Below are positions 1-64,000 of a DNA stretch of 64,000 nt, piece by piece (the first letter of the stretch is position 1; each line of letters opens with the position of its first letter). Made by a program: the position numbers and the translations under genes. The DNA comes from Bacteroidaceae bacterium (GTDB taxonomy: Bacteria; Bacteroidota; Bacteroidia; Bacteroidales; Bacteroidaceae): contig JAFTEV010000061.1 of the NCBI GenBank assembly GCA_017453465.1, positions 38,783-102,782 of the forward strand. Reading direction: 5' to 3'. The notes beneath the pieces are model-generated. The model was not told the DNA's origin and did no database searches. It saw nothing but the letters and a program-made list of their open reading frames with translations.

Positions 1-298
1 ATTTATTGTAAGCACGAAGAATGATTTCGTGTGTCTTGGATAGGACTGGGGCAGAGAATATTCCATTAGGCAGTACCGAATTTTTAAGCCAGTCATCGCC
101 TAATGTGGATTCCAGTTGGTTGTTGATGGCATTACGAAGTGCCACCTCGAAGTAGGAAATAATGGCAAACAATGATTGGGCCAGTTCTACATTATAGCGA
201 TAGAGCGTCATGGCCTTGCGGGTGTTGCCGCCGCAGGCTGCCACATAGCGGCGCAACCGCTTCTGTGAAATAATCCGTTCAAAGTCCTGGTATCTCAT
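1..298 (-). CDS. Abi-like (abortive infection family) protein, partial
   Basis: Reading from ATG at 298 leftwards, the frame is open to the window edge, so only about the first 99 residues are visible and the C-terminus is missing. The N-terminus (MRYQDFERIIS...) and the segment YFEVALRNAINNQLE resemble Abi_2/AbiD-F-like proteins, a family linked to abortive phage infection. It aligns from its first residue with the product of the next gene (335-625): both have an R-x-x-RY...G-N segment followed by (F/L)EV-(A/V)-LRN. The two are therefore tandem paralogues. Their function here is inferred only from the family; no catalytic motif is visible in the part present. Confidence 0.6.
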   Translation of the reverse strand, partial: MRYQDFERIISQKRLRRYVAACGGNTRKAMTLYRYNVELAQSLFAIISYFEVALRNAINNQLESTLGDDWLKNSVLPNGIFSAPVLSKTHEIILRAYNK

Positions 299-334
299 AA
301 TGGTATTTTCTGTTATTCTGTATGTAGAAACATA

Positions 335-625
335 CTATTCGTAGTCATGCTTTGTCTTTGTGACATGTGTGAGTGACGGATGCGACATGAAGCCGCTCTT
401 CTGATTAACGAGCCACTGCACATCTCCGAAATGCTTAGCCAAAGCATAGTGCAGCTGGTTTCTCAGTACCACTTCCAGAAAACTGATTAGCGGTTGGAAG
501 GAGCGGGCAATACGCGCATTGGCGTAATACATCTCTTGCGCTTTCTTCTTATTTCCCTTTGCTGCTTTCAGGTATCGTGAGATGCGGGAATATGAATATG
601 TTTTTGCAAATTTATGATAATTCAT
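335..625 (-). pseudogene. Truncated Abi-like protein (96 aa)
   Basis: Starts MNYHKFAKTYSYSRISRY and aligns end to end with the N-terminal third of the neighbouring partial Abi-like gene, including LEVVLRNQLHYAL. It stops at residue 96 (TAG at 335-337), far short of the 250-350 residues usual for Abi_2-type proteins. It is probably a fragment left by deletion, although a short functional product cannot be excluded. The ATG at 625 is supported by the alignment with its paralogue. Only 22 bp separate its start from the end of the broken RhuM gene. Confidence 0.55.
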
Positions 626-656
626 TTGGCCGTTTCAATTAGAAGTGTTATCTTTG
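626..656 (+). promoter_or_regulatory. Bacteroidetes-type promoter
   Basis: TTG at 626-628 and TATCTTTG at 649-656 are spaced by 20 nt, matching the -33/-7 consensus. The promoter faces right, against the flanking genes, so its only visible target is the hairpin-terminator unit at 661-746. Confidence 0.6.
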
Positions 657-1112
657 CCGCCGTAATGCTTGGTAAAGCCTCTGTCTCGAAGACACGTAAC
701 CAAGTTTCTGGATACCCGTCAGCCTCTGAGTTGGCGGGTTCTTTTTGTCTTGTGTATTCACCCCGTTTGCCCAAGCACGGAACTCTATGCCTTTGGCAGA
801 CTTCACCCGATAGCCCACAGAAAGCACCATATCAAGATTGTAGTACTCCACTTGGTATGTTTTCCCATCTTTTGCAGTTGTCGCAAATTTTGCGACAACT
901 GCAAAAGAGCGTAATTCTTCACGTAGGGCATTGTTGACATGCTTGCCTATAGTCTTTATGTCGCGTCCAAACAAATCTGCCATCTGCTGGCGGTTCAGCC
1001 AGACCGTGTCATCTTCCAGCCGCACTTCGAGGCGCACGGTCTCGTCTGGCTGGTAGAGGATAATCTCGCCCTGCTGCGTGTGGTTTGTGGATGTCTGTAT
1101 CTGGTTTGCCAT
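648..1112 (-). pseudogene. RhuM-family protein, 3'-truncated copy (154 aa)
   Basis: The first of three tandem RhuM-like (virulence RhuM family) genes. Residues 1-39 are identical to those of the next copy. Residues 40-118 carry the DNA-binding-like N-terminal domain, including YYNLDMVLSVGYRVKS and the FRAWANGV end of the conserved region. Homology stops at about residue 118 (near position 758). The last 36 residues (QDKKNPPTQRLTG...) read through the antisense strand of a hairpin and terminator unit and look non-native. The whole C-terminal half seen in the neighbouring copies is missing, so the gene is called broken. Confidence 0.65.
661..746 (+). ncRNA. Candidate structured small RNA with its own terminator
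   Basis: Downstream of a consensus promoter, about 85 nt can fold into two hairpins. The first pairs CTTGGT (668-673) with ACCAAG (699-704) and has an inner TGTCT/AGACA stem (682-686 and 690-694). The second is an 8-bp stem (714-721 with 732-739, one G-T pair) followed by TTTTT at 742-746, the form of an intrinsic terminator. It lies antisense to the tail of the broken RhuM gene and encodes no convincing protein. The class is not recognised. Confidence 0.45.
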
Positions 1113-1134
1113 TGTTCTTGTTTGTGTCGGGTAA

Positions 1135-2010
1135 TTATAGTTGGTTTAGGATGATGTTTTTGTCAAGGCTCATCTTCTCGAATGCGAATAGACGGCGGCC
1201 TAAATCCTTGAATGAGGCTCCAAAGTGGTAAAGGGCATCGTCGAGAATGAGGAAGCGGTCGTGAAAGCGGCTACTGTATTCTCGCAGTCCTATCTCGCGT
1301 CCATATTGCTGCAGGCTTAATTGCTGTGTGTGTCGTAGTGACTGCCCTACGTGTTGGGTATATATCGTTGCCACAACATCTTGACCGCGTTTCTCCAACA
1401 GGTCGAAGACTGAGGCATCAATATAGTTGTCAATCAAGGTTATCTCGCTTTTTGCCGACTTGACCAGCACCTCCACCAATTTGTAGGCATCGAATATTTG
1501 CCCCTCGAACAGCACACCCTCTATTGGCGGTTGGTTGGTGCGCACGAAGAAATCTACCTGTTTCCTGAGTTCTGCTATTTCCTTGCTATGCTCACCTACA
1601 GTTTTCTCTATGCTGGAAATTTTTTGGCATGTAGCATATCCTCTTAGCATATAGTCCTTAAGTACTCCATTTGCCCAGCGTCTGAACTTGGTTCCATTCA
1701 GTGACTTGACGCGATAGCCTACAGAAATAATTACGTCAAGGCTATAATACATAACAGGCTTGTCTGAATTTGGAATGTGCAAAAAATGCACATTGCTTTC
1801 TTGGTCACATTCTCCTTCCTTGAAAGCGTTATTGATGTGTTTTGAAATTACAGACCTTTCACGTTGAAAGAGTATGGATATCTGTTGCTGCGTCAGCCAG
1901 ACAGTGTCATCTTCCAGCCGCACTTCCAGTCGCACGGTCTCGTCTGGCTGGTAGAGAATAATCTCGCCCTGCTGCGTGTGGTTTGTGGATGTCTGTATCT
2001 GGTTTGCCAT
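1135..2010 (-). CDS. RhuM-family protein with PLD-like C-terminal domain
   Basis: 291 aa. The N-terminal part (about 1-150) is the RhuM/virulence-protein domain with the hallmark YYSLDVIISVGYRVKS and FRRWANGVLKDYMLRGYA. A short coiled segment follows. The C-terminal part (about 155-291) contains FVRTNQPPIEGVLFEGQIF, an IDNYID segment and RFHDRFLILDD...YHFGASFKDLG, resembling one half of a PLD-like HKD site. RhuM proteins are often found on genomic islands and beside restriction or defence genes; their activity is poorly known. It lies 22 bp from the truncated copy, and its N-terminus and last 30 codons are near-identical in DNA to the third copy. Confidence 0.75.
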   Translation of the reverse strand: MANQIQTSTNHTQQGEIILYQPDETVRLEVRLEDDTVWLTQQQISILFQRERSVISKHINNAFKEGECDQESNVHFLHIPNSDKPVMYYSLDVIISVGYRVKSLNGTKFRRWANGVLKDYMLRGYATCQKISSIEKTVGEHSKEIAELRKQVDFFVRTNQPPIEGVLFEGQIFDAYKLVEVLVKSAKSEITLIDNYIDASVFDLLEKRGQDVVATIYTQHVGQSLRHTQQLSLQQYGREIGLREYSSRFHDRFLILDDALYHFGASFKDLGRRLFAFEKMSLDKNIILNQL

Positions 2011-2032
2011 TGTTCTTGTTCGTATCAGGTAA

Positions 2033-2971
2033 TTATAGTTGGTTTAGGATGATGTTTTTGTCAAGGCTCATCTTCTCGAATGCGAATAGACGGCGGCCCA
2101 AGTCCTTGAACGAGGCTCCGAAATGGTAGAGTGTGTCATCGAGAACCAGAAAACGGTCGTGAAACCGACTGTTGTATTTCCTGACTTCTGTACTGCGTCC
2201 ATACTGCTGCTGGTTCAGCTGTTGTAGATGTGTGAGTGCTTGACCCACGTGCTCGGTATATATGGTTGCCGTGACATCTTGCCCTCGCTTTTCTAACAAG
2301 TCGAAGGTGGTGGCATCAACATAGTTGTCAATCAGCACGATTTCCCGCTGTGCGGATTTTACGAGTGCCTCAACGAATCGGTAAGCATCGAAAATCTGTC
2401 CTTCGAAGAACACGCCCTCCACAGGTGGCTGATTGGTGCGCACGAAGAAGTCTATTTTCTGCTGATGTTCCGCAAGTTTCTGTTCTATCTGAAGGAAATG
2501 CCGCTGTTCTGTCTGCACATGAGCATCAAGTCGGGCATCAATGCGTTGTTCCATCTGCAAGAGCTGACGGTTGATAGCATAGCCCCGCAGCAGATATTCT
2601 TTAATGACAAGATTTGCCCATTGGCGAAATTGAGTGCCTCGTTGCGATTTAACGCGATACCCCACAGAAATAATCACATCCAAATTGTACAGTTTGCGCT
2701 GTCGAGCAACTTGACGCTTTCCTTCCACTCGAACTAGTAAGGAATCCTTACTGGTTGCTTCTGCAACAAGTTCACGCTCCTTGTACACATTCCCAATGTG
2801 CAGCGTTATATTGTTGCGGGTGGTTTGAAACAGCTCTGCCATCTGTGCCTGCGTCAGCCAGACCGTGTCATCTTCCAGCCGCACTTCGAGGCGCACGGTC
2901 TCGTCGGGCTGGTAGAGGATAATCTCGCCCTGCTGCGTGTGGTTTGGGGGTGTCTGTATCTGATTTGCCAT
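2033..2971 (-). CDS. RhuM-family protein with PLD-like C-terminal domain
   Basis: 312 aa, the first gene of the three-copy array in the direction of transcription. It shares the near-identical leader (residues 1-39) and the C-terminal PLD-like domain (RFHDRFLVLDDTLYHFGASF) with the second copy. The central part differs: TQAQMAELFQTTRNNITLHI is a clear helix-turn-helix-like start, and residues about 140-185 (LLQMEQRIDARLDAH...) should form a coiled coil. Its own promoter lies at 3039-3069. The pattern of identical ends with diverged middles suggests gene conversion between copies. Confidence 0.75.
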   Translation of the reverse strand: MANQIQTPPNHTQQGEIILYQPDETVRLEVRLEDDTVWLTQAQMAELFQTTRNNITLHIGNVYKERELVAEATSKDSLLVRVEGKRQVARQRKLYNLDVIISVGYRVKSQRGTQFRQWANLVIKEYLLRGYAINRQLLQMEQRIDARLDAHVQTEQRHFLQIEQKLAEHQQKIDFFVRTNQPPVEGVFFEGQIFDAYRFVEALVKSAQREIVLIDNYVDATTFDLLEKRGQDVTATIYTEHVGQALTHLQQLNQQQYGRSTEVRKYNSRFHDRFLVLDDTLYHFGASFKDLGRRLFAFEKMSLDKNIILNQL

Positions 2972-3004
2972 GAAGGTTTTCGCTTATGCACATTGAAATA
3001 TCGT

Positions 3005-3020
3005 GTATGCGTGCGCATAC
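3005..3020 (-). promoter_or_regulatory. Perfect palindrome in the RhuM array leader
   Basis: GTATGCG-TG-CGCATAC is a perfect 7-bp inverted repeat. It lies in the predicted 5' leader, between the promoter at 3039-3069 and the start codon at 2971. It could be an operator for a self-regulating DNA-binding RhuM protein or an RNA hairpin. Confidence 0.35.
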
Positions 3021-3038
3021 ATTATATGTAAAACTCGG

Positions 3039-3069
3039 CAAAAGTACGGTTTCTTGGTTGAAAATCCAA
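3039..3069 (-). promoter_or_regulatory. Promoter of the RhuM array
   Basis: On the minus strand, TTG (3069-3067) and TACTTTTG (3046-3039) are 20 nt apart. This predicts a start near 3032 and a 60-nt leader. Confidence 0.6.
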
Positions 3070-3184
3070 ATGGAAAGTGTGAATAAGGGCGATATTTAAC
3101 AAAAAACATAGGCAAAAGCGGTTGTTTGTGCCGTTTTTGCCTATTCTGTTGTCACTTTCTGCGTGTTTCTCTGTGTGGGGGATG

Positions 3185-3730
3185 TCAGTTTTCGGACTGC
3201 TCTGGCATGGGGGTGCTGTCGCGATACCAGTCGGCATACATGGCGTAGTGCTGGGCTATGCCGATGTTGAGTTCCTTGGCTTGTTCGGGGTCCACCTTCT
3301 TGATGAATTTTGCGGGTACGCCGCCCCAGAGTTCGCCTGGGCCTATCTGCGTGTTTTTCAGTACGAGTGCACCTGCGGCAACGATGGCTCCTTCGCCAAC
3401 GACGGCATCGTCGAGCACTGTGGCGCCCATGCCGATGAGTGCGCCGTTCTCCACGCGGCATCCGTGCAGGGTGACGTTGTGGCCAATGGTGACATCGTCG
3501 CCGATTTCGATGGCGGCTTTCTTGTAGAGGGTGTGCAGGCAGGAACCGTCTTGTATGTTGACGCGGTTGCCTATCTTGATGTAGTGCACGTCGCCACGGA
3601 TGACGGCGTTGAACCAGACTGTGCAGCCGTCACCCAGGGTGACATCGCCGACGAGGGTTGCGTTTTCGCTGAAATAGCAGTTCTTACCCCATTTCGGGGT
3701 GAGTCCGCAGACTGTTTTGATGAGTGCCAT
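3185..3730 (-). CDS. Gamma-class carbonic anhydrase family protein
   Basis: 181 aa when started at the ATG at 3730 (MALIKTVCGL). The longer open frame to 3928 runs through a repeat and past the promoter at 3757-3786, so it is not used. The protein is a left-handed beta-helix of hexapeptide repeats (VGDVTLGDGCTVWFNAVIRG...), the fold of YrdA/PaaY/CaiE-like gamma carbonic anhydrases. The three zinc-ligand histidines expected for the class are visible: H66 (SCLHT), H84 (IGHN) and H89 (LHGC). These proteins bind a metal and may hydrate CO2, though many family members have no proven activity. It is transcribed alone. Confidence 0.88.
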   Translation of the reverse strand: MALIKTVCGLTPKWGKNCYFSENATLVGDVTLGDGCTVWFNAVIRGDVHYIKIGNRVNIQDGSCLHTLYKKAAIEIGDDVTIGHNVTLHGCRVENGALIGMGATVLDDAVVGEGAIVAAGALVLKNTQIGPGELWGGVPAKFIKKVDPEQAKELNIGIAQHYAMYADWYRDSTPMPEQSEN

Positions 3731-3756
3731 GATGGATTTGGACGTAATTTTCGCTG

Positions 3757-3786
3757 CAAAGTTAGCAATAATCTGTGAGATGGCAA
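3757..3786 (-). promoter_or_regulatory. Promoter of the gamma carbonic anhydrase gene
   Basis: Minus-strand TTG (3786-3784) and TAACTTTG (3764-3757), 19 nt apart; the start codon is at 3730. Confidence 0.6.
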
Positions 3787-3852
3787 AATTTTGCACCTCT
3801 GCATCTGCTTTTCTCTGGCTTCGGAAAGTCTTAAACCGTGTTAGCAACGGTC

Positions 3853-3922
3853 CGCGCTCACGTAGGCAATGGTCTGGGGTTGATTGCCTATGCGGTAGCG
3901 ACGCATTGTCTACGCGGGAGCG
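3853..3922. repeat. GTAGGCAAT palindromic element, copy 1
   Basis: A partial copy. One left-arm word (CGCTCACGTAGGCAAT) faces two right-arm words (ATTGCCTATGCGGTAGCG, ACGCATTGTCTACGCGGG) around a 12-nt centre. The other copies are at 18351, 32865 and 59015. Confidence 0.7.
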
Positions 3923-4182
3923 AACCATTCTTTGTGTAACCCATTCAGCTTGTTTTCATTGCCTTGCATGAAGCGAAAAATCTTGGTGCATGATTGTGAA
4001 AATGGTGTTTTCCCGCTCAATGAAACATTGTTTAACATTTGTGGCCGACCATGTAACTATTCAGCGAATGTCGCTGTGCGGCTTTTATAGGGAAACGAAT
4101 GTGAATAATATGAATAATTTTTTCATTTTAGGACATAAATATTCTTGATGGAACCCATTCTTTGTATAAAAAGCGAGGAGCA

Positions 4183-6009
4183 TCAGATGGGGCGTGTCAC
4201 GCCGTGGAGCCACTGGCGGTGCTCCTCGTCGAGCCGTGGACTGAGGCGGTCATAGACGGACTGCTGGTAGTGGTTGAACCAGCTCCGCTCGTCAGCCGTG
4301 AGCATATCCACAAGGATGGGCGAGGTAAGGATGGGGCAGAGGGTGAGGTGCTCGAAGGTGTAGTAGGGGCCAAAGGTCAGTCCTGCAGCCTCTGCGTTGT
4401 TGCTGGGCGTGGCAGTGGGTTCGGTGGCTCTGCCGCCTTCGCCCGTGAAGCTGGCGTTGACCACCAGCATGGTATCTTCGTGACGCACGCCGTGGCTGCC
4501 CTCGATGTAGATGCCCGGCTCGTCGGTGATGGTCATGCCGGGCAGCAGCGGCTGGGGTCGCCACTGCATACGGAACTGGTGGAGGTCGATGGCCTCGTGC
4601 ACCGACATGAACTGGCCTACGCCGTGACCGGTGCCGTGGAGGTAGTTGAGTCCGTAACGCCACATCTCCATGCGTGCCAGTGTGTCGAGTTGGGTGCCGC
4701 AGGTGCCACGGGGAAAGACGGCTCGCCCCAGGTTGATGAAGCCCCGGAGCACAAGGGTGTAGTCGCGGCGCATTTCCCACGTGAGGGGACCCAGCGGGAT
4801 GGTGCGCGTGATGTCGGTTGTGCCGTCGAGATATTGTCCGCCGCTGTCGATGAGCAGAAGACCTTCGGGGCGCACGGGGATGTCGGTTTCGGGTGTGGAG
4901 TCGTAGTGCACGATGGCTCCGTGGTGTGCGTAGCCCATGATGCTGCCAAAGCTGATGCCCATGCAGAGTGGCTGTTCGCGTCGGAACTGTTCCAACTTTG
5001 CGGCCAGCGAGAGTTCGGTCTGGTTGCCTTTGGGCACGTTTTCGAGTGTCCATTTCATCCACTTCACCATGGCCACGCCGTCCTTCTCCATGGCGGAGCG
5101 GAAGCAGCGGATTTCGGTCTCGTTCTTGTAGATGAGCAGTTGGCTGATGGGTGAATCCTGTGGCACGGGTGTCTGCAGGGCGGAGTAAACGGCGAAGTTG
5201 GTCTTGTCGGGCTGGGCGATGGTGGGGATGCTGAGTGCCTGTGCAGCACGTAGGATGTCGGTATAGTCCTGCGTTTCTACTCCTTCGCCCTTGAGGTAGG
5301 CGGTGACTTCGGGAGTCAGCTTCTCTTTGTATATAAATAATGTGGCATTGGTGGGCGTGATGATGAGGTAGCTCAGGACGAAGGGCGTGTATTCCACGTC
5401 GGCGGCGCGCAGGTTGAGGGTCCAGGCTATTTCTTCGAGCGAGCAGACGATGAGTGCCTTGTCTGCTGTTTTTTGCCGGATTCTTGCTATCTTGGAGGCT
5501 GCGCTTTCTCCGCTGTACTGCAGCGGCTGGATGAAGGCTTGTGAGCGTGGGGCTGCTGGACGGTCGGCCCAGATTTCGGCGTATGGGTCGATGTCGGTGC
5601 GCAGCTGTATGCCGTAGGGCTGGAGTTCGCGCTGGAGGGTCTGGGTCTCGCTGACGGTGTTGACCCTGCCGTCGATGGCGACGGTGCTGCCCTGCGGCAG
5701 GACTGTGCCGAGCCACTGGGCGATGGTGGGTGTGCCCTCTATCTTTTCTTTCATCAGCAGGAAGTCGGAGCCTTCGAGCTGTTCGGTGGCCTGGATGAAG
5801 TAGCGTGAGTCGGTCCAGAGGGCAGCTTTGTCGGTGGTGACGACGGCTGTGCCGGCTGAGCCAGTGAAGCCCGAAATCCAGCGGCGTGCCTTCCAGCGTT
5901 CCGGGACGTATTCGCCCGCATGTGGGTCGGTGCTGGGGGTGATGAAGGCTTGGATGCCTTCTCTTTGCATGAGGGAGCGTAGGAGTTGTTCTTTCTCTGT
6001 GGTTGTCAT
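4183..6009 (-). CDS. Xaa-Pro aminopeptidase (M24B, aminopeptidase P family)
   Basis: 608 aa, the long bacterial/eukaryotic-type aminopeptidase P with two creatinase-like N-terminal domains (about 1-290) and a C-terminal pita-bread metallopeptidase domain (about 300-540). The dinuclear metal ligands are visible: D388 (IDSGGQY), D399 (TDITR), H462 (HGTGHGVG), E497 (DEPGIY) and E511 (RHEDT). It removes N-terminal residues next to proline, probably in cytoplasmic peptide turnover. There is no signal peptide. It lies 24 bp behind the beta-barrel gene in the same direction, with no promoter between, so the two are probably co-transcribed. Confidence 0.92.
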   Translation of the reverse strand: MTTTEKEQLLRSLMQREGIQAFITPSTDPHAGEYVPERWKARRWISGFTGSAGTAVVTTDKAALWTDSRYFIQATEQLEGSDFLLMKEKIEGTPTIAQWLGTVLPQGSTVAIDGRVNTVSETQTLQRELQPYGIQLRTDIDPYAEIWADRPAAPRSQAFIQPLQYSGESAASKIARIRQKTADKALIVCSLEEIAWTLNLRAADVEYTPFVLSYLIITPTNATLFIYKEKLTPEVTAYLKGEGVETQDYTDILRAAQALSIPTIAQPDKTNFAVYSALQTPVPQDSPISQLLIYKNETEIRCFRSAMEKDGVAMVKWMKWTLENVPKGNQTELSLAAKLEQFRREQPLCMGISFGSIMGYAHHGAIVHYDSTPETDIPVRPEGLLLIDSGGQYLDGTTDITRTIPLGPLTWEMRRDYTLVLRGFINLGRAVFPRGTCGTQLDTLARMEMWRYGLNYLHGTGHGVGQFMSVHEAIDLHQFRMQWRPQPLLPGMTITDEPGIYIEGSHGVRHEDTMLVVNASFTGEGGRATEPTATPSNNAEAAGLTFGPYYTFEHLTLCPILTSPILVDMLTADERSWFNHYQQSVYDRLSPRLDEEHRQWLHGVTRPI

Positions 6010-6033
6010 GGTTTTGTGAAATATGGATTGTGA

Positions 6034-6771
6034 TTAAAGTTTTGTGACGAAGTTGAGGTTGATGGCGAGTTTGTCTTGGCGTGTCTTGTAGCCTCGGTAG
6101 AACTCGTGGTTGGTGTCGCCGATGGAGTAGGTGAAGCCCAGCTGGAAGTTCTTGTAGCGGATGTTGCAACCGAACTCCCACTGCATGTTGAGACGGCGTG
6201 GCCAGTCGCCCTGTCCGTATTTCTGATATTCCCCGATGCGTGAGCCTTCTATGTAGTGCCCGCCGACGGGGATTCCCAGGGCTGCCCACAGGTTGTAGCC
6301 ATCATAGACGTATTCGCGGTAACGCTCGTTGTACGTGCCCGATATGGCCCAGTTGAAGCCGATGCCGCCGAAGAGACTGATGGAGGCTTGTTGGGAGAGA
6401 GGCAGTCGCCATAGGGCGTGGATGGGCAGGTAGAGGTTGTGTTCTGTGAAGTCGTTGTAGCCCGCGTCGCGCACGGCCCGGCTGACGGAGAAGTAGCATT
6501 CGTAGAACAGGCCCGTGTGGATGCCTGCTCCGATGGGCAGACAGGGCTGGTAGGTGAAACCAATCTGCATACCGTGCATACGCTTGTCGGTTTCTCCCCA
6601 TAGGTTTTCGTGTACGATTCGCCCGTCCATGTCGGTTCGCCAGTCTTTGCTGACGTAGCCGACGGTGAATCCGAAGGGTGCATCGCGGTGGCCGCCGCTG
6701 AACAGGCTCTGCGCAGAGAGCGTGCTGGTGGTGGCGGCCAAGAACAGGAGGGTGGTGAATAGTTGCTTCAT
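6034..6771 (-). CDS. Outer-membrane beta-barrel protein
   Basis: 245 aa from the ATG at 6771, which begins a clear signal peptide (MKQLFTTLLFLAATTSTLSAQ). The longer frame to 7113 crosses the promoter and the mdh start and is rejected. The mature part alternates hydrophobic and polar residues with many aromatics (FGFTVGYVSKDW, MQIGFTYQPCLPIGAGIHTG, FQLGFTYSIGD), as in small PorT/OmpW-like barrels, and ends in a strand (KLAINLNFVTKL). The specific family and substrate are not recognised. A -7 box lies at 6819-6826. Confidence 0.75.
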   Translation of the reverse strand: MKQLFTTLLFLAATTSTLSAQSLFSGGHRDAPFGFTVGYVSKDWRTDMDGRIVHENLWGETDKRMHGMQIGFTYQPCLPIGAGIHTGLFYECYFSVSRAVRDAGYNDFTEHNLYLPIHALWRLPLSQQASISLFGGIGFNWAISGTYNERYREYVYDGYNLWAALGIPVGGHYIEGSRIGEYQKYGQGDWPRRLNMQWEFGCNIRYKNFQLGFTYSIGDTNHEFYRGYKTRQDKLAINLNFVTKL

Positions 6772-6818
6772 TGTGTGGCTTTCTGTGTAGCTCTGTCGAG
6801 CGTGTTTCGATTCTGCCG

Positions 6819-6826
6819 CAAAGTTA
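6819..6826 (-). promoter_or_regulatory. -7 box of the beta-barrel/aminopeptidase operon
   Basis: Minus-strand TAACTTTG, 48 nt before the start codon. No good TTG is found at the expected distance. It is divergent from the mdh promoter. Confidence 0.45.
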
Positions 6827-6918
6827 TGTTTTTTGCAAAACAAAAATGACATAAAGCAATTAAAAAAAGTAAAAAAGTCGTTTTGTGAATGGTTTGCGGC
6901 AAAAAAAACGCTGGAATA

Positions 6919-6949
6919 TTGCGTATAAAAAAAATAAAGAATAATTTTG
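6919..6949 (+). promoter_or_regulatory. Promoter of the mdh operon
   Basis: TTG (6919-6921) and TAATTTTG (6942-6949) are 20 nt apart. They give a leader of about 95 nt before the mdh ATG. Confidence 0.65.
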
Positions 6950-7051
6950 CGCACAAGAGCGGACAGGGAAGATCCGGCGAGGATGCTTTGCGGGCTGTTC
7001 TGAAAGCTTGAAATGTGATTTCTATTATTAACATCAATTATAAAAGAATTT

Positions 7052-8041
7052 ATGGCACTTACAAACGAAAAACTCGTTATTGTTGGAGCTGCTGGTATGA
7101 TTGGCTCTAACATGGTTCAGTCTGCATTGATGATGAACCTCACTACAAACATTTGTCTTTATGATGTATTCTCACCAGAGGGCGTAGCTGAAGAGATGCG
7201 CCAGTCGGGTTTCTGCGATGCCAACATCACGGCTACTACCGACGTGGCAGAGGCATTCAAGGATGCAAAATATATCATCTCATCGGGTGGTGCTCCACGC
7301 AAGGCTGGCATGACACGCGAAGATTTGCTGGCTGGCAACTGCAAGATTGCGCAGGAGCTGGGCGAGAACATCAAGAAGTATTGCCCCGACGTGAAGCACG
7401 TGGTCATCATCTTCAACCCTGCTGACTTGACAGGTTTGGTAACATTGCTCTATTCTGGCTTGAAACCAGGTCAGGTGACTACACTGGCTGGTCTGGATTC
7501 TACTCGCTTGCAGTCTGCACTGGCTAAGAAGTTTGGCGTGATGCAGAATCAGGTGACAGGTGCTCACACATTTGGTGGTCACGGCGAGCAGATGGCTGTG
7601 TTTGGCAGTGCTGTGAAGATTGCCGGCAAGCCGCTGACTGAGTTGATTGGCACTCCTGCCTTCCCCGCAGAGGAGTGGGAGCAGATGAAGGTGGATGTGA
7701 CAAAGGGTGGCGCAAAGATTATCGAGTTGCGTGGCCGCAGTTCTTTCCAAAGCCCGTCGCTCCTTTCTGTACAGATGATTGCCAGTGTGATGGGTGGCGA
7801 ACCATTCCGCTATCCTGCTGGAACTTATGTTTCAAACGGCAAGTATGACCACATCATGATGGCTATGGACACTACGCTTGACAAGAATGGCTGTTCTTAC
7901 AAGGTGCCACAGGGCACAGCTGAGGAGAATGCGAAGCTGGATGCCAGCTATGAGCACCTTTGCAAGATGCGCGATGAGCTGGTTACGCTCAACATTGTTC
8001 CTGCCATCAGCGAGTGGAGCAAAATCAACCCCAATTTGTAA
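7052..8041 (+). CDS. mdh: Malate dehydrogenase
   Basis: 329 aa of the LDH/MDH superfamily. It interconverts malate and oxaloacetate with NAD(H), in the cytoplasm, in the reductive branch that leads to succinate in Prevotella-type fermentation. The Rossmann nucleotide loop is at residues 12-18 (GAAGMIG). The substrate loop RKAGMTR (83-89), the LDSTRL segment (148-153) and the catalytic histidine H177 (FGGHGEQM) are all present. The ATG at 7052 follows a consensus promoter. The stop is only 10 nt from the start of the GH53 gene, so the two are probably one transcript. Confidence 0.93.
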   Translation: MALTNEKLVIVGAAGMIGSNMVQSALMMNLTTNICLYDVFSPEGVAEEMRQSGFCDANITATTDVAEAFKDAKYIISSGGAPRKAGMTREDLLAGNCKIAQELGENIKKYCPDVKHVVIIFNPADLTGLVTLLYSGLKPGQVTTLAGLDSTRLQSALAKKFGVMQNQVTGAHTFGGHGEQMAVFGSAVKIAGKPLTELIGTPAFPAEEWEQMKVDVTKGGAKIIELRGRSSFQSPSLLSVQMIASVMGGEPFRYPAGTYVSNGKYDHIMMAMDTTLDKNGCSYKVPQGTAEENAKLDASYEHLCKMRDELVTLNIVPAISEWSKINPNL

Positions 8042-8051
8042 AAACATTTTC

Positions 8052-9332
8052 ATGACACTTAGGAAGATATCATGCACAATGGTGCTTGCCATGCTGGCAA
8101 GCACTTTTGCGTTTTCCCAGCATCGCTTTACGTTGGGTGGCGACTTGTCGATGTTGCCGCAGTATGAGAGTGCGGGCACATCTTATAAAAACACGAAAGG
8201 CCGGAACATCAAGGTGGATATGCTCGAATTTTTTCGGGATGAAGCAAAGATGAATGCCGTGCGTGTGCGTCTGTTTGTCACTCCCAATCCCGATGAAGCC
8301 CAAAACGGGGTGGTACAGGATTTGGAGTATGTGAAGACGTTTGGAAAGCGCATTAAAGATGCAGGCATGGATTTCCTGCTTGACATCCACTATAGCGATA
8401 CGTGGGCAGACCCCAGCAATCAGCTGGTCCCAAGCAGTTGGTACACAGGGACACTGGACCGCAGCAATCCCACGAATGCAGCTTTGATTGATTCGGTGTA
8501 TTCCTATACGAAGCGTTGTCTGGTGTATTTGTCGGAGAATGGTGCAACACCTGATTTCGTGCAGATAGGCAATGAAATCAGCTATGGCATGTTGTGGCGC
8601 ACTGCTACCGACCGCTGTTATTCCAGCTCGACCACTTCCACGTGGCTGCGCTTCACGAACTTGCTGAGTTCTGCAGCCAAGGCTGTTCGCGAGGTGACTC
8701 CGAAGGCAAAGATTGTTCTGCACATAGAGCGTAGCGGCGATGCTGCTGCAGCCAAGTCGTTCTATCAGAAGATGGAAACGGCTGGTGTTGACTACGATGT
8801 GATAGGGTTGAGCTATTATCCCTTTTGGCATGGTTATCTGCCAACGCTTTCTGCTACGTTGACCACACTGGAAGAGGCTTTTCCCACAAAGCCAGTTCAC
8901 ATTGTGGAGACTGCCTATTACTACCAGAGTTTCCCCGAAGCTGGCAGCAACGGATTTACTTATAATACGACAGAGACGTGGCCCGCTACGGTGGCTGGTC
9001 AGCAGGCATTCATCGAAGACCTCTGCACGGAACTGGCTCAGCACAAGAATGTGAAGGGGCTTTACTATTGGTTCCCAGAAGAGAACGGCAATGGGGCGAA
9101 GGCTACTGTGCTCCGTGCCTGGCTGAATCGTGGACTCTTTGACAATGACTCGCACAAAATGAACGCTGGTTTGCTGAAGTTGCAGAATTTCTTGACGGAA
9201 AAGGAGGCAAACGACCCGGAAGAGCCAGAAGAGCCGAAGGAGGAAGTGCTGGGTGACCTTGATGGCGATGGGCTGGTCACTGTGGAAGACATTGCCTTGT
9301 TGATAGCTTTCTATCTTGAGGAAGCAAAGTAG
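8052..9332 (+). CDS. GH53 arabinogalactan endo-beta-1,4-galactanase with dockerin-like tail
   Basis: 426 aa from the ATG at 8052, which opens a signal peptide (MTLRKISCTMVLAMLASTFA). The longer frame from 7878 overlaps mdh and is rejected. The (beta/alpha)8 domain has the GH53 signatures: GGDLSMLPQYE near the start, acid/base E175 (QIGNE) and nucleophile E286 (VETAYY). The expected activity is cleavage of beta-1,4-galactan from plant pectin, outside the cytoplasm. Residues about 380-395 are an acidic linker (DPEEPEEPKEE). The last 30 residues (DLDGDGLVTVEDIALLIAFY) are a dockerin-like EF-hand helix. It sits between mdh (10 nt) and tamB (5 nt). Confidence 0.9.
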   Translation: MTLRKISCTMVLAMLASTFAFSQHRFTLGGDLSMLPQYESAGTSYKNTKGRNIKVDMLEFFRDEAKMNAVRVRLFVTPNPDEAQNGVVQDLEYVKTFGKRIKDAGMDFLLDIHYSDTWADPSNQLVPSSWYTGTLDRSNPTNAALIDSVYSYTKRCLVYLSENGATPDFVQIGNEISYGMLWRTATDRCYSSSTTSTWLRFTNLLSSAAKAVREVTPKAKIVLHIERSGDAAAAKSFYQKMETAGVDYDVIGLSYYPFWHGYLPTLSATLTTLEEAFPTKPVHIVETAYYYQSFPEAGSNGFTYNTTETWPATVAGQQAFIEDLCTELAQHKNVKGLYYWFPEENGNGAKATVLRAWLNRGLFDNDSHKMNAGLLKLQNFLTEKEANDPEEPEEPKEEVLGDLDGDGLVTVEDIALLIAFYLEEAK

Positions 9333-9337
9333 TTCTC

Positions 9338-12300
9338 ATGAAGACTTACGGAAAATACACACTCTTGGGTTGGGCAGGGCGCATCGTGCTATTCGTTGTG
9401 CTGTGCCCAATCGTTTTATTGGCTGTGTTGTCCGTACTTCTTTATATTCCGCCTGTGCAGAAGTGGGCGGTGGACAGGGCTTCCGACTGGCTGAGCGAGG
9501 AAATGGATATGCAGGTCAGTGTGGAGCGTGTGTTATTGAAATGTCCGCTTGACCTCAGCATGAACGGCATGTTGGCCATTCAGGAGGCCGACACGGTGCT
9601 CCATGCAGAAGAACTGGCACTGAGTGTCCGCTTTCTTCCGTTGTTTCATGGCGATGTGGAGATAGATGATGTTCATCTGCGGAACACGCAGCTGAACACT
9701 CGCTCTCTGATTGAAGCCTGTCGGGTAAAGGGGCATGTGGGGTTGCTGTCATTGGTTTCGCATAGCACGAGCTTGACCGACGAGTTGGCTGTGCTGAACC
9801 ATGCTGTGCTGAAGGATGCAGATTTGGCTGTTGTCATGGCTGACTCTGTGCCTGAAGACACAACCCCGTCTGAACCTGTGAACTGGAGGATAGATTTGCA
9901 AGATGTGCAGGTCGAAAATGTTCGCCTTTCACTGTTGATGCCAGTGCAATATGCCATTGACAGCATTCAGCATGTGCCGATGTCTGCCTATATCGGCAAG
10001 GGCAAGCTGAAAGGTTTTCTGGATTTAGGGAAGGAAATATACATGGTTGACCAGCTGGCGTTGTCGGGTGCTGCTGCAACCTACGACAATTTGGTAGCCG
10101 TCAACGACGTGAATGCACAAATAGACTCTCTGCAATATGCGGGGACTGGTGACTTGGGGTTGCTGATTAGTCAGTTTGCCGCCAAGGTACATCCAAGGGC
10201 AGAGGGTATCAACGAGAACTATGTCATTACAATCGCTGAAACGAAGGGTAGGGTGGAGATGGACTCTACCGCCTTGCATATTCCTCGTTTGAGTGTGAAG
10301 ACCGATGACTCGCGTTTGCAGCTGGGCATGGACATGGATTTCAATGCTTTTGATTCCATTCAGCCAGGACAGTTCAACCTGAATGCCGAGGCACAGATTG
10401 GGCATGGCGACATACAGTCAGCCATTTTCGGCTTCATGCCAGAAGCAGATGCCAAGAGCTTGAATGTCACCCTGAATCAATATCTGCCCAAGAAACCTGT
10501 CATGGCTGTCCTGAAAGCCAAGGGCAATATGCAACGGCTGGAGGTAAGCAAGTTGGACGCGCTGATAGACGGATTTGCCGACTTGCGTTCTGCGGCTTTG
10601 CTTCAGAACAATCAGCTTGCTGCCAACGCCCAGCTTACAGCCATGGGTAGCCATGTGAAGATGAATGCTGATTACAACATGGCTTCTGATGCCTACCAAG
10701 CAAAGCTGGACATTCGGAATCTGATTGTCAACAAATTTGTTCCGCTTGATGAGCATTGTGTTATCAATGGCAATGTGTCGGCTGAGGGACAGGGATTCGA
10801 CTATCTCTCCAAACAAACCTATTTGAAAGCAAAGGCGGCTCTTACGAATGCCCATTATGGTAAGCTGAACCTCAGTTCTGTCACTGCTGATGGAGCCCTC
10901 AGGCGGGGAGAACTTACAGTTCAGTTGGATTGTGACAACCCTCAGTTGCAGACTTCGCTCGACCTTTCGGCCAATCTGGGCAATGTCATTGCAAACAGCA
11001 TGGGCAAATCGATGAAAGAAAGTCTGAAAGGCAGCTTGACCATCGACTTGCCATACGCTGATGTTCGGGCGATGGGATTCATTGATACGACGATGGTTGT
11101 GAGTGCTGGTGGAGCTATGGATTTCTCTTTTGCCAATTGGAGTGGTCGCCGTCCTGTCTTTCTGGTTGATGCCAACGTGGATGCCGTGAAGCTACAGACT
11201 TATTCGGACACCATCAGAACAGAGGACTTTCTTCTCCATGCACTCACTACGACAGACAGCACATCTGTCCGATTCACAGCGGGCGACATGAAGGTTGACT
11301 TCAACTCTCCTCGTAATCTTTTTGTACTTACTGAACAGGCCGACCGATTTAGCCGTGAATTGCAGCGGCAACTGACGAAGCGGCAACTGAACCTGAACAC
11401 CATCAAGGCATACATGCCGATACTTAACATTGATGCCTATGCTGGTACAAGCAATCCGATGGTACCTATGTTGGATGCTTATGGCATGAAGTTCTCCAAC
11501 TTTGAGCTAAAAGCCAGGACGACACCAGAGTATGGGTTGGTAGGGAAGGGGCATATCTATGCATTGCAGTACGATACCATCAAGATAGACACGGCTTTTT
11601 TCAACGTCATGCAAGACTCCACGGTACTTACTTATCGCACAGGAGTCATTTGCAATGACCAACCTGTCTTTCCTGGTTTCCAAGCATACGTGGATGGTTA
11701 CATCCAGCCTGAACAGGCCGATGCCCATCTTCAGTTCTTCAACAAACGGCGCGAACAAGGCATAGACCTCGGACTTCATGCAATGATGGCCGACTCTGTC
11801 ATTAATATGAAGATGTATCCCGAACAACCGATATTGGGATACCGAAAGTTCAGTCTGAATCTCGAACACTATGTTCAGCTGCGGATGTCACCCCCAAAAG
11901 CGAAGGGAGTCCCGCCCGAATTAGACCTTGTGCTGGCTGATATCCGACTAAAGTCACTTAGTGATAGTTGTCGCATAGAGCTTTTTGCTGAACCGACACA
12001 GCAGGGTGAGCAACAGGCCAGAGCCGTTGTGCAGAATCTGAACTTGAAAGAGTTGTTGACTGTCGTCCCTTTCATGCCCAACATGGGAGGACTGTTCGAC
12101 ATGAACGCCACGTATGAGGTGAACGACAAGCAATTCATGGTGCTGGGCGACATGGCACTCAGGAAGTTCGTCTATGAAGGCATGGCCGTGGGCGACCTCC
12201 ATTCCACCCTGACTTACACACCAGAAGGAGCCAACCTCCATAACATCAATGCCTCGCTTGACTTCAACAACACGCCTGTGGCAACCATGCAGGGCAGTTA

Positions 12301-13906
12301 CGACACGGCTACACCTGCGGGCTACCTGAATGCCGACCTCGACCTAACCGACATTCCGCTTTCACTGATTTCACCCTTTGTGCCCGACCAACTTATGGGC
12401 TTCAGTGGCTACATGGCTGGCAACCTCTCCGTCAAGGGGCCTACCGACCAACTGGCCTTTAACGGCAACGTGCTGACCAAGGACATGCACATCCTTTCAG
12501 AACCCTATTCCCTTGACTTGCGGCTCGACAACGACACGGCTCGCATTGTTGACAGCCGTATCTCGTTTGACCACTTCAAGATTTATGGCGCTGGCACCAA
12601 TCCGCTGGACTTCAATGGCTACTACGACTTCTCCGACTTCGACAACATGTACATGTCGCTCTCGCTCTATGGCTATAACTTCAAGCTGATAGAAGCTAAG
12701 CGCACACGGAAGTCTCTTCTCTTTGGCGATGTCTATGGTGACATCATGTTCCGTGTTCATGGTTCGATGGAAGACCTCACGGTTCGCGGTGTTATCAACG
12801 TGCTGAGTAAGACAGATATGACCTACATCATGACCGAATCGACCATTTCGCAGGGCGACCGACTGGACGACATCGTCACCTTTGTGGACTTCAGTCTGCC
12901 ACCAGACACCACCACGCAGAAGCCTACCGCTATGGGCATTGACATGAACGTGGCCCTCAAGATAGAAGAAGGTGCTAAGTTCAACTGCGAATTTTCTGCC
13001 GACCGTCAGAGCTACATCACCGTCCGTGGTGGCGGCGGCATCACCATGGGCTACACACCTGAAGGCGTGCTCAACGTCGTTGGACGTGTCACAGTGAACG
13101 AGGGAGAAATGAAATACACGCTTCCTGTTATTCCGCTCAAGACCTTCACCATTGCCAGCGGAAGCTATGTGGAATTTACAGGCGACGTAATGAACCCCAC
13201 CCTCAACATCACAGCCACCGAGCGCACTAAGGCATCAGTGGCCAGTGCTGGCTCTACCTCCCGCAGCGTGGTCTTTGATGTCGGGCTGAAGATAACCAAC
13301 ACCCTCTCCAATATGGGGCTGCAATTCACCATCGATGCACCGGAAGACGGAGCCATCAAGGACGAACTGGCTGGCTACACTGCCGAAGAGAAAAACAAAC
13401 TGGCCGTAGCCATGCTCGCCACAGGTATGTATATCTCTGACACCAACAGCACCTCCGGCTTCAATACCAATAGTGTACTCAACAGCTTCCTCCAGTCCGA
13501 AATCAACAACATTACAGGTAAAGCACTCAACTCCATTGTCGATGTAAGTTTTGGCATGGACCAGACCACCTATTCCAATGGAGAAACTGGCACCGACTAT
13601 TCTTTCAAATTCTCTAAACGCTTCTTCAGCGACCGTCTCAGTGTCGTCATCGGAGGTCGCGTTTCCGACAACAAGTCCGTCAACCAGTCCACAGGAGTAG
13701 GCTCCTTCATTGATGACGTTTCCTTGGAATGGCGACTTGACAATAGTGCCACCCGCTATGTGCGCCTGTTCCACGGCAAAGACTACAATAACATCATTGA
13801 GGGCGTACTGGAAAAGAACGGCGCAGGCATTGTTCTGCGTAAAAAAGTAGATAGAGTGACCGACCTCTTCATCTTTCGCAAGAAGAAGAAAGAAGAAGAC
13901 AAGTAA
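9338..13906 (+). CDS. TamB-like translocation and assembly module protein (DUF490)
   Basis: 1522 aa. A single membrane anchor near residues 13-36 (IVLFVVLCPIVLLAVLSVLL) is followed by a very long beta-rich periplasmic region. The C-terminal part (about 1100-1510) is the conserved TamB domain (FNCEFSADRQSYITVRGGGG, LNVVGRVTVNEGEMKYTLP, LSVVIGGRVSD). TamB-type proteins span the periplasm as hydrophobic beta-grooves and act with a TamA-like outer-membrane partner in membrane-protein assembly or lipid transport. That partner follows 6 nt downstream. The start is 5 nt after the GH53 stop, so translation is probably coupled. Confidence 0.9.
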   Translation: MKTYGKYTLLGWAGRIVLFVVLCPIVLLAVLSVLLYIPPVQKWAVDRASDWLSEEMDMQVSVERVLLKCPLDLSMNGMLAIQEADTVLHAEELALSVRFLPLFHGDVEIDDVHLRNTQLNTRSLIEACRVKGHVGLLSLVSHSTSLTDELAVLNHAVLKDADLAVVMADSVPEDTTPSEPVNWRIDLQDVQVENVRLSLLMPVQYAIDSIQHVPMSAYIGKGKLKGFLDLGKEIYMVDQLALSGAAATYDNLVAVNDVNAQIDSLQYAGTGDLGLLISQFAAKVHPRAEGINENYVITIAETKGRVEMDSTALHIPRLSVKTDDSRLQLGMDMDFNAFDSIQPGQFNLNAEAQIGHGDIQSAIFGFMPEADAKSLNVTLNQYLPKKPVMAVLKAKGNMQRLEVSKLDALIDGFADLRSAALLQNNQLAANAQLTAMGSHVKMNADYNMASDAYQAKLDIRNLIVNKFVPLDEHCVINGNVSAEGQGFDYLSKQTYLKAKAALTNAHYGKLNLSSVTADGALRRGELTVQLDCDNPQLQTSLDLSANLGNVIANSMGKSMKESLKGSLTIDLPYADVRAMGFIDTTMVVSAGGAMDFSFANWSGRRPVFLVDANVDAVKLQTYSDTIRTEDFLLHALTTTDSTSVRFTAGDMKVDFNSPRNLFVLTEQADRFSRELQRQLTKRQLNLNTIKAYMPILNIDAYAGTSNPMVPMLDAYGMKFSNFELKARTTPEYGLVGKGHIYALQYDTIKIDTAFFNVMQDSTVLTYRTGVICNDQPVFPGFQAYVDGYIQPEQADAHLQFFNKRREQGIDLGLHAMMADSVINMKMYPEQPILGYRKFSLNLEHYVQLRMSPPKAKGVPPELDLVLADIRLKSLSDSCRIELFAEPTQQGEQQARAVVQNLNLKELLTVVPFMPNMGGLFDMNATYEVNDKQFMVLGDMALRKFVYEGMAVGDLHSTLTYTPEGANLHNINASLDFNNTPVATMQGSYDTATPAGYLNADLDLTDIPLSLISPFVPDQLMGFSGYMAGNLSVKGPTDQLAFNGNVLTKDMHILSEPYSLDLRLDNDTARIVDSRISFDHFKIYGAGTNPLDFNGYYDFSDFDNMYMSLSLYGYNFKLIEAKRTRKSLLFGDVYGDIMFRVHGSMEDLTVRGVINVLSKTDMTYIMTESTISQGDRLDDIVTFVDFSLPPDTTTQKPTAMGIDMNVALKIEEGAKFNCEFSADRQSYITVRGGGGITMGYTPEGVLNVVGRVTVNEGEMKYTLPVIPLKTFTIASGSYVEFTGDVMNPTLNITATERTKASVASAGSTSRSVVFDVGLKITNTLSNMGLQFTIDAPEDGAIKDELAGYTAEEKNKLAVAMLATGMYISDTNSTSGFNTNSVLNSFLQSEINNITGKALNSIVDVSFGMDQTTYSNGETGTDYSFKFSKRFFSDRLSVVIGGRVSDNKSVNQSTGVGSFIDDVSLEWRLDNSATRYVRLFHGKDYNNIIEGVLEKNGAGIVLRKKVDRVTDLFIFRKKKKEEDK

Positions 13907-13912
13907 CAGCTT

Positions 13913-16276
13913 ATGAAGAAAACTGCTATTCACACCTTTTCTGTCCTGTTCACCGCCCTGTTGTTTACGGCGGGCTGCTTGACCATGTTCACAGCCTGCT
14001 CCACCACCAGCGCACTGGGCGAAGATGAATACCTCTACACAGGCATCAAGTCCATCAACATTGACGGAAAGACAGGCACAAAAGCTGAAGCCCTGGCTCT
14101 GGAGGAAGCAGAGGCTGCTTTGGCCTATCCGCCAAACAACTCCCTTTTTGGCAGTTCCTCCCTTCGCAGTCCGTTGCCTATCGGCCTCTGGATTTATAAC
14201 GCCATGGCCGGAAAAGAACATAAGGGACTTAGCAAATGGTTCTTCAATACCTTTGGTTCCACGCCCAAGACCATAGCTTCCGTTTCGCCCGAAACCCGTG
14301 TCATGGTTGCCAAAAACCTGCTGCAAAATTACGGTTACTTCCAGGCCGATGTCAACTACAATCTGCACACAGGGAAGAATCCTAAGAAGCAGAAAATATC
14401 CTACGACATCCGTCTGGGTCGCCCCTACGCCTTCGACTCTATACGCTATGCCTTTCCGCCTCTGGAAGACAGCATCATTCGTGCCACAGCCGCCGATGCC
14501 TACCTGCACCGTGACAACCAGTTCTCTGTGGCCGACCTGCAGAGCGAGAAGAACCGCCTGAACACCGAGCTGCACAACAACGGTTTCTACTACTATCGTC
14601 CCGACTACATCAACTACTACGCTGACTCCATCAACATCCCTGGCAAGGTAAAGCTCCTTATCGTGCCCGACAAGACCATGCCCCTCCGTGCACAGCATCC
14701 CTGGAAGTTTGGCCGAATCAGTGCCTTCATTCGTCAGAACAACACCACACGCCGTATGATGAGCTTCGACGATACCCTTACATTCCGTCGTCTTACCCTT
14801 GCCTATCAGGGCAAGCGCATCCCCATTTCGCCGCGTGTCATGTTTCGTGGCTTCAAGTTCTGGACAGGTCAGACTTACAGCGAAGAAAAAGTCTCGCGTA
14901 CTCTCTCCACGTTGGCTGGCATGAACATCTTTTCCAATGTCCAGTTCGCCTTCACGCCACGCGACACTACCGACACCTGCACCGTCCTCGATGTCCGCCT
15001 CAATGCTACCATGGACAAACTCATTGATGCTGAACTCGCCTTCAACTTCACGCAGAAGAGCAACTCACAGATAGGCCCCGACATCGCCATTACCTTTGCC
15101 AAGCGCAACGCCTTCCACCGAGGCGAGACCCTTTCCCTCACCCTGAAAGGACTTTACTATTGGCAGACCACAGGACGTGTCAGCGGCGAGTCCAACCGCA
15201 CCGACACCTACGAATGGGGTATTGAGGCTGGCTACACCGTACCCTGGATAGCCTTCCCTGGGCTGGTCAATCGTCGTCGTCGCTTCCCCGTGTCAACCAA
15301 ATTTATGGCAGGTTTTACACGTTCCAACCTCGCCAATCTCTATCGCTACAACCGTCTCTCCCTGGGCATTGACTACCACTTCCAAACCTCTCGCTACATC
15401 ACCCACACGTTCACACCTCTCAATGTCGATTTGCTCGACATCCGCGAGGCATCAGAAGCCTATCTGAACGCCAGCAAGAACTACAACTCCGTGCTCACCA
15501 ATATGATTTCTGAAGCCTACATTCCCTCCATACAATACACCTTCAGTTACGATAATTCCGTCAATCTGGCACTCCCCGTGACCACCCACTTCACGGCCAC
15601 ATTCAAGGAGGCCGCCAACCTCATCAGCGGAGCCATGTGTCTTTTCGGAAAAAAGTGGAACGAGAAGGGAAAAGACTTTATCTTCAGCAACTACGACCAA
15701 TACATCAAGGCCGTGCTCGAACTGCGCAACAAGTTCCGCCTTACCACCCGCAGCTGCATTGCCACTCGCGCACTGCTGGGCGCAGCCTACGCCTACGGTA
15801 ACTCCTATAGCGTGCCCTCCGTTGACTGGTTCTATTCCGGCGGTGCCAACAGTGTCCGTGCTTTCGGCGCACGCTCCATTGGTCCGGGTTCTTACCACAA
15901 CCCCGATGAAAACTACTACCTCTACCACAGCGGCGACTTCCGGCTTGAACTCAATGCCGAATACCGCTTTCCCCTTTTTGCAAACCTCTATGGCGCACTC
16001 TTCCTCGATGCAGGTAACGTCTGGGACTGGAAAAAATCCTCTTCCGATGGTACGCCCCTTGCCGACTACGAGCTACGCCCCTCCACATTCCTCAACCAGA
16101 TTGCCCTCGGCACAGGCTTTGGTGTCCGCTACGATATGGAGTTTCTTGTCCTCCGCCTCGACGTAGGTCTGGCTCTCCATGCCCCATACGCCACAGGCAA
16201 GTCGGGCTACTTCAACATTCCCAACCTCTGGCGCGACGGCACTGCCTTCCACTTTGCCGTGGGCTATCCGTTCTAA
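13913..16276 (+). CDS. TamL-type BamA/TamA family outer-membrane lipoprotein
   Basis: 787 aa. The N-terminus is a lipoprotein signal ending MFTACSTT, so unlike TamA it is lipid-anchored, as in Bacteroidetes TamL. Residues about 40-330 are POTRA-like (KSINIDGKTG..., FQADVNYNLHTGKNP). The C-terminal 16-stranded Omp85 barrel (about 360-787) contains the conserved GGANSVRAFGARSIGPGSY motif, a version of the (V/I)RG(Y/F) lid-lock region, and ends in an aromatic strand (AFHFAVGYPF). It is predicted to act with the upstream TamB. It ends the mdh-GH53-tamB-tamL run and is followed by a palindromic repeat. Confidence 0.9.
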   Translation: MKKTAIHTFSVLFTALLFTAGCLTMFTACSTTSALGEDEYLYTGIKSINIDGKTGTKAEALALEEAEAALAYPPNNSLFGSSSLRSPLPIGLWIYNAMAGKEHKGLSKWFFNTFGSTPKTIASVSPETRVMVAKNLLQNYGYFQADVNYNLHTGKNPKKQKISYDIRLGRPYAFDSIRYAFPPLEDSIIRATAADAYLHRDNQFSVADLQSEKNRLNTELHNNGFYYYRPDYINYYADSINIPGKVKLLIVPDKTMPLRAQHPWKFGRISAFIRQNNTTRRMMSFDDTLTFRRLTLAYQGKRIPISPRVMFRGFKFWTGQTYSEEKVSRTLSTLAGMNIFSNVQFAFTPRDTTDTCTVLDVRLNATMDKLIDAELAFNFTQKSNSQIGPDIAITFAKRNAFHRGETLSLTLKGLYYWQTTGRVSGESNRTDTYEWGIEAGYTVPWIAFPGLVNRRRRFPVSTKFMAGFTRSNLANLYRYNRLSLGIDYHFQTSRYITHTFTPLNVDLLDIREASEAYLNASKNYNSVLTNMISEAYIPSIQYTFSYDNSVNLALPVTTHFTATFKEAANLISGAMCLFGKKWNEKGKDFIFSNYDQYIKAVLELRNKFRLTTRSCIATRALLGAAYAYGNSYSVPSVDWFYSGGANSVRAFGARSIGPGSYHNPDENYYLYHSGDFRLELNAEYRFPLFANLYGALFLDAGNVWDWKKSSSDGTPLADYELRPSTFLNQIALGTGFGVRYDMEFLVLRLDVGLALHAPYATGKSGYFNIPNLWRDGTAFHFAVGYPF

Positions 16277-16308
16277 TTTGTAAAATGAAAGAATCAAAAG
16301 TTGAAATA

Positions 16309-16415
16309 GGTAGTTAAGGAGTTAGAGGAGTTAAGTAGTTAAGCCAATACAAGAAGTCAGTAACGGCTTAACTCCTGTCCGAAGGACGAGCGAAGCGATA
16401 ACTCCTTAACTCCTA
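16309..16415. repeat. GTTAAGGAG palindromic element, copy 1
   Basis: The left arm reiterates GTTAAGGAGTTAGAGGAG and AAGTAGTTAAGCC. The right arm reiterates GGCTTAACTCC and AACTCCTTAACTCC. The central GTCCGAAGGACGAGCGAAGC is identical in copy 2 (39904). It may act as a terminator after tamL. Confidence 0.75.
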
Positions 16416-16455
16416 CAAAAATTTGTCAAATTGTAAATTGTCCAATTGTCCAATT

Positions 16456-17496
16456 ATGTATCCTCTCCTCTTCGAGCCTAACCTTCATCCCGTAGTCTGG
16501 GGCGGCCATCAGCTGCGCCCCTACAAGGGACTGACACCCACCGACCAACCCATAGGTGAAAGCTGGGAAGTCAGTGCCGTCCCCTCCAGCGTCAGCATCA
16601 TCAGCAACGGCCCCCTCGCAGGGCAAGACCTCGTCAGCGTAGTCAACCGCTACGGCGCAGACCTCTTGGGCAGAGCCGTCTATGAGCAATATGGTGGCCA
16701 GCTACCCCTGCTCGTCAAGTTCATCGATGCAGCCGACGACCTCAGCATACAGGTGCACCCCAACGATGAGCTGGCACGCCGCCGTCACAACAAGAACGGC
16801 AAGACCGAATGCTGGTACATCATCGATGCCAAGCCTGGTTCCTACCTTTATGCAGGACTGAAAGAGCACATCACCCCCTACGAATATCAGCAGCGCGTGG
16901 CCGACGGCACCATCACCGAAGTCCTTGCCCGCCACGCTGTCAAGGCTGGCGATGTCTTCTACCTTCCCGCAGGACGCATCCACGCCATCTGTGGCGGCAT
17001 CCTCCTCGCCGAGGTGCAGCAGAGCAGCGATGTCACCTACCGCATCTTCGATTACAACCGCCCAGGACTTGACGGCATGCCTCGCCCGCTCCACACAGAA
17101 CTTGCCCTCGAAGCCATCGACTTCAACGTGGAAGATCAGTACGGCACGCTATACACCGAGGCTGCCAACCGTGCCAACCCCTGCGTCAACTCCCCCTACT
17201 TCAAGGTACGCATCGTCAACACCACAGGCCCCTTCCACCGCGACCTCATCAAGTACGACTCCTTCATCATCACCATGTGCATTCAGGGCGACTGCCAGCT
17301 ACGCATCCGTCAGACGGGTGACACCATCCTCTTGCGCCAAGGTCACACAGCCCTCATCCCCGCTCTCATTGCCGACTACGACATCATCCCCACCAACCAG
17401 CAAAACCACACCCGTCTGCTCGATGCCTACATCGATAACAAAGACCGCAGCCTCACCAGCCGAGTCACCCGCTTCCTGCACATCACCAAGAAGTAG
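16456..17496 (+). CDS. manA: Class I mannose-6-phosphate isomerase
   Basis: 346 aa from the ATG at 16456 (MYPLLFEPNLHPVVWGG). The upstream in-frame ATG at 16423 lies in a TTGACAATT-type repeat and adds 11 unlikely residues. The zinc-binding cupin signature is visible: H101 (QVHPNDE), E118 (KTECWYIID) and H176 (PAGRIHAICGG). It interconverts mannose-6-P and fructose-6-P in the cytoplasm, linking mannose use and GDP-mannose supply to glycolysis. This is the short Bacteroidetes/Firmicutes form. It stands alone between repeats. Confidence 0.92.
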   Translation: MYPLLFEPNLHPVVWGGHQLRPYKGLTPTDQPIGESWEVSAVPSSVSIISNGPLAGQDLVSVVNRYGADLLGRAVYEQYGGQLPLLVKFIDAADDLSIQVHPNDELARRRHNKNGKTECWYIIDAKPGSYLYAGLKEHITPYEYQQRVADGTITEVLARHAVKAGDVFYLPAGRIHAICGGILLAEVQQSSDVTYRIFDYNRPGLDGMPRPLHTELALEAIDFNVEDQYGTLYTEAANRANPCVNSPYFKVRIVNTTGPFHRDLIKYDSFIITMCIQGDCQLRIRQTGDTILLRQGHTALIPALIADYDIIPTNQQNHTRLLDAYIDNKDRSLTSRVTRFLHITKK

Positions 17497-17574
17497 TCGA
17501 TTGTTTAGAAATAAAGTAAAAGTCGAAGTCAATGCTTCGTTTAGTCGAAATATAAAATAAAAAAGAATATGCAA

Positions 17575-18000
17575 ATGGATAAGCAACAATTAAAAGAAAG
17601 AGGAGCAAAGGTTATAGAACTTGCAGTAGCCTTTTGTAATGAGCACTTGGATGAAGAGTGCGCAGAATTATGTACAAAACTTGTGCAAAAACTTGGACGC
17701 AAGCGTTCCTGCCCACTACAATCAGGAAGGATTGAGATATGGGCAGCTGCTTCTGTATATACCATCTGTAGCATCAACTTCATGTTTAGCAAAAGTTCAC
17801 GGTTGAGCACATCTTCTTCAGAAATTGCGGAGCATTTCGGGGCAAGTGGCTCAACAATTGCACAGAAATCGAGAGTCATCAAAGACTTACTTAAGATAAG
17901 CAACGTTTTTGACCCTAATTTCTCTCTGAAGGAGATTGCCGATAACAATCCATTCAATCACCTTGTGATGAGAAATGGTTTCATTTTCTTTGATGAGTAA
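17575..18000 (+). CDS. DUF6398 domain-containing protein
   Basis: About 141 aa; an alternative ATG two codons earlier (17569) is equally possible. The core LVQKLGRKRSCPLQSGRIEIWAA...VYTICSIN followed by EIAEHFGASGSTIAQKSRVIKD matches DUF6398 as I recall it. That domain looks like a cyclin/TFIIB-type helical fold joined to an HTH-like segment. Its function is unknown. The next ORF, 13 nt downstream, is a broken XRE regulator, so this may be the surviving half of a small two-gene module. The sequence is more AT-rich than ManA. Confidence 0.7.
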   Translation: MDKQQLKERGAKVIELAVAFCNEHLDEECAELCTKLVQKLGRKRSCPLQSGRIEIWAAASVYTICSINFMFSKSSRLSTSSSEIAEHFGASGSTIAQKSRVIKDLLKISNVFDPNFSLKEIADNNPFNHLVMRNGFIFFDE

Positions 18001-18013
18001 AAAAGGTAAAGAT

Positions 18014-18118
18014 ATGATATTTGGAAAGAAAATAAAAGAACTCAGAGATGAGCATGGTCTGCTGCAGCGACAGCTGTCAGCAGCGTTAGAGATTGATACC
18101 CCTATGTATAGTAGATAG
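18014..18118 (+). pseudogene. XRE-family HTH regulator, remnant
   Basis: 34 codons: MIFGKKIKELRDEHGLLQRQ, then LSAALEIDTPMYSR and a stop. This is the first three helices of a Cro/C1-type domain, cut where the usual (K/R)-x-ERG helix should follow. It lies directly downstream of the DUF6398 gene in the same direction. It is too short to be a working repressor. Confidence 0.6.
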
Positions 18119-18350
18119 AGCGTTGAACACCTGAATAGTTACAGTAGTTATGAAAAACTCTAAAAAATGCTAATGACTTAGGGCACTTTAGGAACAGGGG
18201 TTCTGCCTTTGGTGGATGGCGTTGGGGATGTTTTTGGGGTGTTTGGACGAATGGCTTGGTGGACTGGGAGGACGGCAGTTCCTTGTGCTGCTGTAGTCTA
18301 TGGAAAAACAGAAGGTTAAGCGGGTTGTGAATAGGCAACCAGCCGGGGCG

Positions 18351-18434
18351 GTGTAGGCAATGCGTCTGGTTCGTGTAGGCAATGAAGTGGGATTGATTGC
18401 CTACGCGGGAGCGACGCATTGCCTATGTCGCTCG
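18351..18434. repeat. GTAGGCAAT palindromic element, copy 2
   Basis: Two left-arm words (GTGTAGGCAATGCGTC, CGTGTAGGCAAT), a centre, and two right-arm words (ATTGCCTACGCGGGAGCG, ACGCATTGCCTATGTCGC). Confidence 0.75.
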
Positions 18435-18612
18435 GAGGTATTGCCGACGGGATGCCGTTGGGGATGGGGTGGTGGAGGCTTGGGTGTGAAGTCCTGCCGT
18501 AAACAGATTTTAACGGATGCTGGAATCTGTCGATTTGAAAGTGCGGATGTGGGGAGGTGAAAGCGGGGCGGTCAACGCTTTGTACCGCAGTTGCGGTCTT
18601 TGGAAAAACCAG

Positions 18613-18672
18613 AAAAAACGAAGTAAAACCAGAAAAAACATGGCTTTGCGTGTTTTCTCTGGTTTTACTTCG
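18613..18672 (-). terminator. Intrinsic terminator of the surface-protein operon
   Basis: A 15-bp perfect arm (18619-18633 with 18658-18672) is extended inside by an AAAAACA/TGTTTT pairing. On the minus strand it is followed by TTTTTT, just after the GLUG gene stop at 18701. Confidence 0.75.
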
Positions 18673-18700
18673 TACGTTTTTGAGTTTTGCGTTTGATATT

Positions 18701-20185
18701 CTAATTGTGAATGATGAATATCTTTCCGTTGTTGATGTAGATGCCTTTGGCTGAAGGCGTGCCGTCCAGTCGGCGGCCACTCAGGTCGTACCAGGGGGTG
18801 GGGGCAGTGGATGGGTCGCTGATGGGGAGGGTGATGGACGTTACGTTTTCTGGCTCGAACTGAAGTTCAAACCTACGAATCTTGGCTGGGGTGGTGGTCT
18901 TCAGCTGGAAGTAGGCGCGGCAGGAGCCAATGGTCATGGCCGCATCGGGGTAATAGAGCAAGTTCTTGTCTCCCAGATAGAGCAGGGTGGGGTTCGCCTC
19001 GGTGATGTTGAGGGGGGAGAAGATACCCTTGAAGTCCACTGTTCCGTCGCTGGTGGTGACGGTGGTGGGCTGGTTGTTGATGGTCACGCCGAGGAAGAGC
19101 GGGTTGGACAGATTGTCGGTGATGGCTTCGTCCCACTTCACGATGTAGGGCTTGCCAGCCTCTATGCTGGTGACATCGGTGAAGTTGATGGTCAGCACGC
19201 CTGTTGAGGCATTGAAACCAGAAGTTATGGGATTCAGCTCCTTGACTGTGGCTCCAGCTATGGGCGAGCGTCCGTTCTGGGTGGCAGGAATGCTGAAGGG
19301 CAGACACAGCGTGTTCCAAGCCTCGTCGCTGTAGATGGTGCGGTCGGCCAAGAGTACTTTCTGGTAGGTTTTCCCATTGGCTGTGCTGAGGGCTTCATCG
19401 TTGCTTGTGGCGTTTGCCAATACGAGGCTGGCTTCAGACTGCTTGCCGTTCATGTAGAAGCAACCTGTGACGGCACCAAGGTTGTTGCCGCAGATGGCTC
19501 CACTCCAGCTGCTGCCATCCCCCTTGCTGCTGACTTCGGCACGCACAAAGCTGTGGCTTACTTTGCCGCCCGAAGTGTTATTGCCGACGATGCCGCTCAG
19601 GTTGTTGTTGGTGTAGGTGCTGCCTGTATATACACGCCCCAGGTTGTAGCAGTTCTCTACGCTTCCCGTGTTTTCGCCAACGATGCCGCCCACGTTGGCG
19701 TTGTTCTGATTCCCATATACGGTTACGCCCCTGTTGGCACAGCCCACGATGGTCCCTTGGTTCCTTCCAGCAATGGCTCCAACGTAGCAGGTTGCGCTGT
19801 AGCCTCCCAATTTGGATATCTGTACGGTAAGGCTGCTGACGGTCAGGTCTTTGATGCAACCTGCTGTACCAACATGGCCGAAGAGACCTGCCATGAAGCC
19901 TGTGTCGGTGGCATTGAGGTCAACTTCGAGGTTGGTAATCTTGTGCCCTTGTCCGTCGAAGGTGCCTTGGAAGGGTTTTGAAGAGGTGCCGATGGGCATC
20001 CAAGGGGTGGCCAGTTCAATGTCTTTCGTCAGCGTGACGGTCTTGCCGCTGTAGTCTGTGCCGCTGTTCACTTCTGTGGCCAACGTAGCCAGCTCACTGG
20101 CTGTAGAGACAGTTGTGATGGTTTGTGCCTTGATGGTTGCCACGGCGAGGAGAAAGGCGGAAATGAGGAGTAGTGTTTTTTTCAT
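18701..20185 (-). CDS. Secreted GLUG-motif surface protein
   Basis: 494 aa with a signal peptide (MKKTLLLISAFLLAVATIKA). Residues about 40-250 are GLUG/beta-helix-like repeats: FQGTFDGQGHKITNLEVD, GLFGHVG, VGGIVGENTGSVENCYNLG, LSGIVGNNT. A second beta-rich domain follows. The C-terminus (PWYDLSGRRLDGTPSAKGIY, then I-N-N-G-K) resembles the short tails seen on Prevotella secreted proteins and echoes the tail of the giant protein encoded upstream. The opening module FQGTFDGQGH is also repeated three times in that protein. It is probably surface-exposed and possibly an adhesin, but no ligand is known. It starts 12 nt after the lipoprotein gene. Confidence 0.78.
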   Translation of the reverse strand: MKKTLLLISAFLLAVATIKAQTITTVSTASELATLATEVNSGTDYSGKTVTLTKDIELATPWMPIGTSSKPFQGTFDGQGHKITNLEVDLNATDTGFMAGLFGHVGTAGCIKDLTVSSLTVQISKLGGYSATCYVGAIAGRNQGTIVGCANRGVTVYGNQNNANVGGIVGENTGSVENCYNLGRVYTGSTYTNNNLSGIVGNNTSGGKVSHSFVRAEVSSKGDGSSWSGAICGNNLGAVTGCFYMNGKQSEASLVLANATSNDEALSTANGKTYQKVLLADRTIYSDEAWNTLCLPFSIPATQNGRSPIAGATVKELNPITSGFNASTGVLTINFTDVTSIEAGKPYIVKWDEAITDNLSNPLFLGVTINNQPTTVTTSDGTVDFKGIFSPLNITEANPTLLYLGDKNLLYYPDAAMTIGSCRAYFQLKTTTPAKIRRFELQFEPENVTSITLPISDPSTAPTPWYDLSGRRLDGTPSAKGIYINNGKIFIIHN

Positions 20186-20197
20186 GTGTGTTGACTT

Positions 20198-20713
20198 TTA
20201 GAATGTCGTTGTAAACATGGGGCGATAGATGCCGCTGTCGCCGATGGGGGCTGTAGAGGCATCGAAAGTGGCCCAGTCTTTCATGGTAAAGATGCGGTGC
20301 AGGCGGTCGCAGTAGTAGTGCAGATCTATGCTCTTTTCACCGCCGCCCCCGTTGGCGATGGTCAGCGGGAAATAGACGAAGCCCATGGTTGACTTGGGGC
20401 TTGTTACGGCACGCACGTCGCCATCTATGGTGGCACACATCAGGTCTTGCTCGCTCTGGTAGTAGGCCAGGGTGTCGCCCAGTTCCACTTGCACCGACAT
20501 GGAGAGTTCGAAGTTTTCATACCGGGGTGCAATCCATGTGGTAGGGCGTGAAGCTGTCCCTTGGGTCAGGTAGGCAGGTGTTTCGGCCAGTCCTTCCGTT
20601 TGTTCTTCTGTCGGTAGTTGTTTGATTGTGTCGTCATCGTCTGAGCTGCACGCCCCCATGATGATGAGGAGAGTGAAGAGTGAGGAGTAAAGTGTGAAAA
20701 ATCTGAGTTTCAT
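20198..20713 (-). CDS. Surface lipoprotein of unknown function
   Basis: 171 aa. The lipobox is LIIMGAC with the cysteine followed by SSDDDD, an acidic stretch like the Bacteroidetes lipoprotein export signal, so surface exposure is likely. The mature part (ETPAYLTQGTASRPTTWIAP...) has no family I recognise. The DNA encoding the signal peptide (20680-20712) closely matches one arm of the GTGAAAAGTGAA repeat found 65 bp upstream. It lies between the giant surface protein and the GLUG protein, in the same direction. Confidence 0.7.
   Translation of the reverse strand: MKLRFFTLYSSLFTLLIIMGACSSDDDDTIKQLPTEEQTEGLAETPAYLTQGTASRPTTWIAPRYENFELSMSVQVELGDTLAYYQSEQDLMCATIDGDVRAVTSPKSTMGFVYFPLTIANGGGGEKSIDLHYYCDRLHRIFTMKDWATFDASTAPIGDSGIYRPMFTTTF
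20680..20712. repeat. Half of a GTGAAAAGTGAA element inside a coding region
   Basis: GTGAAGAGTGAGGAGT and GTGTGAAAAATCTGAGTT match the left arm of the copies at 20776 and 37800, including the AAAAATCT(A/G)AGTT end. Here it encodes the lipoprotein signal peptide. Confidence 0.6.
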
Positions 20714-20733
20714 TGTTCTTGCGGGATTTTCGA

Positions 20734-20760
20734 GGATTTAGGAATTAGGAATGAGGAGTT
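20734..20760. repeat. AATTAGGAATGAGG half-element
   Basis: AGGAATTAGGAATGAGGAG, the same word as the full palindrome at 62664, just upstream of the lipoprotein start. Confidence 0.5.
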
Positions 20761-20775
20761 GATACATCTGATTAA

Positions 20776-20887
20776 GTGAAAAGTGAAGAGTGAAAAGTGA
20801 AAAATCTGAATTTCTGTTTAGCCAGCATCAGGCTGCATTTAGCCCCAGTAATTTAGATTTTTCACTATTCACTTTTAACTTTTCATT
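20776..20887. repeat. GTGAAAAGTGAA palindromic element, copy 1
   Basis: The left arm is GTGAAAAGTGAAGAGTGAAA... ending AAAAATCTGAA. The centre GCCAGCATCAGGCTG... is related to that of copy 2 (the words GGGGCTAAA/GCAGCCT occur in inverted order). The right arm is TTTAGATTTTTCAC...TTCACTTTT. It separates the giant gene from the lipoprotein gene. Confidence 0.75.
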
Positions 20888-20906
20888 TCCATCTACAATT
20901 GTCAAA

Positions 20907-23900
20907 TTACTTAATGATTACTTTCTCGTTGTTGTGGATATATACGCCTGTGGTGGTTGGACGCTTGGCGAGCTTGATGCCACTCAGTGTGTACCAGCCG
21001 TCTGCTGTCAGCTCGTCGCTCGTGACGAAGTCGATGGATGTCGGGTCGTCGGGTGTGCCGAAGGCGGCATCTGGCTGGTAGCTCATCTGGTGGCTGCTGG
21101 TTGTGGCTACCACCTTGTCGTCGTGTTCCAGCGTGAAGATGAGTTCGCTTGTTGCGGCCTTGGCATCGCCTATGTTCAGGTAGAACACGCCCTCAGTGTC
21201 GGCTACGGCCACACCGCAGACTTCGGCTCCACGCCATGCTGTCAGCACATCGCCTTCGGCTGCATCTACACCTTTGGCCTTGGCCACCATGGTCATGCTT
21301 GTGCCGCTTCGGTTCACGTAGCGGGCACGGGCCAAGGAACTGCCTCCGTTGTAGCGCGAAGCACCAAAGTAGATAGGATAGGTGAAGGAGGCACTGCCCG
21401 CAGCATTGCGCTTGAGCATATAGCCCTCGCCCACCTTCATGTACTTCAGTGTTCCCTTCCAGCTCTTGTTGCCGTCGCCATCCACGCTGAGCACGGCAAA
21501 TTCGCTCTGCGACTTGATGATGTCGCCCGCCGAAGCCTTGTCGGTGTAGTCGGCCAGTGCTGTGCCTACAGGCAGGTTCAGCTGTGCGAGATAGCTGATG
21601 CGGTTCCAGCCAGAATGTACTGTCAGGACATCGTAGATGGGGAATCCCGATATGTATGCAGTCTTGTCTCCGTGACTATAGAAGCGGAACATTTGTTCTG
21701 GGTCGATTTTCACCACCTTGTCTGCTTCGTCCCATGCCAGGATGGGATTCTTCGGATCATCGGCATTGTAGAGCTGCTTGTAGGAAATCTGCGCACTGGT
21801 TCCGTCGGCCTTGATAATCTCCAGACCGTCGCCCACGGCCCACTTCGTGGCTCTTCCCAGCAGTTGGCCTATGGGCAAGCGCACTGGTTCCACGTTGAGG
21901 GAAATCCAGTTCCAGCCATCTTGCAGCTGGATGGTCTGCACCACGCCGTTGTTGGCTTCGAACTGGTATGGCTCATCGGGTGTGCCCACGATGCTGCCAA
22001 GGCGGAATGTGCTCACTTCGGGTGAACTCAACAGTACGTGGATGACACCTGTCGAGGCATCGTAGAACTCGTAGCGCAGCGGTGTCTCTTCCGCACTGCT
22101 GCCAAAGATGGTCAGGTAGGCCACGCCACCCTCGGCATTGTTTGGGTCTGCATCCAGCCCAGCCACGCCTAGTGTGCGGTGATCTTCGCCAAAGACAGCC
22201 AGACGGTCCTCTGGGTCATTCATGATGACTCCGCCAATATTCACGTTGGCAATGACGTTCATCGTGAGGTTGCCCTGGAGCAGTGACTGGTCAACAGCCC
22301 AGTCGGGAGCCTCACGGCGCACCTTGATGTTGATGGGCAGCGGCTCGTTCATGCCGTCTTCACCCACAAGGCTGATGACTTCATCGAAGTTGCCGATGTT
22401 GATGTAGGGCGAAATCGTAAACGTGATGGTCTCCTCGCCGAGTGCGCCCACCGAGCCGCTTGTCCGCGAAGCTGTCATCCAGACGGGCGGTCCCTCCAGC
22501 GAGTAGCGACGAGCCTTGCCGCTCAGGTTCTGGATGGTAGCTTCGAATGTGGTCTCCTCGCCATACACAGTCGAGAGCGAGAGGGTCTTCTTGTTCCAGC
22601 GCAGCGGATTGCGATAGACGTAGAGGTCCATGGCCACAGGCGAGGCGAGCAGGTTGCCTTGCATGTCGGCCACGTCGCGCACTACGATATAGACGTGCGT
22701 CTTTTCGATGCGCTCGTCGGGCACGTCGAGGTTGATGAGCAGGTCTTTGCTGTCTGCCACGAAAGAGTATTTGATGTTCTCCAGTGACTGAGTGCCGCGC
22801 ATGGGTGCATAGAGTGTGCGGTCGGCCAGTCGGTCCACCATGTCCTGAGCGACGATGGTGTCACGCTGTGCGGTCAGCTGGCCAGTAGTCTTGTCTTTGT
22901 AGCGTTTCAGACTGACACCCGTAGGCATCAGGCGTTGCTGATTGTCCGTCTGCAACTCGTTCTGCGAGAAGTTCAGGTAGGCCATCAAGCCCATCTCTTC
23001 GCCCGTCGGTGTTATCCTGCTGAATGCCTTGATGCTGTTTTCGGGCAGTGCCATCTCAAACATGGCAATCTCGTCAATGTGTCCCGTGATGGGGGTCTTA
23101 ATGCTGCCAGATTCGTAAGTGGCACCTGCTGCCAGCTGGTTTCCTTTGATGCCGCCCAGCGTATCTACGGCAAAGGTGCTCCTCAGTTCGTTATCCACAT
23201 AGAGGCAGCCCACATTGCGTGAGCGGCACACCGTCAGGGCTGTGTGATGCCATTGTCCGTCGGACACATACGTACTTGTGGGAATGTCAAGACCACCCAG
23301 GTGGAGGTCGAGCGAGCCACCTTTCACACCGAAGTTGAAGTGTTCGCTGGCTTCGGCCTCATCCTCAGCACGTCCGTTGGCCAGCAGCGTGCCCTCCAAG
23401 TCGGAAGTGCGGAACCAGAACATCAGCGTGTAGTCCTGATGGCTCCATCGCTGGAACTTGTCGGGAGCCAGTCGGAAGCCCTGCTGTCCGTCCAGCTTCA
23501 TGCCGATGCCGTCGGGCACCTTCCATGAAGCCCCTGTCAGCGTCAGGTCGCTGCCCGACTCTACGGTGTTGTAGCAATAATCGCCATTGCCCTCATTCAG
23601 CGGATAATTGTCAAGCAGTCCCAGTTCGTAGCCAGTCAGACGTTTCATGCTGTAGTCGCTCATCTCGCTCTGGGACAGTACACGGCCCCACAGCCTGAAC
23701 TCCAGCATTTCGCCTTCGTAGTTTGGTGCCTTGTACCCCCTTCCGAAGTAGGGCTGATTACCGCCAAGCACGAGGGGACCAAAGCCTTCGTAGCAAGCAG
23801 GATGTGTAAACTGGCCAATCTGTTTTGTTCCGTCGTAGAAACTAATGCCTGTAGTCTGGCTGTCCTGGTTGTTCTGGAAGGTGATTTGCACTCGATGCAA

Positions 23901-26900
23901 ACCGTCGAAATCTATAGGTGCCGTCGAAGTGTATTCCTTAGAAACACTGCCAGTCGTGTCTTCCATGGTGATGAAAGCTGTCAGCCGGCGGTCGGCGGTC
24001 AGGCTCAGTTCCAGCTGCTGGCTGCCTTGGCCATGAGTCATAAATGTCATCGGCTGGCCATTGTTGTCGGGCTTAAGCATTACATCCACCGTGAACGACT
24101 TGCCTGCCAGATTGCGCGAACCTTTCGATACGGCAAAGCCATTCCCGTTGAAACGCAGGTCGGTTGAAAGCGCGATGTTGCTCGAATTGGTCTGTCCCAG
24201 CACCTGGAAATTGTTCAGTGGACGCAGATAGTTGCCTGCAATCTGTTCAGAGAAGCGCAGCATAATATCGTCGCCGATGTCCAAGATGCCATCTTCTGGC
24301 TTTGGTGTTCCGAAGAGCTGCGGACGGCGCGTGTCCTTAATTCCAGTCAAGATTTCTGACGAGCGCGTCAGGTAGCCACCACCATGGCGGCAGTAGTTCA
24401 CGGCACGCAGGTCGTACTGCTGCTCAATGGGGTCTATCTCACCGTAGAAGTTGGCCACGATGCGTCCGTCGTCCTCAATCATCTGACAAACGCCGCTGGC
24501 CTTCGCCATCAGGAGCGAATCGCTGTAGAACGAGCAGACGTTCACCCACTCCTTGTCGCCCTGATTCGACAGCTTGTACTGCAGTTCGATGTGGTCGAAG
24601 CCACGGTAGTTCACGTTGAAGCCGTCGATGACCACTGGCATGTAGTATTGCTGGAGGCGTGTGTCGAACTGCGACTCCGTGTTGATTACCCACTTGTCGC
24701 CAGGCAGCGAGATGTTCACCTTGCCCGCCGTAGGCACGAAGTGGGCAGAAAGGTAAACCGTTTGAATACGTTTCTTGTCATTGGAATCGAAGAGGCTGAT
24801 GCCTACATTTTCGTAGTCGAACTCGGCTCCTGGATAGAACTCCACTTGCTTGGTCACCACGCTGCCCGCAGGGATGTAAACAGCAGACCCGGTTCCCGAT
24901 AGTGGCACGCCTTCTATCTGCAACTTGGCACCCTTCGCGTTGGATGGGTCATTCAGGAAGTAGCTGAACACCTCTGTGGCCAGGGCTGGAGCCTCGCTCT
25001 CGTTGGCCATGTGGATGGTGAAGCGTGCAGGTTCGTCGTAGGGCACGTTGCTCACCGTCTGTTCGTCAGCCCAGATGCGTAAGCGGTCAATTTCGATGGT
25101 CTTTGCATCAAGCAGCGTGCCAGCATTGTAGTATTTCGTGAGACGCTCGTCCTCGTATGGTGCACAGGTGGCACCTCCTCGTGTGCGATAAACCAGGCTG
25201 CGGTACATCTGTGGCGTGCTGGTCATATAGCTGCACATGCCACCCAGCGTGCCAGGCACTTTGTTTTCGCCCAGCTTGATGTTCTTCACGAAGTCCTCGC
25301 TGGCATACATAAAGAGCATCTGGTTGACGTCATTCTCTTTATAGCCAGCATCCAGCAGGGCTGCACGACGCTCGTCCATCAGTTGCTGGTTGTTTTGCGT
25401 GCGATATACATCCACCGTCATGTAAGACTTCGTCGAGGGTGCCAATGTGAAACCTACCTTCTTGGTCGCCGTCTCACTCTTTCCATAATTATAATTATAG
25501 TCAACCGAAGCCACGACATTCATCTTAATACTAATAGATGTGCCGAAGGTCTTGATGTCGATTTCCATTCCGTAAGGATCACCTGTAGCTTGTTCAGTGT
25601 GTGTACTTGGTTTGGGGTTCTTTACGTTGAAGCTGCCCGATGAGAAGTTGAAGCCTGTTATCAACGGGAAGAGGAAGTAGCGACTTTCACTCTCGGCCAG
25701 TGTGAAAGCCTCGCTGTAGTTGACGCTGGAGCGTCCGTCCACATCGTAGCTCTTTACCAGGTTGCTGGCTTCCACCTTTTCGCGCTCGTTTACGGCCAGG
25801 AAGCTAATCCACGTCCAGATGTTGCGGTTCAGTGTCTGTATGGAGTCGTTCTGCGAGGCATTCTTGTCCGTGGGGTTTATTTGCTTGTAATAACCGACTT
25901 GTGCAAAGTTCTCGTCGTCCTCAGGTACGCTGCTGATGTAGGCGGGGAAACCTTGGTTGTCGGCCACGGCCTGTGCCGTCACGCTATCCGTACCGACCGA
26001 CAGCAACAGCGAGTTGCGGGTTTTGATGAGGTTCGGAATCAGCTCCTGCTCGATGTGAGACTGCGAGTGGACGAAGGTGCTGTTGATGTGTGTAGATACC
26101 TGCAGCACTTCGTCGCGCACAAGCCACACCTTCTCGCCCTTGCTGTCCTTTCCTTGAGCCAGAGCCTTCATCGTGCCCTGACGCACATTGAAGTTAATGC
26201 CAGCCTCCGAGAACGTGCCACCCTCGTGGGTCTTCAGCATCTGGTAGGTGGAGTCTGCAATGACACGCACGGCGATGGCATCCTCCACGACAGCGTTGCG
26301 TGTCATGCCGATGAATACGTCGGCATCGCGGCCTACAGCCATCTGTCCCGTGGCGGTGCTGATGCGTTCTGTGGTTTCAAAGGTATAGTTATACTGCCAA
26401 CTATTATAATAAGTGGCGACGAAGGGCATTGTGAAGAGATTCGTGCTGCTCGAACTGTTGATTTGTCCCACTTCTTGACCTCCACCAACTCCTGCCCAGA
26501 CACCGTTGTACCAGTCGCTGCCGCCGCCCTTGTTGAACGAGAGGTTCACGCCGGCCTGTGTCTTCACGTTCTGGGTGAAAGAGTAGTTCAGCTTCGTGCC
26601 GCTCTCGATGTAGGCACTGGAGCCACTGCCTGGTGGGTCGCGCAAGATGTCGATGAGGCAAATGCCGCCATCGCTCACGATGCGCCGTCCCTGTTCCTTA
26701 GGCTTCGAGGCCAGCACATAGCCACTCAGGGCTTTGCCTCCGAGGGGCTTGATGTCGTAGAAGGTGCTGTCATATTCCATGCTGATGGTGAGCGTCTTCA
26801 GTGCCATGTCGCCCTCCTCGGTAAAGGTCAGATTCTGCGGAATGAAGGAATAGACGGCTTCGCCTAAGCTGTCCAGCTGAATCTCCTTGGTCTCAGTGGT

Positions 26901-29900
26901 GCTGACAAGGCCGTTCTCCACCTGCACACGTCCGCCGGGCAGGTGCACCACGTCTGGCTCATACTGCTTGTTGTCGTTGTTCCAGAAGTATTGCTCCTCG
27001 GCAGCCAGCATCAACATGATGGGGCTTCCCGCCATGAATACGGGATGGCCGAAGCTGTAGCTCAGGGAGTCGTTCCATAGCTCGATGTCGTAGCTCTTGC
27101 CCGTGTTGTCCTGGTCGTTATACTGCTTGATGCCGAAGTAGTTCTCCCCCGTCATGTTGTACTGCTTCACTGCCAGCGTGGGCGCAGCATGATAGATGCG
27201 GTTCCAAGTGGCTGTGTCGCCGTCAACGTATTTTGTGAGGTCGAGTGTCTGTCCCACTTCGCCAGCCTGGAACAGCGTGGCGTAGCCCTGTGCATAGACC
27301 TCTGTCACTTTGTATTTCACGGGCAGCATCGGTACGAGGTATTCGCCCGTCTCTACATCGGGATAGATGACGAGGCGATGGCGATAGACATCCAACTGGC
27401 AGGTGTCAACCGGACCCACGGCATAGCGGCGATGCAGCTCGGTAACACTGGAGTTCAGCTGGTCGCGCACCAGATAGGAAGCATTGTCGCCCTCCAGCTG
27501 CATGACGATGGTGATGGAGTCGCCCAGGTTGTTGCGCGAGAGCGACTGGCCCAGCGGCAGGTCGCCCTGGTCGTCGCCACCCACCACGCGACCATGGAGC
27601 ATGACGTGAGTCTGGTCCCAGAACACATACAGGGGAATTTCTTTCTGCCAGTTATGCTTCGTTGGTTCCCTGTCGTCAGGATTCATGTAGAAGCCGTTGT
27701 TTGCAAAGACGTGACCATCTTTCACCACGCGGATGGTGTGCGAACCCTGTGGCACACTGATGGTGAAGTTACCCTGCGAGTCGCTCTGGATGGGCTGGCC
27801 AGAACCATTCTTCACGATGGCTCCATCGCGCTCAAACAGCGCACCCACCACTGGCACGCTGGTGCCCTCGTAGATTACTTGTCCAGAGAAGCGGTAATAG
27901 TTGTTTTGCGTGAAGCGCAGGTTGGTGACAAGGTTCTTGGTGTCGTCGAAAGTAGCCGACAGTGCATCCATTGCCTGCATTTCGCCAGTTATATCTACGG
28001 AGATGATGTAGGTGGCGGCACCCTGATAGATGAGTCCGCCAATCTCGAAGAAACCAGCCTCGTCGGTCACGGTGCTCTTCTCGAAAGCTCCTTCAAGGCC
28101 TCCCTTATCAGGGGTTGCCTTCACGGTGACACCAGCCATGGCTGTGCCGTCGGCCAGTCGGAGATAGCCGCGCACCATGCCGGTAGGTTCACAGCCCGCA
28201 GTAATTTCCATCCGGCTGATGTGCAGACCTTCGCACTGCGTCACGCCCTCTATAGTATATATGTACGCGTGTTGGGGTTGCGCCGTGCGGTCCATGTAGG
28301 ACATCTGGTCGTACATGTTGGCCAGCGTATCTACCTTCTCCATCATCTTGTCGTAACGCAGGATGCGGTAGTAGTCGCCCAGCCCCGTAGTCTCCCACGT
28401 CAGGGTGACGGCGGTCTGCAGGGTGTCGGCCTTCAGACTGGTAATCTGGACGTTGTTGTTGAAGGCATAGACGAAGCCCTCGTCCGCAGCTATGCGTGCA
28501 GGCACAACGCCGCCTGTGCTTACGGGCGTAAGGGGAGAGCTGCCTTGCTCTACGGTGAAGTTGAACTTATGGTCAACGCACGAGGTGGTGAGTTGCTGTG
28601 TGAAGTGTCCTGTCGCAATCTCTTCCTTCGAGAGTTCGTAACGCTCGGTATAGAGTATTTCTTCCTCGTAGTCGGGTATTGCTATGATTTGGGCGGGTAC
28701 TACAGTTCCTGCGTCGTCCACCATCCACTGCGTCTTTTCCAGTTTGAGTACCAGCTCTTCGGGAGTCATTCCTGCGGGCACGGTGTTGACATTATACCAT
28801 TTCTTGTCGTAGGTCCAGTTGTTGGTGCCAGGGAAGGATTCGCAGGTGTTTTCTTCTAATTCCAGTATGCTGGCATTCGAGGTGGTGAATCCTTTGTACT
28901 GCCCACCGTGTTCGAGGCAGTTCTCCACTGTTGTCTTGTAGTAGCCGTCGAGGGTTATGTTTCCGATGAAGGCACCAGTCCAAGACGGGCCGATGGCGTT
29001 GTTGTTGGCTATGCCGCCGTCGAAGAGGCAGTTCCGCAGGATGTTGGTAGCGGAATTGCCACACCCGACGAAGCCGCCGGCCACGTGGTCGTAAGTGTAG
29101 ATGTAGGCCGAAACGTGGCATTTGTCGATGGTGAGCGTGCCGCCGTCGGTGGAGCAGCCCACCAGTCCTGATGTGTAGCGGCTGCCCCAAACTTCACCCT
29201 TCACGTTGAGGTTGCTGATGCTGGTGGTTCCGCCTACATACTGGAAGGGAGCCATGTAGTTCTCCGGCTTGTCGAAGTCGAGGTCGAGGGTGATGGTATG
29301 GCCGTTGCCGTCGAAGTCACCCTGGTAGGGGGCATCGGCAGTACCTACGGGCTGTGCCACGGTGATGTCGGCCAGCAGGATGGCATCTACGCTCTGTCGG
29401 CCTCCTGCGGCTTTCACCTTGTTTACAAAGGTCTGCCAGTCTGCTGCGTTTTTGATGTTATAATGTGTATCCCTTTTATCTATGGACCCGGGGTCTTCGA
29501 TGGTGGTTTTCTCGATGTTCAGCACCAGCTTGGCACGGTCGTCCCAGAGCACGGTGGCGTAGGCAGAGTCGTTCTCCGTGGCCATGATGGGCATGAGGTT
29601 GCCGCCCACCAGTTCCCAGTCGGCACCCAGGGTTTCGAGCAGGTCAGTCTTTGCCTGGTCGCTCAACATCGATTTGTACAGGATGGGAACCGCTGCATTG
29701 TCGCGGACATGCCAGTTTGCATAGTCCAGTTGCTTGACCATTTCCTCGGCTGTCTTGGTGTCGACGTAGTTGGTCTCGCTCCAGTTCTGATAGCTCCAGT
29801 TGTTTTTGCTGTTGTCTGTGTTGCCGTATGCCTTGCCGCCGTTCTTGTAGTTCATGCCGGCATGATCGACATAGCTGTATTTGCCGTTCTCCAGGCAGTT

Positions 29901-32492
29901 GGTGATGACATTGGAGGTGCCGCCGTCTTCCCATCCGATAATGGCTCCCGCATAGCTGCCACGGTAGAAGAAGGTGAGTTCTCCGTCGAACAGACAGTTC
30001 GTGATGTCGTGGTTTGCACTGCCGCCATGCCCGATGAAGCCACCGACGTGGCTGGTGCTGCAATTCACTTCTGTTGATACGCGGCAGTTTTTGATGGTGT
30101 TTCTTTTTCCGCTGCTGCCGTTGCTGCTGCCCACCAGTCCGGACGAGTGTATGCCGCCCCAGATGGAGCCTGTGACGGAGAGATTCTGGATGGTGTAGTC
30201 TTTGGCATTCATGAATGGTGCCTGAAAGTCAGTGGTACCTCCAAATAGTGCCTGAATTTCGTGTCCGTTGCCGTCAAACGTGCCGTGGAACGGTGCGCTC
30301 TCCGTGCCTACTGATACTTGGTTGATGGTGATGTTGGCGTTCAGCACGGCGTTCACTTCTGCACCTTTGGCTTGGCTCACCATGTCGGCAAAGGTCTTCC
30401 AGTCGGACGAGCTGTTGATGACGAAGCGCCCCTGGTTGTCTCGGTGATTGCTGTCCATGGAGATTTGCGTACTGGAGCCATTGTAGGATTTCAGCAGGGA
30501 GCTGTACTCGATGGTGAGGTTTTGGGTGTTGTTTATGCGGGCATAGTTCTCGCAGCCGTCTGTCTTGGTGGCGATGTTGCTGGGGGCGAAGAGGCATCGT
30601 GACACTTTCACCCTGCCTGTACTCCACCCCACAAGACCGCCGTTGTGGGAGCACTCGGTCCCTTCAAACGAGCCGTCGAAAAGGCAGTTCCTGAGTGTAA
30701 TCTGTTGGCTGCTTCCACCGTTGGCTACAAAGCCGCCATTCGTGGCATCGCCCTTGACGGTGCTGGTCAGCATGACGGAAGAGCGACAACGCTCAATCAG
30801 GAGTGTGGCACCATTGACTACGTTCCCGACAAGGCCGCTGATGAACTTCTGGCTACAGCTGATGGAGCCTGCCACGTGGAGGTCGCGCAGGGTGGCATTT
30901 CCCACATAGCGGAAGGGTGCGGCATATTGCTGGGTGAAAGCCACGGTGTCCTTCTCTGTGGGTGGCTTGGGGTTGAAGGTAAGCGTGTGGCCGTTGCCGT
31001 GGAAGGTGCCCTGGTAGGGATGTGCGGCAGTGCCTATCATCCTGAGGCTGTCGCCCAGGTCGATGTCGGCAGCCATGACGACATCCCACTTCAGTGTCTG
31101 TCCTGCGTTCACCGAGTCGGCCAGGGTGTTCCAGTCTTCTGCACTGCGCAGCACAACGCGCCCCCTGTCATCGTAGGCCAGTCCGTCGGCCTGGGCGGTG
31201 AGTCCCTTTCCGCCCAGCGTGAAGCTGAAGTCGAGGGCATGGTGTTGCTGATTCCACGCCTTGCGCCCCACGGTGGCTGTCTGCACGGTGGGCAGGTGGA
31301 GCACAAGGGGCATACGCACGATGGCGTAGGTATTGGGTGCCCATTCCCAGAGCGAGGTGCAGGTGCGGCGCACGCGATAATAGACGGGCTTGCCCTCGTA
31401 GGCCGTGGTCAGGTTCTCGTCGGTCACGCTGTACTGCCGGCTGCTGGGGTTGTAGGTTATCTGCCCGATGGTGACCCACTGGCCATCCAGTGCCGGAAGG
31501 CCCGATGTGCACCGCTGCACCTCCCAGAAGTCATTCGTCATCAGGTCGGCCCAGTTGCGGTCGGGCACAGTCCATGTGAGCAGTGCGGAGCCGTCGGGCT
31601 GGAGAGTGACGTTCAAGCCCGCAGCATTGTGGAGCATGGTGAGGTCGAAGGGTGTCGATTGTGTGGTGCGCACCTTCTTCTCCGAGTCCTCGTAGGTGGA
31701 TTCGAGGAAGAAGTCCTTGTAGCAATGGTCAACGGGCAGGTAGATGTAGCCCGACACGTTGGGGTCGAGTTCCATCGTGTGGTGCAGTTCATCGGCTCCG
31801 TTCACCTCCGTGTAGTAGGCCGAGATGCTCTGGATGGTGTTGGAGGGCATCGTATAGACAAGCATCATGCTGCCGGCATGTGCGGCATCGTAACCCAGCA
31901 TGGGGGACTGCACACTGGGATAGAGGAGCGGGGGCATGGCCGGAATCTCCAGCGTCGTGTTGTTGATGGTGATGTTTTTCGACGATTCGCCCGCAGGCCC
32001 TATGGGGCCGTTGCCCGTCTTGTGGATGCTCCACGAGATGGTCACCTTCTTGCCGCGATACTTGTCGGGGATGGTCCACATGAGGTGCAGGATGCTGTAG
32101 TCCGTGCCGCTCACCCTGGGCACTACCCACTTGGTCTGGGTGTTGGTGATGCTGATGGTGGAGTAGTTTCGGTCGCGCTCCAGAATCATGTCGCCGTCCA
32201 CGCCCTTGTTGCCCCAGACATAGGGGTCATCGTCGCCTGTGTCGTCAGACTTGTAGTAGAACAGCGTTTCGCGGTTACCACCCTCGATGGTGATATAGAC
32301 GTAGCCCTTGTCAATCCAGCTGTCGTAGCCGTCGGCATCATAGCAGGGCATTTCCAGTTTCAGCTTGTCCGTGCCGTAGAGCATGACGGTGTATCGCCAA
32401 GCGTCTTCGGGTGCATTCGAGGCAACAAGCCGTAAGCTCCCCGCCATGACGAGGCTAAGCAGGGCGAGCATTCGCAGGTAGGTTGTCTTCAT
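20907..32492 (-). CDS. Giant multidomain surface protein (GLUG repeats, LamG domains)
   Basis: About 3861 aa, started at the ATG at 32492, which opens a signal peptide (MKTTYLRMLALLSLVMAGSL). The frame reaches 32564, but the promoter at 32535-32564 supports 32492. In rough order: Ig/FN3-like N-terminus; three GLUG/beta-helix blocks (about 465-645, 680-935, 995-1245), each with a (Y/F)(Q/H)G(T/D)F(D/H)GNGH motif; FN3-like region; two carboxypeptidase-regulatory-like domains (about 1435-1500, 1530-1600); a long unassigned middle; two LamG/concanavalin-like domains (about 2780-2960 and 2995-3155); and a C-terminal tail (WYTLSGIKLAKRPTTTGVYI). It is probably exported to the cell surface as an adhesin or glycan-contact protein. 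No enzymatic motif was seen. Confidence 0.85.
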   Translation of the reverse strand: MKTTYLRMLALLSLVMAGSLRLVASNAPEDAWRYTVMLYGTDKLKLEMPCYDADGYDSWIDKGYVYITIEGGNRETLFYYKSDDTGDDDPYVWGNKGVDGDMILERDRNYSTISITNTQTKWVVPRVSGTDYSILHLMWTIPDKYRGKKVTISWSIHKTGNGPIGPAGESSKNITINNTTLEIPAMPPLLYPSVQSPMLGYDAAHAGSMMLVYTMPSNTIQSISAYYTEVNGADELHHTMELDPNVSGYIYLPVDHCYKDFFLESTYEDSEKKVRTTQSTPFDLTMLHNAAGLNVTLQPDGSALLTWTVPDRNWADLMTNDFWEVQRCTSGLPALDGQWVTIGQITYNPSSRQYSVTDENLTTAYEGKPVYYRVRRTCTSLWEWAPNTYAIVRMPLVLHLPTVQTATVGRKAWNQQHHALDFSFTLGGKGLTAQADGLAYDDRGRVVLRSAEDWNTLADSVNAGQTLKWDVVMAADIDLGDSLRMIGTAAHPYQGTFHGNGHTLTFNPKPPTEKDTVAFTQQYAAPFRYVGNATLRDLHVAGSISCSQKFISGLVGNVVNGATLLIERCRSSVMLTSTVKGDATNGGFVANGGSSQQITLRNCLFDGSFEGTECSHNGGLVGWSTGRVKVSRCLFAPSNIATKTDGCENYARINNTQNLTIEYSSLLKSYNGSSTQISMDSNHRDNQGRFVINSSSDWKTFADMVSQAKGAEVNAVLNANITINQVSVGTESAPFHGTFDGNGHEIQALFGGTTDFQAPFMNAKDYTIQNLSVTGSIWGGIHSSGLVGSSNGSSGKRNTIKNCRVSTEVNCSTSHVGGFIGHGGSANHDITNCLFDGELTFFYRGSYAGAIIGWEDGGTSNVITNCLENGKYSYVDHAGMNYKNGGKAYGNTDNSKNNWSYQNWSETNYVDTKTAEEMVKQLDYANWHVRDNAAVPILYKSMLSDQAKTDLLETLGADWELVGGNLMPIMATENDSAYATVLWDDRAKLVLNIEKTTIEDPGSIDKRDTHYNIKNAADWQTFVNKVKAAGGRQSVDAILLADITVAQPVGTADAPYQGDFDGNGHTITLDLDFDKPENYMAPFQYVGGTTSISNLNVKGEVWGSRYTSGLVGCSTDGGTLTIDKCHVSAYIYTYDHVAGGFVGCGNSATNILRNCLFDGGIANNNAIGPSWTGAFIGNITLDGYYKTTVENCLEHGGQYKGFTTSNASILELEENTCESFPGTNNWTYDKKWYNVNTVPAGMTPEELVLKLEKTQWMVDDAGTVVPAQIIAIPDYEEEILYTERYELSKEEIATGHFTQQLTTSCVDHKFNFTVEQGSSPLTPVSTGGVVPARIAADEGFVYAFNNNVQITSLKADTLQTAVTLTWETTGLGDYYRILRYDKMMEKVDTLANMYDQMSYMDRTAQPQHAYIYTIEGVTQCEGLHISRMEITAGCEPTGMVRGYLRLADGTAMAGVTVKATPDKGGLEGAFEKSTVTDEAGFFEIGGLIYQGAATYIISVDITGEMQAMDALSATFDDTKNLVTNLRFTQNNYYRFSGQVIYEGTSVPVVGALFERDGAIVKNGSGQPIQSDSQGNFTISVPQGSHTIRVVKDGHVFANNGFYMNPDDREPTKHNWQKEIPLYVFWDQTHVMLHGRVVGGDDQGDLPLGQSLSRNNLGDSITIVMQLEGDNASYLVRDQLNSSVTELHRRYAVGPVDTCQLDVYRHRLVIYPDVETGEYLVPMLPVKYKVTEVYAQGYATLFQAGEVGQTLDLTKYVDGDTATWNRIYHAAPTLAVKQYNMTGENYFGIKQYNDQDNTGKSYDIELWNDSLSYSFGHPVFMAGSPIMLMLAAEEQYFWNNDNKQYEPDVVHLPGGRVQVENGLVSTTETKEIQLDSLGEAVYSFIPQNLTFTEEGDMALKTLTISMEYDSTFYDIKPLGGKALSGYVLASKPKEQGRRIVSDGGICLIDILRDPPGSGSSAYIESGTKLNYSFTQNVKTQAGVNLSFNKGGGSDWYNGVWAGVGGGQEVGQINSSSSTNLFTMPFVATYYNSWQYNYTFETTERISTATGQMAVGRDADVFIGMTRNAVVEDAIAVRVIADSTYQMLKTHEGGTFSEAGINFNVRQGTMKALAQGKDSKGEKVWLVRDEVLQVSTHINSTFVHSQSHIEQELIPNLIKTRNSLLLSVGTDSVTAQAVADNQGFPAYISSVPEDDENFAQVGYYKQINPTDKNASQNDSIQTLNRNIWTWISFLAVNEREKVEASNLVKSYDVDGRSSVNYSEAFTLAESESRYFLFPLITGFNFSSGSFNVKNPKPSTHTEQATGDPYGMEIDIKTFGTSISIKMNVVASVDYNYNYGKSETATKKVGFTLAPSTKSYMTVDVYRTQNNQQLMDERRAALLDAGYKENDVNQMLFMYASEDFVKNIKLGENKVPGTLGGMCSYMTSTPQMYRSLVYRTRGGATCAPYEDERLTKYYNAGTLLDAKTIEIDRLRIWADEQTVSNVPYDEPARFTIHMANESEAPALATEVFSYFLNDPSNAKGAKLQIEGVPLSGTGSAVYIPAGSVVTKQVEFYPGAEFDYENVGISLFDSNDKKRIQTVYLSAHFVPTAGKVNISLPGDKWVINTESQFDTRLQQYYMPVVIDGFNVNYRGFDHIELQYKLSNQGDKEWVNVCSFYSDSLLMAKASGVCQMIEDDGRIVANFYGEIDPIEQQYDLRAVNYCRHGGGYLTRSSEILTGIKDTRRPQLFGTPKPEDGILDIGDDIMLRFSEQIAGNYLRPLNNFQVLGQTNSSNIALSTDLRFNGNGFAVSKGSRNLAGKSFTVDVMLKPDNNGQPMTFMTHGQGSQQLELSLTADRRLTAFITMEDTTGSVSKEYTSTAPIDFDGLHRVQITFQNNQDSQTTGISFYDGTKQIGQFTHPACYEGFGPLVLGGNQPYFGRGYKAPNYEGEMLEFRLWGRVLSQSEMSDYSMKRLTGYELGLLDNYPLNEGNGDYCYNTVESGSDLTLTGASWKVPDGIGMKLDGQQGFRLAPDKFQRWSHQDYTLMFWFRTSDLEGTLLANGRAEDEAEASEHFNFGVKGGSLDLHLGGLDIPTSTYVSDGQWHHTALTVCRSRNVGCLYVDNELRSTFAVDTLGGIKGNQLAAGATYESGSIKTPITGHIDEIAMFEMALPENSIKAFSRITPTGEEMGLMAYLNFSQNELQTDNQQRLMPTGVSLKRYKDKTTGQLTAQRDTIVAQDMVDRLADRTLYAPMRGTQSLENIKYSFVADSKDLLINLDVPDERIEKTHVYIVVRDVADMQGNLLASPVAMDLYVYRNPLRWNKKTLSLSTVYGEETTFEATIQNLSGKARRYSLEGPPVWMTASRTSGSVGALGEETITFTISPYINIGNFDEVISLVGEDGMNEPLPINIKVRREAPDWAVDQSLLQGNLTMNVIANVNIGGVIMNDPEDRLAVFGEDHRTLGVAGLDADPNNAEGGVAYLTIFGSSAEETPLRYEFYDASTGVIHVLLSSPEVSTFRLGSIVGTPDEPYQFEANNGVVQTIQLQDGWNWISLNVEPVRLPIGQLLGRATKWAVGDGLEIIKADGTSAQISYKQLYNADDPKNPILAWDEADKVVKIDPEQMFRFYSHGDKTAYISGFPIYDVLTVHSGWNRISYLAQLNLPVGTALADYTDKASAGDIIKSQSEFAVLSVDGDGNKSWKGTLKYMKVGEGYMLKRNAAGSASFTYPIYFGASRYNGGSSLARARYVNRSGTSMTMVAKAKGVDAAEGDVLTAWRGAEVCGVAVADTEGVFYLNIGDAKAATSELIFTLEHDDKVVATTSSHQMSYQPDAAFGTPDDPTSIDFVTSDELTADGWYTLSGIKLAKRPTTTGVYIHNNEKVIIK

Positions 32493-32534
32493 AATATCAT
32501 CAGATGTTTTTGAATGAAAAAAATATTTTGGGGG

Positions 32535-32564
32535 CAAAGATACGAAAAAAAACTTTATGCACAA
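32535..32564 (-). promoter_or_regulatory. Promoter of the giant surface-protein operon
   Basis: Minus-strand TTG (32564-32562) and TATCTTTG (32542-32535), 19 nt apart. This predicts a leader of about 36 nt and fixes the start at 32492. Confidence 0.65.
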
Positions 32565-32864
32565 GGTGTTGGGCGGATTTTTGTCACTATTTCAGACGGA
32601 TTCAGGCTTGTTTCAAAGATATTGGTCTTTTTTTTACTCCCCTTAACTTCCTTTCCCTTCAAAAAGGTTTGTGAAATTGTAAGTTGTCCATTTGTTACAT
32701 TGTGCTGATTATAAATATTACATTTTGACGTTTGTTTTGCAGCAGATTTGGATGCGAATTTTCGCGTGTGGTTGTCCACTTCGTTGATGTTTGTGTAGTT
32801 TTGTGTGTAAATATCAGAAAAACAGAGATTAAAAAGATGTGCTTTTGGCAATGCTTCTGAACAA

Positions 32865-32950
32865 CATAGGCAATGCGTTGCGCTCGTGTAGGCAATTTGC
32901 CGGGTTTGATTGCCTACACGAGCGCGACGAATTGCCTACGTGAGTGCGAC
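32865..32950. repeat. GTAGGCAAT palindromic element, copy 3
   Basis: The left arm ATAGGCAATGCGTTGCGCTC/GTGTAGGCAAT and right arm ATTGCCTACACGAGCGCGAC/GAATTGCCTACGTGAG form a long, nearly perfect hairpin around a 12-nt centre. Confidence 0.8.
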
Positions 32951-33410
32951 AGGTTGTTTATTTGGTATGGCATAACCTGTGTTGAATATGCAATTTGTGG
33001 AATATCTATGCAATTTTATGACTGACTGCCATTTGTTTCTCCTCGATAAACTTGTCAAAATTGACCTCAAAAGCACTATGTTTCGTGTTATTTTTACGCA
33101 ACACTTTTAAATGTTGTTAAATTTCAAGGCTGGCTAAGGATTTTCTTGCATTTGTATTGTGTTTTTCTTGTATTTTTGCATCAAGATTTTCTTCAGTAGT
33201 TTTTAGGATATGATGTATGCTCTTTAAGACGAATGAGAAAAAGTGAGAAATAATAAGTATTGACCTTAAAATTTGGAGGATTGTTTATGGACGGTTTTCT
33301 TTATTTTTTATATAAAATGAAAATTTTTTTTTGCTTTAGGTTAGAGAAATCTTGAGTTTGAGCACTCATTAGTAGTGTTAGTTGGTAACATTAGTAATGA
33401 ACGAAAGAAA

Positions 33411-33647
33411 ATGGATTTAAGTAAAGAAGACAAAATCAACCATCTAATGGGAATGTATTTGGACAGACAGACGATGAGGGAAGAAGAAACCTTGCTGTTG
33501 CTTCAGGAATTGTCAGAGTCGGCGGAATTAAGGGCGCAATTGAATTTTGCGGCGGCTGGACTTGAACAAATGAAGCGAAAGCGAAGGAGGGAGCACCCTA
33601 TTTGTGAAAGAGATTCTCATTTAATATCTGTTAACAAGATGAAGTAA
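33411..33647 (+). CDS. Small protein with anti-sigma-like N-terminal motif
   Basis: 78 aa from the ATG at 33411. An in-frame ATG at 33375 would add 12 residues. The segment INHLMGMYLDRQTMREEETL, followed by LLLLQELSESAELRAQL, resembles the short helical start of Bacteroidetes anti-sigma/FecR-type proteins (xxYLDGxxxxEExxxLxxLL). There is no membrane segment or zinc motif. The C-terminus is basic (KRKRRREHP). It sits about 200 bp upstream of a sigma-70-like gene in the same direction, the usual neighbour for such a protein. The assignment is inference from a short match. Confidence 0.45.
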   Translation: MDLSKEDKINHLMGMYLDRQTMREEETLLLLQELSESAELRAQLNFAAAGLEQMKRKRRREHPICERDSHLISVNKMK

Positions 33648-33728
33648 GTGTAATCTCTTGACATTCAGACGAAGAATTTTTTATTGAATGTAAAATCCAA
33701 ATCGGAAACAAATTAGGAGATTTCCCTA

Positions 33729-33736
33729 TAACTTTG
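33729..33736 (+). promoter_or_regulatory. -7 box before the sigma-like gene
   Basis: TAACTTTG. No TTG at the right distance. It overlaps the in-frame ATG at 33734, which argues for the start at 33845. Confidence 0.4.
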
Positions 33737-33844
33737 CAGCAAAAGAAAGCGAAAAGTTATGGGGAATCTTTTTATCCGCGTGTGACTTCCCAGCAGCCAG
33801 AAAGAACCTACTTACGCCCACATATAAAAAACTTGCCAGAGATT

Positions 33845-34891
33845 ATGAAAAAGAACAGAACTGAAGCTGAACAGCAGGAAATTGACTATGTGATGAATCT
33901 GCTGATGAATGTGAACGAAATGCAATGTGAACTGACAAAGAAGGAGAACCTTGCCATCCGTGATGCTATCATGAAGTATGATGAGGTGGCATCGGTGTTC
34001 TTCTTCCAAACAATCTCGCCCATGATTTGGGGATTCGTGAAAGAACTGAAGGAAACTTACAAGGCAGACGTACCATATAATGATGTGGCAACGATTGTCT
34101 ATACCGAAATTTACAATGGTGGCCGCTGGAGCCGCATTAAGGGGTATCTTGGGAATGCCTCATTCTTCGGCTGGGTATCTCGCGTCGCCGCACAGGTGCT
34201 GATTCCGCAACTTGAGGCATCGGGCCTTGTTTCGTTGTCTCGCGTCCGCACGTCATCGAATACGTCGCTGACGCTGAAGTCGATGAAGTACAGGGAGGAG
34301 CGTCGGCTGGTGGTCCGGCTGGTGAAGGTGGTACAGCTGAGGAAGCTGCTGCACTGCATCTATGTGGCGCGCATGACGGAGGATGAGACAAAGCGTATGC
34401 TGGGCATGAGCGACGAGGTGTTCAAAGAGTCGTTCTCGCTGGCTCAGCAGATGCTGAAGGAGCAACTGATTGCCCGTAAATATTACTACTATGCAAGGCC
34501 GAATGGGGGCAAGGTGGTCAACCTTGTGAGCCTGGCTCTGAGCGACAAGGTGCAGCTGGTTAAGACCAACTCCATCGAAACGGTGTATAAGGAAATCAAG
34601 ATGAAGTATGATGAAGACGAGCATGATTTCCTGAAGGAACAACTGGACCCGCTCTATCCAGGGCTGCCCGTCAAGGCTCAGTGGAACCAGTTTGTGATTG
34701 ACTTTGCCTGCGAGAAGATGGACTGGAGCGAAGAGGACAAGGCGGTATGGGTTGCCCGCTTCCGTGATGGGGAGTCGCCCGTGGAGCTTGCTGACCGCCT
34801 GGGACACCCCCGTTCCTGGGTGGACAATCGCTACAGCCGCCTGAACAAGCAGCTTGCAATTGCTATCCGTCTGTGGTGGAATGAACGGTAA
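33845..34891 (+). CDS. Sigma-70-like protein with extra C-terminal HTH
   Basis: 348 aa from the ATG at 33845. The frame extends to 33734, but a -7 box overlaps that codon. The segment around residues 50-130 (SVFFFQTISPMIWGFVKELK, YNDVATIVYTEIYNGG, FFGWVSRVAAQVLI) looks like sigma region 2. Residues about 165-215 (LRKLLHCIYVARMTEDETKR, then MLGMSDEVFKES) look like region 4. A further HTH-like segment lies at the end (GESPVELADRLGHPRSWVDN). Similarity is at motif level only, so it could be another nucleic-acid-binding regulator. It converges on the AAA+ gene across a palindromic repeat. Confidence 0.5.
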   Translation: MKKNRTEAEQQEIDYVMNLLMNVNEMQCELTKKENLAIRDAIMKYDEVASVFFFQTISPMIWGFVKELKETYKADVPYNDVATIVYTEIYNGGRWSRIKGYLGNASFFGWVSRVAAQVLIPQLEASGLVSLSRVRTSSNTSLTLKSMKYREERRLVVRLVKVVQLRKLLHCIYVARMTEDETKRMLGMSDEVFKESFSLAQQMLKEQLIARKYYYYARPNGGKVVNLVSLALSDKVQLVKTNSIETVYKEIKMKYDEDEHDFLKEQLDPLYPGLPVKAQWNQFVIDFACEKMDWSEEDKAVWVARFRDGESPVELADRLGHPRSWVDNRYSRLNKQLAIAIRLWWNER

Positions 34892-34894
34892 GAA

Positions 34895-35004
34895 GGTCGC
34901 TTTGCTTTGCGGTTATACGGTTTTTACGGTCGCTTTGCTTTATGGTTTTGCGGTTATACGGTGACACTGACGTATAACCGCAAAACCGTATAACCGCAGA
35001 ACCG
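34895..35004. repeat. CGGTTATACGG palindromic element, copy 1
   Basis: The left arm reiterates GCGGTTATACGGTTTTTACGG and GGTTTTGCGGTTATACGG. The right arm reiterates CGTATAACCGCAAAACCG. It fills the gap between two convergent genes and probably serves as a two-way transcription stop. Confidence 0.75.
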
Positions 35005-35006
35005 TT

Positions 35007-36761
35007 CTATGTGTTGAATCCGATGCGCTTGCGCGTAGGAGTAAGGTTCTCTATCTTTTGGCGTACCTGCTCGTAGGAGCGGAGCTGCTCTTCGGTGACA
35101 GAGGGACGGGTGTGCTGGATGATGTCTTCCAGTATGGACTGACTGATGGGCCTGGCTTCGTGGAGTCCGCTCTTGATGCTGTCGTAGAAACAGCGGCGGG
35201 CGGCTTCCTTGGCGCAGTAGCTGACGTCGGACGACGTGAAGTTTTCTGACAACCGTGACAGGGCATCGTAGTTGATGTCGGCTTCGTGGGCACGGTTTTT
35301 CAGTTCCAGCTGGAAGATTTCTTTGCGTGTCTGCTGGTCGGGCAGCCCTACATAGACGAGGCTATCGACACGGCCTCGGCGCAGTGCTCCGTAGTCCAGG
35401 CGCGTGGGGTAGTTGGTCATCATCAGCACGTAGATGCCTCGGTCGGCACAGTTGTTGAGCTGGGTGAGCAGTTCGTTCACTTCTCCTGCCTGGTGGTGGG
35501 AGTGGTCGGCCTCGCGGCTGGGCAGCAGGCTGTCGCATTCGTCGATGGCGAGAATGACGGGCGACTGCTTTTCCAGCTTCTTGAAGAGGTCGGCAATGAG
35601 CTGCTGTGAGCCGTGGATGTAGCTGGAGGCCAGCGTGGAGGGGGTGACGAGGCAGAAGTTGGTGCCAGCTTCTTCGGCCACGCGCTCGGCCACGTAGGTC
35701 TTGCCTACGCCTGGAGGCCCGTACATCAGGGTGACGTTGGGCGGAGCCACGCCCAGCTGCTTGGCCAGCTCTTGGTTCTTGAGGATGGAGACGAGGTTGC
35801 GGTCGAGCAGTTCCTTCAGTTCGCTGCATCCGCCAATGGCGGCAAAGCCTTTGCCCTGGCGTGGTGCAATTTGCACGCTGACGTGCTCCCGCTCCTGTGT
35901 GGTGTTTTGGGCGTGCTGCCCCAGGACTGTGGGCATCTGGGGCGCACGGCTCAGCTGTGGCCGAGGCACAGCTTTGGTGGAAATGCCGCTCGATAGGGCT
36001 TCGCGCAGCTGGCTGTGTGTGGCATAGCGCAGGGCTGGCTTGCGCTGGCAACCTTTCTGAATGACCTGCTGGATGTAGGGGGCGGGCTGTGTCTGTAGCT
36101 TGCTGAACATGTATTCCACGACGCGGCTGGTGGAGTAGATGTCGGCTTTGGCTGTGAAGGTGCCCAGCTGTGTTTCGGGTGCGCGGTAGTGTGGGTTGAG
36201 TTCGCTGGTGGGGAAGGGTGGCTTGCCCATGTATTCGAATCCCGCATGGGTGAGTCCGCAGATTTGCACGTTGTAGTTTCCGACGGCATCTTTGCTGACG
36301 TAGATGTTTTGCGGAATGAGGTTGTAGTGCCCACCGCCCGAAAAGAGTTGGCTGATGTGCATGCAGACGCTCGTGATGCTGCGGCTGATGAGCAGCAGTG
36401 TGTCGCTGGTGATGTCTTCTTCGGGTTTGGTGAGGTACAGGTCAAGCCGTGTGCCCTGGATGAGCTGTGTGCAGGCCCACTGGATGGTTCGCCCGTCGTC
36501 GGTCTGTAAGCAGCCGTCCTCCACGTAGGCTGGTATGCCGCTGAAGTTGGCATGGCGCAGGGCTTCGATTTCGCGCACAATGTCGTCATCGGTGCCGCTG
36601 CGCTGTTGCCATTTCTGGACATCGTATGCAATGAGGGCGTACTGTTTCGACGCATTGTCCTCAATCCTATATACCTCGCGATAGTCGTAGTGCCCATCGT
36701 CTAATCGGCTCAATACCTTATACTGGCCGATGTGTGTGTTGTCTTGCAGTATGCTGTTCAT
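35007..36761 (-). CDS. Pseudokinase-AAA+ ATPase fusion
   Basis: 584 aa. Residues about 10-260 have the outline of a Ser/Thr kinase: an alphaC-like REIEALRHANFSGIP, the catalytic loop position H145-Y-N-L-I-P-Q-N152, the DFG position I-C-G-L (167-170), and an intact APE (194-196) followed by KADIYS. The glycine loop, the catalytic Asp (now N147), the loop Lys (now I149) and the DFG Asp (now C168) are lost, so it should be a pseudokinase. Residues about 305-540 are a Cdc48/FtsH-type AAA+ domain: Walker A GPPGVGKT (348-355), Walker B ILAIDE (403-408), sensor-1 N450 and candidate Arg fingers R461/R462. It follows two YbjN-like genes. Confidence 0.82.
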   Translation of the reverse strand: MNSILQDNTHIGQYKVLSRLDDGHYDYREVYRIEDNASKQYALIAYDVQKWQQRSGTDDDIVREIEALRHANFSGIPAYVEDGCLQTDDGRTIQWACTQLIQGTRLDLYLTKPEEDITSDTLLLISRSITSVCMHISQLFSGGGHYNLIPQNIYVSKDAVGNYNVQICGLTHAGFEYMGKPPFPTSELNPHYRAPETQLGTFTAKADIYSTSRVVEYMFSKLQTQPAPYIQQVIQKGCQRKPALRYATHSQLREALSSGISTKAVPRPQLSRAPQMPTVLGQHAQNTTQEREHVSVQIAPRQGKGFAAIGGCSELKELLDRNLVSILKNQELAKQLGVAPPNVTLMYGPPGVGKTYVAERVAEEAGTNFCLVTPSTLASSYIHGSQQLIADLFKKLEKQSPVILAIDECDSLLPSREADHSHHQAGEVNELLTQLNNCADRGIYVLMMTNYPTRLDYGALRRGRVDSLVYVGLPDQQTRKEIFQLELKNRAHEADINYDALSRLSENFTSSDVSYCAKEAARRCFYDSIKSGLHEARPISQSILEDIIQHTRPSVTEEQLRSYEQVRQKIENLTPTRKRIGFNT

Positions 36762-36766
36762 TGATT

Positions 36767-36846
36767 TGACAATTCCTAATTTGACAATTTGACAATTTAC
36801 AATTTTACAATTTATGAATTCGGATTTCGGATTTCGTAATTCGTAT
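36767..36846. repeat. TTGACAATT and AATTCGTAATTCG word repeats
   Basis: Reiterated AATTTGACAATTTGACAATT, then TTTACAATTTTACAATTTATG, then GAATTCGGATTTCGG/AATTCGTAATTCG words. They fill the gap between the AAA+ gene start and the YbjN-like gene behind which it lies. Confidence 0.55.
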
Positions 36847-37230
36847 TTATGTTTCTTCGTCTTGTTTTCTCATGAGTTCGTAGAAACGCTGGCGGGCGTT
36901 CTCCATCAGTCCGAGCATGAGGGGAATCTTGGTCTCAGGGTAGTTGTCGTCCACAAAGTCTTCGCAGTTGACCCACACGGAGTCTTCGTCAACGGTGAGC
37001 TTGGCCAGTGCCTTTTCCTGATTGACGGTGTTGGCACATTCAAGCACTTTTTGCCGATTCTCGTCGGTCACGTCATAGAAAATCATGACGAGTTGCAGCA
37101 GTTCGTCGCAGGCGTTGTGCATGAAGATATAGTTGACTAATTGGAACTTGAAACAGATGTTTTCATCGACTTCCTGATAGCGGAAACCTCCTTCATTGAG
37201 GAACTTAATAATGATTTCTTTTGATGTCAT
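36847..37230 (-). CDS. YbjN/type III chaperone-like protein
   Basis: 127 aa, acidic, no signal peptide. The pattern of an N-terminal helix (TSKEIIIKFLNEGGFRYQEV), a strand pair (NICFKFQLVNYIFMHN), YDVTDENRQKVLECAN and DSVWVNCEDFVDD fits the YbjN/CesT-like fold of small chaperone-like proteins. It is paralogous to the next upstream product (VTDEN and DSVW occur in both, at matching places). Its job is unknown. Its position before the pseudokinase-AAA+ gene suggests an adaptor or client-binding partner (inference). Confidence 0.6.
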   Translation of the reverse strand: MTSKEIIIKFLNEGGFRYQEVDENICFKFQLVNYIFMHNACDELLQLVMIFYDVTDENRQKVLECANTVNQEKALAKLTVDEDSVWVNCEDFVDDNYPETKIPLMLGLMENARQRFYELMRKQDEET

Positions 37231-37239
37231 AGCTAATTT

Positions 37240-37294
37240 TACAATTTATGAATTCGTAATTCGTATTTCGTAATTCGTAATTCGTATTTCGGAT
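37240..37294. repeat. AATTCGTAATTCG word repeat
   Basis: AATTCGTAATTCGTATTTCG units are reiterated between the two YbjN-like genes. The same words occur at 36812-36846. Confidence 0.55.
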
Positions 37295-37699
37295 TTATAC
37301 TTCTTCGTCATAATTCTCCAGTTCCGCATAGAACCACTTGAGTGCGGCGGCCATTGTGCGGATGATGTGTTCTACGGTGGCTTCGGTGATTGCAGTGCCG
37401 TCTTCTTGGTAGTGTTCGTAGAAAATCCAGACGCTGTCCGTGCAGATGGCTGCTTTGATGTACTTGATGTTGAATCCGAGTTGCTGAATCTGGTTGAGCA
37501 GGATAGGCTTGTTCTCGTCGGTCACACTGAAGACTCGTGGGATGGCAAAGCGCACGAAGTTCTCGTCACCGTCGTTGTCCATCAAGAGATAGGTCTTTCC
37601 ACGATAGTCAAACTTGAAGTCTGTCCCCTCTCCGTCAATGTCTTTTGGCGAAAAGCCCAATGCTTGTAGATGTTCTACGATTAATTCTGTTGTGTTCAT
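37295..37699 (-). CDS. YbjN/type III chaperone-like protein
   Basis: 134 aa. The layout matches its paralogue at 36847-37230: an N-terminal helix (NTTELIVEHLQALGFSPKDI), strands (DFKFDYRGKTYLLMDN), FSVTDENKPILLNQIQQLGF, DSVWIFYEHYQED, and a C-terminal helix. It has no signal peptide or catalytic motif. It is the first gene of the leftward YbjN-YbjN-(pseudokinase-AAA+) set. No consensus promoter was found upstream, but a hairpin at 37748-37771 lies about 50 nt before the start. Confidence 0.6.
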   Translation of the reverse strand: MNTTELIVEHLQALGFSPKDIDGEGTDFKFDYRGKTYLLMDNDGDENFVRFAIPRVFSVTDENKPILLNQIQQLGFNIKYIKAAICTDSVWIFYEHYQEDGTAITEATVEHIIRTMAAALKWFYAELENYDEEV

Positions 37700-37747
37700 T
37701 GTGTTCTCCTTTCTTTAATTAGGTTGTGTATGATACATGTTTTTTTA

Positions 37748-37771
37748 CCCCTCTGTATGACTATAGAGGGG
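37748..37771 (+). terminator. Hairpin with T-runs before the YbjN pair
   Basis: CCCCTCT (37748-37754) pairs with AGAGGGG (37765-37771). It is followed on the plus strand by ATAATTTTTT and preceded by a T-run. As a terminator it fits only rightward transcription, which has no known gene here. It may instead be an operator. Confidence 0.35.
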
Positions 37772-37799
37772 GATAATTTTTTGCTTCTATCAGAAAGGA

Positions 37800-37966
37800 T
37801 AGTGAAAAGTGAAGAGTGAAAAGTGAAAATTTTTAGTGAAAAGTGAAGAGTGAAAAGTGAAAAATCTAAGTTACTGGGGCTAAACGCAGCCTAATGCCGA
37901 CTAAACTGTAACTTAGATTTTTCACTTTTCACTTTTCACTCTTCACTCTTCACTTTTCACTTTTAT
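37800..37966. repeat. GTGAAAAGTGAA palindromic element, copy 2
   Basis: The left arm has about eight reiterations of GTGAAAAGTGAAGAGTG-type words ending AAAAATCTAAGTTACTGG. The centre contains GGGGCTAAACGCAGCC. The right arm is TAACTTAGATTTTTCAC plus reiterated TTCACTCTTCAC. It is the longest copy and abuts the nitroreductase stop codon. Confidence 0.8.
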
Positions 37967-38463
37967 TTCCCAAGGATTTCCTCCATCGTTTTCCGCTTCT
38001 TGACGGTAGCTTCGACGGCGGGGTAGCCAATGGGGATGATGACAGCAGGTTCTTCGTTCTGGGGCAGGGCGAAGAGCTGGCTGCAAAGGGCAGCATCGAA
38101 GTTGCAGACCCAGCAGGTACCCAGTCCTTGCTCGGTGGCAGCGAGGCAGAGGTGTTCCACGGCAATGGCGATGTCGATGTTGCCGTGTGGTTTGCCGTCG
38201 GCGCGTACCCATTCTTCATCGTGCAGGATGGAGGCAACGATGTAGAGTGGGGCAGTGGCGAACCAGTCGCGGTTGTAGCACTGCTGAAGTTTGGCTTTGT
38301 CTGCCACGCTGCTGAAGATGCGGAAACGCCATGGCTGACGGTTTACAGCCGAGGGCGCCATGCGCACGCATTCCATCACGTAGTTGAGTTTCTCTTGTTC
38401 CACAGCTTTGTCCTGATAATTGCGGCAGCTGTAGCGATTCTGTGTAAGGGTGAGGAAGTTCAT
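37963..38463 (-). CDS. Nitroreductase family protein
   Basis: 166 aa, a compact FMN-dependent nitroreductase-fold protein. The FMN phosphate-binding start (RYSCRNY) is present, followed by MAPSAVNRQPWRF, the expected SxxNxQPWRF signature. A later AVEHLCLAATEQGLGTCWV segment is the conserved helix with the G-x-G-(T/S)-C-W motif. Family members reduce nitro groups, flavins or quinones with NAD(P)H; the substrate cannot be told. It lies 9 nt downstream of the transglutaminase-like gene and is probably co-transcribed with it. Its last codons touch the palindromic repeat. Confidence 0.88.
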   Translation of the reverse strand: MNFLTLTQNRYSCRNYQDKAVEQEKLNYVMECVRMAPSAVNRQPWRFRIFSSVADKAKLQQCYNRDWFATAPLYIVASILHDEEWVRADGKPHGNIDIAIAVEHLCLAATEQGLGTCWVCNFDAALCSQLFALPQNEEPAVIIPIGYPAVEATVKKRKTMEEILGK

Positions 38464-38472
38464 GTTTTTTTG

Positions 38473-39861
38473 CTATTGTGCCAAATATCTATCAATAAGG
38501 TCGGTGATGTCGCTGAGCGTAATGATGTCCTCGTGTGGTTGCGGGTCTTCACCTGGATCTTCTCCAGCAGACTCTGGGTCGTACTTGTCGGGTGACAGGG
38601 CAGGCCCATCGGCCATGCTCCATGAGTAAGAACCTTGCGAGGAGAATCCGCCCGTCTTGTCTTCTGGGTGTGACTGGCTGAAGGTGAAGCCAGGCTGAAC
38701 CTCGGTGTTGCTGCCGAGCAGGAACCAGTTGTGGTTTTCGCCTCCCGAAATGGCTGCTGTCCTGCCCACGACGGGGTCGTTCCATGTCACGTCGATGGCA
38801 TACCACTGTCCGTCAGCCATCTTGACCTGATTCCACATGTGGGGTTCACCTTTGGCGTAGAGGTCGTCGCGTGCCCAGCCCGATGCCAGAATGCAGGGGA
38901 TGTTCTTCTGGTCGCAAAGCACCTTGAAGGCGCGTGAATATCCCTCACACACAGGACCATTTTCTCCTACGGTTCCTTCGAGTGCACTGAGCGGACTCCA
39001 CGCAATGTCGGGACGGCTGCTTTCGTCGGTCAGGCTGTTGTAGCAGTTGTGCTGAGTGAGCCAGTCGTTCAGGTAGAGCAGCTTTTCGTAGCGTGTGCCC
39101 TCTTCGGGGTAGCCGCTGAAGATGGTCTCGATGGCTGTCTTGTACCGCTCCACACCTTCTGCCACCAGTTCTCCGCTCTGGAACTCGCTGCGGCGAATGT
39201 CGTAGTCAGAACTTTTCAGGGTGAAGTACATCGTGATTTCGTAAGTGGAATTACCCGTCTTGCTGCCTTGATTGTACGAGTAGTTGATGGAGTAGGCGTT
39301 AAAATAAGAGTAAGTCGTGTTCAGCCAGAAGGCTTGCGGAAAGTCCATGTTGATGCAGAGGCAAATGTAGGGGATGAACGAAAGGAACTGGTCCCATGCC
39401 CTGTTTGCATGGTCGCCCACGGCTTCAAGGGCTTTCTGCTGCAAGTCGCTTTCGCTGGTGTAGGTGAAAGGAAACGTCTCTGTGAAAGCACATACCTTGT
39501 AGGCGTATGTGTCTCCATCGTAATGACTTAGCTCTGGCATGGAGAGGCTGCTGACTTTTCCGTCGAGCACCTTCTGAATGTCGCCGTCCACGCGGTCGTA
39601 GAAGTCGCGCAGATATTCAGGCAGATTGGTGATGCGGTCAATCCACAGGGTGCGTTCCTGCACAGCCTCAGCCCTGCGGCGTTTGCTTTGGTTGACAACG
39701 GGGGCATGAGTCTTGAGCAGTTCTCTCACGTCACAACTGCCGTACTGTGTCGGCATCTGGATGGTGACGGTCTTTTCTTCTTGTGCAAAGCACGGCGTGC
39801 ACAGAGGACACAGAGCAGACAGCGTGCACAGAGATAGGAGAATGGTGAATTTTTTAAGCAT
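38473..39861 (-). CDS. Secreted transglutaminase-like protein with dockerin-like tail
   Basis: 462 aa with a cysteine-rich hydrophobic leader ending PCFA-Q. The C-terminal half has the transglutaminase-like triad: C305 (GPVCEGYSRAF), H341 (GEPHMWNQVKM) and D357 (YAIDVTWNDP). Such domains act as cysteine proteases or amide-bond enzymes, often on cell-wall or host proteins. The middle (about 150-250) is unassigned. After an acidic linker (GEDPGEDPQPHED), the final residues IITLSDITDLIDRYL match the last helix of the GH53 tail (TVEDIALLIAFYL), as in a half dockerin. A promoter was not found. Confidence 0.8.
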   Translation of the reverse strand: MLKKFTILLSLCTLSALCPLCTPCFAQEEKTVTIQMPTQYGSCDVRELLKTHAPVVNQSKRRRAEAVQERTLWIDRITNLPEYLRDFYDRVDGDIQKVLDGKVSSLSMPELSHYDGDTYAYKVCAFTETFPFTYTSESDLQQKALEAVGDHANRAWDQFLSFIPYICLCINMDFPQAFWLNTTYSYFNAYSINYSYNQGSKTGNSTYEITMYFTLKSSDYDIRRSEFQSGELVAEGVERYKTAIETIFSGYPEEGTRYEKLLYLNDWLTQHNCYNSLTDESSRPDIAWSPLSALEGTVGENGPVCEGYSRAFKVLCDQKNIPCILASGWARDDLYAKGEPHMWNQVKMADGQWYAIDVTWNDPVVGRTAAISGGENHNWFLLGSNTEVQPGFTFSQSHPEDKTGGFSSQGSYSWSMADGPALSPDKYDPESAGEDPGEDPQPHEDIITLSDITDLIDRYLAQ

Positions 39862-39903
39862 GGCTAATTTGACAATTTTACGATTTTTGAAGATTAAAGA
39901 TTG

Positions 39904-40030
39904 AAATGGGTAGTTAAGGAGTTAGAGAAGTTAAGTAGTTAAGCCAATACGGAATATCTGTAACGGTTTAACTCCTGTCCGAAGGACGAGCGAAGCGATA
40001 ACTCCTTAACTCCTTAACTACCCATTTTAA
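39904..40030. repeat. GTTAAGGAG palindromic element, copy 2
   Basis: Closed version of the family: TGAAATGGGTAGTTAAGGAG on the left faces CTCCTTAACTACCCATTTTA on the right. It shares the AAGCCAATAC and GTCCGAAGGACGAGCGAAGC segments with copy 1 at 16309. Confidence 0.8.
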
Positions 40031-40033
40031 CTT

Positions 40034-41605
40034 TTAATTTTTAACTTTTAACTCTCCCACCAACGTAGTAATAGACTTGGCAGGCAGTTCTATCCTGTGT
40101 GCCCTCACCTTGCCAATGGGTTTAAGGCTTTCGCCCTCAGCGTCGGAGGTGCGATAGGCTTGCAGGGTGGTAGTTTCCACTCCTCCCTCCAGGGCGATGT
40201 CTGCTTCGTGCTCGCTGTAGTTGATGATAACAAAGACTTGTGTGCCATCCGTGTTGCGATAAGCCGAAAGCATCACACCATAGGGATTGCCGTCGCCTCC
40301 CTCCACTTCCAGACGGACAGCTCCGGGGCGTACAAAGCGGCTGTAGTTGCCCAGCGCCCACATCAGCTTTGAGTCGCGCACGGTGTTGGCCTTGGCTGTG
40401 CCCATGCGGTGACCCCTGCCGCCCTGTCGTTCCCCCTCCCGATACATACGGATGAGGCCGTCGCGGTAGTTGCCGCCCGCTGCTCGCCACCACTGCCAGC
40501 TGCGGGCTTGTGCCACGGTGAGGTCGTAGTGGATGACACGAGCCACGTAGAGAGCCGTCTTCATCGTGAAGTCGTAGGGCGAACCACCGCCAATCTCGGT
40601 GTCGTTGCCCATGATGCAGAGTTCCGTCATCCAGAAGTCCGTGCCGACCCTGGCCAGAGCCTCGGCCAGCCGTTTGCGGTAGCCGTAGAGCCCCACCGTC
40701 TCGTACCCCTCTTCTTCGGGACGGAGCACAGGCGTGTTGGTCCAGTAGGAATGTCCTGCCATCACATGGGCTATGTTGGGCAGGTTGCCCACGTAGGTCT
40801 CCGCCGAGTCGGGATTCCAGAAACACTGTATTTCGTTGCCGCGCTGCCAGTCCGTTTCGTAAATGCCCATCATGCAGCGATAGTCGCTCGACTCGTTGAT
40901 GAGAATCTTTGTGGTCAGGTTCCGCTGCGCAAACTCATGGCTCATGGCACGTGCAATCTTGGCCACTTCGCGGTTGGTGGCAGGAGAGCCTTCCTGCTTC
41001 GGCCCCTGCCAGTTCCAGTGCCCGTCGGGTTCGTTGACGGGGCAGAGGTAGTCAAAGTGGATGCCGTCTTCCCGCTCGGCCTGTTCCATCATGTTGGCAG
41101 CATACTTGGCAAAGTCTTCGTAAGCATCTGGGCGTAGGTTGAAGGTGCCGTCGCGCCCCGTGTTGGTGCCCAGTCCGTTCTGGGTGAGCTGCACGGGAGG
41201 CGTGTTGAAGAAAGCCAGAAACGTGGGCACGCCGCGCTGCTTGGCCAGCTTCAGGAAGTGTCGCTGCCCCGTCTGCCCTGCAAAATACTCCGTGCGTGTG
41301 TCTCGGTTGATTTTGGCCGAATCGCCCTGCGTGGCACTGCCAGCACCCGCATTGAAACGCCAGATGCTCAGCCCGATGCCCTTGGGCTGCCCGTTGTCGT
41401 CACAGGCGGTGGAAAACAGCCAGTCTGCCACTTGGTTCTGCGTGGAGTCGGCCCATGTGCCTATCTGCCACATGCTCCATGCGTCGCTTGCGCCAAATCC
41501 GTCAATCGTTTGGCACTCCTTGCCCGTCACGGTGAAAATCGTCCGCCTTTCGGCCACAGCAGAAAGGGCAAGGCTGAAGAGGAAGATAAAGGTATAGCCT
41601 TTCAT
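40034..41605 (-). CDS. GH30 family glycoside hydrolase (probable endo-beta-1,6-galactanase type)
   Basis: 523 aa from the ATG at 41605 (signal peptide MKGYTFIFLFSLALSAVA). The longer frame to 41713 is encoded by a repeat. The (beta/alpha)8 domain has the GH30 signatures IDGFGASDAW near the start, acid/base E192 (CPVNEPDGHW) and nucleophile E328 (WMTELCIMG). A C-terminal beta-sandwich (about 415-520) is typical of the family. Among GH30 groups it most resembles endo-1,6-galactanases, which would fit with the GH53 galactanase in this window, but the subfamily cannot be fixed by eye. The last codons (LKVKN) run into repeat sequence. Confidence 0.8.
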   Translation of the reverse strand: MKGYTFIFLFSLALSAVAERRTIFTVTGKECQTIDGFGASDAWSMWQIGTWADSTQNQVADWLFSTACDDNGQPKGIGLSIWRFNAGAGSATQGDSAKINRDTRTEYFAGQTGQRHFLKLAKQRGVPTFLAFFNTPPVQLTQNGLGTNTGRDGTFNLRPDAYEDFAKYAANMMEQAEREDGIHFDYLCPVNEPDGHWNWQGPKQEGSPATNREVAKIARAMSHEFAQRNLTTKILINESSDYRCMMGIYETDWQRGNEIQCFWNPDSAETYVGNLPNIAHVMAGHSYWTNTPVLRPEEEGYETVGLYGYRKRLAEALARVGTDFWMTELCIMGNDTEIGGGSPYDFTMKTALYVARVIHYDLTVAQARSWQWWRAAGGNYRDGLIRMYREGERQGGRGHRMGTAKANTVRDSKLMWALGNYSRFVRPGAVRLEVEGGDGNPYGVMLSAYRNTDGTQVFVIINYSEHEADIALEGGVETTTLQAYRTSDAEGESLKPIGKVRAHRIELPAKSITTLVGELKVKN

Positions 41606-41622
41606 GGCGCAAAAATAATAAT

Positions 41623-41736
41623 AAAAGTGAAAAGTGGAAAGTGAAAAGCGAAAAAAATGCGTGCCAACAGTATTTAAATGGGCTATTGTGTGTCTGAAAC
41701 TTAGATTTTTCACTTTTCACTTTCCATTTTTCGCGC
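41623..41736. repeat. GTGAAAAGTGAA palindromic element, copy 3
   Basis: The left arm AAAGTGAAAAGTGGAAAGTG and right arm AACTTAGATTTTTCAC, TTTTCACTTTCC lie around an unrelated centre. It is between the divergent GH30 and HD-domain genes. Confidence 0.7.
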
Positions 41737-41743
41737 AAATTAC

Positions 41744-41751
41744 TACTTTTG
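41744..41751 (+). promoter_or_regulatory. -7 box of the YhaM-like gene
   Basis: TACTTTTG, 20 nt before the ATG at 41771. The -33 position falls inside the repeat and has no TTG. Confidence 0.4.
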
Positions 41752-41770
41752 CAAAAATTTTCAAAACTAC

Positions 41771-42634
41771 ATGGCCAAAGAATTTATTGTTATCAGCCGT
41801 CAAGACGCTACGGCACGCACAGGGTCGCCCTACGTGAACCTGAAATGTGCGAACCAGAAAGAAGTGGAAAACATCTGTGTGTGGAACACGCCCAAGACAC
41901 AAGGCCCCAAGGTAGGCCAGCTTGTCACCTTCATCAACATCAAGGAAAACCAGGGCAAGAAGTCTGCCGAACCCTTCGACATGATTGTGGGCAAGTTCCC
42001 CACCGAGGACCACCCACTCTACAAGCTGATACCGCGCCCCATCAAGCGCAAAGTCTGGGACGACACCATTGCCGCCCTGCTCTCCTTCTGCACCGACGAG
42101 AAGCTGGCCGGCATCATCAGTAAGCAGGCCGCACAGCTCTTCGACCCCTACAGCAAATACCCCGCAGCCACCAGCGTGCACCATGCCTTCCCCGGCGGAC
42201 TGCTCAACCACACGTGGCAGATGCTCCACCTGCTCGAAGGGGTCTTTCCCTGCTACCCCTATCCCGACGAAATCAAGGTGGAGCGCATCATTCTGGCCAT
42301 CCTCTTCCACGACTGGGGCAAGCTCTGCGAGTACAACACCGAGGGTGAGAACCAAGAAAACCGCTTCCTCCTGGGCCACATCTACATGTCGGCCAACTAC
42401 CTGAACACCATCCTGCGTGAAGAAGGCATTGAGAAGCGGGAAATCAACCTCATCATCCACTGTGTTCTTGCTCATCATGGCGAACTGGAATTTGGCTCTC
42501 CCGTGCTGCCCTGCATCCCCGAAGCCTCGCTGCTCAACTATCTGGACAACATCTCTGCCAAGGCCGATGTCTATCACACCACGGGCAACATGGAGAAGTC
42601 CTTTGCCCTCGGCACCAATGTTGTGAAACCCTGA
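41771..42634 (+). CDS. HD-domain protein, YhaM-like 3'-5' exoribonuclease family
   Basis: 287 aa. The N-terminal OB-fold (about 1-80, GSPYVNLKCANQKE) is followed by an HD phosphohydrolase domain. Metal-binding positions are visible in HHAFPGGLLNHTWQM, the HD pair in AILFHDWGKL, and CVLAHHGELEFGS. YhaM-type enzymes degrade RNA from the 3' end in the cytoplasm. The Bacteroidetes members are annotated by similarity only. It lies 36 bp upstream of gpmI in the same direction. Confidence 0.82.
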   Translation: MAKEFIVISRQDATARTGSPYVNLKCANQKEVENICVWNTPKTQGPKVGQLVTFINIKENQGKKSAEPFDMIVGKFPTEDHPLYKLIPRPIKRKVWDDTIAALLSFCTDEKLAGIISKQAAQLFDPYSKYPAATSVHHAFPGGLLNHTWQMLHLLEGVFPCYPYPDEIKVERIILAILFHDWGKLCEYNTEGENQENRFLLGHIYMSANYLNTILREEGIEKREINLIIHCVLAHHGELEFGSPVLPCIPEASLLNYLDNISAKADVYHTTGNMEKSFALGTNVVKP

Positions 42635-42670
42635 AAATAAATATAATTAGTCTTTAAAACTTACATACTT

Positions 42671-44206
42671 ATGTCAAAAAAAGCACTTCTTATGATTCTC
42701 GACGGATGGGGAATCGGTAACAAAGGAAAGGGAGACGTCATCTATCAGACACCAACTCCCTACATGGACTATCTCAACGCAACCTACCCACACGCTCAGC
42801 TCCTGACCTGTGGCGAAAACGTCGGACTGCCCGACGGACAGATGGGCAACTCCGAAGTGGGTCACCTCAACATCGGTGCCGGACGCATCGTCTATCAAGA
42901 CCTTGTGAAAATCAACCGCGCCTGTGCTGACGGCAGCATCCTGAAGAACCCCGAAATCCAGTCTGCCTACGGCTATGCCAAGGAGACTGGCCACGCTGTC
43001 CACCTCATGGGACTTACCTCCACGGGCGGCGTACACTCCAGCTTCGGCCACATCCTCAAGCTCATCGACATTGCCAAGGAGTACGGCATCCAGAACTGCT
43101 ACGTACACTGCTTCATGGACGGACGCGACACCGACCCGAAGTCGGGCAAGGGCTTCATCGCCGACTTGCAGCAGCATATCGACCAGGTTGGGGTAGGAGC
43201 CATTGCCTCTATCATCGGACGCTTCTACGCCATGGACCGCGACAAGCGCTGGGACCGCATCAAGGTGGCCTACGACCAACTCATTGAGGGCAAGGGCCGT
43301 AGCTGCACCGACATGGTGGAGGGCGTGCAGTCATGCTACGACAGCCACACCGAGGAGCACAAGAACACCGACGAGTTCATGGAACCCCTCATCAACGCCA
43401 ATGTTGACGGACGCATCAAGCCTGGCGACGTGGTCATCTTCTACAACTACCGCAACGACCGCGCCAAGGAGCTGACCATTGTGCTCACCCAGCAAGACAT
43501 GCCGGAGCAGGGCATGAAGACCATCCCCGACCTGCAATACTACTGTATGACTCCCTACGATGCCAGCTTTCAGGGCGTACACATCCTCTTCCCCAAGGAG
43601 AACGTGGAGAACACGCTGGGCGAATACATCAGCAGCAAGGGTCTGAAACAGCTCCACACCGCCGAGACGGAAAAGTACGCACACGTCACCTTCTTCTTCA
43701 ACGGCGGACGCGAACAGCCTTTCCCCGGCGAAGACCGCATTCTCGTGGCTTCGCCCAAGGTGCCTACCTACGACCTGAAGCCAGAAATGTCGGCCTACGA
43801 GGTGAAGGACAAGCTCGTGGAGGCCATCAAGCAGGACAAGTACGACTGGATTGTAGTCAACTTCGCCAACGGCGACATGGTGGGCCACACGGGTGTCTAT
43901 GAAGCCATCGAGAAAGCCGTCGTTGCCATCGACCAGTGTGTCAACGAAGTGGTGGAGACAGCCAAGCAGATGGGCTACGAAACCCTCATCATTGCCGACC
44001 ACGGCAATGCCGACAACGCCCTCAACCCCGACGGCACGCCCAACACAGCCCACTCGCTCAACCCCGTGCCCTTCATCTACGTCACCGAGAACAAGAACGC
44101 CCGCGTCGAGAGCGGCGTACTGGCCGACGTGGCTCCCTCCATCCTCCACATCATGGGCTTGCCACAGCCCCAGGAGATGACTGGCAAGAACCTCATCACA
44201 GACTAA
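42671..44206 (+). CDS. gpmI: 2,3-bisphosphoglycerate-independent phosphoglycerate mutase
   Basis: 511 aa, full length for the iPGM family. It converts 3- to 2-phosphoglycerate in glycolysis through a phosphoserine intermediate. The metal site D11-G-W starts the protein, the nucleophile is S61 ([16 protein letters not shown]), and later metal ligands sit in [12 protein letters not shown] and [10 protein letters not shown]. Codon use is GC-rich and regular, as expected for a highly expressed core gene. It is followed by a very large palindrome before the convergent MFS gene. Confidence 0.95.
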
Positions 44207-44342
44207 CCCCTTCCCTACACATTATTATATTATAGGGACAGCTGCATGATATGACAAGAGCAGGTGTACGGCACAACACGCCGTCCACCTGCTCTTTCGC
44301 TTCCGTCCCGCAATGCTGCTGATTCTCTTCCACTTCTGCCGA

Positions 44343-44567
44343 AACTCAGCCCCGCTTCGCACAAAACTTTCCGTCACTTCGCACAAAACTTTCCCGCGCT
44401 TGCAACAAAAGTTGACGCAACGGCGTTGTTTTTGAAAACAACGGCGTTGTTTCTAAAAACATCGCTCATTGTTTTTACAAACAACGCCGTTGCGTCAACT
44501 TTCTTTGCTGAAGTGAACAAAAATGGTGTGCGGTGGTGGAAAGTTTTGTGTGGAGCGGGGCTGAGTT
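44343..44567. repeat. 225-bp nested palindrome
   Basis: The outer arms AACTCAGCCCCGC (44343-44355) and GCGGGGCTGAGTT (44555-44567) pair. Inside, CACAAAACTTTCC faces GGAAAGTTTTGTG. The core AAAGTTGACGCAACGGCGTT faces AACGCCGTTGCGTCAACTTT, and an extra AACAACGGCGTTGTTT unit sits within. Confidence 0.8.
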
Positions 44568-44603
44568 TGGTGTGCAGTGCTGCCCGACTTTCTGTTCTAT
44601 ACG

Positions 44604-44645
44604 AAGTGAACCCCAAAAGCCTTTGTCGGCTTTTGGGGTTCACTT
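44604..44645. terminator. 18-bp perfect terminator-like hairpin
   Basis: AAGTGAACCCCAAAAGCC (44604-44621) pairs perfectly with GGCTTTTGGGGTTCACTT (44628-44645) around a 6-nt loop. It lies 20 bp from the MFS stop codon. The absence of a clear T-run makes the mechanism uncertain. Confidence 0.55.
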
Positions 44646-44665
44646 TGTGTTGTTGCAAAAAGGGG

Positions 44666-46027
44666 TTATTCTTGGCTGGTGAGTTCCTGTTCCAGCTGTT
44701 CGAGGCTCTTGCCCTTGGTCTCGGGACAGCGGCGGTAGAGGAAGAGGAAGGCACAGAGGCAGATGGCCGAGTAAATCCAGAAGCTGCCGCTGCTGCCCAG
44801 GGCGGCGTTCATGGGCGGGAAGGAGAAGGTGAGGGTGCAGCACCCCACCCAGAGGGCAAAGGTGCAGGTGGCCATGGCAATGCCTCGGATGCGGTTGGGG
44901 AAGATTTCCGCCAGCAGGGTCCAGGTGACGGGGCCGAGGGTCATGGCGTAGCAGGAGATGGCCGCCACGACGAGGGCTACCATCAGCACGCCCGTCACGC
45001 CCTGGTAGTAGCAGGTGCCCAGCACGAGGTAGATGAGTCCCAGTCCGCCGGAGCCGATGAGCATCAGTGTGCGGCGGCCCCACCGCTCAATGGTGTAGAG
45101 GGCGACGATGGTGAAGATGACGTTGGCAATGCCCGTGATGACGATGTTGATGAACATGCCATCGACGTTGAAGCCTGCGCTGAGGAAAATCTCCTGGGCG
45201 TAGTTGAAGATGACATTGGTGCCGCACCACTGCTGGAAGACGGCAATGACCAGGCCGAGCAGCAGCACACGCGCATAGCGGGGAGAGAAGAGGGTGGACA
45301 GGGTTGCGTCGGCTTGGGCGGGGGCGGGGGAGCCGGATAATCCGGGCTTTCCGGAAATTCCGGAAATTCCGGGTATTCCTGGTATTCCGGGCTGACCGCC
45401 TTTCAGCCGCAAGAAGACGGGGCTTTCGGGGATGAAGAAGCTCATCAGCAGGAAGAGGGCGGCGGGCAGGGTCTCGGCCCAGAACATCCAGCGCCAGCCC
45501 CACTGCAGGTTCCAGGCTTGGCTGGTGGGGTCGGTGGTGTCGCGTGCCAGCAGCATGTTGACGATTTGGGCGGCAAGGATGCCCAGCACGATGGTCATCT
45601 GGTTGAGGCTCACCATGCGCCCACGGATGTCGGCTGGGCTGACTTCGGCAATGTACATGGGAGCCAGTGCACTGGCTACGCCGATGCCGATGCCGCCGAT
45701 GAAGCGGGCTATATTAAACAAGGTGAAGTCGTTGAACAGTCCTGTGGCAATGGCGCTGACGGTGAACAGGACGGCAGAGAGGATGAGCAGTGGCTTGCGC
45801 CCGTAGCGGTCGGCGGCTGCACCGGCTGTGCATGCTCCGACGAGGCAGCCCACCAGTGCCGTGGTCATGGCTACGCCCTGCATGATGGGGTCTTGGTCGA
45901 TGCCGAAGAAGAGTTCGTAGAAGGGCTTTGCGCCCCCGATGACTACCCAGTCGTAGCCGAAAAGCAGTCCGCCCATGGCTGAGACGGAGCAGATGAAGAA
46001 CAGGTAGGCTTTACTTTGTTTTTCCAT
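44666..46027 (-). CDS. MFS sugar porter (XylE/GLUT-like) with a collagen-like loop insert
   Basis: 453 aa with twelve predicted membrane helices. Sugar-porter signatures are present: GFDxx-like GLLFGYDWVVIGG, ADRYGRKPLL (loop 2-3), RFIGGIGIGVASALAPMYIA with VSPADIRGR, IPESPVFL after TM6, FQQWCGTNV, and PETKGKSLEQLE at the end. It is a probable proton-coupled importer of xylose, glucose or another hexose. In the central cytoplasmic loop, residues about 210-234 read GGQPGIPGIPGISGISGKPG, encoded by a reiterated TTCCGG(A/G)AA-type repeat (45327-45397) that has stayed in frame. Confidence 0.88.
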   Translation of the reverse strand: MEKQSKAYLFFICSVSAMGGLLFGYDWVVIGGAKPFYELFFGIDQDPIMQGVAMTTALVGCLVGACTAGAAADRYGRKPLLILSAVLFTVSAIATGLFNDFTLFNIARFIGGIGIGVASALAPMYIAEVSPADIRGRMVSLNQMTIVLGILAAQIVNMLLARDTTDPTSQAWNLQWGWRWMFWAETLPAALFLLMSFFIPESPVFLRLKGGQPGIPGIPGISGISGKPGLSGSPAPAQADATLSTLFSPRYARVLLLGLVIAVFQQWCGTNVIFNYAQEIFLSAGFNVDGMFINIVITGIANVIFTIVALYTIERWGRRTLMLIGSGGLGLIYLVLGTCYYQGVTGVLMVALVVAAISCYAMTLGPVTWTLLAEIFPNRIRGIAMATCTFALWVGCCTLTFSFPPMNAALGSSGSFWIYSAICLCAFLFLYRRCPETKGKSLEQLEQELTSQE

Positions 46028-46039
46028 AGTCTGTGTGGT

Positions 46040-46132
46040 TTTTGCGGTTTTGCGGTTTTACGGTTAGACGGTTGTACGGTTATGCGGTAAAAGGACCGGC
46101 CAACCGTATAACCGCAAAACCGCATAACCGCA
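46040..46132. repeat. CGGTTATACGG palindromic element, copy 2
   Basis: The left arm GCGGTTTTGCGGTTTTACGG, then GGTTGTACGGTTATGCGG, faces a right arm CCGTATAACCGCAAAACCGC. It lies between the MFS start and the RNase H stop, both leftward. Confidence 0.75.
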
Positions 46133-46137
46133 ATATC

Positions 46138-46542
46138 CTATTTTCGTCCAAAGTCGGCAGGTATTTCGCCCCATTCCTCGGTGGGCCACTTGACGATGGG
46201 GTTCTGGTAGGCGTGGGTCTTCAGCCACAGTTCTGCACGGTAGATGACCTGAAAGAGTTGTTCGGTCTGCTCGTTGCGCACCAGTGTGGTTTTGCACTTC
46301 CGCTTCTTCACCCAGGTGATGGCGTTCATGCTGTCGCTATAGATGGGCATATCTTTCAGCCCCTTTTGCCAGAGCAGTGCCAGACCGTGGACGATGGCCA
46401 GAAACTCGCCGATGTTGTTGGTGCCGTGTACGGGGCCGTAGTGGAAAATCTGTTTGCCTGTGCGCAGGTAGATGCCACGGTATTCCATTGGCCCAGGGTT
46501 GCCGCTGCAAGCTGCATCTACGGCTATTGCGTTAATATCCAT
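46138..46542 (-). CDS. RNase H family protein (short form)
   Basis: 134 aa from the ATG at 46542. The longer frame is rejected because a -7 box lies at 46557-46564. The catalytic acidic residues of the RNase H fold are visible: D9 (AVDAACSGNPG), E46 (NNIGEFLAI) and D70 (IYSDSMNAITW). It would cut the RNA strand of RNA-DNA hybrids. It lacks the N-terminal hybrid-binding domain that Bacteroidetes RNase H1 proteins often carry, so it is the minimal catalytic form. It is divergent from the DUF4833 gene. Confidence 0.82.
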   Translation of the reverse strand: MDINAIAVDAACSGNPGPMEYRGIYLRTGKQIFHYGPVHGTNNIGEFLAIVHGLALLWQKGLKDMPIYSDSMNAITWVKKRKCKTTLVRNEQTEQLFQVIYRAELWLKTHAYQNPIVKWPTEEWGEIPADFGRK

Positions 46543-46556
46543 AATGATTTTTTCTG

Positions 46557-46564
46557 CAAAGATA
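46557..46564 (-). promoter_or_regulatory. -7 box of the RNase H gene
   Basis: Minus-strand TATCTTTG, 15 nt before the start codon. No clear TTG at the -33 distance. Confidence 0.45.
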
Positions 46565-46607
46565 TGGAAAAATGAAGAATATGGAATGCAGAATGGAGAA
46601 TAATTGT

Positions 46608-46615
46608 TAACTTTG
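46608..46615 (+). promoter_or_regulatory. -7 box of the DUF4833 gene
   Basis: TAACTTTG, 17 nt before the ATG at 46633. The -33 element is weak. Confidence 0.45.
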
Positions 46616-46632
46616 CGCCAAATAACTGGCGT

Positions 46633-47115
46633 ATGAAAAGATTTCTGCTGATTTTTCTGATGTCCCTTTGTGTGGGGTGTGCCTTTGCCCAGAGCGAGCG
46701 GCTGTTCTTTGTGTCGCGCAATCTGAACAGGAATATCATTGTGTATGATGTGCAGCTGAAGGAGGGTGAGCTGAACTTGAAGTCTCCCCTGCACGTGTAT
46801 TGGTACAATCAGGAGCACACACCTGTGACAACCAATGAACTGAACTTCATCCAGCGTAAGCTGGCCTACGGATACTCCGTGGAGCAGACGGGCAAGGACG
46901 AGGCCGTTGTGAAGCTGAAAGCCTACAAGAAACGCCTTGTGAAAGTCTGCAAGCGCAAAGGAACGTGGGTGGGGCTTGCCACCATCAACGGACATGAATG
47001 TGTCTTGACGGAGATTTATGCCCACTGTCCCACAAAGACCAGCTGCGACTACATGGTACTGCACGGCAAGCGTCTCAGCAACGGCGCAGCAGAGAAGGAG
47101 ACGGTCAAACCTTAA
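46633..47115 (+). CDS. DUF4833 domain-containing exported protein
   Basis: 160 aa with a signal peptide (MKRFLLIFLMSLCVGCAFAQ). Mature residues contain ERLFFVSRNLNRNIIVYDVQ, then SPLHVYWYNQE and FIQRKLAYGYSVE, which match the DUF4833 family as I know it. The family is a small beta-rich periplasmic protein of unknown function found mostly in Bacteroidetes. The cysteine in the leader is not in a good lipobox. The AraC regulator starts 10 nt after its stop and may share its transcript. Confidence 0.8.
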   Translation: MKRFLLIFLMSLCVGCAFAQSERLFFVSRNLNRNIIVYDVQLKEGELNLKSPLHVYWYNQEHTPVTTNELNFIQRKLAYGYSVEQTGKDEAVVKLKAYKKRLVKVCKRKGTWVGLATINGHECVLTEIYAHCPTKTSCDYMVLHGKRLSNGAAEKETVKP

Positions 47116-47125
47116 AACCTTGGCA

Positions 47126-48016
47126 ATGAAAGACGGATTCAGCGGTTCGCGCATCATCGTACTGCCCCAAGTGGTCGTGAAGCTGATGGAGGCAGACAAG
47201 TTGCTTTCACAGCTGCACATCACCGACATAGGCTACTTCCCCTGTGCTGCCAACCACGAGATACACCGTCCTGAAGGCACTGCCTCCTACGTCTTCATCT
47301 ATTGCATCAAAGGCCGAGGCTGGTTTCAGCTCGATGGTGTTCACCACGAAGTGGCTCCCAACCAATACTTCATCCTGCCCGCCCACAAGCCACACGGCTA
47401 TGGCTCCGACAAAGCAGCTCCGTGGACTATCTACTGGATTCACTTCAAGGGCAATCTTGCTGGTTGCTATGCTTCGGGTGCTGACACTCCGCTGGACATC
47501 AAGCCCGAAGTGCGCTCGCGAATTTCGAACAGAATCAACATATTCGAGGAAATCTACGAAACGCTGAAGGCTGGGTTCACCATCGAGAACCTCTCCTATG
47601 CCACTTCGCTCTTCCACTACTACTTAGGGTCGCTCCGCTACATCCACCAGTACCGCTCGTTTGCCTCCACTGGGCAAATTGACGAGACGAACATCGTGGA
47701 AGCCGCCATACATTATATAAAAGAAAACAAGGAGAAGCACCTCACGCTGGAAATGCTCTCCAAATACACAGGCTACAGCGTGTCCTACTTCTGCACCATG
47801 TTCAAGAAGGCCACAGGCCATGCCCCGCTCACCTACATCAACATCGTGAAGATGCAGGAAGCCTGTTACCTGCTGGACAACACCGACATGAAACTCAATC
47901 AGATTTGCCACAAAGTTGGCATTGATGACCCCTACTACTTCTCACGCCTTTTCACCAAGACCATCGGCCTTTCGCCCAAGGCATACAGAGAACAAATGGC
48001 AACTCATAATTGGTAA
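47126..48016 (+). CDS. AraC-family transcriptional regulator
   Basis: 296 aa from the ATG at 47126. The frame runs back to 47018, but that overlaps the DUF4833 gene. The N-terminal cupin-like sensing domain (about 35-130) contains YVFIYCIKGRGWFQLDGVHH and YFILPAHKPHGY, as in sugar-responsive AraC proteins. The C-terminal double HTH (about 190-290) has LTLEMLSKYTGYSVSYFCTM and LNQICHKVGIDDPYYFSRLF, with the closing GLSPKAYR. The target is unknown. No sugar-use gene is adjacent on this side apart from the MFS porter 1.1 kb away. Confidence 0.9.
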   Translation: MKDGFSGSRIIVLPQVVVKLMEADKLLSQLHITDIGYFPCAANHEIHRPEGTASYVFIYCIKGRGWFQLDGVHHEVAPNQYFILPAHKPHGYGSDKAAPWTIYWIHFKGNLAGCYASGADTPLDIKPEVRSRISNRINIFEEIYETLKAGFTIENLSYATSLFHYYLGSLRYIHQYRSFASTGQIDETNIVEAAIHYIKENKEKHLTLEMLSKYTGYSVSYFCTMFKKATGHAPLTYINIVKMQEACYLLDNTDMKLNQICHKVGIDDPYYFSRLFTKTIGLSPKAYREQMATHNW

Positions 48017-48096
48017 TTGACAATTGACAATTCACAATTTGAGTATCAACCGCACAACCGTATAACCGTAAAACCGTATAACCGTAAAACCGCAAA
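48010..48096. repeat. TTGACAATT words followed by a CGGTTATACGG single arm, copy 3
   Basis: TGGTAATTGACAATTGACAA words are followed by four reiterations of AACCGTATAACCGTAAAACC. Only one arm of the palindrome is present. Confidence 0.6.
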
Positions 48097-48098
48097 AA

Positions 48099-48473
48099 AT
48101 GAACGCAATTTCAACCCCCAAGGCTCCTGCTGCCATTGGCCCTTACAGTCAGGCCATCAATGCAGGCGAAACAGTTTACGTATCGGGCCAGCTGCCCATC
48201 GACCCCGCCACAGGCACATGGCCTCAAGGCGGCATCCAGGCCGAAGCCCGTCAGTCGCTCACCAACATCAAGAACATCCTTGCCGAAGCAGGACTCACCA
48301 TGAAAAATGTCGCCAAGGTGACTGTGCTCCTTGCCGACATTCAGAATTTCGCTGCTGTCAACGAAGTGTATGCTGAGTTCTTCGAGGCTCCCTATCCAGC
48401 CCGCTCAGCCTTTGCCGTAGCCGCCCTGCCCAAGGGGGCAAACATCGAGATAGAGGCTATTGCAGTGAGGTAA
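48099..48473 (+). CDS. ridA: RidA family reactive imine/enamine deaminase
   Basis: 124 aa, typical for RidA/YjgF. It hydrolyses reactive 2-aminoacrylate-type imines made by PLP enzymes such as threonine dehydratase, protecting amino-acid metabolism. Family landmarks are present: GPYSQAI near residue 15, VYVSGQLPID, AGLTMKNVAKVTVLL and R102 in PYPARSAFAVAALPKGA, the carboxylate-binding arginine. Its 3' end overlaps the convergent phosphatase gene by 17 bp. Confidence 0.92.
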   Translation: MNAISTPKAPAAIGPYSQAINAGETVYVSGQLPIDPATGTWPQGGIQAEARQSLTNIKNILAEAGLTMKNVAKVTVLLADIQNFAAVNEVYAEFFEAPYPARSAFAVAALPKGANIEIEAIAVR

Positions 48474-48933
48474 GCAGCCCCGCACAGGCATCTTCCAGTA
48501 TCTCAATCACATTCTCAAACCCCTGTGCACCACCATAGTAAGGGTCAGGCACATGGTCGATGACGTGCTGCGTGCAGAAGTCGGTCATGCGCTTGACCTT
48601 TGCTTCTGCCTCCAGCGTCGGGGCCAGCCGGCGCAGCTTGTCGTAATTGTTGTCGTCCATCCCGATGATGAGGTCAAACTCGTCAAAGTCGGCTGGACGT
48701 ACAGGCCGCGAAATGTGTGTCAACCTATACCCATGCCTGAAGGCGTGCTGCTTCATCCGTGGGTCAGCCCCCTCGCCCTCATGGTAACGAATCAGCCCAG
48801 CCGAATCAATGTAGAACTGCTCCTTCATTCCAGCCCCCTCCACCAGTTTCTGCATAATCGCCTCTGCCATGGGTGACCGACAGATGTTACCCAGACAAAC
48901 GAAGAGGATGCTTGTTTTCTTCTCTGTACTCAT
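48457..48933 (-). CDS. Low-molecular-weight protein tyrosine phosphatase
   Basis: 158 aa from the ATG at 48933 (MSTEKKTSILFVCLGNICRS). The signature loop C13-LGNIC-R19-S is intact and the general acid D130 lies in DPYYGG. Such enzymes dephosphorylate tyrosine-phosphorylated proteins, often in polysaccharide or stress control. It is the last gene of the leftward leu run. The frame reaches 49053 but that would overlap the preceding gene. The 3' end overlaps ridA by 17 bp in the opposite direction. Confidence 0.9.
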   Translation of the reverse strand: MSTEKKTSILFVCLGNICRSPMAEAIMQKLVEGAGMKEQFYIDSAGLIRYHEGEGADPRMKQHAFRHGYRLTHISRPVRPADFDEFDLIIGMDDNNYDKLRRLAPTLEAEAKVKRMTDFCTQHVIDHVPDPYYGGAQGFENVIEILEDACAGLLTSLQ

Positions 48934-48953
48934 ATTGTTCAAATTCTTTGTAC

Positions 48954-49235
48954 TCAAGACTGTTCGTCCTTCGCTTTCATTTTCGCGTGGCGTGCCTTCA
49001 TGCTGGCAATGGTTGCGTCGTCGAGGATGCGGATGACACCACGCAGGATGCACTGGTCCAGTTCTGCGGGACCGAAGGCTTTGCCTTGCTCGCCGAAGTC
49101 GCTGATGTTGAACTCGAAGCCGACACGGAGCTTGTGGCGGATTTCTTTCTGGCCTAAACGATTAGCCGCACACTTCTTTTGCAGGAGTGTGCGGATTTTG
49201 TCAATTTCTGATGCGGAGAATTTACTTCTTCCCAT
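48954..49235 (-). CDS. Conserved-looking small protein in the leu operon
   Basis: 93 aa, basic, no signal peptide. The N-terminus SKFSASEIDKIRTLLQKKCAA, followed by KEIRHKLRVGFEFNISDFG, suggests a helix then a strand. It overlaps the leuD 3' end by 14 bp and is followed 20 bp later by the phosphatase gene, so it belongs to the same transcript. I do not recognise the family. Small proteins of this look occur after leuD in Bacteroidales, but I cannot verify that here. Confidence 0.6.
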   Translation of the reverse strand: MGRSKFSASEIDKIRTLLQKKCAANRLGQKEIRHKLRVGFEFNISDFGEQGKAFGPAELDQCILRGVIRILDDATIASMKARHAKMKAKDEQS

Positions 49236-49842
49236 GCTCGTAAGCTTCTATCTTGTCAGTGTTGCTGAGCAGGAAGTCTATGTCGTCGTAGGCGTTCATC
49301 AGGCAGTACTTTTTGTAGGAATTGATGTCGAAGTGCTCCGAGTGGCCTGTGGCGAGGTTGGTGACTGTCTGATTCGGCACATCGACCTTGACTTCTGTCT
49401 GCGGATTTTGCTTGATGCTGTCGAAGAGTTCTTGCTGGAAAGCCTTGCTGACAATGACGGGCAGCACGAAGCAGTTGAGCAAGTTGTTGCGGTGGATGTC
49501 GGCAAACGACGAGGAGATGACGATGCGCACACCGTAGCCGGCAATGGCCCAGGCTGCGTGTTCGCGGCTGGAGCCTGAACCCCAGTTCTGTCCGCCCACG
49601 ATGATTTCGTGTACTCCCTTGCGTGGGGCTTCGCAGTAGGCGGGCTGGTTCATCACAAAGTCGCTCACGGGCTTGCCCTCTGCATCGAAGCGGAGGTCGT
49701 GCATGAAGGCATCACCGAAGAACTTCGGGTCGCGTGTGGTGCTGGCCAGATAGCGAGCTGGAATGATGAGGTCGGTGTTGCAGTTGTCAATCTCAATGGG
49801 TATGCAGGTTGACTGTATGATGTTGAATTTCTCTTTAGCCAT
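49222..49842 (-). CDS. leuD: 3-isopropylmalate dehydratase small subunit
   Basis: 206 aa, usual length. It carries the swivel domain of the aconitase-like isomerase that converts 2- to 3-isopropylmalate with LeuC. The motifs TDLIIPARYL, GGQNWGSGSSREHAAWAIAG and GVRIVISSSFADIHRNNLLN are all present; the GSGSSREHA loop binds the substrate. It follows leuC after 4 bp. Confidence 0.95.
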   Translation of the reverse strand: MAKEKFNIIQSTCIPIEIDNCNTDLIIPARYLASTTRDPKFFGDAFMHDLRFDAEGKPVSDFVMNQPAYCEAPRKGVHEIIVGGQNWGSGSSREHAAWAIAGYGVRIVISSSFADIHRNNLLNCFVLPVIVSKAFQQELFDSIKQNPQTEVKVDVPNQTVTNLATGHSEHFDINSYKKYCLMNAYDDIDFLLSNTDKIEAYEHGKK

Positions 49843-49846
49843 AGTC

Positions 49847-51238
49847 TTACAATTTTCTTGGGTCGGTTACTACGCCTGTGATGGCAGATGCGGCTACAAC
49901 GAGGGGTGAGGCCAGGATGGTGCGTGCACCGGGGCCTTGGCGACCCACGAAGTTGCGGTTGCTGGTCGAGATGGAGAGTTTGCCGGCTGGCACCTTGTCG
50001 GGGTTCATAGCGAGGCAGGATGAGCAGGAGGGCAGACGGAGTTCAAAACCAGCTTCCTCCAGCACCTTGTCAATGCCTTCGTCGATGATTTGCTGACGCA
50101 CGAGCCAACTGCCTGGCACAAGCCATGCTACGACGTTGGGTGCTTTCTTCTTTCCCTTCACTACGGAGGCGAAAGCACGGAAGTCCTCGATGCGGCCATT
50201 GGTGCAGGCTCCGAGGAAACAGTAGTCAACGGGTGTGCCTTCGAGCTTCTGTCCGGGTTTGAACTGCATATAGTCCAACATGCCGAGGAACTGGGCGCGG
50301 TCGGCTTCGGGAATGCTCTCCAGTGTAGGTATGCACTCATCGATGGCGATGCCTGCGCCTGGGTTGGTGCCATAGGTAATGCGTGGGGCAATGTCTTCGG
50401 CGCGGTAGGTTACTTCCTTATCGAACACGGCATCGGGGTCGCTGTAGAGCTTGCGCCATTCGGTCATAGCCTTGTCCCAGTCAGCACCCTTTGGGGCATA
50501 TTCACGTCCCTTCAGGTAGGCAAAAGTTGTTTCGTCCGGCGCAATGAGTCCGGCGCGGCTGCCCATTTCGATGGAGAGGTTCGACAGCGTGAGGCGGCCT
50601 TCCATCGACATCGAGCGCACCACACTGCCAGCGTATTCCACGGCGTAGCCTGTAGCTCCGCTGGTGGTCATCTGTGCCATGATGTAGAGCGCCACGTCCT
50701 TGGCCGTAGTTCCCTGAGGCAGTGTGCCTTCGATGTTGATGCGCATGGTCTTTGGTTTGCTTTGCAGGATGCACTGCGAGGCCAGCACCTGTGCCACTTC
50801 GCTGGTGCCGATGCCCATGGCGATGGCTCCCACGGCTCCGTGGGTAGAGGTGTGAGAGTCGCCGCAGACGATGGTCATGCCAGGCAGCGAGAGTGCCTTT
50901 TCGGGACCTACCACATGGATGATGCCGTTGTCCTTCGTGCCCATTGCAAAGTGCTTGATGCCAAACTCGGCACAGTTCTGTGCCAATGTCTCCACTTGCT
51001 TCCTGCCCACGGGGTCGTTGATGACTTCCTGCTGGTCGCTGGGTGTGTTGTGGTCGGGCATGGCCACGATGTGGTCGGGGCGGAACGCCTTGATGCCCTT
51101 GTCGCGCAATGTGTCGAATGCTTGTGGGCTGGTCACCTCGTGTGCATACAGCCTGTCGATGTAGAGTTGTGTAGGACCGTCCTCCACGTTCTGCACAACG
51201 TGAGCGTCCCAAATCTTGTCGAACAATGTTTTTCCCAT
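49847..51238 (-). CDS. leuC: 3-isopropylmalate dehydratase large subunit
   Basis: 463 aa, full length. It carries the [4Fe-4S] catalytic domains of isopropylmalate isomerase. Cluster cysteines are visible in [15 protein letters not shown] and [11 protein letters not shown], and [21 protein letters not shown] is the classical aconitase-family signature. It works in leucine synthesis with LeuD and follows leuA after 3 bp. Confidence 0.96.
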
Positions 51239-51241
51239 ATC

Positions 51242-52741
51242 TTATCTAAACTTATTTATACAGTCAATATATGCTTCGACCGAGGCGGTGACGATGTCGG
51301 TGTTGGCACCAAAGCCGTAATAGACATGGCCTTCGTGCTCCACCTGCATGTGCACTTTGCCGAGGTCGTCGCTGCCCTTCGAGATGGCCTGGATGGTGAA
51401 CTCCTTCAGGGTCATCTGCCGCTTGATGATGGTCTTCAGTGCTTTGATGGCTGCATCAACAGGGCCATTGCCCGAAGCCGCAGCCTCGAAGTGCTCGTTG
51501 GCAATCTGGAGGCCAATGCTGGCCACAGAACGCACGCCCTTGCCAGTAGTCACTTGCAGGTAGTCCAGCTTCACGTTGTGGGCGGCACTGCGCTCGGCTC
51601 CGGCCAATACCAGCACGTCGTCATCGGTCACTTCCTTCTTCTTGTCGGCCAGACGGAGGAAGTCCTCGTAAATCTTGTCGAGCTTCTCGCCATCCACCTC
51701 TACGCCGTTCACGTGCAGACGATGCTTCAGTGCGGCACGTCCGCTGCGGGCCGTCAGCACAATAGCGTTGTCATCAATGCCCACGTCCTTCGGATCCATA
51801 ATCTCATAGGTAGAAGCATTCTTCAGCACGCCGTCCTGATGGATGCCGCTGCTGTGGGCAAAGGCATTCCTGCCCACAATGGCCTTGTTGGGCTGCACAG
51901 GCATGTTCATCAGGCTCGACACCATGCGGCTCGTTGGGTAAATCTTCGTCGTGTTGATGTTCGTCTCAATGCCCAGGTCGGGATGCGTCTTGAAAATCAT
52001 GGCCACCTCTTCGAGCGAAGTGTTGCCCGCACGTTCACCAATGCCATTGATGGTCACTTCCACTTGACGTGCGCCAGCCAGCACACCAGCCACGGTGTTG
52101 GCCGTAGCCATGCCCAGGTCGTTGTGGCAGTGGGTAGAGAGGATGGACTTGCCAGCGGCAAAAGCATCTACGTGCTCATACAGATACTTAATCTTCTCGT
52201 GATACTCATTCGGCACACGGAAGCCTGTCGTGTCGGGGATGTTGCAGACGGTGGCTCCAGCCTTGGTCACAGCGTCGATGACGCGGGCCAGATACTCGTT
52301 GTCCGTGCGGCCTGCGTCTTCTGCATAGAACTCTACGTCCTCCACGTACTTCTTGGCATACTTCACGGCTGCCACGGCACGCTCGATGATTTCCTCTGGC
52401 GTAGAGTTGAACTTATACTTGATGTGCGAGGGGCTGGTGCCAATGCCCGTGTGGATGCGCTTGTGCTTGGCATATTGTAGGGCCTCGGCAGCCACGTCGA
52501 TGTCCTTCTGCACGGCACGAGTCAGCGCACAGATGGTGGGCCACGTCACGGCCTTCGAGATTTCTACCACACTGTTGAAGTCGCCAGGGCTACTGATGGG
52601 GAAGCCCGCCTCAATGACATCCACGCCCAGCGCCTCCAGCTGCTTGGCCACCTGAATCTTCTCAACCGTGTTGAGCTGACATCCGGGCACCTGCTCGCCG
52701 TCGCGCAGCGTAGTGTCGAAAATGAAAAGTCTGTCTGCCAT
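51242..52741 (-). CDS. leuA: 2-isopropylmalate synthase
   Basis: 499 aa. It condenses 2-oxoisovalerate with acetyl-CoA, the first committed step of leucine synthesis. The N-terminal TIM barrel shows [19 protein letters not shown] (metal and acid residues) and [15 protein letters not shown]. The C-terminal part (about 390-499) is the LeuA regulatory dimer domain, so feedback by leucine is expected. The first gene of the leu operon, it is preceded by a leader-peptide attenuator. Confidence 0.95.
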
Positions 52742-52752
52742 ATCCTTAGTCT

Positions 52753-52795
52753 AAAAAACAAAAACCTTCCCCACGTTGGCAGTGAGAAAGGTTTT
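52753..52795 (-). terminator. Leucine attenuator terminator
   Basis: On the minus strand, AAAACCTTTCTCAC pairs with GTGGGGAAGGTTTT (14 bp with G-T pairs, 7-nt loop TGCCAAC) and is followed by TGTTTTTT. It ends 12 nt before the leuA start codon at 52741. A competing pairing with 52826-52836 is described in the findings. Confidence 0.8.
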
Positions 52796-52812
52796 CAATT
52801 ATACCCATAGCC

Positions 52813-52899
52813 TTATGCCCTGCATACCTTTCTCACCTCCGACCCAGTAAGTCGCAGCTGCAGAAGGTTTAGGAGAGCAGTGTAGCTAAATGTAACCAT
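52813..52899 (-). CDS. Leucine-operon leader peptide
   Basis: 28 aa, starting at the ATG at 52899: MVTFSYTALLNLLQLRL, then TGSEVRKVCRA and TAA. Six leucines fall within residues 9-17. The codons for S-E-V-R-K-V overlap the sequence GTGAGAAAGGT (52836-52826), which can pair with ACCTTTCTCAC of the terminator. This is the layout of a translational attenuator: stalling at Leu codons would free the antiterminator, and free leucine would let the ribosome cover it. It lies about 12 nt after the predicted transcription start. Confidence 0.8.
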   Translation of the reverse strand: MVTFSYTALLNLLQLRLTGSEVRKVCRA

Positions 52900-52917
52900 T
52901 TTTCTTGTTTTTGGCTG

Positions 52918-52947
52918 CAAAGTTACGACCTTTTCTCCTTTTGACAA
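52918..52947 (-). promoter_or_regulatory. Promoter of the leu operon
   Basis: Minus-strand TTG (52947-52945) and TAACTTTG (52925-52918), 19 nt apart, just upstream of the leader peptide. Confidence 0.7.
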
Positions 52948-52989
52948 AACATTTTCTGCATTTATTTGTCTTTTAAGGGCAAAAGGCTT

Positions 52990-54372
52990 CTATTTGCGAC
53001 CGCCGCCCAGTGCCGTGTAGAGATTGATGACAGCCTGAATCTCCTCGAAACGGTTGGCCACCTGTCCCAGTTGTGCACTGAGCAGCGACTGCTGGGCGGT
53101 GAGCACCTCCAGGTAGGTGGTGTTGCCGTACTGCATGGTCAGGCGGGTAGCGTTCAGTGCCTTTTGCAGGGCATCCACCTGCTGCTGTAAGGCGGTGGTC
53201 TTTTCGCGAGCTTTCTGGCTGGCATCGAGGTAGTTGTTCACTTCGCCGCCAGCTTCCAGGAGCTTGTGCTGGAAGTTCAGCGAGGCAATCTTCAGTTCGT
53301 CCTTGGCTGCAATCTTCTGGGCGCGCAAGCCGCCTTTGGCAAAGATAGGTTGCACAAGCGACCCCACGAGTTGGGCAATGGTGAAGGCGGGGTTGATGAT
53401 ACCCGCGCCGTCGGTGTTGGTCCAGCCAAAGGTGCCCGTCAGACTTAGTTGCGGGAAGAAGGCACTCGTGGCAGCTTTGTTGGCATAGCACGCTGCACGC
53501 AGCTGGTTTTCTGCTGCACGCACGTCGGGGCGATTGTGGAGCAGTTGGCAGGGTACACCCACGTTCAGCACTGCTGGCGACTGGAAACTGCTGAGCGAGG
53601 GGGCCAGTTGTGTGTGACTACCGGCTGGCAAGTCGAGCAGGAGCGAGAGGGCGTTGCACACCTCGTTGCGACTCTGCTGCAAGCTAAGCAGTTGCGTGTG
53701 CACGCCGTGCCAAGCGGCTTCCATCTGGCTGACTCCAGCCTGATTGGTCATGCCGGCCTGCATCAAGGCTTGCATACTCTTGACCGTCTGCTGCCAGGTC
53801 TGTTCCGTTTCTTGGGCAATGCGGATTTGCTCGTCCAGCATGGCCAGCGTGTAGTAGGTGTTGGCCACGCCGCCGATGAGTCCCGTCTTGACGGCCTGTG
53901 CCACGTCTTGCAGCATATCGCGTGTGGCCTTCTGTTGGCGATGCTGATTGCGCAGCAGACCAAAGGCATCCAGCTGCCACTGGGCAGTGAAGGGCAGGTT
54001 ATAGACCTTGCCCGATTCTGGATAAATGCTGTACTTGGTCATAGCGGCATTGGGTGTGAACGCGAGGCTGGGCAAATAGCTCAGTCGTGCTGCCGTCAGT
54101 CCGGCATTGGCCTGGTCTATGTGTAGATAGGCCGTCTGCATATCGACGTTGCGAGCCAGGCAGGTGTCGATGAGAGCTTGCAGTTGCGGGTCAGAGAAGA
54201 GTTCGCGCCAGCCCACATTGCCTATACTGGAGGCACTGTCGCCCAACTGCACATCGCCGTAGAGCGTTTCGGGCACATCCTTGTCGGTCTTGGCCTGATA
54301 AGATGAGTAGATGCTGCAACTGCTAAGGCCGACGCACGTGGCAGCTATAAATATAATAAGGTGGTGTTTCAT
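52990..54372 (-). CDS. RND efflux outer-membrane lipoprotein (NodT/OprM type)
   Basis: 460 aa with a lipoprotein signal (VGLSSCS, Cys19). Two repeated TolC-type units with long periplasmic helices are visible: LQALIDTCLARNVDMQTAYL and NRPDVRAAENQLRAACYANK, the NRPD(V/I)xxAE motif being diagnostic. It forms the outer-membrane channel of the tripartite pump. It overlaps the inner-membrane pump gene by 4 bp (ATGA-type), which couples their translation. It is the last gene of the pump operon. Confidence 0.92.
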   Translation of the reverse strand: MKHHLIIFIAATCVGLSSCSIYSSYQAKTDKDVPETLYGDVQLGDSASSIGNVGWRELFSDPQLQALIDTCLARNVDMQTAYLHIDQANAGLTAARLSYLPSLAFTPNAAMTKYSIYPESGKVYNLPFTAQWQLDAFGLLRNQHRQQKATRDMLQDVAQAVKTGLIGGVANTYYTLAMLDEQIRIAQETEQTWQQTVKSMQALMQAGMTNQAGVSQMEAAWHGVHTQLLSLQQSRNEVCNALSLLLDLPAGSHTQLAPSLSSFQSPAVLNVGVPCQLLHNRPDVRAAENQLRAACYANKAATSAFFPQLSLTGTFGWTNTDGAGIINPAFTIAQLVGSLVQPIFAKGGLRAQKIAAKDELKIASLNFQHKLLEAGGEVNNYLDASQKAREKTTALQQQVDALQKALNATRLTMQYGNTTYLEVLTAQQSLLSAQLGQVANRFEEIQAVINLYTALGGGRK

Positions 54373-57300
54373 TGTTTTTGATTATTGGGATTAAATGCCG
54401 ACATTTCTGCCATTACCTGTTCCTTCTTTTCCATCATGGTGGAGTCAGCCTCCAGCTGCTGCGGCTTGCGGAACTTTTCCTGTATGGTCTCAAACACGAT
54501 GAAGAAGACGGGCACGATGAACAGCAGGGCGATGGTGCCGATGAACGAGCCGCCCACCACGCCGATGCCCAGTGACGAGTTGCCGTTGGCACCGGCACCT
54601 GTGGCAAACATCAGCGGCAGCATACCGAAGATGAGTGTCAGCACGGTCATCAGAATAGGGCGCAAGCGGTCTTGTGCGGCTACGAAGGCTGCGTCTTGTA
54701 TGCTCATGCCTTTTCTGCGGCGGTCCAGGGCAAACTCCGTGATGAGGATGGCCGTCTTCGAGAGCAAGCCAATCAGCATGATGACACCCGTCTGCAAGTA
54801 GATGTTGTTCTCCAGGCCAAAGAAGCGGGCAAAGAGGAACGAACCCATCAGGCCGAAAGGCACACTGAGGATGACGGCGAGGGGCACAAACCACGATTCG
54901 TACAGACAGCACAGAATGAGGTAGATGAGGAAAACGGCAATGGCGTAGATGAACACTGTGGTGTTGCTGCCAGCAGACTTGGCTTCCTCACGCGACATGC
55001 CGCCATATTCATAGGCATAGCCCTGTGGCAACACCTGTGCAGCCACCTCGCTGATGGCTTGCTGGGCTTCGCCCGTGGAGTAGCCCTCAGCGGGATTCAC
55101 GTTGGCCTGGATGCTGGAGTAGAGGTTGAAGCGTGTGGAGACTTCGGCTCCCTGTGCCGGCACCAGTTTGGCAAACTGGCTGACGGGTGCCATCTGTGCT
55201 CCTGAGTGCACAAACATGTTGTCCAGTGCGTGCTCGTCCAGACGAAACTCTGGCGCGGCCTGAATCATCACGCGATAAACCTTGCCAAACCTGTTGTAGT
55301 TGCTGATGTAGGCTCCACCGCAGTAAGCACCAATGACATCGAGCACCGACTGGGGCGAAATGCCGGCGCGCTTACATTCGGCAGCATTCACATCCACATT
55401 GTACTGCGGGAAGTTCATGGCAAACGACGTGTAGGCCACGGCAATCTCAGGCCGCTGATTCAGTGCCCCCAGGAACTGCATGGTCAGCGCATACAGCTCA
55501 CTGCGCTCGCCGCCTTTGCGGTCTTGCAGGTACAGCTCGATGGAGTTGCCTGTGCCGTAGCCCGGAATCATGGCGGGCTGGAAGCAGAAGATGTCAGCCT
55601 CCTTAATCTTGCTGAACTCGCCCATCAGTCGGCCCATGACGGCATCAGCTGTATGTTCGCGTCCTTTTCGTTCATCCCAGTGTTTCAGGCGGATGATGGC
55701 CATGCCGTAGGACGTGCCTTCGCCCGAAATCAGGCCGTAGCCAGCCACGGTCGATTGGCGTTCCACTTCGGGCTGCTGGCTGATGATTTCACGTATCTGT
55801 GCCATCACTTTGTCCGTAGAAGCGCGGGTAGAACCCGGAGCCGTGCCCACGTTCACCATGATGGTGCCCTGGTCTTCCTGCGGCACAAGCGAAGTCTTGG
55901 TGGTCGTCATCAGCCAGACCAGCAGCACGGCGGCGGCGATAAAGGCTATCCATGCCACAGCCGGACGGCGGAAGATGGCTTTCACCAGCCGTTTGTATTG
56001 ACTCATCGTGGCGTTGAACGAAGCCTGATAAGCCAGCTTGGTCCAGTAGTTGAGGTTGCGGTGCTCATACTGTTCGCGCAGGTGGTCGCTGTTGCCGGCA
56101 TACTTCGTGGGACGCATCAGCACGGCGCAGAGGGCAGGGCAGAGGGTGAGCGAATTGAGCAGTGAGAGGCCGACGGCTGTGGCCATCGTGATACCGAACT
56201 GCGTGTAAAATTCGCCCGAAGTGCCGCCCATGAAGCACACGGGGATGAACACGGCCATGAACACCAGCGTACAGGTGATGATGGCCATCGTCACCTCGTT
56301 CATCGCATCGCGTGTGGCCAGATAACTGCTCTTGTAGCCGCTGTCGAACTTCGACTGCACGGCTTCCACCACCACGATGCTGTTATCTACCACCGTACCG
56401 ATGGCCAGCACGAGGGCAAAGAGCGACAGCAGGTTGATGGAGAAGCCCGCCATCTGCATACAGGCAAAGGTGCCCACCAGCGAACAGATGATGGAGATGG
56501 AGGGGATGAGCGTGGCCTTGAAGTCTTGCAGGAAGAAATAGACCACCAGCACCACCAGCAGGATGGCAATGATGAGCGTCCACACCACGTTGGAGATGGA
56601 GGCGAAGAGGAAGTCGTTGGTTGTCATCATGGTGGCAAACTCTATGCCTTCGGGCAGTTCGTCCTTCATCTCCTCCTTCAGCTTGTCGATGTTGGCGTTC
56701 ACCTCGGTGGCGTTGGCTCCAGCCACCTGCATGGTGAGGAACGTAACGCCGGGCTGTCCGTCAATCTGCGAATTGAAGCCGTAGCTGAGCGAACCCAGCT
56801 CTACGCGAGCCACATCGCCCAGGCGGAGCACACTGCCGTCGGGCTTCGACGTGATGACGATGTCTTCAAACTCCTCCACCGTCTTCAGGCGGCCCTTGTA
56901 CTTCATGGTCAGCAGGAAGGTGTTGTCGGTGTTCTCCGAGAGCTGGCCCGTAGGCGCAACCACGTTCTGCTCATTGATGGCCGCAGCAATCTGGCCCGGC
57001 TCCAGCCCGTACTGAGCCATCAGGTCGGGCTTCATCCACACACGCATGGAGTAGGTGTCGCCCAGCACCACCACTTCGCCCACGCCCTGGATGCGTCGGA
57101 TGCGTGGAGCCACGTTGATGTTCAGGTAGTTCGACAGGAACGCATTGTCATACCTGCCGTCAGGACTGGTCAGCGCACAAATCTGCAGCATGGAGTTCTG
57201 ACGCTTGATGACGGTCACGCCGATGCGCGTCACCTCGGAGGGCAGCAGACCCAGCGCTGCCGACACCTTGTTCTGCGTGTTCACCGCAGCCATGTCGGGG

Positions 57301-57599
57301 TCGGTGCCCTGTTTGAAATACACGGTGATGGTGGCCTGTCCGTTGTTGGCAGCGGTAGAGGTGATGTAGTCCATGTTCTCCACGCCGTTGATACTCTCTT
57401 CCAGCGGCATGATGACAGAGTTCATTACCGCGTCGGCATCGGCACCCGTATAGGTGGCCATGACATACACCGAAGGCGGTGCGATGTCGGGGTACTGTTC
57501 CACAGGGAGTGTGAACAGCGAAATCAGACCCACCGTCACAATGGCGATGGAGATGGCCGTGGCCATCACGGGTCTTTTGATAAAGATATTTCCTTTCAT
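54369..57599 (-). CDS. RND multidrug efflux pump, HAE1/AcrB family
   Basis: 1076 aa with the twelve-helix, two-lobed AcrB layout (TM1 at about 12-32, large loop 35-335, TM2-6 about 336-560, second loop, TM8-12). Family motifs such as LPVEQYPDIAPPSV, FKQGTDPDMAAVNTQNKV and GLLSKTAILITEFALD (the proton-relay Lys) are present. In TM4 the relay pair reads VVD405-N406-SIVVVEAV: the second of the two usual aspartates is Asn, confirmed at codon level (AAC, 56384-56382). It exports hydrophobic compounds using the proton gradient. Confidence 0.94.
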   Translation of the reverse strand: MKGNIFIKRPVMATAISIAIVTVGLISLFTLPVEQYPDIAPPSVYVMATYTGADADAVMNSVIMPLEESINGVENMDYITSTAANNGQATITVYFKQGTDPDMAAVNTQNKVSAALGLLPSEVTRIGVTVIKRQNSMLQICALTSPDGRYDNAFLSNYLNINVAPRIRRIQGVGEVVVLGDTYSMRVWMKPDLMAQYGLEPGQIAAAINEQNVVAPTGQLSENTDNTFLLTMKYKGRLKTVEEFEDIVITSKPDGSVLRLGDVARVELGSLSYGFNSQIDGQPGVTFLTMQVAGANATEVNANIDKLKEEMKDELPEGIEFATMMTTNDFLFASISNVVWTLIIAILLVVLVVYFFLQDFKATLIPSISIICSLVGTFACMQMAGFSINLLSLFALVLAIGTVVDNSIVVVEAVQSKFDSGYKSSYLATRDAMNEVTMAIITCTLVFMAVFIPVCFMGGTSGEFYTQFGITMATAVGLSLLNSLTLCPALCAVLMRPTKYAGNSDHLREQYEHRNLNYWTKLAYQASFNATMSQYKRLVKAIFRRPAVAWIAFIAAAVLLVWLMTTTKTSLVPQEDQGTIMVNVGTAPGSTRASTDKVMAQIREIISQQPEVERQSTVAGYGLISGEGTSYGMAIIRLKHWDERKGREHTADAVMGRLMGEFSKIKEADIFCFQPAMIPGYGTGNSIELYLQDRKGGERSELYALTMQFLGALNQRPEIAVAYTSFAMNFPQYNVDVNAAECKRAGISPQSVLDVIGAYCGGAYISNYNRFGKVYRVMIQAAPEFRLDEHALDNMFVHSGAQMAPVSQFAKLVPAQGAEVSTRFNLYSSIQANVNPAEGYSTGEAQQAISEVAAQVLPQGYAYEYGGMSREEAKSAGSNTTVFIYAIAVFLIYLILCCLYESWFVPLAVILSVPFGLMGSFLFARFFGLENNIYLQTGVIMLIGLLSKTAILITEFALDRRRKGMSIQDAAFVAAQDRLRPILMTVLTLIFGMLPLMFATGAGANGNSSLGIGVVGGSFIGTIALLFIVPVFFIVFETIQEKFRKPQQLEADSTMMEKKEQVMAEMSAFNPNNQKQ

Positions 57600-57607
57600 G
57601 CTTTTCC

Positions 57608-58729
57608 TTATTTCAACTTGGTTCCTGGGCGAACCAGACCTGCGCCTGTGGCCAGAATCTCGTCGCCTGCGTTCAATCCTTCTGTCACAATAAACTCTTT
57701 GCCGTCATTGATGGGGGCCACTTTCACCAGCACGCCCTCGGCCATGCCGTCCTTGCCCACCTTATATACTATATACTTGTCCTGCTGGCTGACGGCTGCA
57801 CTCTGCGGAATGATGATGACATCCTTGTAGGTGGTGGGAATCAGCACCGTGCCGCTCAGTCCCGAATGGAGCAGTCCCTTCTTGTTGGGGAACACGGCCT
57901 TGCAGGTGGCTGTGCCCGTCGAGCGGTCTATGACGGCACTGACGCTCTCAATGCGTCCCTCGGCTTCGTATGTCGAACCGTCCTTCAGCTGGAGGCTGAC
58001 GGCTGGCATCTGGCGGGCTGCCTCGTTGATGGAGCCAAACTCGCGGCTGAAGCCCAAGAACTGATTTTCAGTCATGGAGAAATATACCCACATCTCCGAA
58101 TTGTCGCTCACCGTGGTGAGGGGTGTGGGAATCTGCGGCCCCACCAGGTCGCCCGTACGGTAGGGCAGATTGCCCACCTGCCCGTTGGCCGGAGCCTTTA
58201 CGTAGGTGTAGCTGAGCGAGTTGCGGGCATTGGTCTCGGCGGCCTGTGCCTGTGCCAGTCCAGCTTGTGCCGTGAGGTAGGCATTCTCGGCTGTGGTGAG
58301 TGTGTGCTGGCTGACCACTTGCTGCCTGAACAGTTCCTGGTTCGACTCGTAGTTCAGCTTGGCCGTGGCCAACTGCGCCTTGGCTGCCTTCACGTTGGCC
58401 TCGGCTGTGCACAGGGCTGCCTGGAAGGGCACTTGGTCTATAATAAATAATGTCTGGCCAGCGTGTACCTGCTGACCCTCGGTGACGCAGACCTGCTTGA
58501 TGGTGCCGCCCACCTGGGGCATGATGGCCACGTCTTGCCGACCACGGATGGTGGCACTGTAGGCTTGGTCGAGTGTGCGCTCACCTTTCTCTACGGTTAG
58601 GAACTGATAGGCAGTCTGTTGCTGCCCGGCTGTGTTTTGCTGTTCACCGCCTTTCGATGAACATCCTGTCAATGTGGCTACGAATAGGGCCACAGAAACG
58701 CATTGAAAAAAAAGATACTTTTTTCTCAT
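57608..58729 (-). CDS. RND efflux periplasmic adaptor (AcrA/MexA family)
   Basis: 373 aa, lipoprotein (LTGCSSKGG, Cys23). The lipoyl halves (IMPQVGGTIKQVCVTEGQQV and YVKAPANGQVGNLPYRTGDL), the alpha-hairpin between them (AKAQLATAKLNYESNQELFR) and the membrane-proximal domain give the standard MFP layout. It bridges the inner pump and the outer channel. It is the first gene of the operon, 8 bp before the pump gene, with a -7 box at 58864-58871. Confidence 0.93.
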   Translation of the reverse strand: MRKKYLFFQCVSVALFVATLTGCSSKGGEQQNTAGQQQTAYQFLTVEKGERTLDQAYSATIRGRQDVAIMPQVGGTIKQVCVTEGQQVHAGQTLFIIDQVPFQAALCTAEANVKAAKAQLATAKLNYESNQELFRQQVVSQHTLTTAENAYLTAQAGLAQAQAAETNARNSLSYTYVKAPANGQVGNLPYRTGDLVGPQIPTPLTTVSDNSEMWVYFSMTENQFLGFSREFGSINEAARQMPAVSLQLKDGSTYEAEGRIESVSAVIDRSTGTATCKAVFPNKKGLLHSGLSGTVLIPTTYKDVIIIPQSAAVSQQDKYIVYKVGKDGMAEGVLVKVAPINDGKEFIVTEGLNAGDEILATGAGLVRPGTKLK

Positions 58730-58863
58730 TGATAAATAGTTATGATTAAATTGAATTTGAGTACGCTAAGTCATTACTCTCATTTTACTGAATAACAAAA
58801 AGACGTGTGGAGTAATGTCTACCAGCAGAATTTTTGTATGTCGATTCCTTCAAAAATCCGCTG

Positions 58864-58871
58864 CAAAGGTA
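58864..58871 (-). promoter_or_regulatory. -7 box of the RND operon
   Basis: Minus-strand TACCTTTG, which gives a leader of about 130 nt. No TTG at the expected spacing. Confidence 0.4.
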
Positions 58872-59014
58872 CGGATTTTTTTTGAGGGAGAAAAATGCCA
58901 AAGTGGTAAAGAATGTTAACGAGCATTCTCTCTGCGGCCTCAAAACCTCTGTTCTCTTGTAATTTTTTAATGCCCTACGAATTACCTGTTTTTCAGAGCA
59001 GTAAAACGTGCCCT

Positions 59015-59102
59015 TCGCACTCACGTAGGCAATGCGTCTCGCTCGTGTAGGCAATTAACCCCAAACGATTGCCTACGCGAGCGCGACGCATTGCTTACGC
59101 GG
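59015..59102. repeat. GTAGGCAAT palindromic element, copy 4
   Basis: The left arm TCGCACTCACGTAGGCAATG, CGTCTCGCTCGTGTAGGCAA and right arm ATTGCCTACGCGAGCGCGAC, GCATTGCTTACGCGG form one of the best copies. Confidence 0.8.
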
Positions 59103-59147
59103 CTTAGACTTATTTATTGTTTCAATGAAGTTCCGAATTTTTTTTTC

Positions 59148-59340
59148 ACCACAGATTGCGCAGATTACACGGATTCTTTTGAAAATTGCGAGGGGGATTA
59201 CACAGATTGGAAGCCCCTGCGAGGCTTCAGCTACCGCTCCGTCTGACCGCATGGGAGAGTCGTCCCACGACTCTAATCTGTGAAAATCCATATCATAATT
59301 TCCTCGGAAAATCTGTGTAATCTTCGTAATCTGTGGTTTT
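59148..59340. repeat. CACAGATTAC palindromic element
   Basis: The left arm ACCACAGATTGCGCAGATTA faces a right arm AATCTTCGTAATCTGTGGTT. The words ACACAGATT and AATCTGTG recur inside, and the centre carries a GAGTCGTCCCACGACTC hairpin. Confidence 0.75.
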
Positions 59341-59429
59341 TACACATCCGAAAGTTGAGTTATTTCAATGCCGGAGGAGGCTTTTTTCATCCATGCCAAG
59401 CCTTTCCGCATGATTTTGACGTTAGTTTT

Positions 59430-59460
59430 TTGGTAACATACCGATTTTTCCTTACTTTTG
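59430..59460 (+). promoter_or_regulatory. Promoter of radA
   Basis: TTG (59430-59432) and TACTTTTG (59453-59460), 20 nt apart, 22 nt before the ATG. Confidence 0.65.
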
Positions 59461-59482
59461 CAGCGAATTATACTGACTTAAA

Positions 59483-60862
59483 ATGGCTAAAGAAAAGATA
59501 CAATACGTTTGTTCGGCTTGTGGGTACGACAGTCCGAAGTGGATAGGTAAGTGCCCGTCGTGCGGCGATTGGAATACCTTTGTGGAACAGCGAGTAGGGG
59601 GGAAGGCGGTCTATGACAAGCGGCTCCAGTTTTCGAGCGGACCAGCCCCCAAGTCGGCTCCTGTGCGCATGAGCACCATTGCCACGAGCGAGGAGTCACG
59701 CATCAATCTGGGTGACGGAGAACTCAATCGCGTGCTGGGCGGCGGACTGGTTCCAGGCTCGCTCACGTTGCTGGGCGGAGAGCCGGGCATCGGCAAATCG
59801 ACCCTTGTGCTGCAAACGGCTTTGTTCCTGAAAGACAAGACGACACTCTACGTCAGCGGGGAGGAGAGCGCACGGCAAATCAAGCTGCGGGCAGACCGCA
59901 TCACGCAGGAAGAGAGTGGGGTGCTGGTGGTGTGCGAAGCCATGATTGAGAATGTCTTCAAGCACGTAGAAGCCTCCCGTCCCGACATTCTGGTCATCGA
60001 CTCCATCCAGACGATGGCCACAGCCGACCTGGAGTCTGCGCCGGGCAGCATCAGCCAGATTCGCGAGTGTGCCGCCCTGCTGCTGAAGTTCGCCAAGGAG
60101 ACTGGCACGCCCGTCATCATCATCGGACACATCACGAAGGAGGGCAGCATTGCTGGACCTAAGATTCTGGAACACATGGTAGATACGGTGTTGCAGTTCG
60201 AGGGCGACCAGCACTATATGTACCGCATTGTGCGTGCCATCAAGAATCGCTTTGGCTCTACAGCCGAGTTGGGCATCTACGAAATGCGACAGACGGGGCT
60301 TCGGCCTGTGACGAATCCCTCGGAACTGCTGCTGAGCGATGTCGATAACAGCGAGGGGCTTTCGGGTGTGGCCATCGCCTGTGCCATTGAGGGGGTGCGC
60401 CCCCTGCTCATCGAGACTCAGGCACTGGTGAGCACTGCGGCCTACGGCACCCCGCAGCGTTCTGCCACGGGCTTCGACCTGCGCCGGCTCAACATGCTCT
60501 TGGCTGTGCTCGAAAAGCGGGTGGGCTTCAAGCTGATGCAAAAGGATGTCTATCTGAACATTGCGGGCGGCATCCGCGTCACCGACACGGCCATCGACCT
60601 CAGTGTCATTGCAGCCGTGCTCTCCAGCAATGTCGATACGGGCATTGACCGCGATGTCTGCATGACGGGCGAGGTGGGGCTTTCGGGCGAAATCCGTCCG
60701 GTCAGCCGCATCTTGCAGCGCATAGCGGAAGCCGAGAAGCTGGGATTCTCGACCATCGTCATTCCGCAGGCCAACATGCAGGGACTTGACACCTCGAAGA
60801 TGAAGATTCGTGTGGTGCCTGTGCGCAAAGTGGAGGAAGCTCTACGCGAGTTATTTGGCTGA
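59483..60862 (+). CDS. radA: DNA repair protein RadA
   Basis: 459 aa, full length. It has an N-terminal zinc finger (C10-SA-C13 ... C24-PS-C27), a RecA-like ATPase with Walker A GGEPGIGKST (98-107), the RadA-specific KNRFG motif near residue 256, and a C-terminal Lon-like domain (VYLNIAGGIRVTDTAIDLSV). It promotes branch migration of recombination intermediates. It is transcribed alone from the promoter at 59430. Confidence 0.95.
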   Translation: MAKEKIQYVCSACGYDSPKWIGKCPSCGDWNTFVEQRVGGKAVYDKRLQFSSGPAPKSAPVRMSTIATSEESRINLGDGELNRVLGGGLVPGSLTLLGGEPGIGKSTLVLQTALFLKDKTTLYVSGEESARQIKLRADRITQEESGVLVVCEAMIENVFKHVEASRPDILVIDSIQTMATADLESAPGSISQIRECAALLLKFAKETGTPVIIIGHITKEGSIAGPKILEHMVDTVLQFEGDQHYMYRIVRAIKNRFGSTAELGIYEMRQTGLRPVTNPSELLLSDVDNSEGLSGVAIACAIEGVRPLLIETQALVSTAAYGTPQRSATGFDLRRLNMLLAVLEKRVGFKLMQKDVYLNIAGGIRVTDTAIDLSVIAAVLSSNVDTGIDRDVCMTGEVGLSGEIRPVSRILQRIAEAEKLGFSTIVIPQANMQGLDTSKMKIRVVPVRKVEEALRELFG

Positions 60863-60945
60863 TGTGCCGCTTTCTTGTGCAAAAAATATTTTGTTGATTG
60901 ATAGCAGACTGTGACAACGGTCTGCTTTTTTGTGCAAAAAACGCT

Positions 60946-60975
60946 TTGCTCGTTCAAAATAAATGCGTAATTTTG
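60946..60975 (+). promoter_or_regulatory. Promoter of the TetR-family gene
   Basis: TTG (60946-60948) and TAATTTTG (60968-60975), 19 nt apart. The predicted start near 60982 puts the whole palindrome at 60984-61071 inside the 5' leader. Confidence 0.6.
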
Positions 60976-60983
60976 CAGCCGAT

Positions 60984-61071
60984 TTACGGTTATGCGGTTG
61001 TACGGTTATACGGTTGTTTCACCGCAAAACCGCACAACCGTAAAACCGCAAAGCGACCGCACAACCGCAAA
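60984..61071. repeat. CGGTTATACGG palindromic element, copy 4, in a 5' leader
   Basis: The left arm TTACGGTTATGCGGTTGTAC, then GGTTATACGGTTG, faces CCGCACAACCGTAAAACCGC. It ends 17 nt before the TetR start codon. Confidence 0.75.
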
Positions 61072-61088
61072 AAAAACGCTGAAAAGAA

Positions 61089-61670
61089 ATGGCAGTCTCA
61101 AAAACAAGAAAGCTACTGGTAGATGTGGCACGTCAGTTGTTTGCCAAGAACGGCTTCGAGAGTACCACGATGAACGACATAGCCTTGACTTCGGGCAAAG
61201 GTCGGCGCACACTCTACACCTATTTTAAAAGTAAGGAAGAAGTCTATTATGCCGTCATTCAGACGGAGTTGGAACGCCTCTATGAGCGCATGGAAGAGGT
61301 GGTCCGCAAGAACATTCCGCCAGAGGAAAAGATGGTGCAACTCATCTTCACCCACCTTACCGTGGTGAAGGAGGCCGTCTATCGCAACGGCAACCTGCGT
61401 GCAGAGTTCTTCCGCGATGTGTGGAAGGTGGAGGCTGTGCGCAAAACCTTCGACAAGAATGAAATCACCCTGTTCCGCCGCATCATGAATGAAGGCAACG
61501 ACAAGGGCGTGTTCGACGTGCGCAACGTGCGTCTGATGGCCGAAATCTGCCACTTCTGCCTGAAGGGGTGCGAAGTGCCCTTCATCTATGGCCGCTACGC
61601 CGCCCAGAACGCCGAGGAACTCTACCCCTACGTGCGCCGCATGGTGCTGAAACAGTTATCGAGAACATGA
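61089..61670 (+). CDS. TetR/AcrR-family transcriptional regulator
   Basis: 193 aa. The N-terminal HTH (about 5-50) has the classic pattern LLVDVARQLFAKNGFESTTM, then NDIALTSGKGRRTLYTYFKS-KEE. The C-terminal part (about 60-193) is the variable ligand and dimer domain with no recognisable subgroup. It probably represses a nearby or distant gene. fabG follows 230 bp downstream, and the RND operon is 2.4 kb upstream in the opposite direction, so either could be a target, but no operator was identified. Its leader contains a long palindrome. Confidence 0.9.
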   Translation: MAVSKTRKLLVDVARQLFAKNGFESTTMNDIALTSGKGRRTLYTYFKSKEEVYYAVIQTELERLYERMEEVVRKNIPPEEKMVQLIFTHLTVVKEAVYRNGNLRAEFFRDVWKVEAVRKTFDKNEITLFRRIMNEGNDKGVFDVRNVRLMAEICHFCLKGCEVPFIYGRYAAQNAEELYPYVRRMVLKQLSRT

Positions 61671-61688
61671 CGCACATGGCTTTTTTGC

Positions 61689-61864
61689 AGGAGTTAAGGA
61701 GTTAGAGGAGTTAAGAAGTTAAGCCAATACCAATCTCTTAACTCCCCCTCAAAATCCCAGTAACGGCTTAACTCCTTAACTCCTTAACTCCCCCCAGAAA
61801 CACCTGTAACGGCTTAACTCCTTAACTCCTCTAACTCCTTAACTCCTCTAACTCCTTAACTCCA
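61689..61864. repeat. GTTAAGGAG palindromic element, copy 3 (expanded)
   Basis: The left arm AGTTAAGGAGTTAGAGGAG ... AAGTTAAGCC is followed by an expanded right arm with TAACGGCTTAACTCC twice and CTTAACTCCTCTAACTC units many times. The left-right asymmetry suggests unit gain. Confidence 0.75.
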
Positions 61865-61900
61865 ACAACAAAATATCCCCGAAACTCAAATTAAATAATT

Positions 61901-62659
61901 ATGGCATTACTTCAAGGAAAGACAGCCCTCATCACAGGGGCTGCACGTGGCATCGGCAAGGCTGTTGCCATGAAGTTTGCACAGGAAGGTGCAAACATCG
62001 CATTTACTGACCTCGTACTCAACGACGACATGGCCGCTGGCCTCGAAGCTACCCGCAAGGAAATAGAAGCACTCGGCGTGACCTGCCGTGCCTATGCCGG
62101 CAACGCTGCTGACTTTGCCGAGACGGAAGCTGTCGTGAAGAAGATTCACGAGGACTTTGGTTCCATCGACATTCTGGTGAACAACGCCGGCATCACCAAG
62201 GACGGCCTGATGCTGCGCATGAGCGAACAGCAGTGGGATGCTGTGCTGAACGTCAACCTCAAGTCTGCGTTCAACTTCATCCACGCCTGTGCACCCATCA
62301 TGTTGCGTCAGCGCAGTGGCTCCATCATCAACATGTCGTCTGTTGTCGGCGTGCATGGCAATGCGGGCCAGTGCAACTACTCTGCTTCCAAGGCAGGCAT
62401 GATTGGCTTGGCTAAGTCTATCGCGCAGGAACTCGGCCCCAAGGGTGTGCGTGCCAACGCTGTAGCCCCTGGTTTCATCGAGACAGCCATGACTGCCCAG
62501 CTGCCCGAAGAAATCCGCAAGGACTGGATGAAGAAGATTCCACTCCGCCGTGGCGGTCAGGTGGAGGACATTGCCAACGTCTGCCTCTTCCTGGCTTCCG
62601 ACATGTCAAGCTACGTCAGCGGCCAGGTCATCCAGATTGACGGCGGAATGAATATGTAA
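61901..62659 (+). CDS. fabG: 3-oxoacyl-[acyl-carrier-protein] reductase
   Basis: 252 aa SDR-family enzyme that reduces 3-oxoacyl-ACP with NADPH in fatty-acid synthesis. The cofactor loop is TGAARGIGK (12-20) and NNAG is at 94-97. The catalytic set is N119, S147 (NMSSVVG), Y160 and K164 (NYSASKAG), and PGFIETAMT follows as in FabG. Plain SDR relatives cannot be excluded, but overall similarity fits FabG. Confidence 0.9.
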   Translation: MALLQGKTALITGAARGIGKAVAMKFAQEGANIAFTDLVLNDDMAAGLEATRKEIEALGVTCRAYAGNAADFAETEAVVKKIHEDFGSIDILVNNAGITKDGLMLRMSEQQWDAVLNVNLKSAFNFIHACAPIMLRQRSGSIINMSSVVGVHGNAGQCNYSASKAGMIGLAKSIAQELGPKGVRANAVAPGFIETAMTAQLPEEIRKDWMKKIPLRRGGQVEDIANVCLFLASDMSSYVSGQVIQIDGGMNM

Positions 62660-62663
62660 AAAA

Positions 62664-62776
62664 CAATTAGGAATGAGGAATTAGGAATGAGGAATGGTTA
62701 CCGTAAATTTTTTCAGTATCAATTCCTAATTCCTAATTCCTAATTCCTCATTCCTCATTCCTAATTCCTCATTCCC
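62664..62776. repeat. AATTAGGAATGAGG palindromic element
   Basis: The left arm AATTAGGAATGAGGAATTAG faces a right arm with CCTAATTCCTAATTCC and CCTCATTCCTCATTCC units. It ends 1 bp before the pseudouridine synthase start codon. Confidence 0.8.
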
Positions 62777-62777
62777 C

Positions 62778-63443
62778 ATGACTGTTCTCTACGAAGACAA
62801 CCACCTCATCATCGTCTCGAAGGCTCCGGGCGAAATCGTGCAGGGCGACAAGACGGGCGACACGCCGCTGAGCGAGGCCGTGAAGCAGTACATCAAGGAG
62901 GCATACGCCAAGCCTGGCAATGTCTTCCTCGGTGTGGTGCATCGGCTGGACCGCCCTGTCAGCGGCATTGTCCTCTTTGCCCGCACCAGCAAGGCTTTGC
63001 CCCGGCTGAACCAGATGTTCTCTGCGGGCGAAGTACACAAGACCTACTGGGCCATTGTGCAGACACCGCCTCCGCAGCCCGAAGGCACACTTGTCCATTG
63101 GCTGGTGCGCAACGAGAAGCAGAACAAGTCCTACGCCTACGACCGTGAGGTGCCGAACAGCAAGCGGGCTGAACTCGACTACCGCTTGATTGGCAAGAGT
63201 GAACGCTATTACCTGGTAGAAGTGAACCTCAAGACGGGCCGGCACCACCAGATTCGTTGTCAACTCGCCAAGATTGGCTGTCCCATCAAGGGCGACCTCA
63301 AATATGGAGCGAAGCGCAGCAATCCCGACGGCAGCATCAGCCTTCATGCCCGCTCCATCCAGTTCGTTCACCCCGTCAGCCAGAAGCCGATTGCAGTCGA
63401 GGCACCCGTGCCCCAAGACTTGCTTTGGCACAGCTTTGAGTAA
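62778..63443 (+). CDS. RluA-family pseudouridine synthase
   Basis: 221 aa, a compact RluA-type enzyme without an S4 domain. The catalytic motif is VVHRLDRPVSG with D58 as the nucleophile, preceded by the usual EDNHLIIVSKAPGE and followed by LKTGRHHQIRCQLAKIGCPI. It isomerises uridine in rRNA or tRNA; the site cannot be told. The ATG directly abuts a palindromic repeat, so the leader is formed largely by repeat sequence. Confidence 0.9.
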   Translation: MTVLYEDNHLIIVSKAPGEIVQGDKTGDTPLSEAVKQYIKEAYAKPGNVFLGVVHRLDRPVSGIVLFARTSKALPRLNQMFSAGEVHKTYWAIVQTPPPQPEGTLVHWLVRNEKQNKSYAYDREVPNSKRAELDYRLIGKSERYYLVEVNLKTGRHHQIRCQLAKIGCPIKGDLKYGAKRSNPDGSISLHARSIQFVHPVSQKPIAVEAPVPQDLLWHSFE

Positions 63444-63492
63444 ACCGCAACCCTTTTTGACTTCGCCGGGACTGTAGTCCACGCCGAGTGGC

Positions 63493-63624
63493 ACAGTTTT
63501 CCGATTGCGGCGAGACAGTTTTCCTGTGGCCGTCACAGCCCAATGCTGTGGCGGCCACACTGCATTGCTGCGGTCGTGAGACTGCATTGCCACGGCAACG
63601 GCACTGCATTGCCACGGCAACGGG
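63493..63624. repeat. Degenerate 22-bp tandem array, six units
   Basis: Units start at 63493, 63515, 63537, 63559, 63581 and 63603, each exactly 22 bp. The last two are ACTGCATTGCCACGGCAACG plus GC or GG. The earlier units drift (ACAGTTTTCCGATTGCGGCG...) but keep the spacing and a GC-rich second half. Confidence 0.7.
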
Positions 63625-63760
63625 AGAACTTTGCAACGAGAGTTTGACAGTTGCTCACTTGAATGACGCTTTAATGACTGGAATTTCAGACATTTTTTGG
63701 ACAAAAGTGGAAATAATGTTGCATTTTACCCTCTTTTTGCTCTCTTTTTTGTTAAAAGGT

Positions 63761-63791
63761 TTGCATCTTCTAATAATAATGGCTAATTTTG
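63761..63791 (+). promoter_or_regulatory. Rightward promoter leaving the window
   Basis: TTG (63761-63763) and TAATTTTG (63784-63791), 20 nt apart. No complete gene follows before the window ends. Confidence 0.6.
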
Positions 63792-63898
63792 CAAAAATTT
63801 AGAGTTGTATCTATCTTCTTTCCGATCTCCTTTTCGAAGTTGGGAATGCGAGAAAGGCTTTTATCAAGCTAAGTAAACAAAGGTAACTAAGAATTGAA

Positions 63899-64000
63899 AT
63901 GAATAGGAGTATGAGTTCACTACGCCATAAAACAAATTACAGTTTTTTAACAAGAAAATGTTTGGTTGTTCCAAATATTTTCTTAACACACACACACACA
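63899..64000 (+). CDS. Possible N-terminus of a gene continuing past the window
   Basis: An ATG at 63899, about 100 nt after a consensus promoter, opens a frame that stays open to the end (MNRSMSSLRHKTNYSFLTRK, then CLVVPNIFLTHTHT). It has no recognisable domain, and the last codons come from an AC dinucleotide run. It may be chance. Confidence 0.25.
   Translation, partial: MNRSMSSLRHKTNYSFLTRKCLVVPNIFLTHTHT
63986..64000. repeat. AC dinucleotide run at the window end
   Basis: The sequence ends in uninterrupted AC repeats and continues past the edge. It could be a slippage-prone tract or an assembly end. Confidence 0.6.

What the first reader, a model, noticed from the sequence alone, without database searches (positions are those of the whole stretch)
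33411..37699. Candidate new signalling module: pseudokinase-AAA+ with YbjN pair beside a sigma-like pair
One protein joins a kinase fold that has lost catalytic Asp, loop Lys and DFG Asp (N147, I149, C168) to an intact AAA+ engine. It is preceded by two paralogous small chaperone-like proteins and faces a sigma-70-like gene with a small anti-sigma-like neighbour. A working model: the pseudokinase senses a ligand or phosphoprotein, the YbjN-like proteins act as adaptors, and the AAA+ domain remodels a target, possibly the sigma-like complex. I know of no described system with this set.
Basis: partly seen in the sequence, partly recalled or inferred. Interest (0 to 1): 0.75.

Follow-up and report, generated by a model that had tools for sequence, protein, structure and literature searches.

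The report
Dead-kinase AAA+ remodelling motor with chaperones
A Bacteroidales-type genome carries a protein-remodelling motor fused to a kinase that has lost its active site, beside two small chaperone-like proteins; relatives range from better-preserved kinases with Hsp70 partners to motors with no kinase at all.

Summary
Gene C (35007-36761, minus strand) joins a kinase-like domain to an intact Cdc48/p97-type AAA+ motor. Two co-directional, paralogous YbjN/TY-chaperone-like genes (D, E) precede it; a convergent small gene and sigma-like gene (A, B) lie beside it. In 62 family loci the AAA gene has an Hsp70 gene (18) or YbjN genes (34), never both (10 neither); 5 of 5 fusion loci fetched outside the order have Hsp70. 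Kinase states differ by context: Hsp70 type mostly keeps VAIK Lys and DFG Asp; one-YbjN fusions keep HRD Asp as well; the five two-YbjN fusions, the window's among them, lost all three; their sister branch of 17 has no kinase. All 53 YbjN genes are co-directional with the AAA gene. The sigma-like gene is a real but optional neighbour: beside the AAA/YbjN genes in 4 loci, unlinked in 4. Most likely mechanism (inferred): YbjN pair as client adaptors, dead kinase as non-catalytic docking or sensing cap, AAA+ as unfoldase. The client is unknown; the sigma-like complex is one candidate. Seven paper searches listed no description of the fusion or its operons.

The parts
33411..33647 (+). Gene A, 78 aa; anti-sigma-like only by recalled resemblance; conserved with B and often P447
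   Evidence: ORF; 64% identical over 75 aa in L032; homologues in L148 (E=1.7e-9), L171 (5e-9) and L168 (8.8e-7), each near a B gene; no family match
33845..34891 (+). Gene B, 348 aa from the ATG that aligns with relatives (the frame is open from TTG 33734); sigma-70-like, with a second HTH of region-4 kind at the C-terminus
   Evidence: NCBIfam sigma70-ECF E=3.4e-7, below cut-off; profile A3 has two PDB hits, both sigma factors, E 0.86 and 1; low-confidence model (mean pLDDT 52.9), 8 of whose top 10 Foldseek rows are sigma factors, none at E<=0.001; start by alignment A3
34908..35003 (.). Inverted repeats between the convergent ends of B and C; possible two-way terminator
   Evidence: I11, I12, I14
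35007..36761 (-). Gene C, 584 aa: kinase-like domain (about 1-265) with dead active site, linker, Cdc48/p97-type AAA+ (about 303-565), tail RKRIGF
36847..37230 (-). Gene D, 127 aa, YbjN/TY-chaperone-like; [quoted passage not shown]
   Evidence: (E=2.8e-4)
37295..37699 (-). Gene E, 134 aa, second YbjN-like paralogue, member of the 22-row E-type branch (100/99)
   Evidence: (E=0.036)
37835..37947 (.). Long inverted repeat upstream of E (40-nt arms, 95% complementary), before the nitroreductase gene
   Evidence: I1

Best explanation
C is an ATP-driven protein-remodelling machine of the Cdc48/p97 kind (probably a hexamer, inferred) whose N-terminal kinase fold no longer catalyses. D and E are TY-chaperone-type adaptors, perhaps a D/E pair (inferred), that bind a disordered stretch of a client and dock on the dead-kinase cap, handing the client to the pore. 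Across the phylum the fusion stands in an Hsp70 operon, mostly with a TerB-like gene; in Bacteroidales branches YbjN adaptors stand in Hsp70's place. In the branch with two YbjN the kinase has lost its nucleotide contacts in one subclade (the window's) and is missing in the other. Shown: fold assignments, residue loss, intact AAA motifs, exclusive contexts, co-direction, matching membership of the AAA and E-type YbjN branches. Inferred: order of events, oligomer, docking, threading, client.
For: AAA motifs: Walker A 60/60, Walker B DE 59/60, R.GR 58/60, pore-loop aromatic 53/60 (L044 and L134 left out). Nearest solved kin by sequence and by model are p97/Cdc48 and Vps4. VAIK Lys, HRD Asp and DFG Asp all lost in 5 of 5 two-YbjN fusions, 0 of 12 one-YbjN, 2 of 24 Hsp70-type, 3 of 6 others. 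The dead site is itself conserved in the four closest proteins (GGGHYNL-P-N), with dN/dS 0.35 and 0.26 in two pairs. Hsp70 at 18, YbjN at 34, both at 0 of 62 loci. 53 of 53 YbjN co-directional; an E-type branch of 22 rows (5 pseudokinase, 17 kinase-less) comes from the same 22 loci that form the AAA branch (100/97). Kinase-less AAA keeps two detected YbjN in 14 and one in 3 of 17 loci, so AAA plus YbjN is the durable core.
Against: No experiment, and no complex could be predicted here. The C model is weak (mean pLDDT 57.1) and its fold search returned AAA rows only, so it says nothing of the kinase part. In the AAA tree the one-YbjN and two-YbjN branches come off an unresolved fork and the root is one very long FtsH row, so the order of events is not shown; it leans on the argument that a dead site does not regrow. 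The kinase part evolves faster than the AAA part (dN/dS 0.35 against 0.07), which also fits slow decay. Ten of 62 loci have neither partner, some at contig ends.
Confidence: 0.5

Rival explanations
1. A sigma-control device: the AAA/YbjN machine frees or destroys the sigma-like protein B, held by A, so that sensing a stress changes transcription.
For: B is beside the AAA/YbjN genes in 4 loci of three lineages: window and L032; L114 (same strand, 12 bp from the fusion); L148 (same strand, one AAA gene between). Of 6 of 301 family genomes with a B of 90 bits or more, 5 hold the AAA family, P=9e-5; without the two genomes used in the B profile 3 of 4, P=0.0046. In the order sample both B genomes hold it, one of them the window's own.
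Against: 18 of the 22 two-YbjN loci have no B within six genes. B with A and/or P447 stands apart from AAA genes at L168, L169 and L171, and B alone at L170. The 90-bit line was set after the result: at the call's own limit (E<=1e-5) 14 genomes match, of which 8 hold the AAA family. L114 and L148 were found by looking beside AAA genes. In the window B is convergent with C. Sigma activity is unproven.
Confidence: 0.2
2. An anti-phage or ADP-ribose-linked conflict system: the AAA/YbjN pair rescues or removes modified host proteins.
For: Near NrtR, ADP-ribosylglycohydrolase, NADAR/Gp30.3, DUF1810 or DSP-phosphatase genes: 6 of 17 kinase-less two-YbjN loci and 5 of 8 loci of no clear context, against 1 of 23 Hsp70-type (6/17 against 1/23, Fisher P=0.029) and 0 of 12 one-YbjN (families). 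A published scheme links TY-chaperones to such systems (PMC9503650 sec. 3.8). Single Hsp70-type neighbours match PglX, BrxC, DpdF, ZorA, PsyrT and PsyrA models and one operon sits beside BREX genes on a plasmid.
Against: None of the 9 markers lies within 7.5 kb of the window gene; among the five two-YbjN fusions only L114 has any (DUF1810, PP2C). Markers were picked after seeing the loci. The window's neighbours are nitroreductase, transglutaminase-like, GH30 and HD genes. Of two-YbjN neighbours, the families shown were GajB and RTasHel matches in 2 proteins each, which look like housekeeping UvrD helicases (25 of 69 families shown).
Confidence: 0.2
3. A decaying remnant: the kinase-like domain is on its way out and does nothing; only AAA plus YbjN matters.
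For: The sister branch has lost the domain (17 loci); other lineages show separate decay (L116-L118, L143, L145); the domain evolves five times faster than the AAA part by dN/dS.
Against: dN/dS still 0.35 and 0.26; the altered site is conserved over proteins 43-74% identical to the window's; the frame is open in all four.
Confidence: 0.15

Closest known systems
Cdc48/p97/VAT and Vps4-type AAA+ ATPases
   Same: Walker A/B, arginine fingers, pore-loop aromatic, lid; nearest PDB kin by sequence and by model
   Different: One AAA domain; a kinase-like domain at the N-terminus; YbjN or Hsp70 partners
YbjN / TY-chaperone superfamily (AmyR, DR1245, TY-Chap1)
   Same: Profile matches at family level; YbjN-type structures resemble T3SS chaperones (PMC3575483, passages; PMC5398634, search listing and abstract start)
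   Different: Here duplicated and tied to an AAA+ gene; the text of PMC9503650 that names TY-Chap has 0 occurrences of AAA+ and Hsp70
ARG-centric ADP-ribose systems with TY-chaperones (PMC9503650, sec. 3.8 read)
   Same: Some kinase-less relatives have ARG, NrtR, NADAR-type, phosphatase, vWA and TY-chaperone neighbours
   Different: No such gene at the window; no AAA+ named there
Hsp70-AAA+ bi-chaperone systems (DnaK-ClpB, recalled)
   Same: Hsp70 next to an AAA+ gene in Hsp70-type relatives
   Different: Cdc48-type, kinase-fused AAA+; coiled-coil and TerB-like partners; no Hsp70 at the window
IetAS and MADS defence proteins
   Same: AAA part hits IetA/IteA models, kinase part hits mad6/MAD6
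   Different: Far below curated cut-offs (IteA 79.8 against 510; MAD6 45.4 against 460)

Membership tests
Active protein kinase | VAIK Lys, HRD Asp, DFG Asp | tested here: not met
   I44, N147, G169 in the window; none of the three in 5 of 5 two-YbjN fusions
Protein kinase fold (homology) | Match to kinase profiles | tested here: met
   Through the family: profile A4 hits PDB kinases at E=2.7e-33; six of eight homologues scanned pass the Pfam cut-off, L033 and L034 do not; the window protein alone is under it, 18.8 against 31.7
Classic AAA (Cdc48/Vps4 type) | Walker A, Walker B, arginine fingers, pore loop | tested here: met
   Pfam AAA 2.4e-28
Cdc48/p97 proper | Two AAA domains; subfamily cut-off | tested here: not met
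   TIGR01243 150.8 bits against 802.65; one AAA domain
YbjN / TY-chaperone superfamily | Profile match | tested here: met
   At family level: 8 of 14 YbjN, 6 of 14 TY-Chap1 at E<=0.01; D 21.6 bits against 22, E 14.7
YbjN / TY-chaperone superfamily | T3SS-chaperone-like fold, dimer | not tested
Sigma-70 family (B) | Region 2 and region 4 | tested here: inconclusive
   30 bits against 42.9; sigma-dominated fold rows on a weak model, none significant
Anti-sigma factor (A) | Family match or binding to B | tested here: inconclusive
   No family match; A and B lie together in 5 loci
IetAS defence system | IteA curated score | tested here: not met
   79.8 against 510; an IetS partner was not looked for
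ARG-centric ADP-ribose system | ADP-ribosylglycohydrolase and companions nearby | tested here: not met
   0 of 9 markers within 7.5 kb of the window gene
Hsp70-AAA+ bi-chaperone operon | Hsp70 gene beside the AAA gene | tested here: not met
   None at the window; present at 18 of 62 loci

The most novel reading that the evidence does not exclude
An undescribed class of bacterial remodelling machines scattered over Bacteroidota: a kinase fused to a Cdc48-type AAA+, run by Hsp70/TerB-type partners in one context and by TY-chaperone adaptors in the other, in which adaptor duplication, kinase death and kinase loss can be laid side by side, with a sigma-like factor as a regulated client in one branch.
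Probability: 0.3. Interest if true: 0.8.

Novelty: new variant of a known kind. Interest (0 to 1): 0.62.

Why it matters
Relatives offer a natural panel in which a kinase-like domain on an AAA+ motor is better preserved, dead or absent, with Hsp70, one YbjN or two YbjN as partner. That makes a general question testable: what does a pseudokinase do on a remodelling motor? It gives YbjN-type chaperones a concrete ATPase partner, and it points to an Hsp70/kinase-AAA/TerB-like operon, seen beside defence genes in some loci, for which my paper searches listed no description.

Tried and rejected
Sigma pair as core part: rejected, optional. Mobile element: 0 of 22 phage records and 1 of 364 plasmid records with a match cover 80% of C; L032 shares nitroreductase, transglutaminase-like, GH30 and HD neighbours, so the locus is at one place in two species. 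ADP-ribose reading for the window itself: no marker. VIA-align second look: covers residues 207-576 only, so nothing on the kinase part. A count with DFG at residue 168 was one column off and was redone at 169. The long helical gene (P550) of the Hsp70 operon looks J-domain-like at its start by eye; not tested. dN/dS by YN00 failed; only NG86 is used, and the linker gave no value. Paper searches: 7; two searches returned no paper; I read listings of the rest and saw none that describes the fusion, the YbjN-AAA pair or the Hsp70 operon. Most subscription journals are not held.

Left out or unclear: ten of 62 loci fit neither context (L044, L116, L117, L129, L133, L134, L142, L145, L149, L150), L044 and L134 cut by contig ends. 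L044, L134 and the truncated L115 are not in the AAA tree; L044 and L134 are not in the AAA motif counts. Some rows are near copies (L036 and L037; L103 and L104). The G671 hit with 3 stops was not fetched. In the genome searches only a few candidates per genome were scored, so presence counts are lower bounds. Neighbour scans had part of the genes: 72 of 76 of 180 aa or more around 18 Hsp70-type loci; 78 of 90 of 300 aa or more around the two-YbjN loci.
Full report
The locus. On the minus strand E (37295-37699), D (36847-37230) and C (35007-36761) follow each other with gaps of 64 and 85 bp; A (33411-33647) and B (33845-34891) run towards them on the plus strand, and inverted repeats lie between the ends of B and C. 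C has a clear AAA domain (2.4e-28) and a kinase region that only just shows in Pfam (18.8 bits, cut-off 31.7). D and E are weak YbjN matches. B is a weak sigma match. A has no match. The host is taken to be Bacteroidales because the congener G004 has a contig of the same length (204,863) as the record behind L032, titled uncultured Bacteroidales.

Relatives. A profile of nine full-length homologues (A1) separates members (best match per genome 265 bits or more) from FtsH (about 210 and less): 35 of 301 genomes sampled from the family and 20 of 393 from the order, the window genome counted in both; two of the 20 (G676, G492) are distant and one (G671) is broken by stops. A kinase-only profile (A4) found, besides the window genome, five genomes of 395 sampled from the phylum with a fusion of about 600 aa at 120 bits or more; kinase-less members could not show there. 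Stretches around 62 loci, window included, were compared.

Two contexts. 18 of 62 loci have an Hsp70-like gene (PF00012 5.9e-66 in L135), 12 of the 18 with a TerB-like gene (best TerB E=1.3e-4, under the cut-off), and usually a coiled-coil gene and a longer helical gene. 34 of 62 have one or two YbjN-like genes. None has both; 10 have neither. All five fusion loci fetched from outside the order are of the Hsp70 type, and a Haliscomenobacter plasmid carries the same operon, annotated Hsp70 family, AAA family ATPase and TerB family, next to BREX genes.

The trees. In the AAA tree (60 rows, one of them FtsH) Hsp70-type proteins lie at the base and do not form one clade; one-YbjN fusions lie in a 17-row branch (94/93) with some proteins of no clear context; a 22-row branch (100/97) holds five fusions with two YbjN (window, L032, L033, L034, L114; 100/84) and 17 kinase-less AAA proteins (100/100). 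The fork between the last two branches and a few Hsp70-type rows is unresolved and the root is one long FtsH row, so the order of events is not shown. A dead site is not expected to regrow, so the kinase was probably better preserved at the fusion. The YbjN tree (53 rows, midpoint drawn) has an E-type branch (22 rows, 100/99) and a D side that also holds the 12 single-copy YbjN. All 53 are co-directional with the AAA gene.

Kinase residues, counted on one alignment (Hsp70-type includes L183-L187 and L189). VAIK Lys: 22/24 Hsp70-type, 12/12 one-YbjN, 0/5 two-YbjN, 3/6 others. HRD Asp: 3/24 (Glu in 14), 12/12, 0/5, 1/6. DFG Asp: 18/24, 10/12, 0/5, 2/6. Catalytic-loop Lys: 0/24, 0/12, 0/5, 1/6. 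So the textbook loop Lys is missing nearly everywhere, most relatives keep the nucleotide contacts, and the window's clade has lost them. Pkinase scores of the proteins scanned fall in the same order: 114, 128, 134 (L041, L135, L183), 96 and 92 (L036, L103), 46 (L114), 28 (L033), 18.8 (window), 16.5 (L034). The altered loop is conserved in the four closest proteins (GGGHYNL-P-N) and the domain is under purifying selection, though faster than the AAA part (window-L032 0.35 against 0.07; L033-L034 0.26 against 0.04).

The sigma-like neighbour. B, A and a third gene (P447, absent beside the window pair) form a small recurrent set. B lies beside the AAA/YbjN genes at the window, L032, L114 and L148, on the same strand in the last two. 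In 301 family genomes 6 have a B of 90 bits or more and 5 of these hold the AAA family (P=9e-5; excluding the two genomes in the profile, 3 of 4, P=0.0046). At E<=1e-5 the count is 14 genomes, 8 with the AAA family. L114 and L148 were found by looking beside AAA genes, so adjacency is not an unbiased count; four other B genes are unlinked on their contigs, some short (L168-L171). The link is real but optional.

Wider context. ADP-ribose and phosphatase-type genes lie near 6 of 17 kinase-less two-YbjN loci and 5 of 8 loci without clear context, against 1 of 23 Hsp70-type, 0 of 12 one-YbjN and 1 of 5 two-YbjN fusions (markers picked after inspection), reminiscent of the ARG-centric systems of PMC9503650 (section 3.8 read). 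Among 72 neighbours of Hsp70-type genes, defence models such as PglX, BrxC, DpdF, ZorA, PsyrT and PsyrA each match one protein (25 of 86 families shown). The window has neither kind of neighbour.

Mechanism. I take AAA plus YbjN as the core, because it outlasts the kinase, and the dead kinase as a docking or sensing cap. Oligomer, threading, adaptor role and client are inferred. Literature seen: passages of PMC7159879, PMC11090510 and PMC3575483; passages and section 3.8 of PMC9503650; search listing and abstract start of PMC5398634.

Noticed in passing
L135 1743-9195; L183 1914-9234; L189 2631-10156: A conserved gene run, long helical gene - coiled-coil gene - Hsp70 - kinase-AAA - TerB-like, in one case beside BREX genes on a Haliscomenobacter plasmid.
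   Followed up: partly
L040, L119, L120, L121, L127, L148: Kinase-less AAA plus YbjN genes near NrtR, ADP-ribosylglycohydrolase, NADAR/Gp30.3, PP2C, phosphatase or vWA genes.
   Followed up: partly
L168 580-3425, L169 5803-8497, L171 7116-8940: Sigma-like B with A and/or P447 but no AAA or YbjN gene in the stretch: the set may be a module of its own.
   Followed up: partly
L125 3827-5257, L148 8654-10276: A second AAA gene (477 and 541 aa) near the kinase-less AAA/YbjN genes.
   Followed up: no
window 20907-32492: One ORF of about 3861 aa on the minus strand, surface-protein-like by eye, on the side of A where L032 has P447.
   Followed up: no
window 37792-37969: Dense inverted AGTGAAAAGTGAA-type repeats upstream of E; role unknown.
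   Followed up: no
L033 827-1330, L034 1053-1574, L038 8338-8892, L148 6959-7435: E-type YbjN proteins with long acidic C-terminal tails that the window's E lacks.
   Followed up: no
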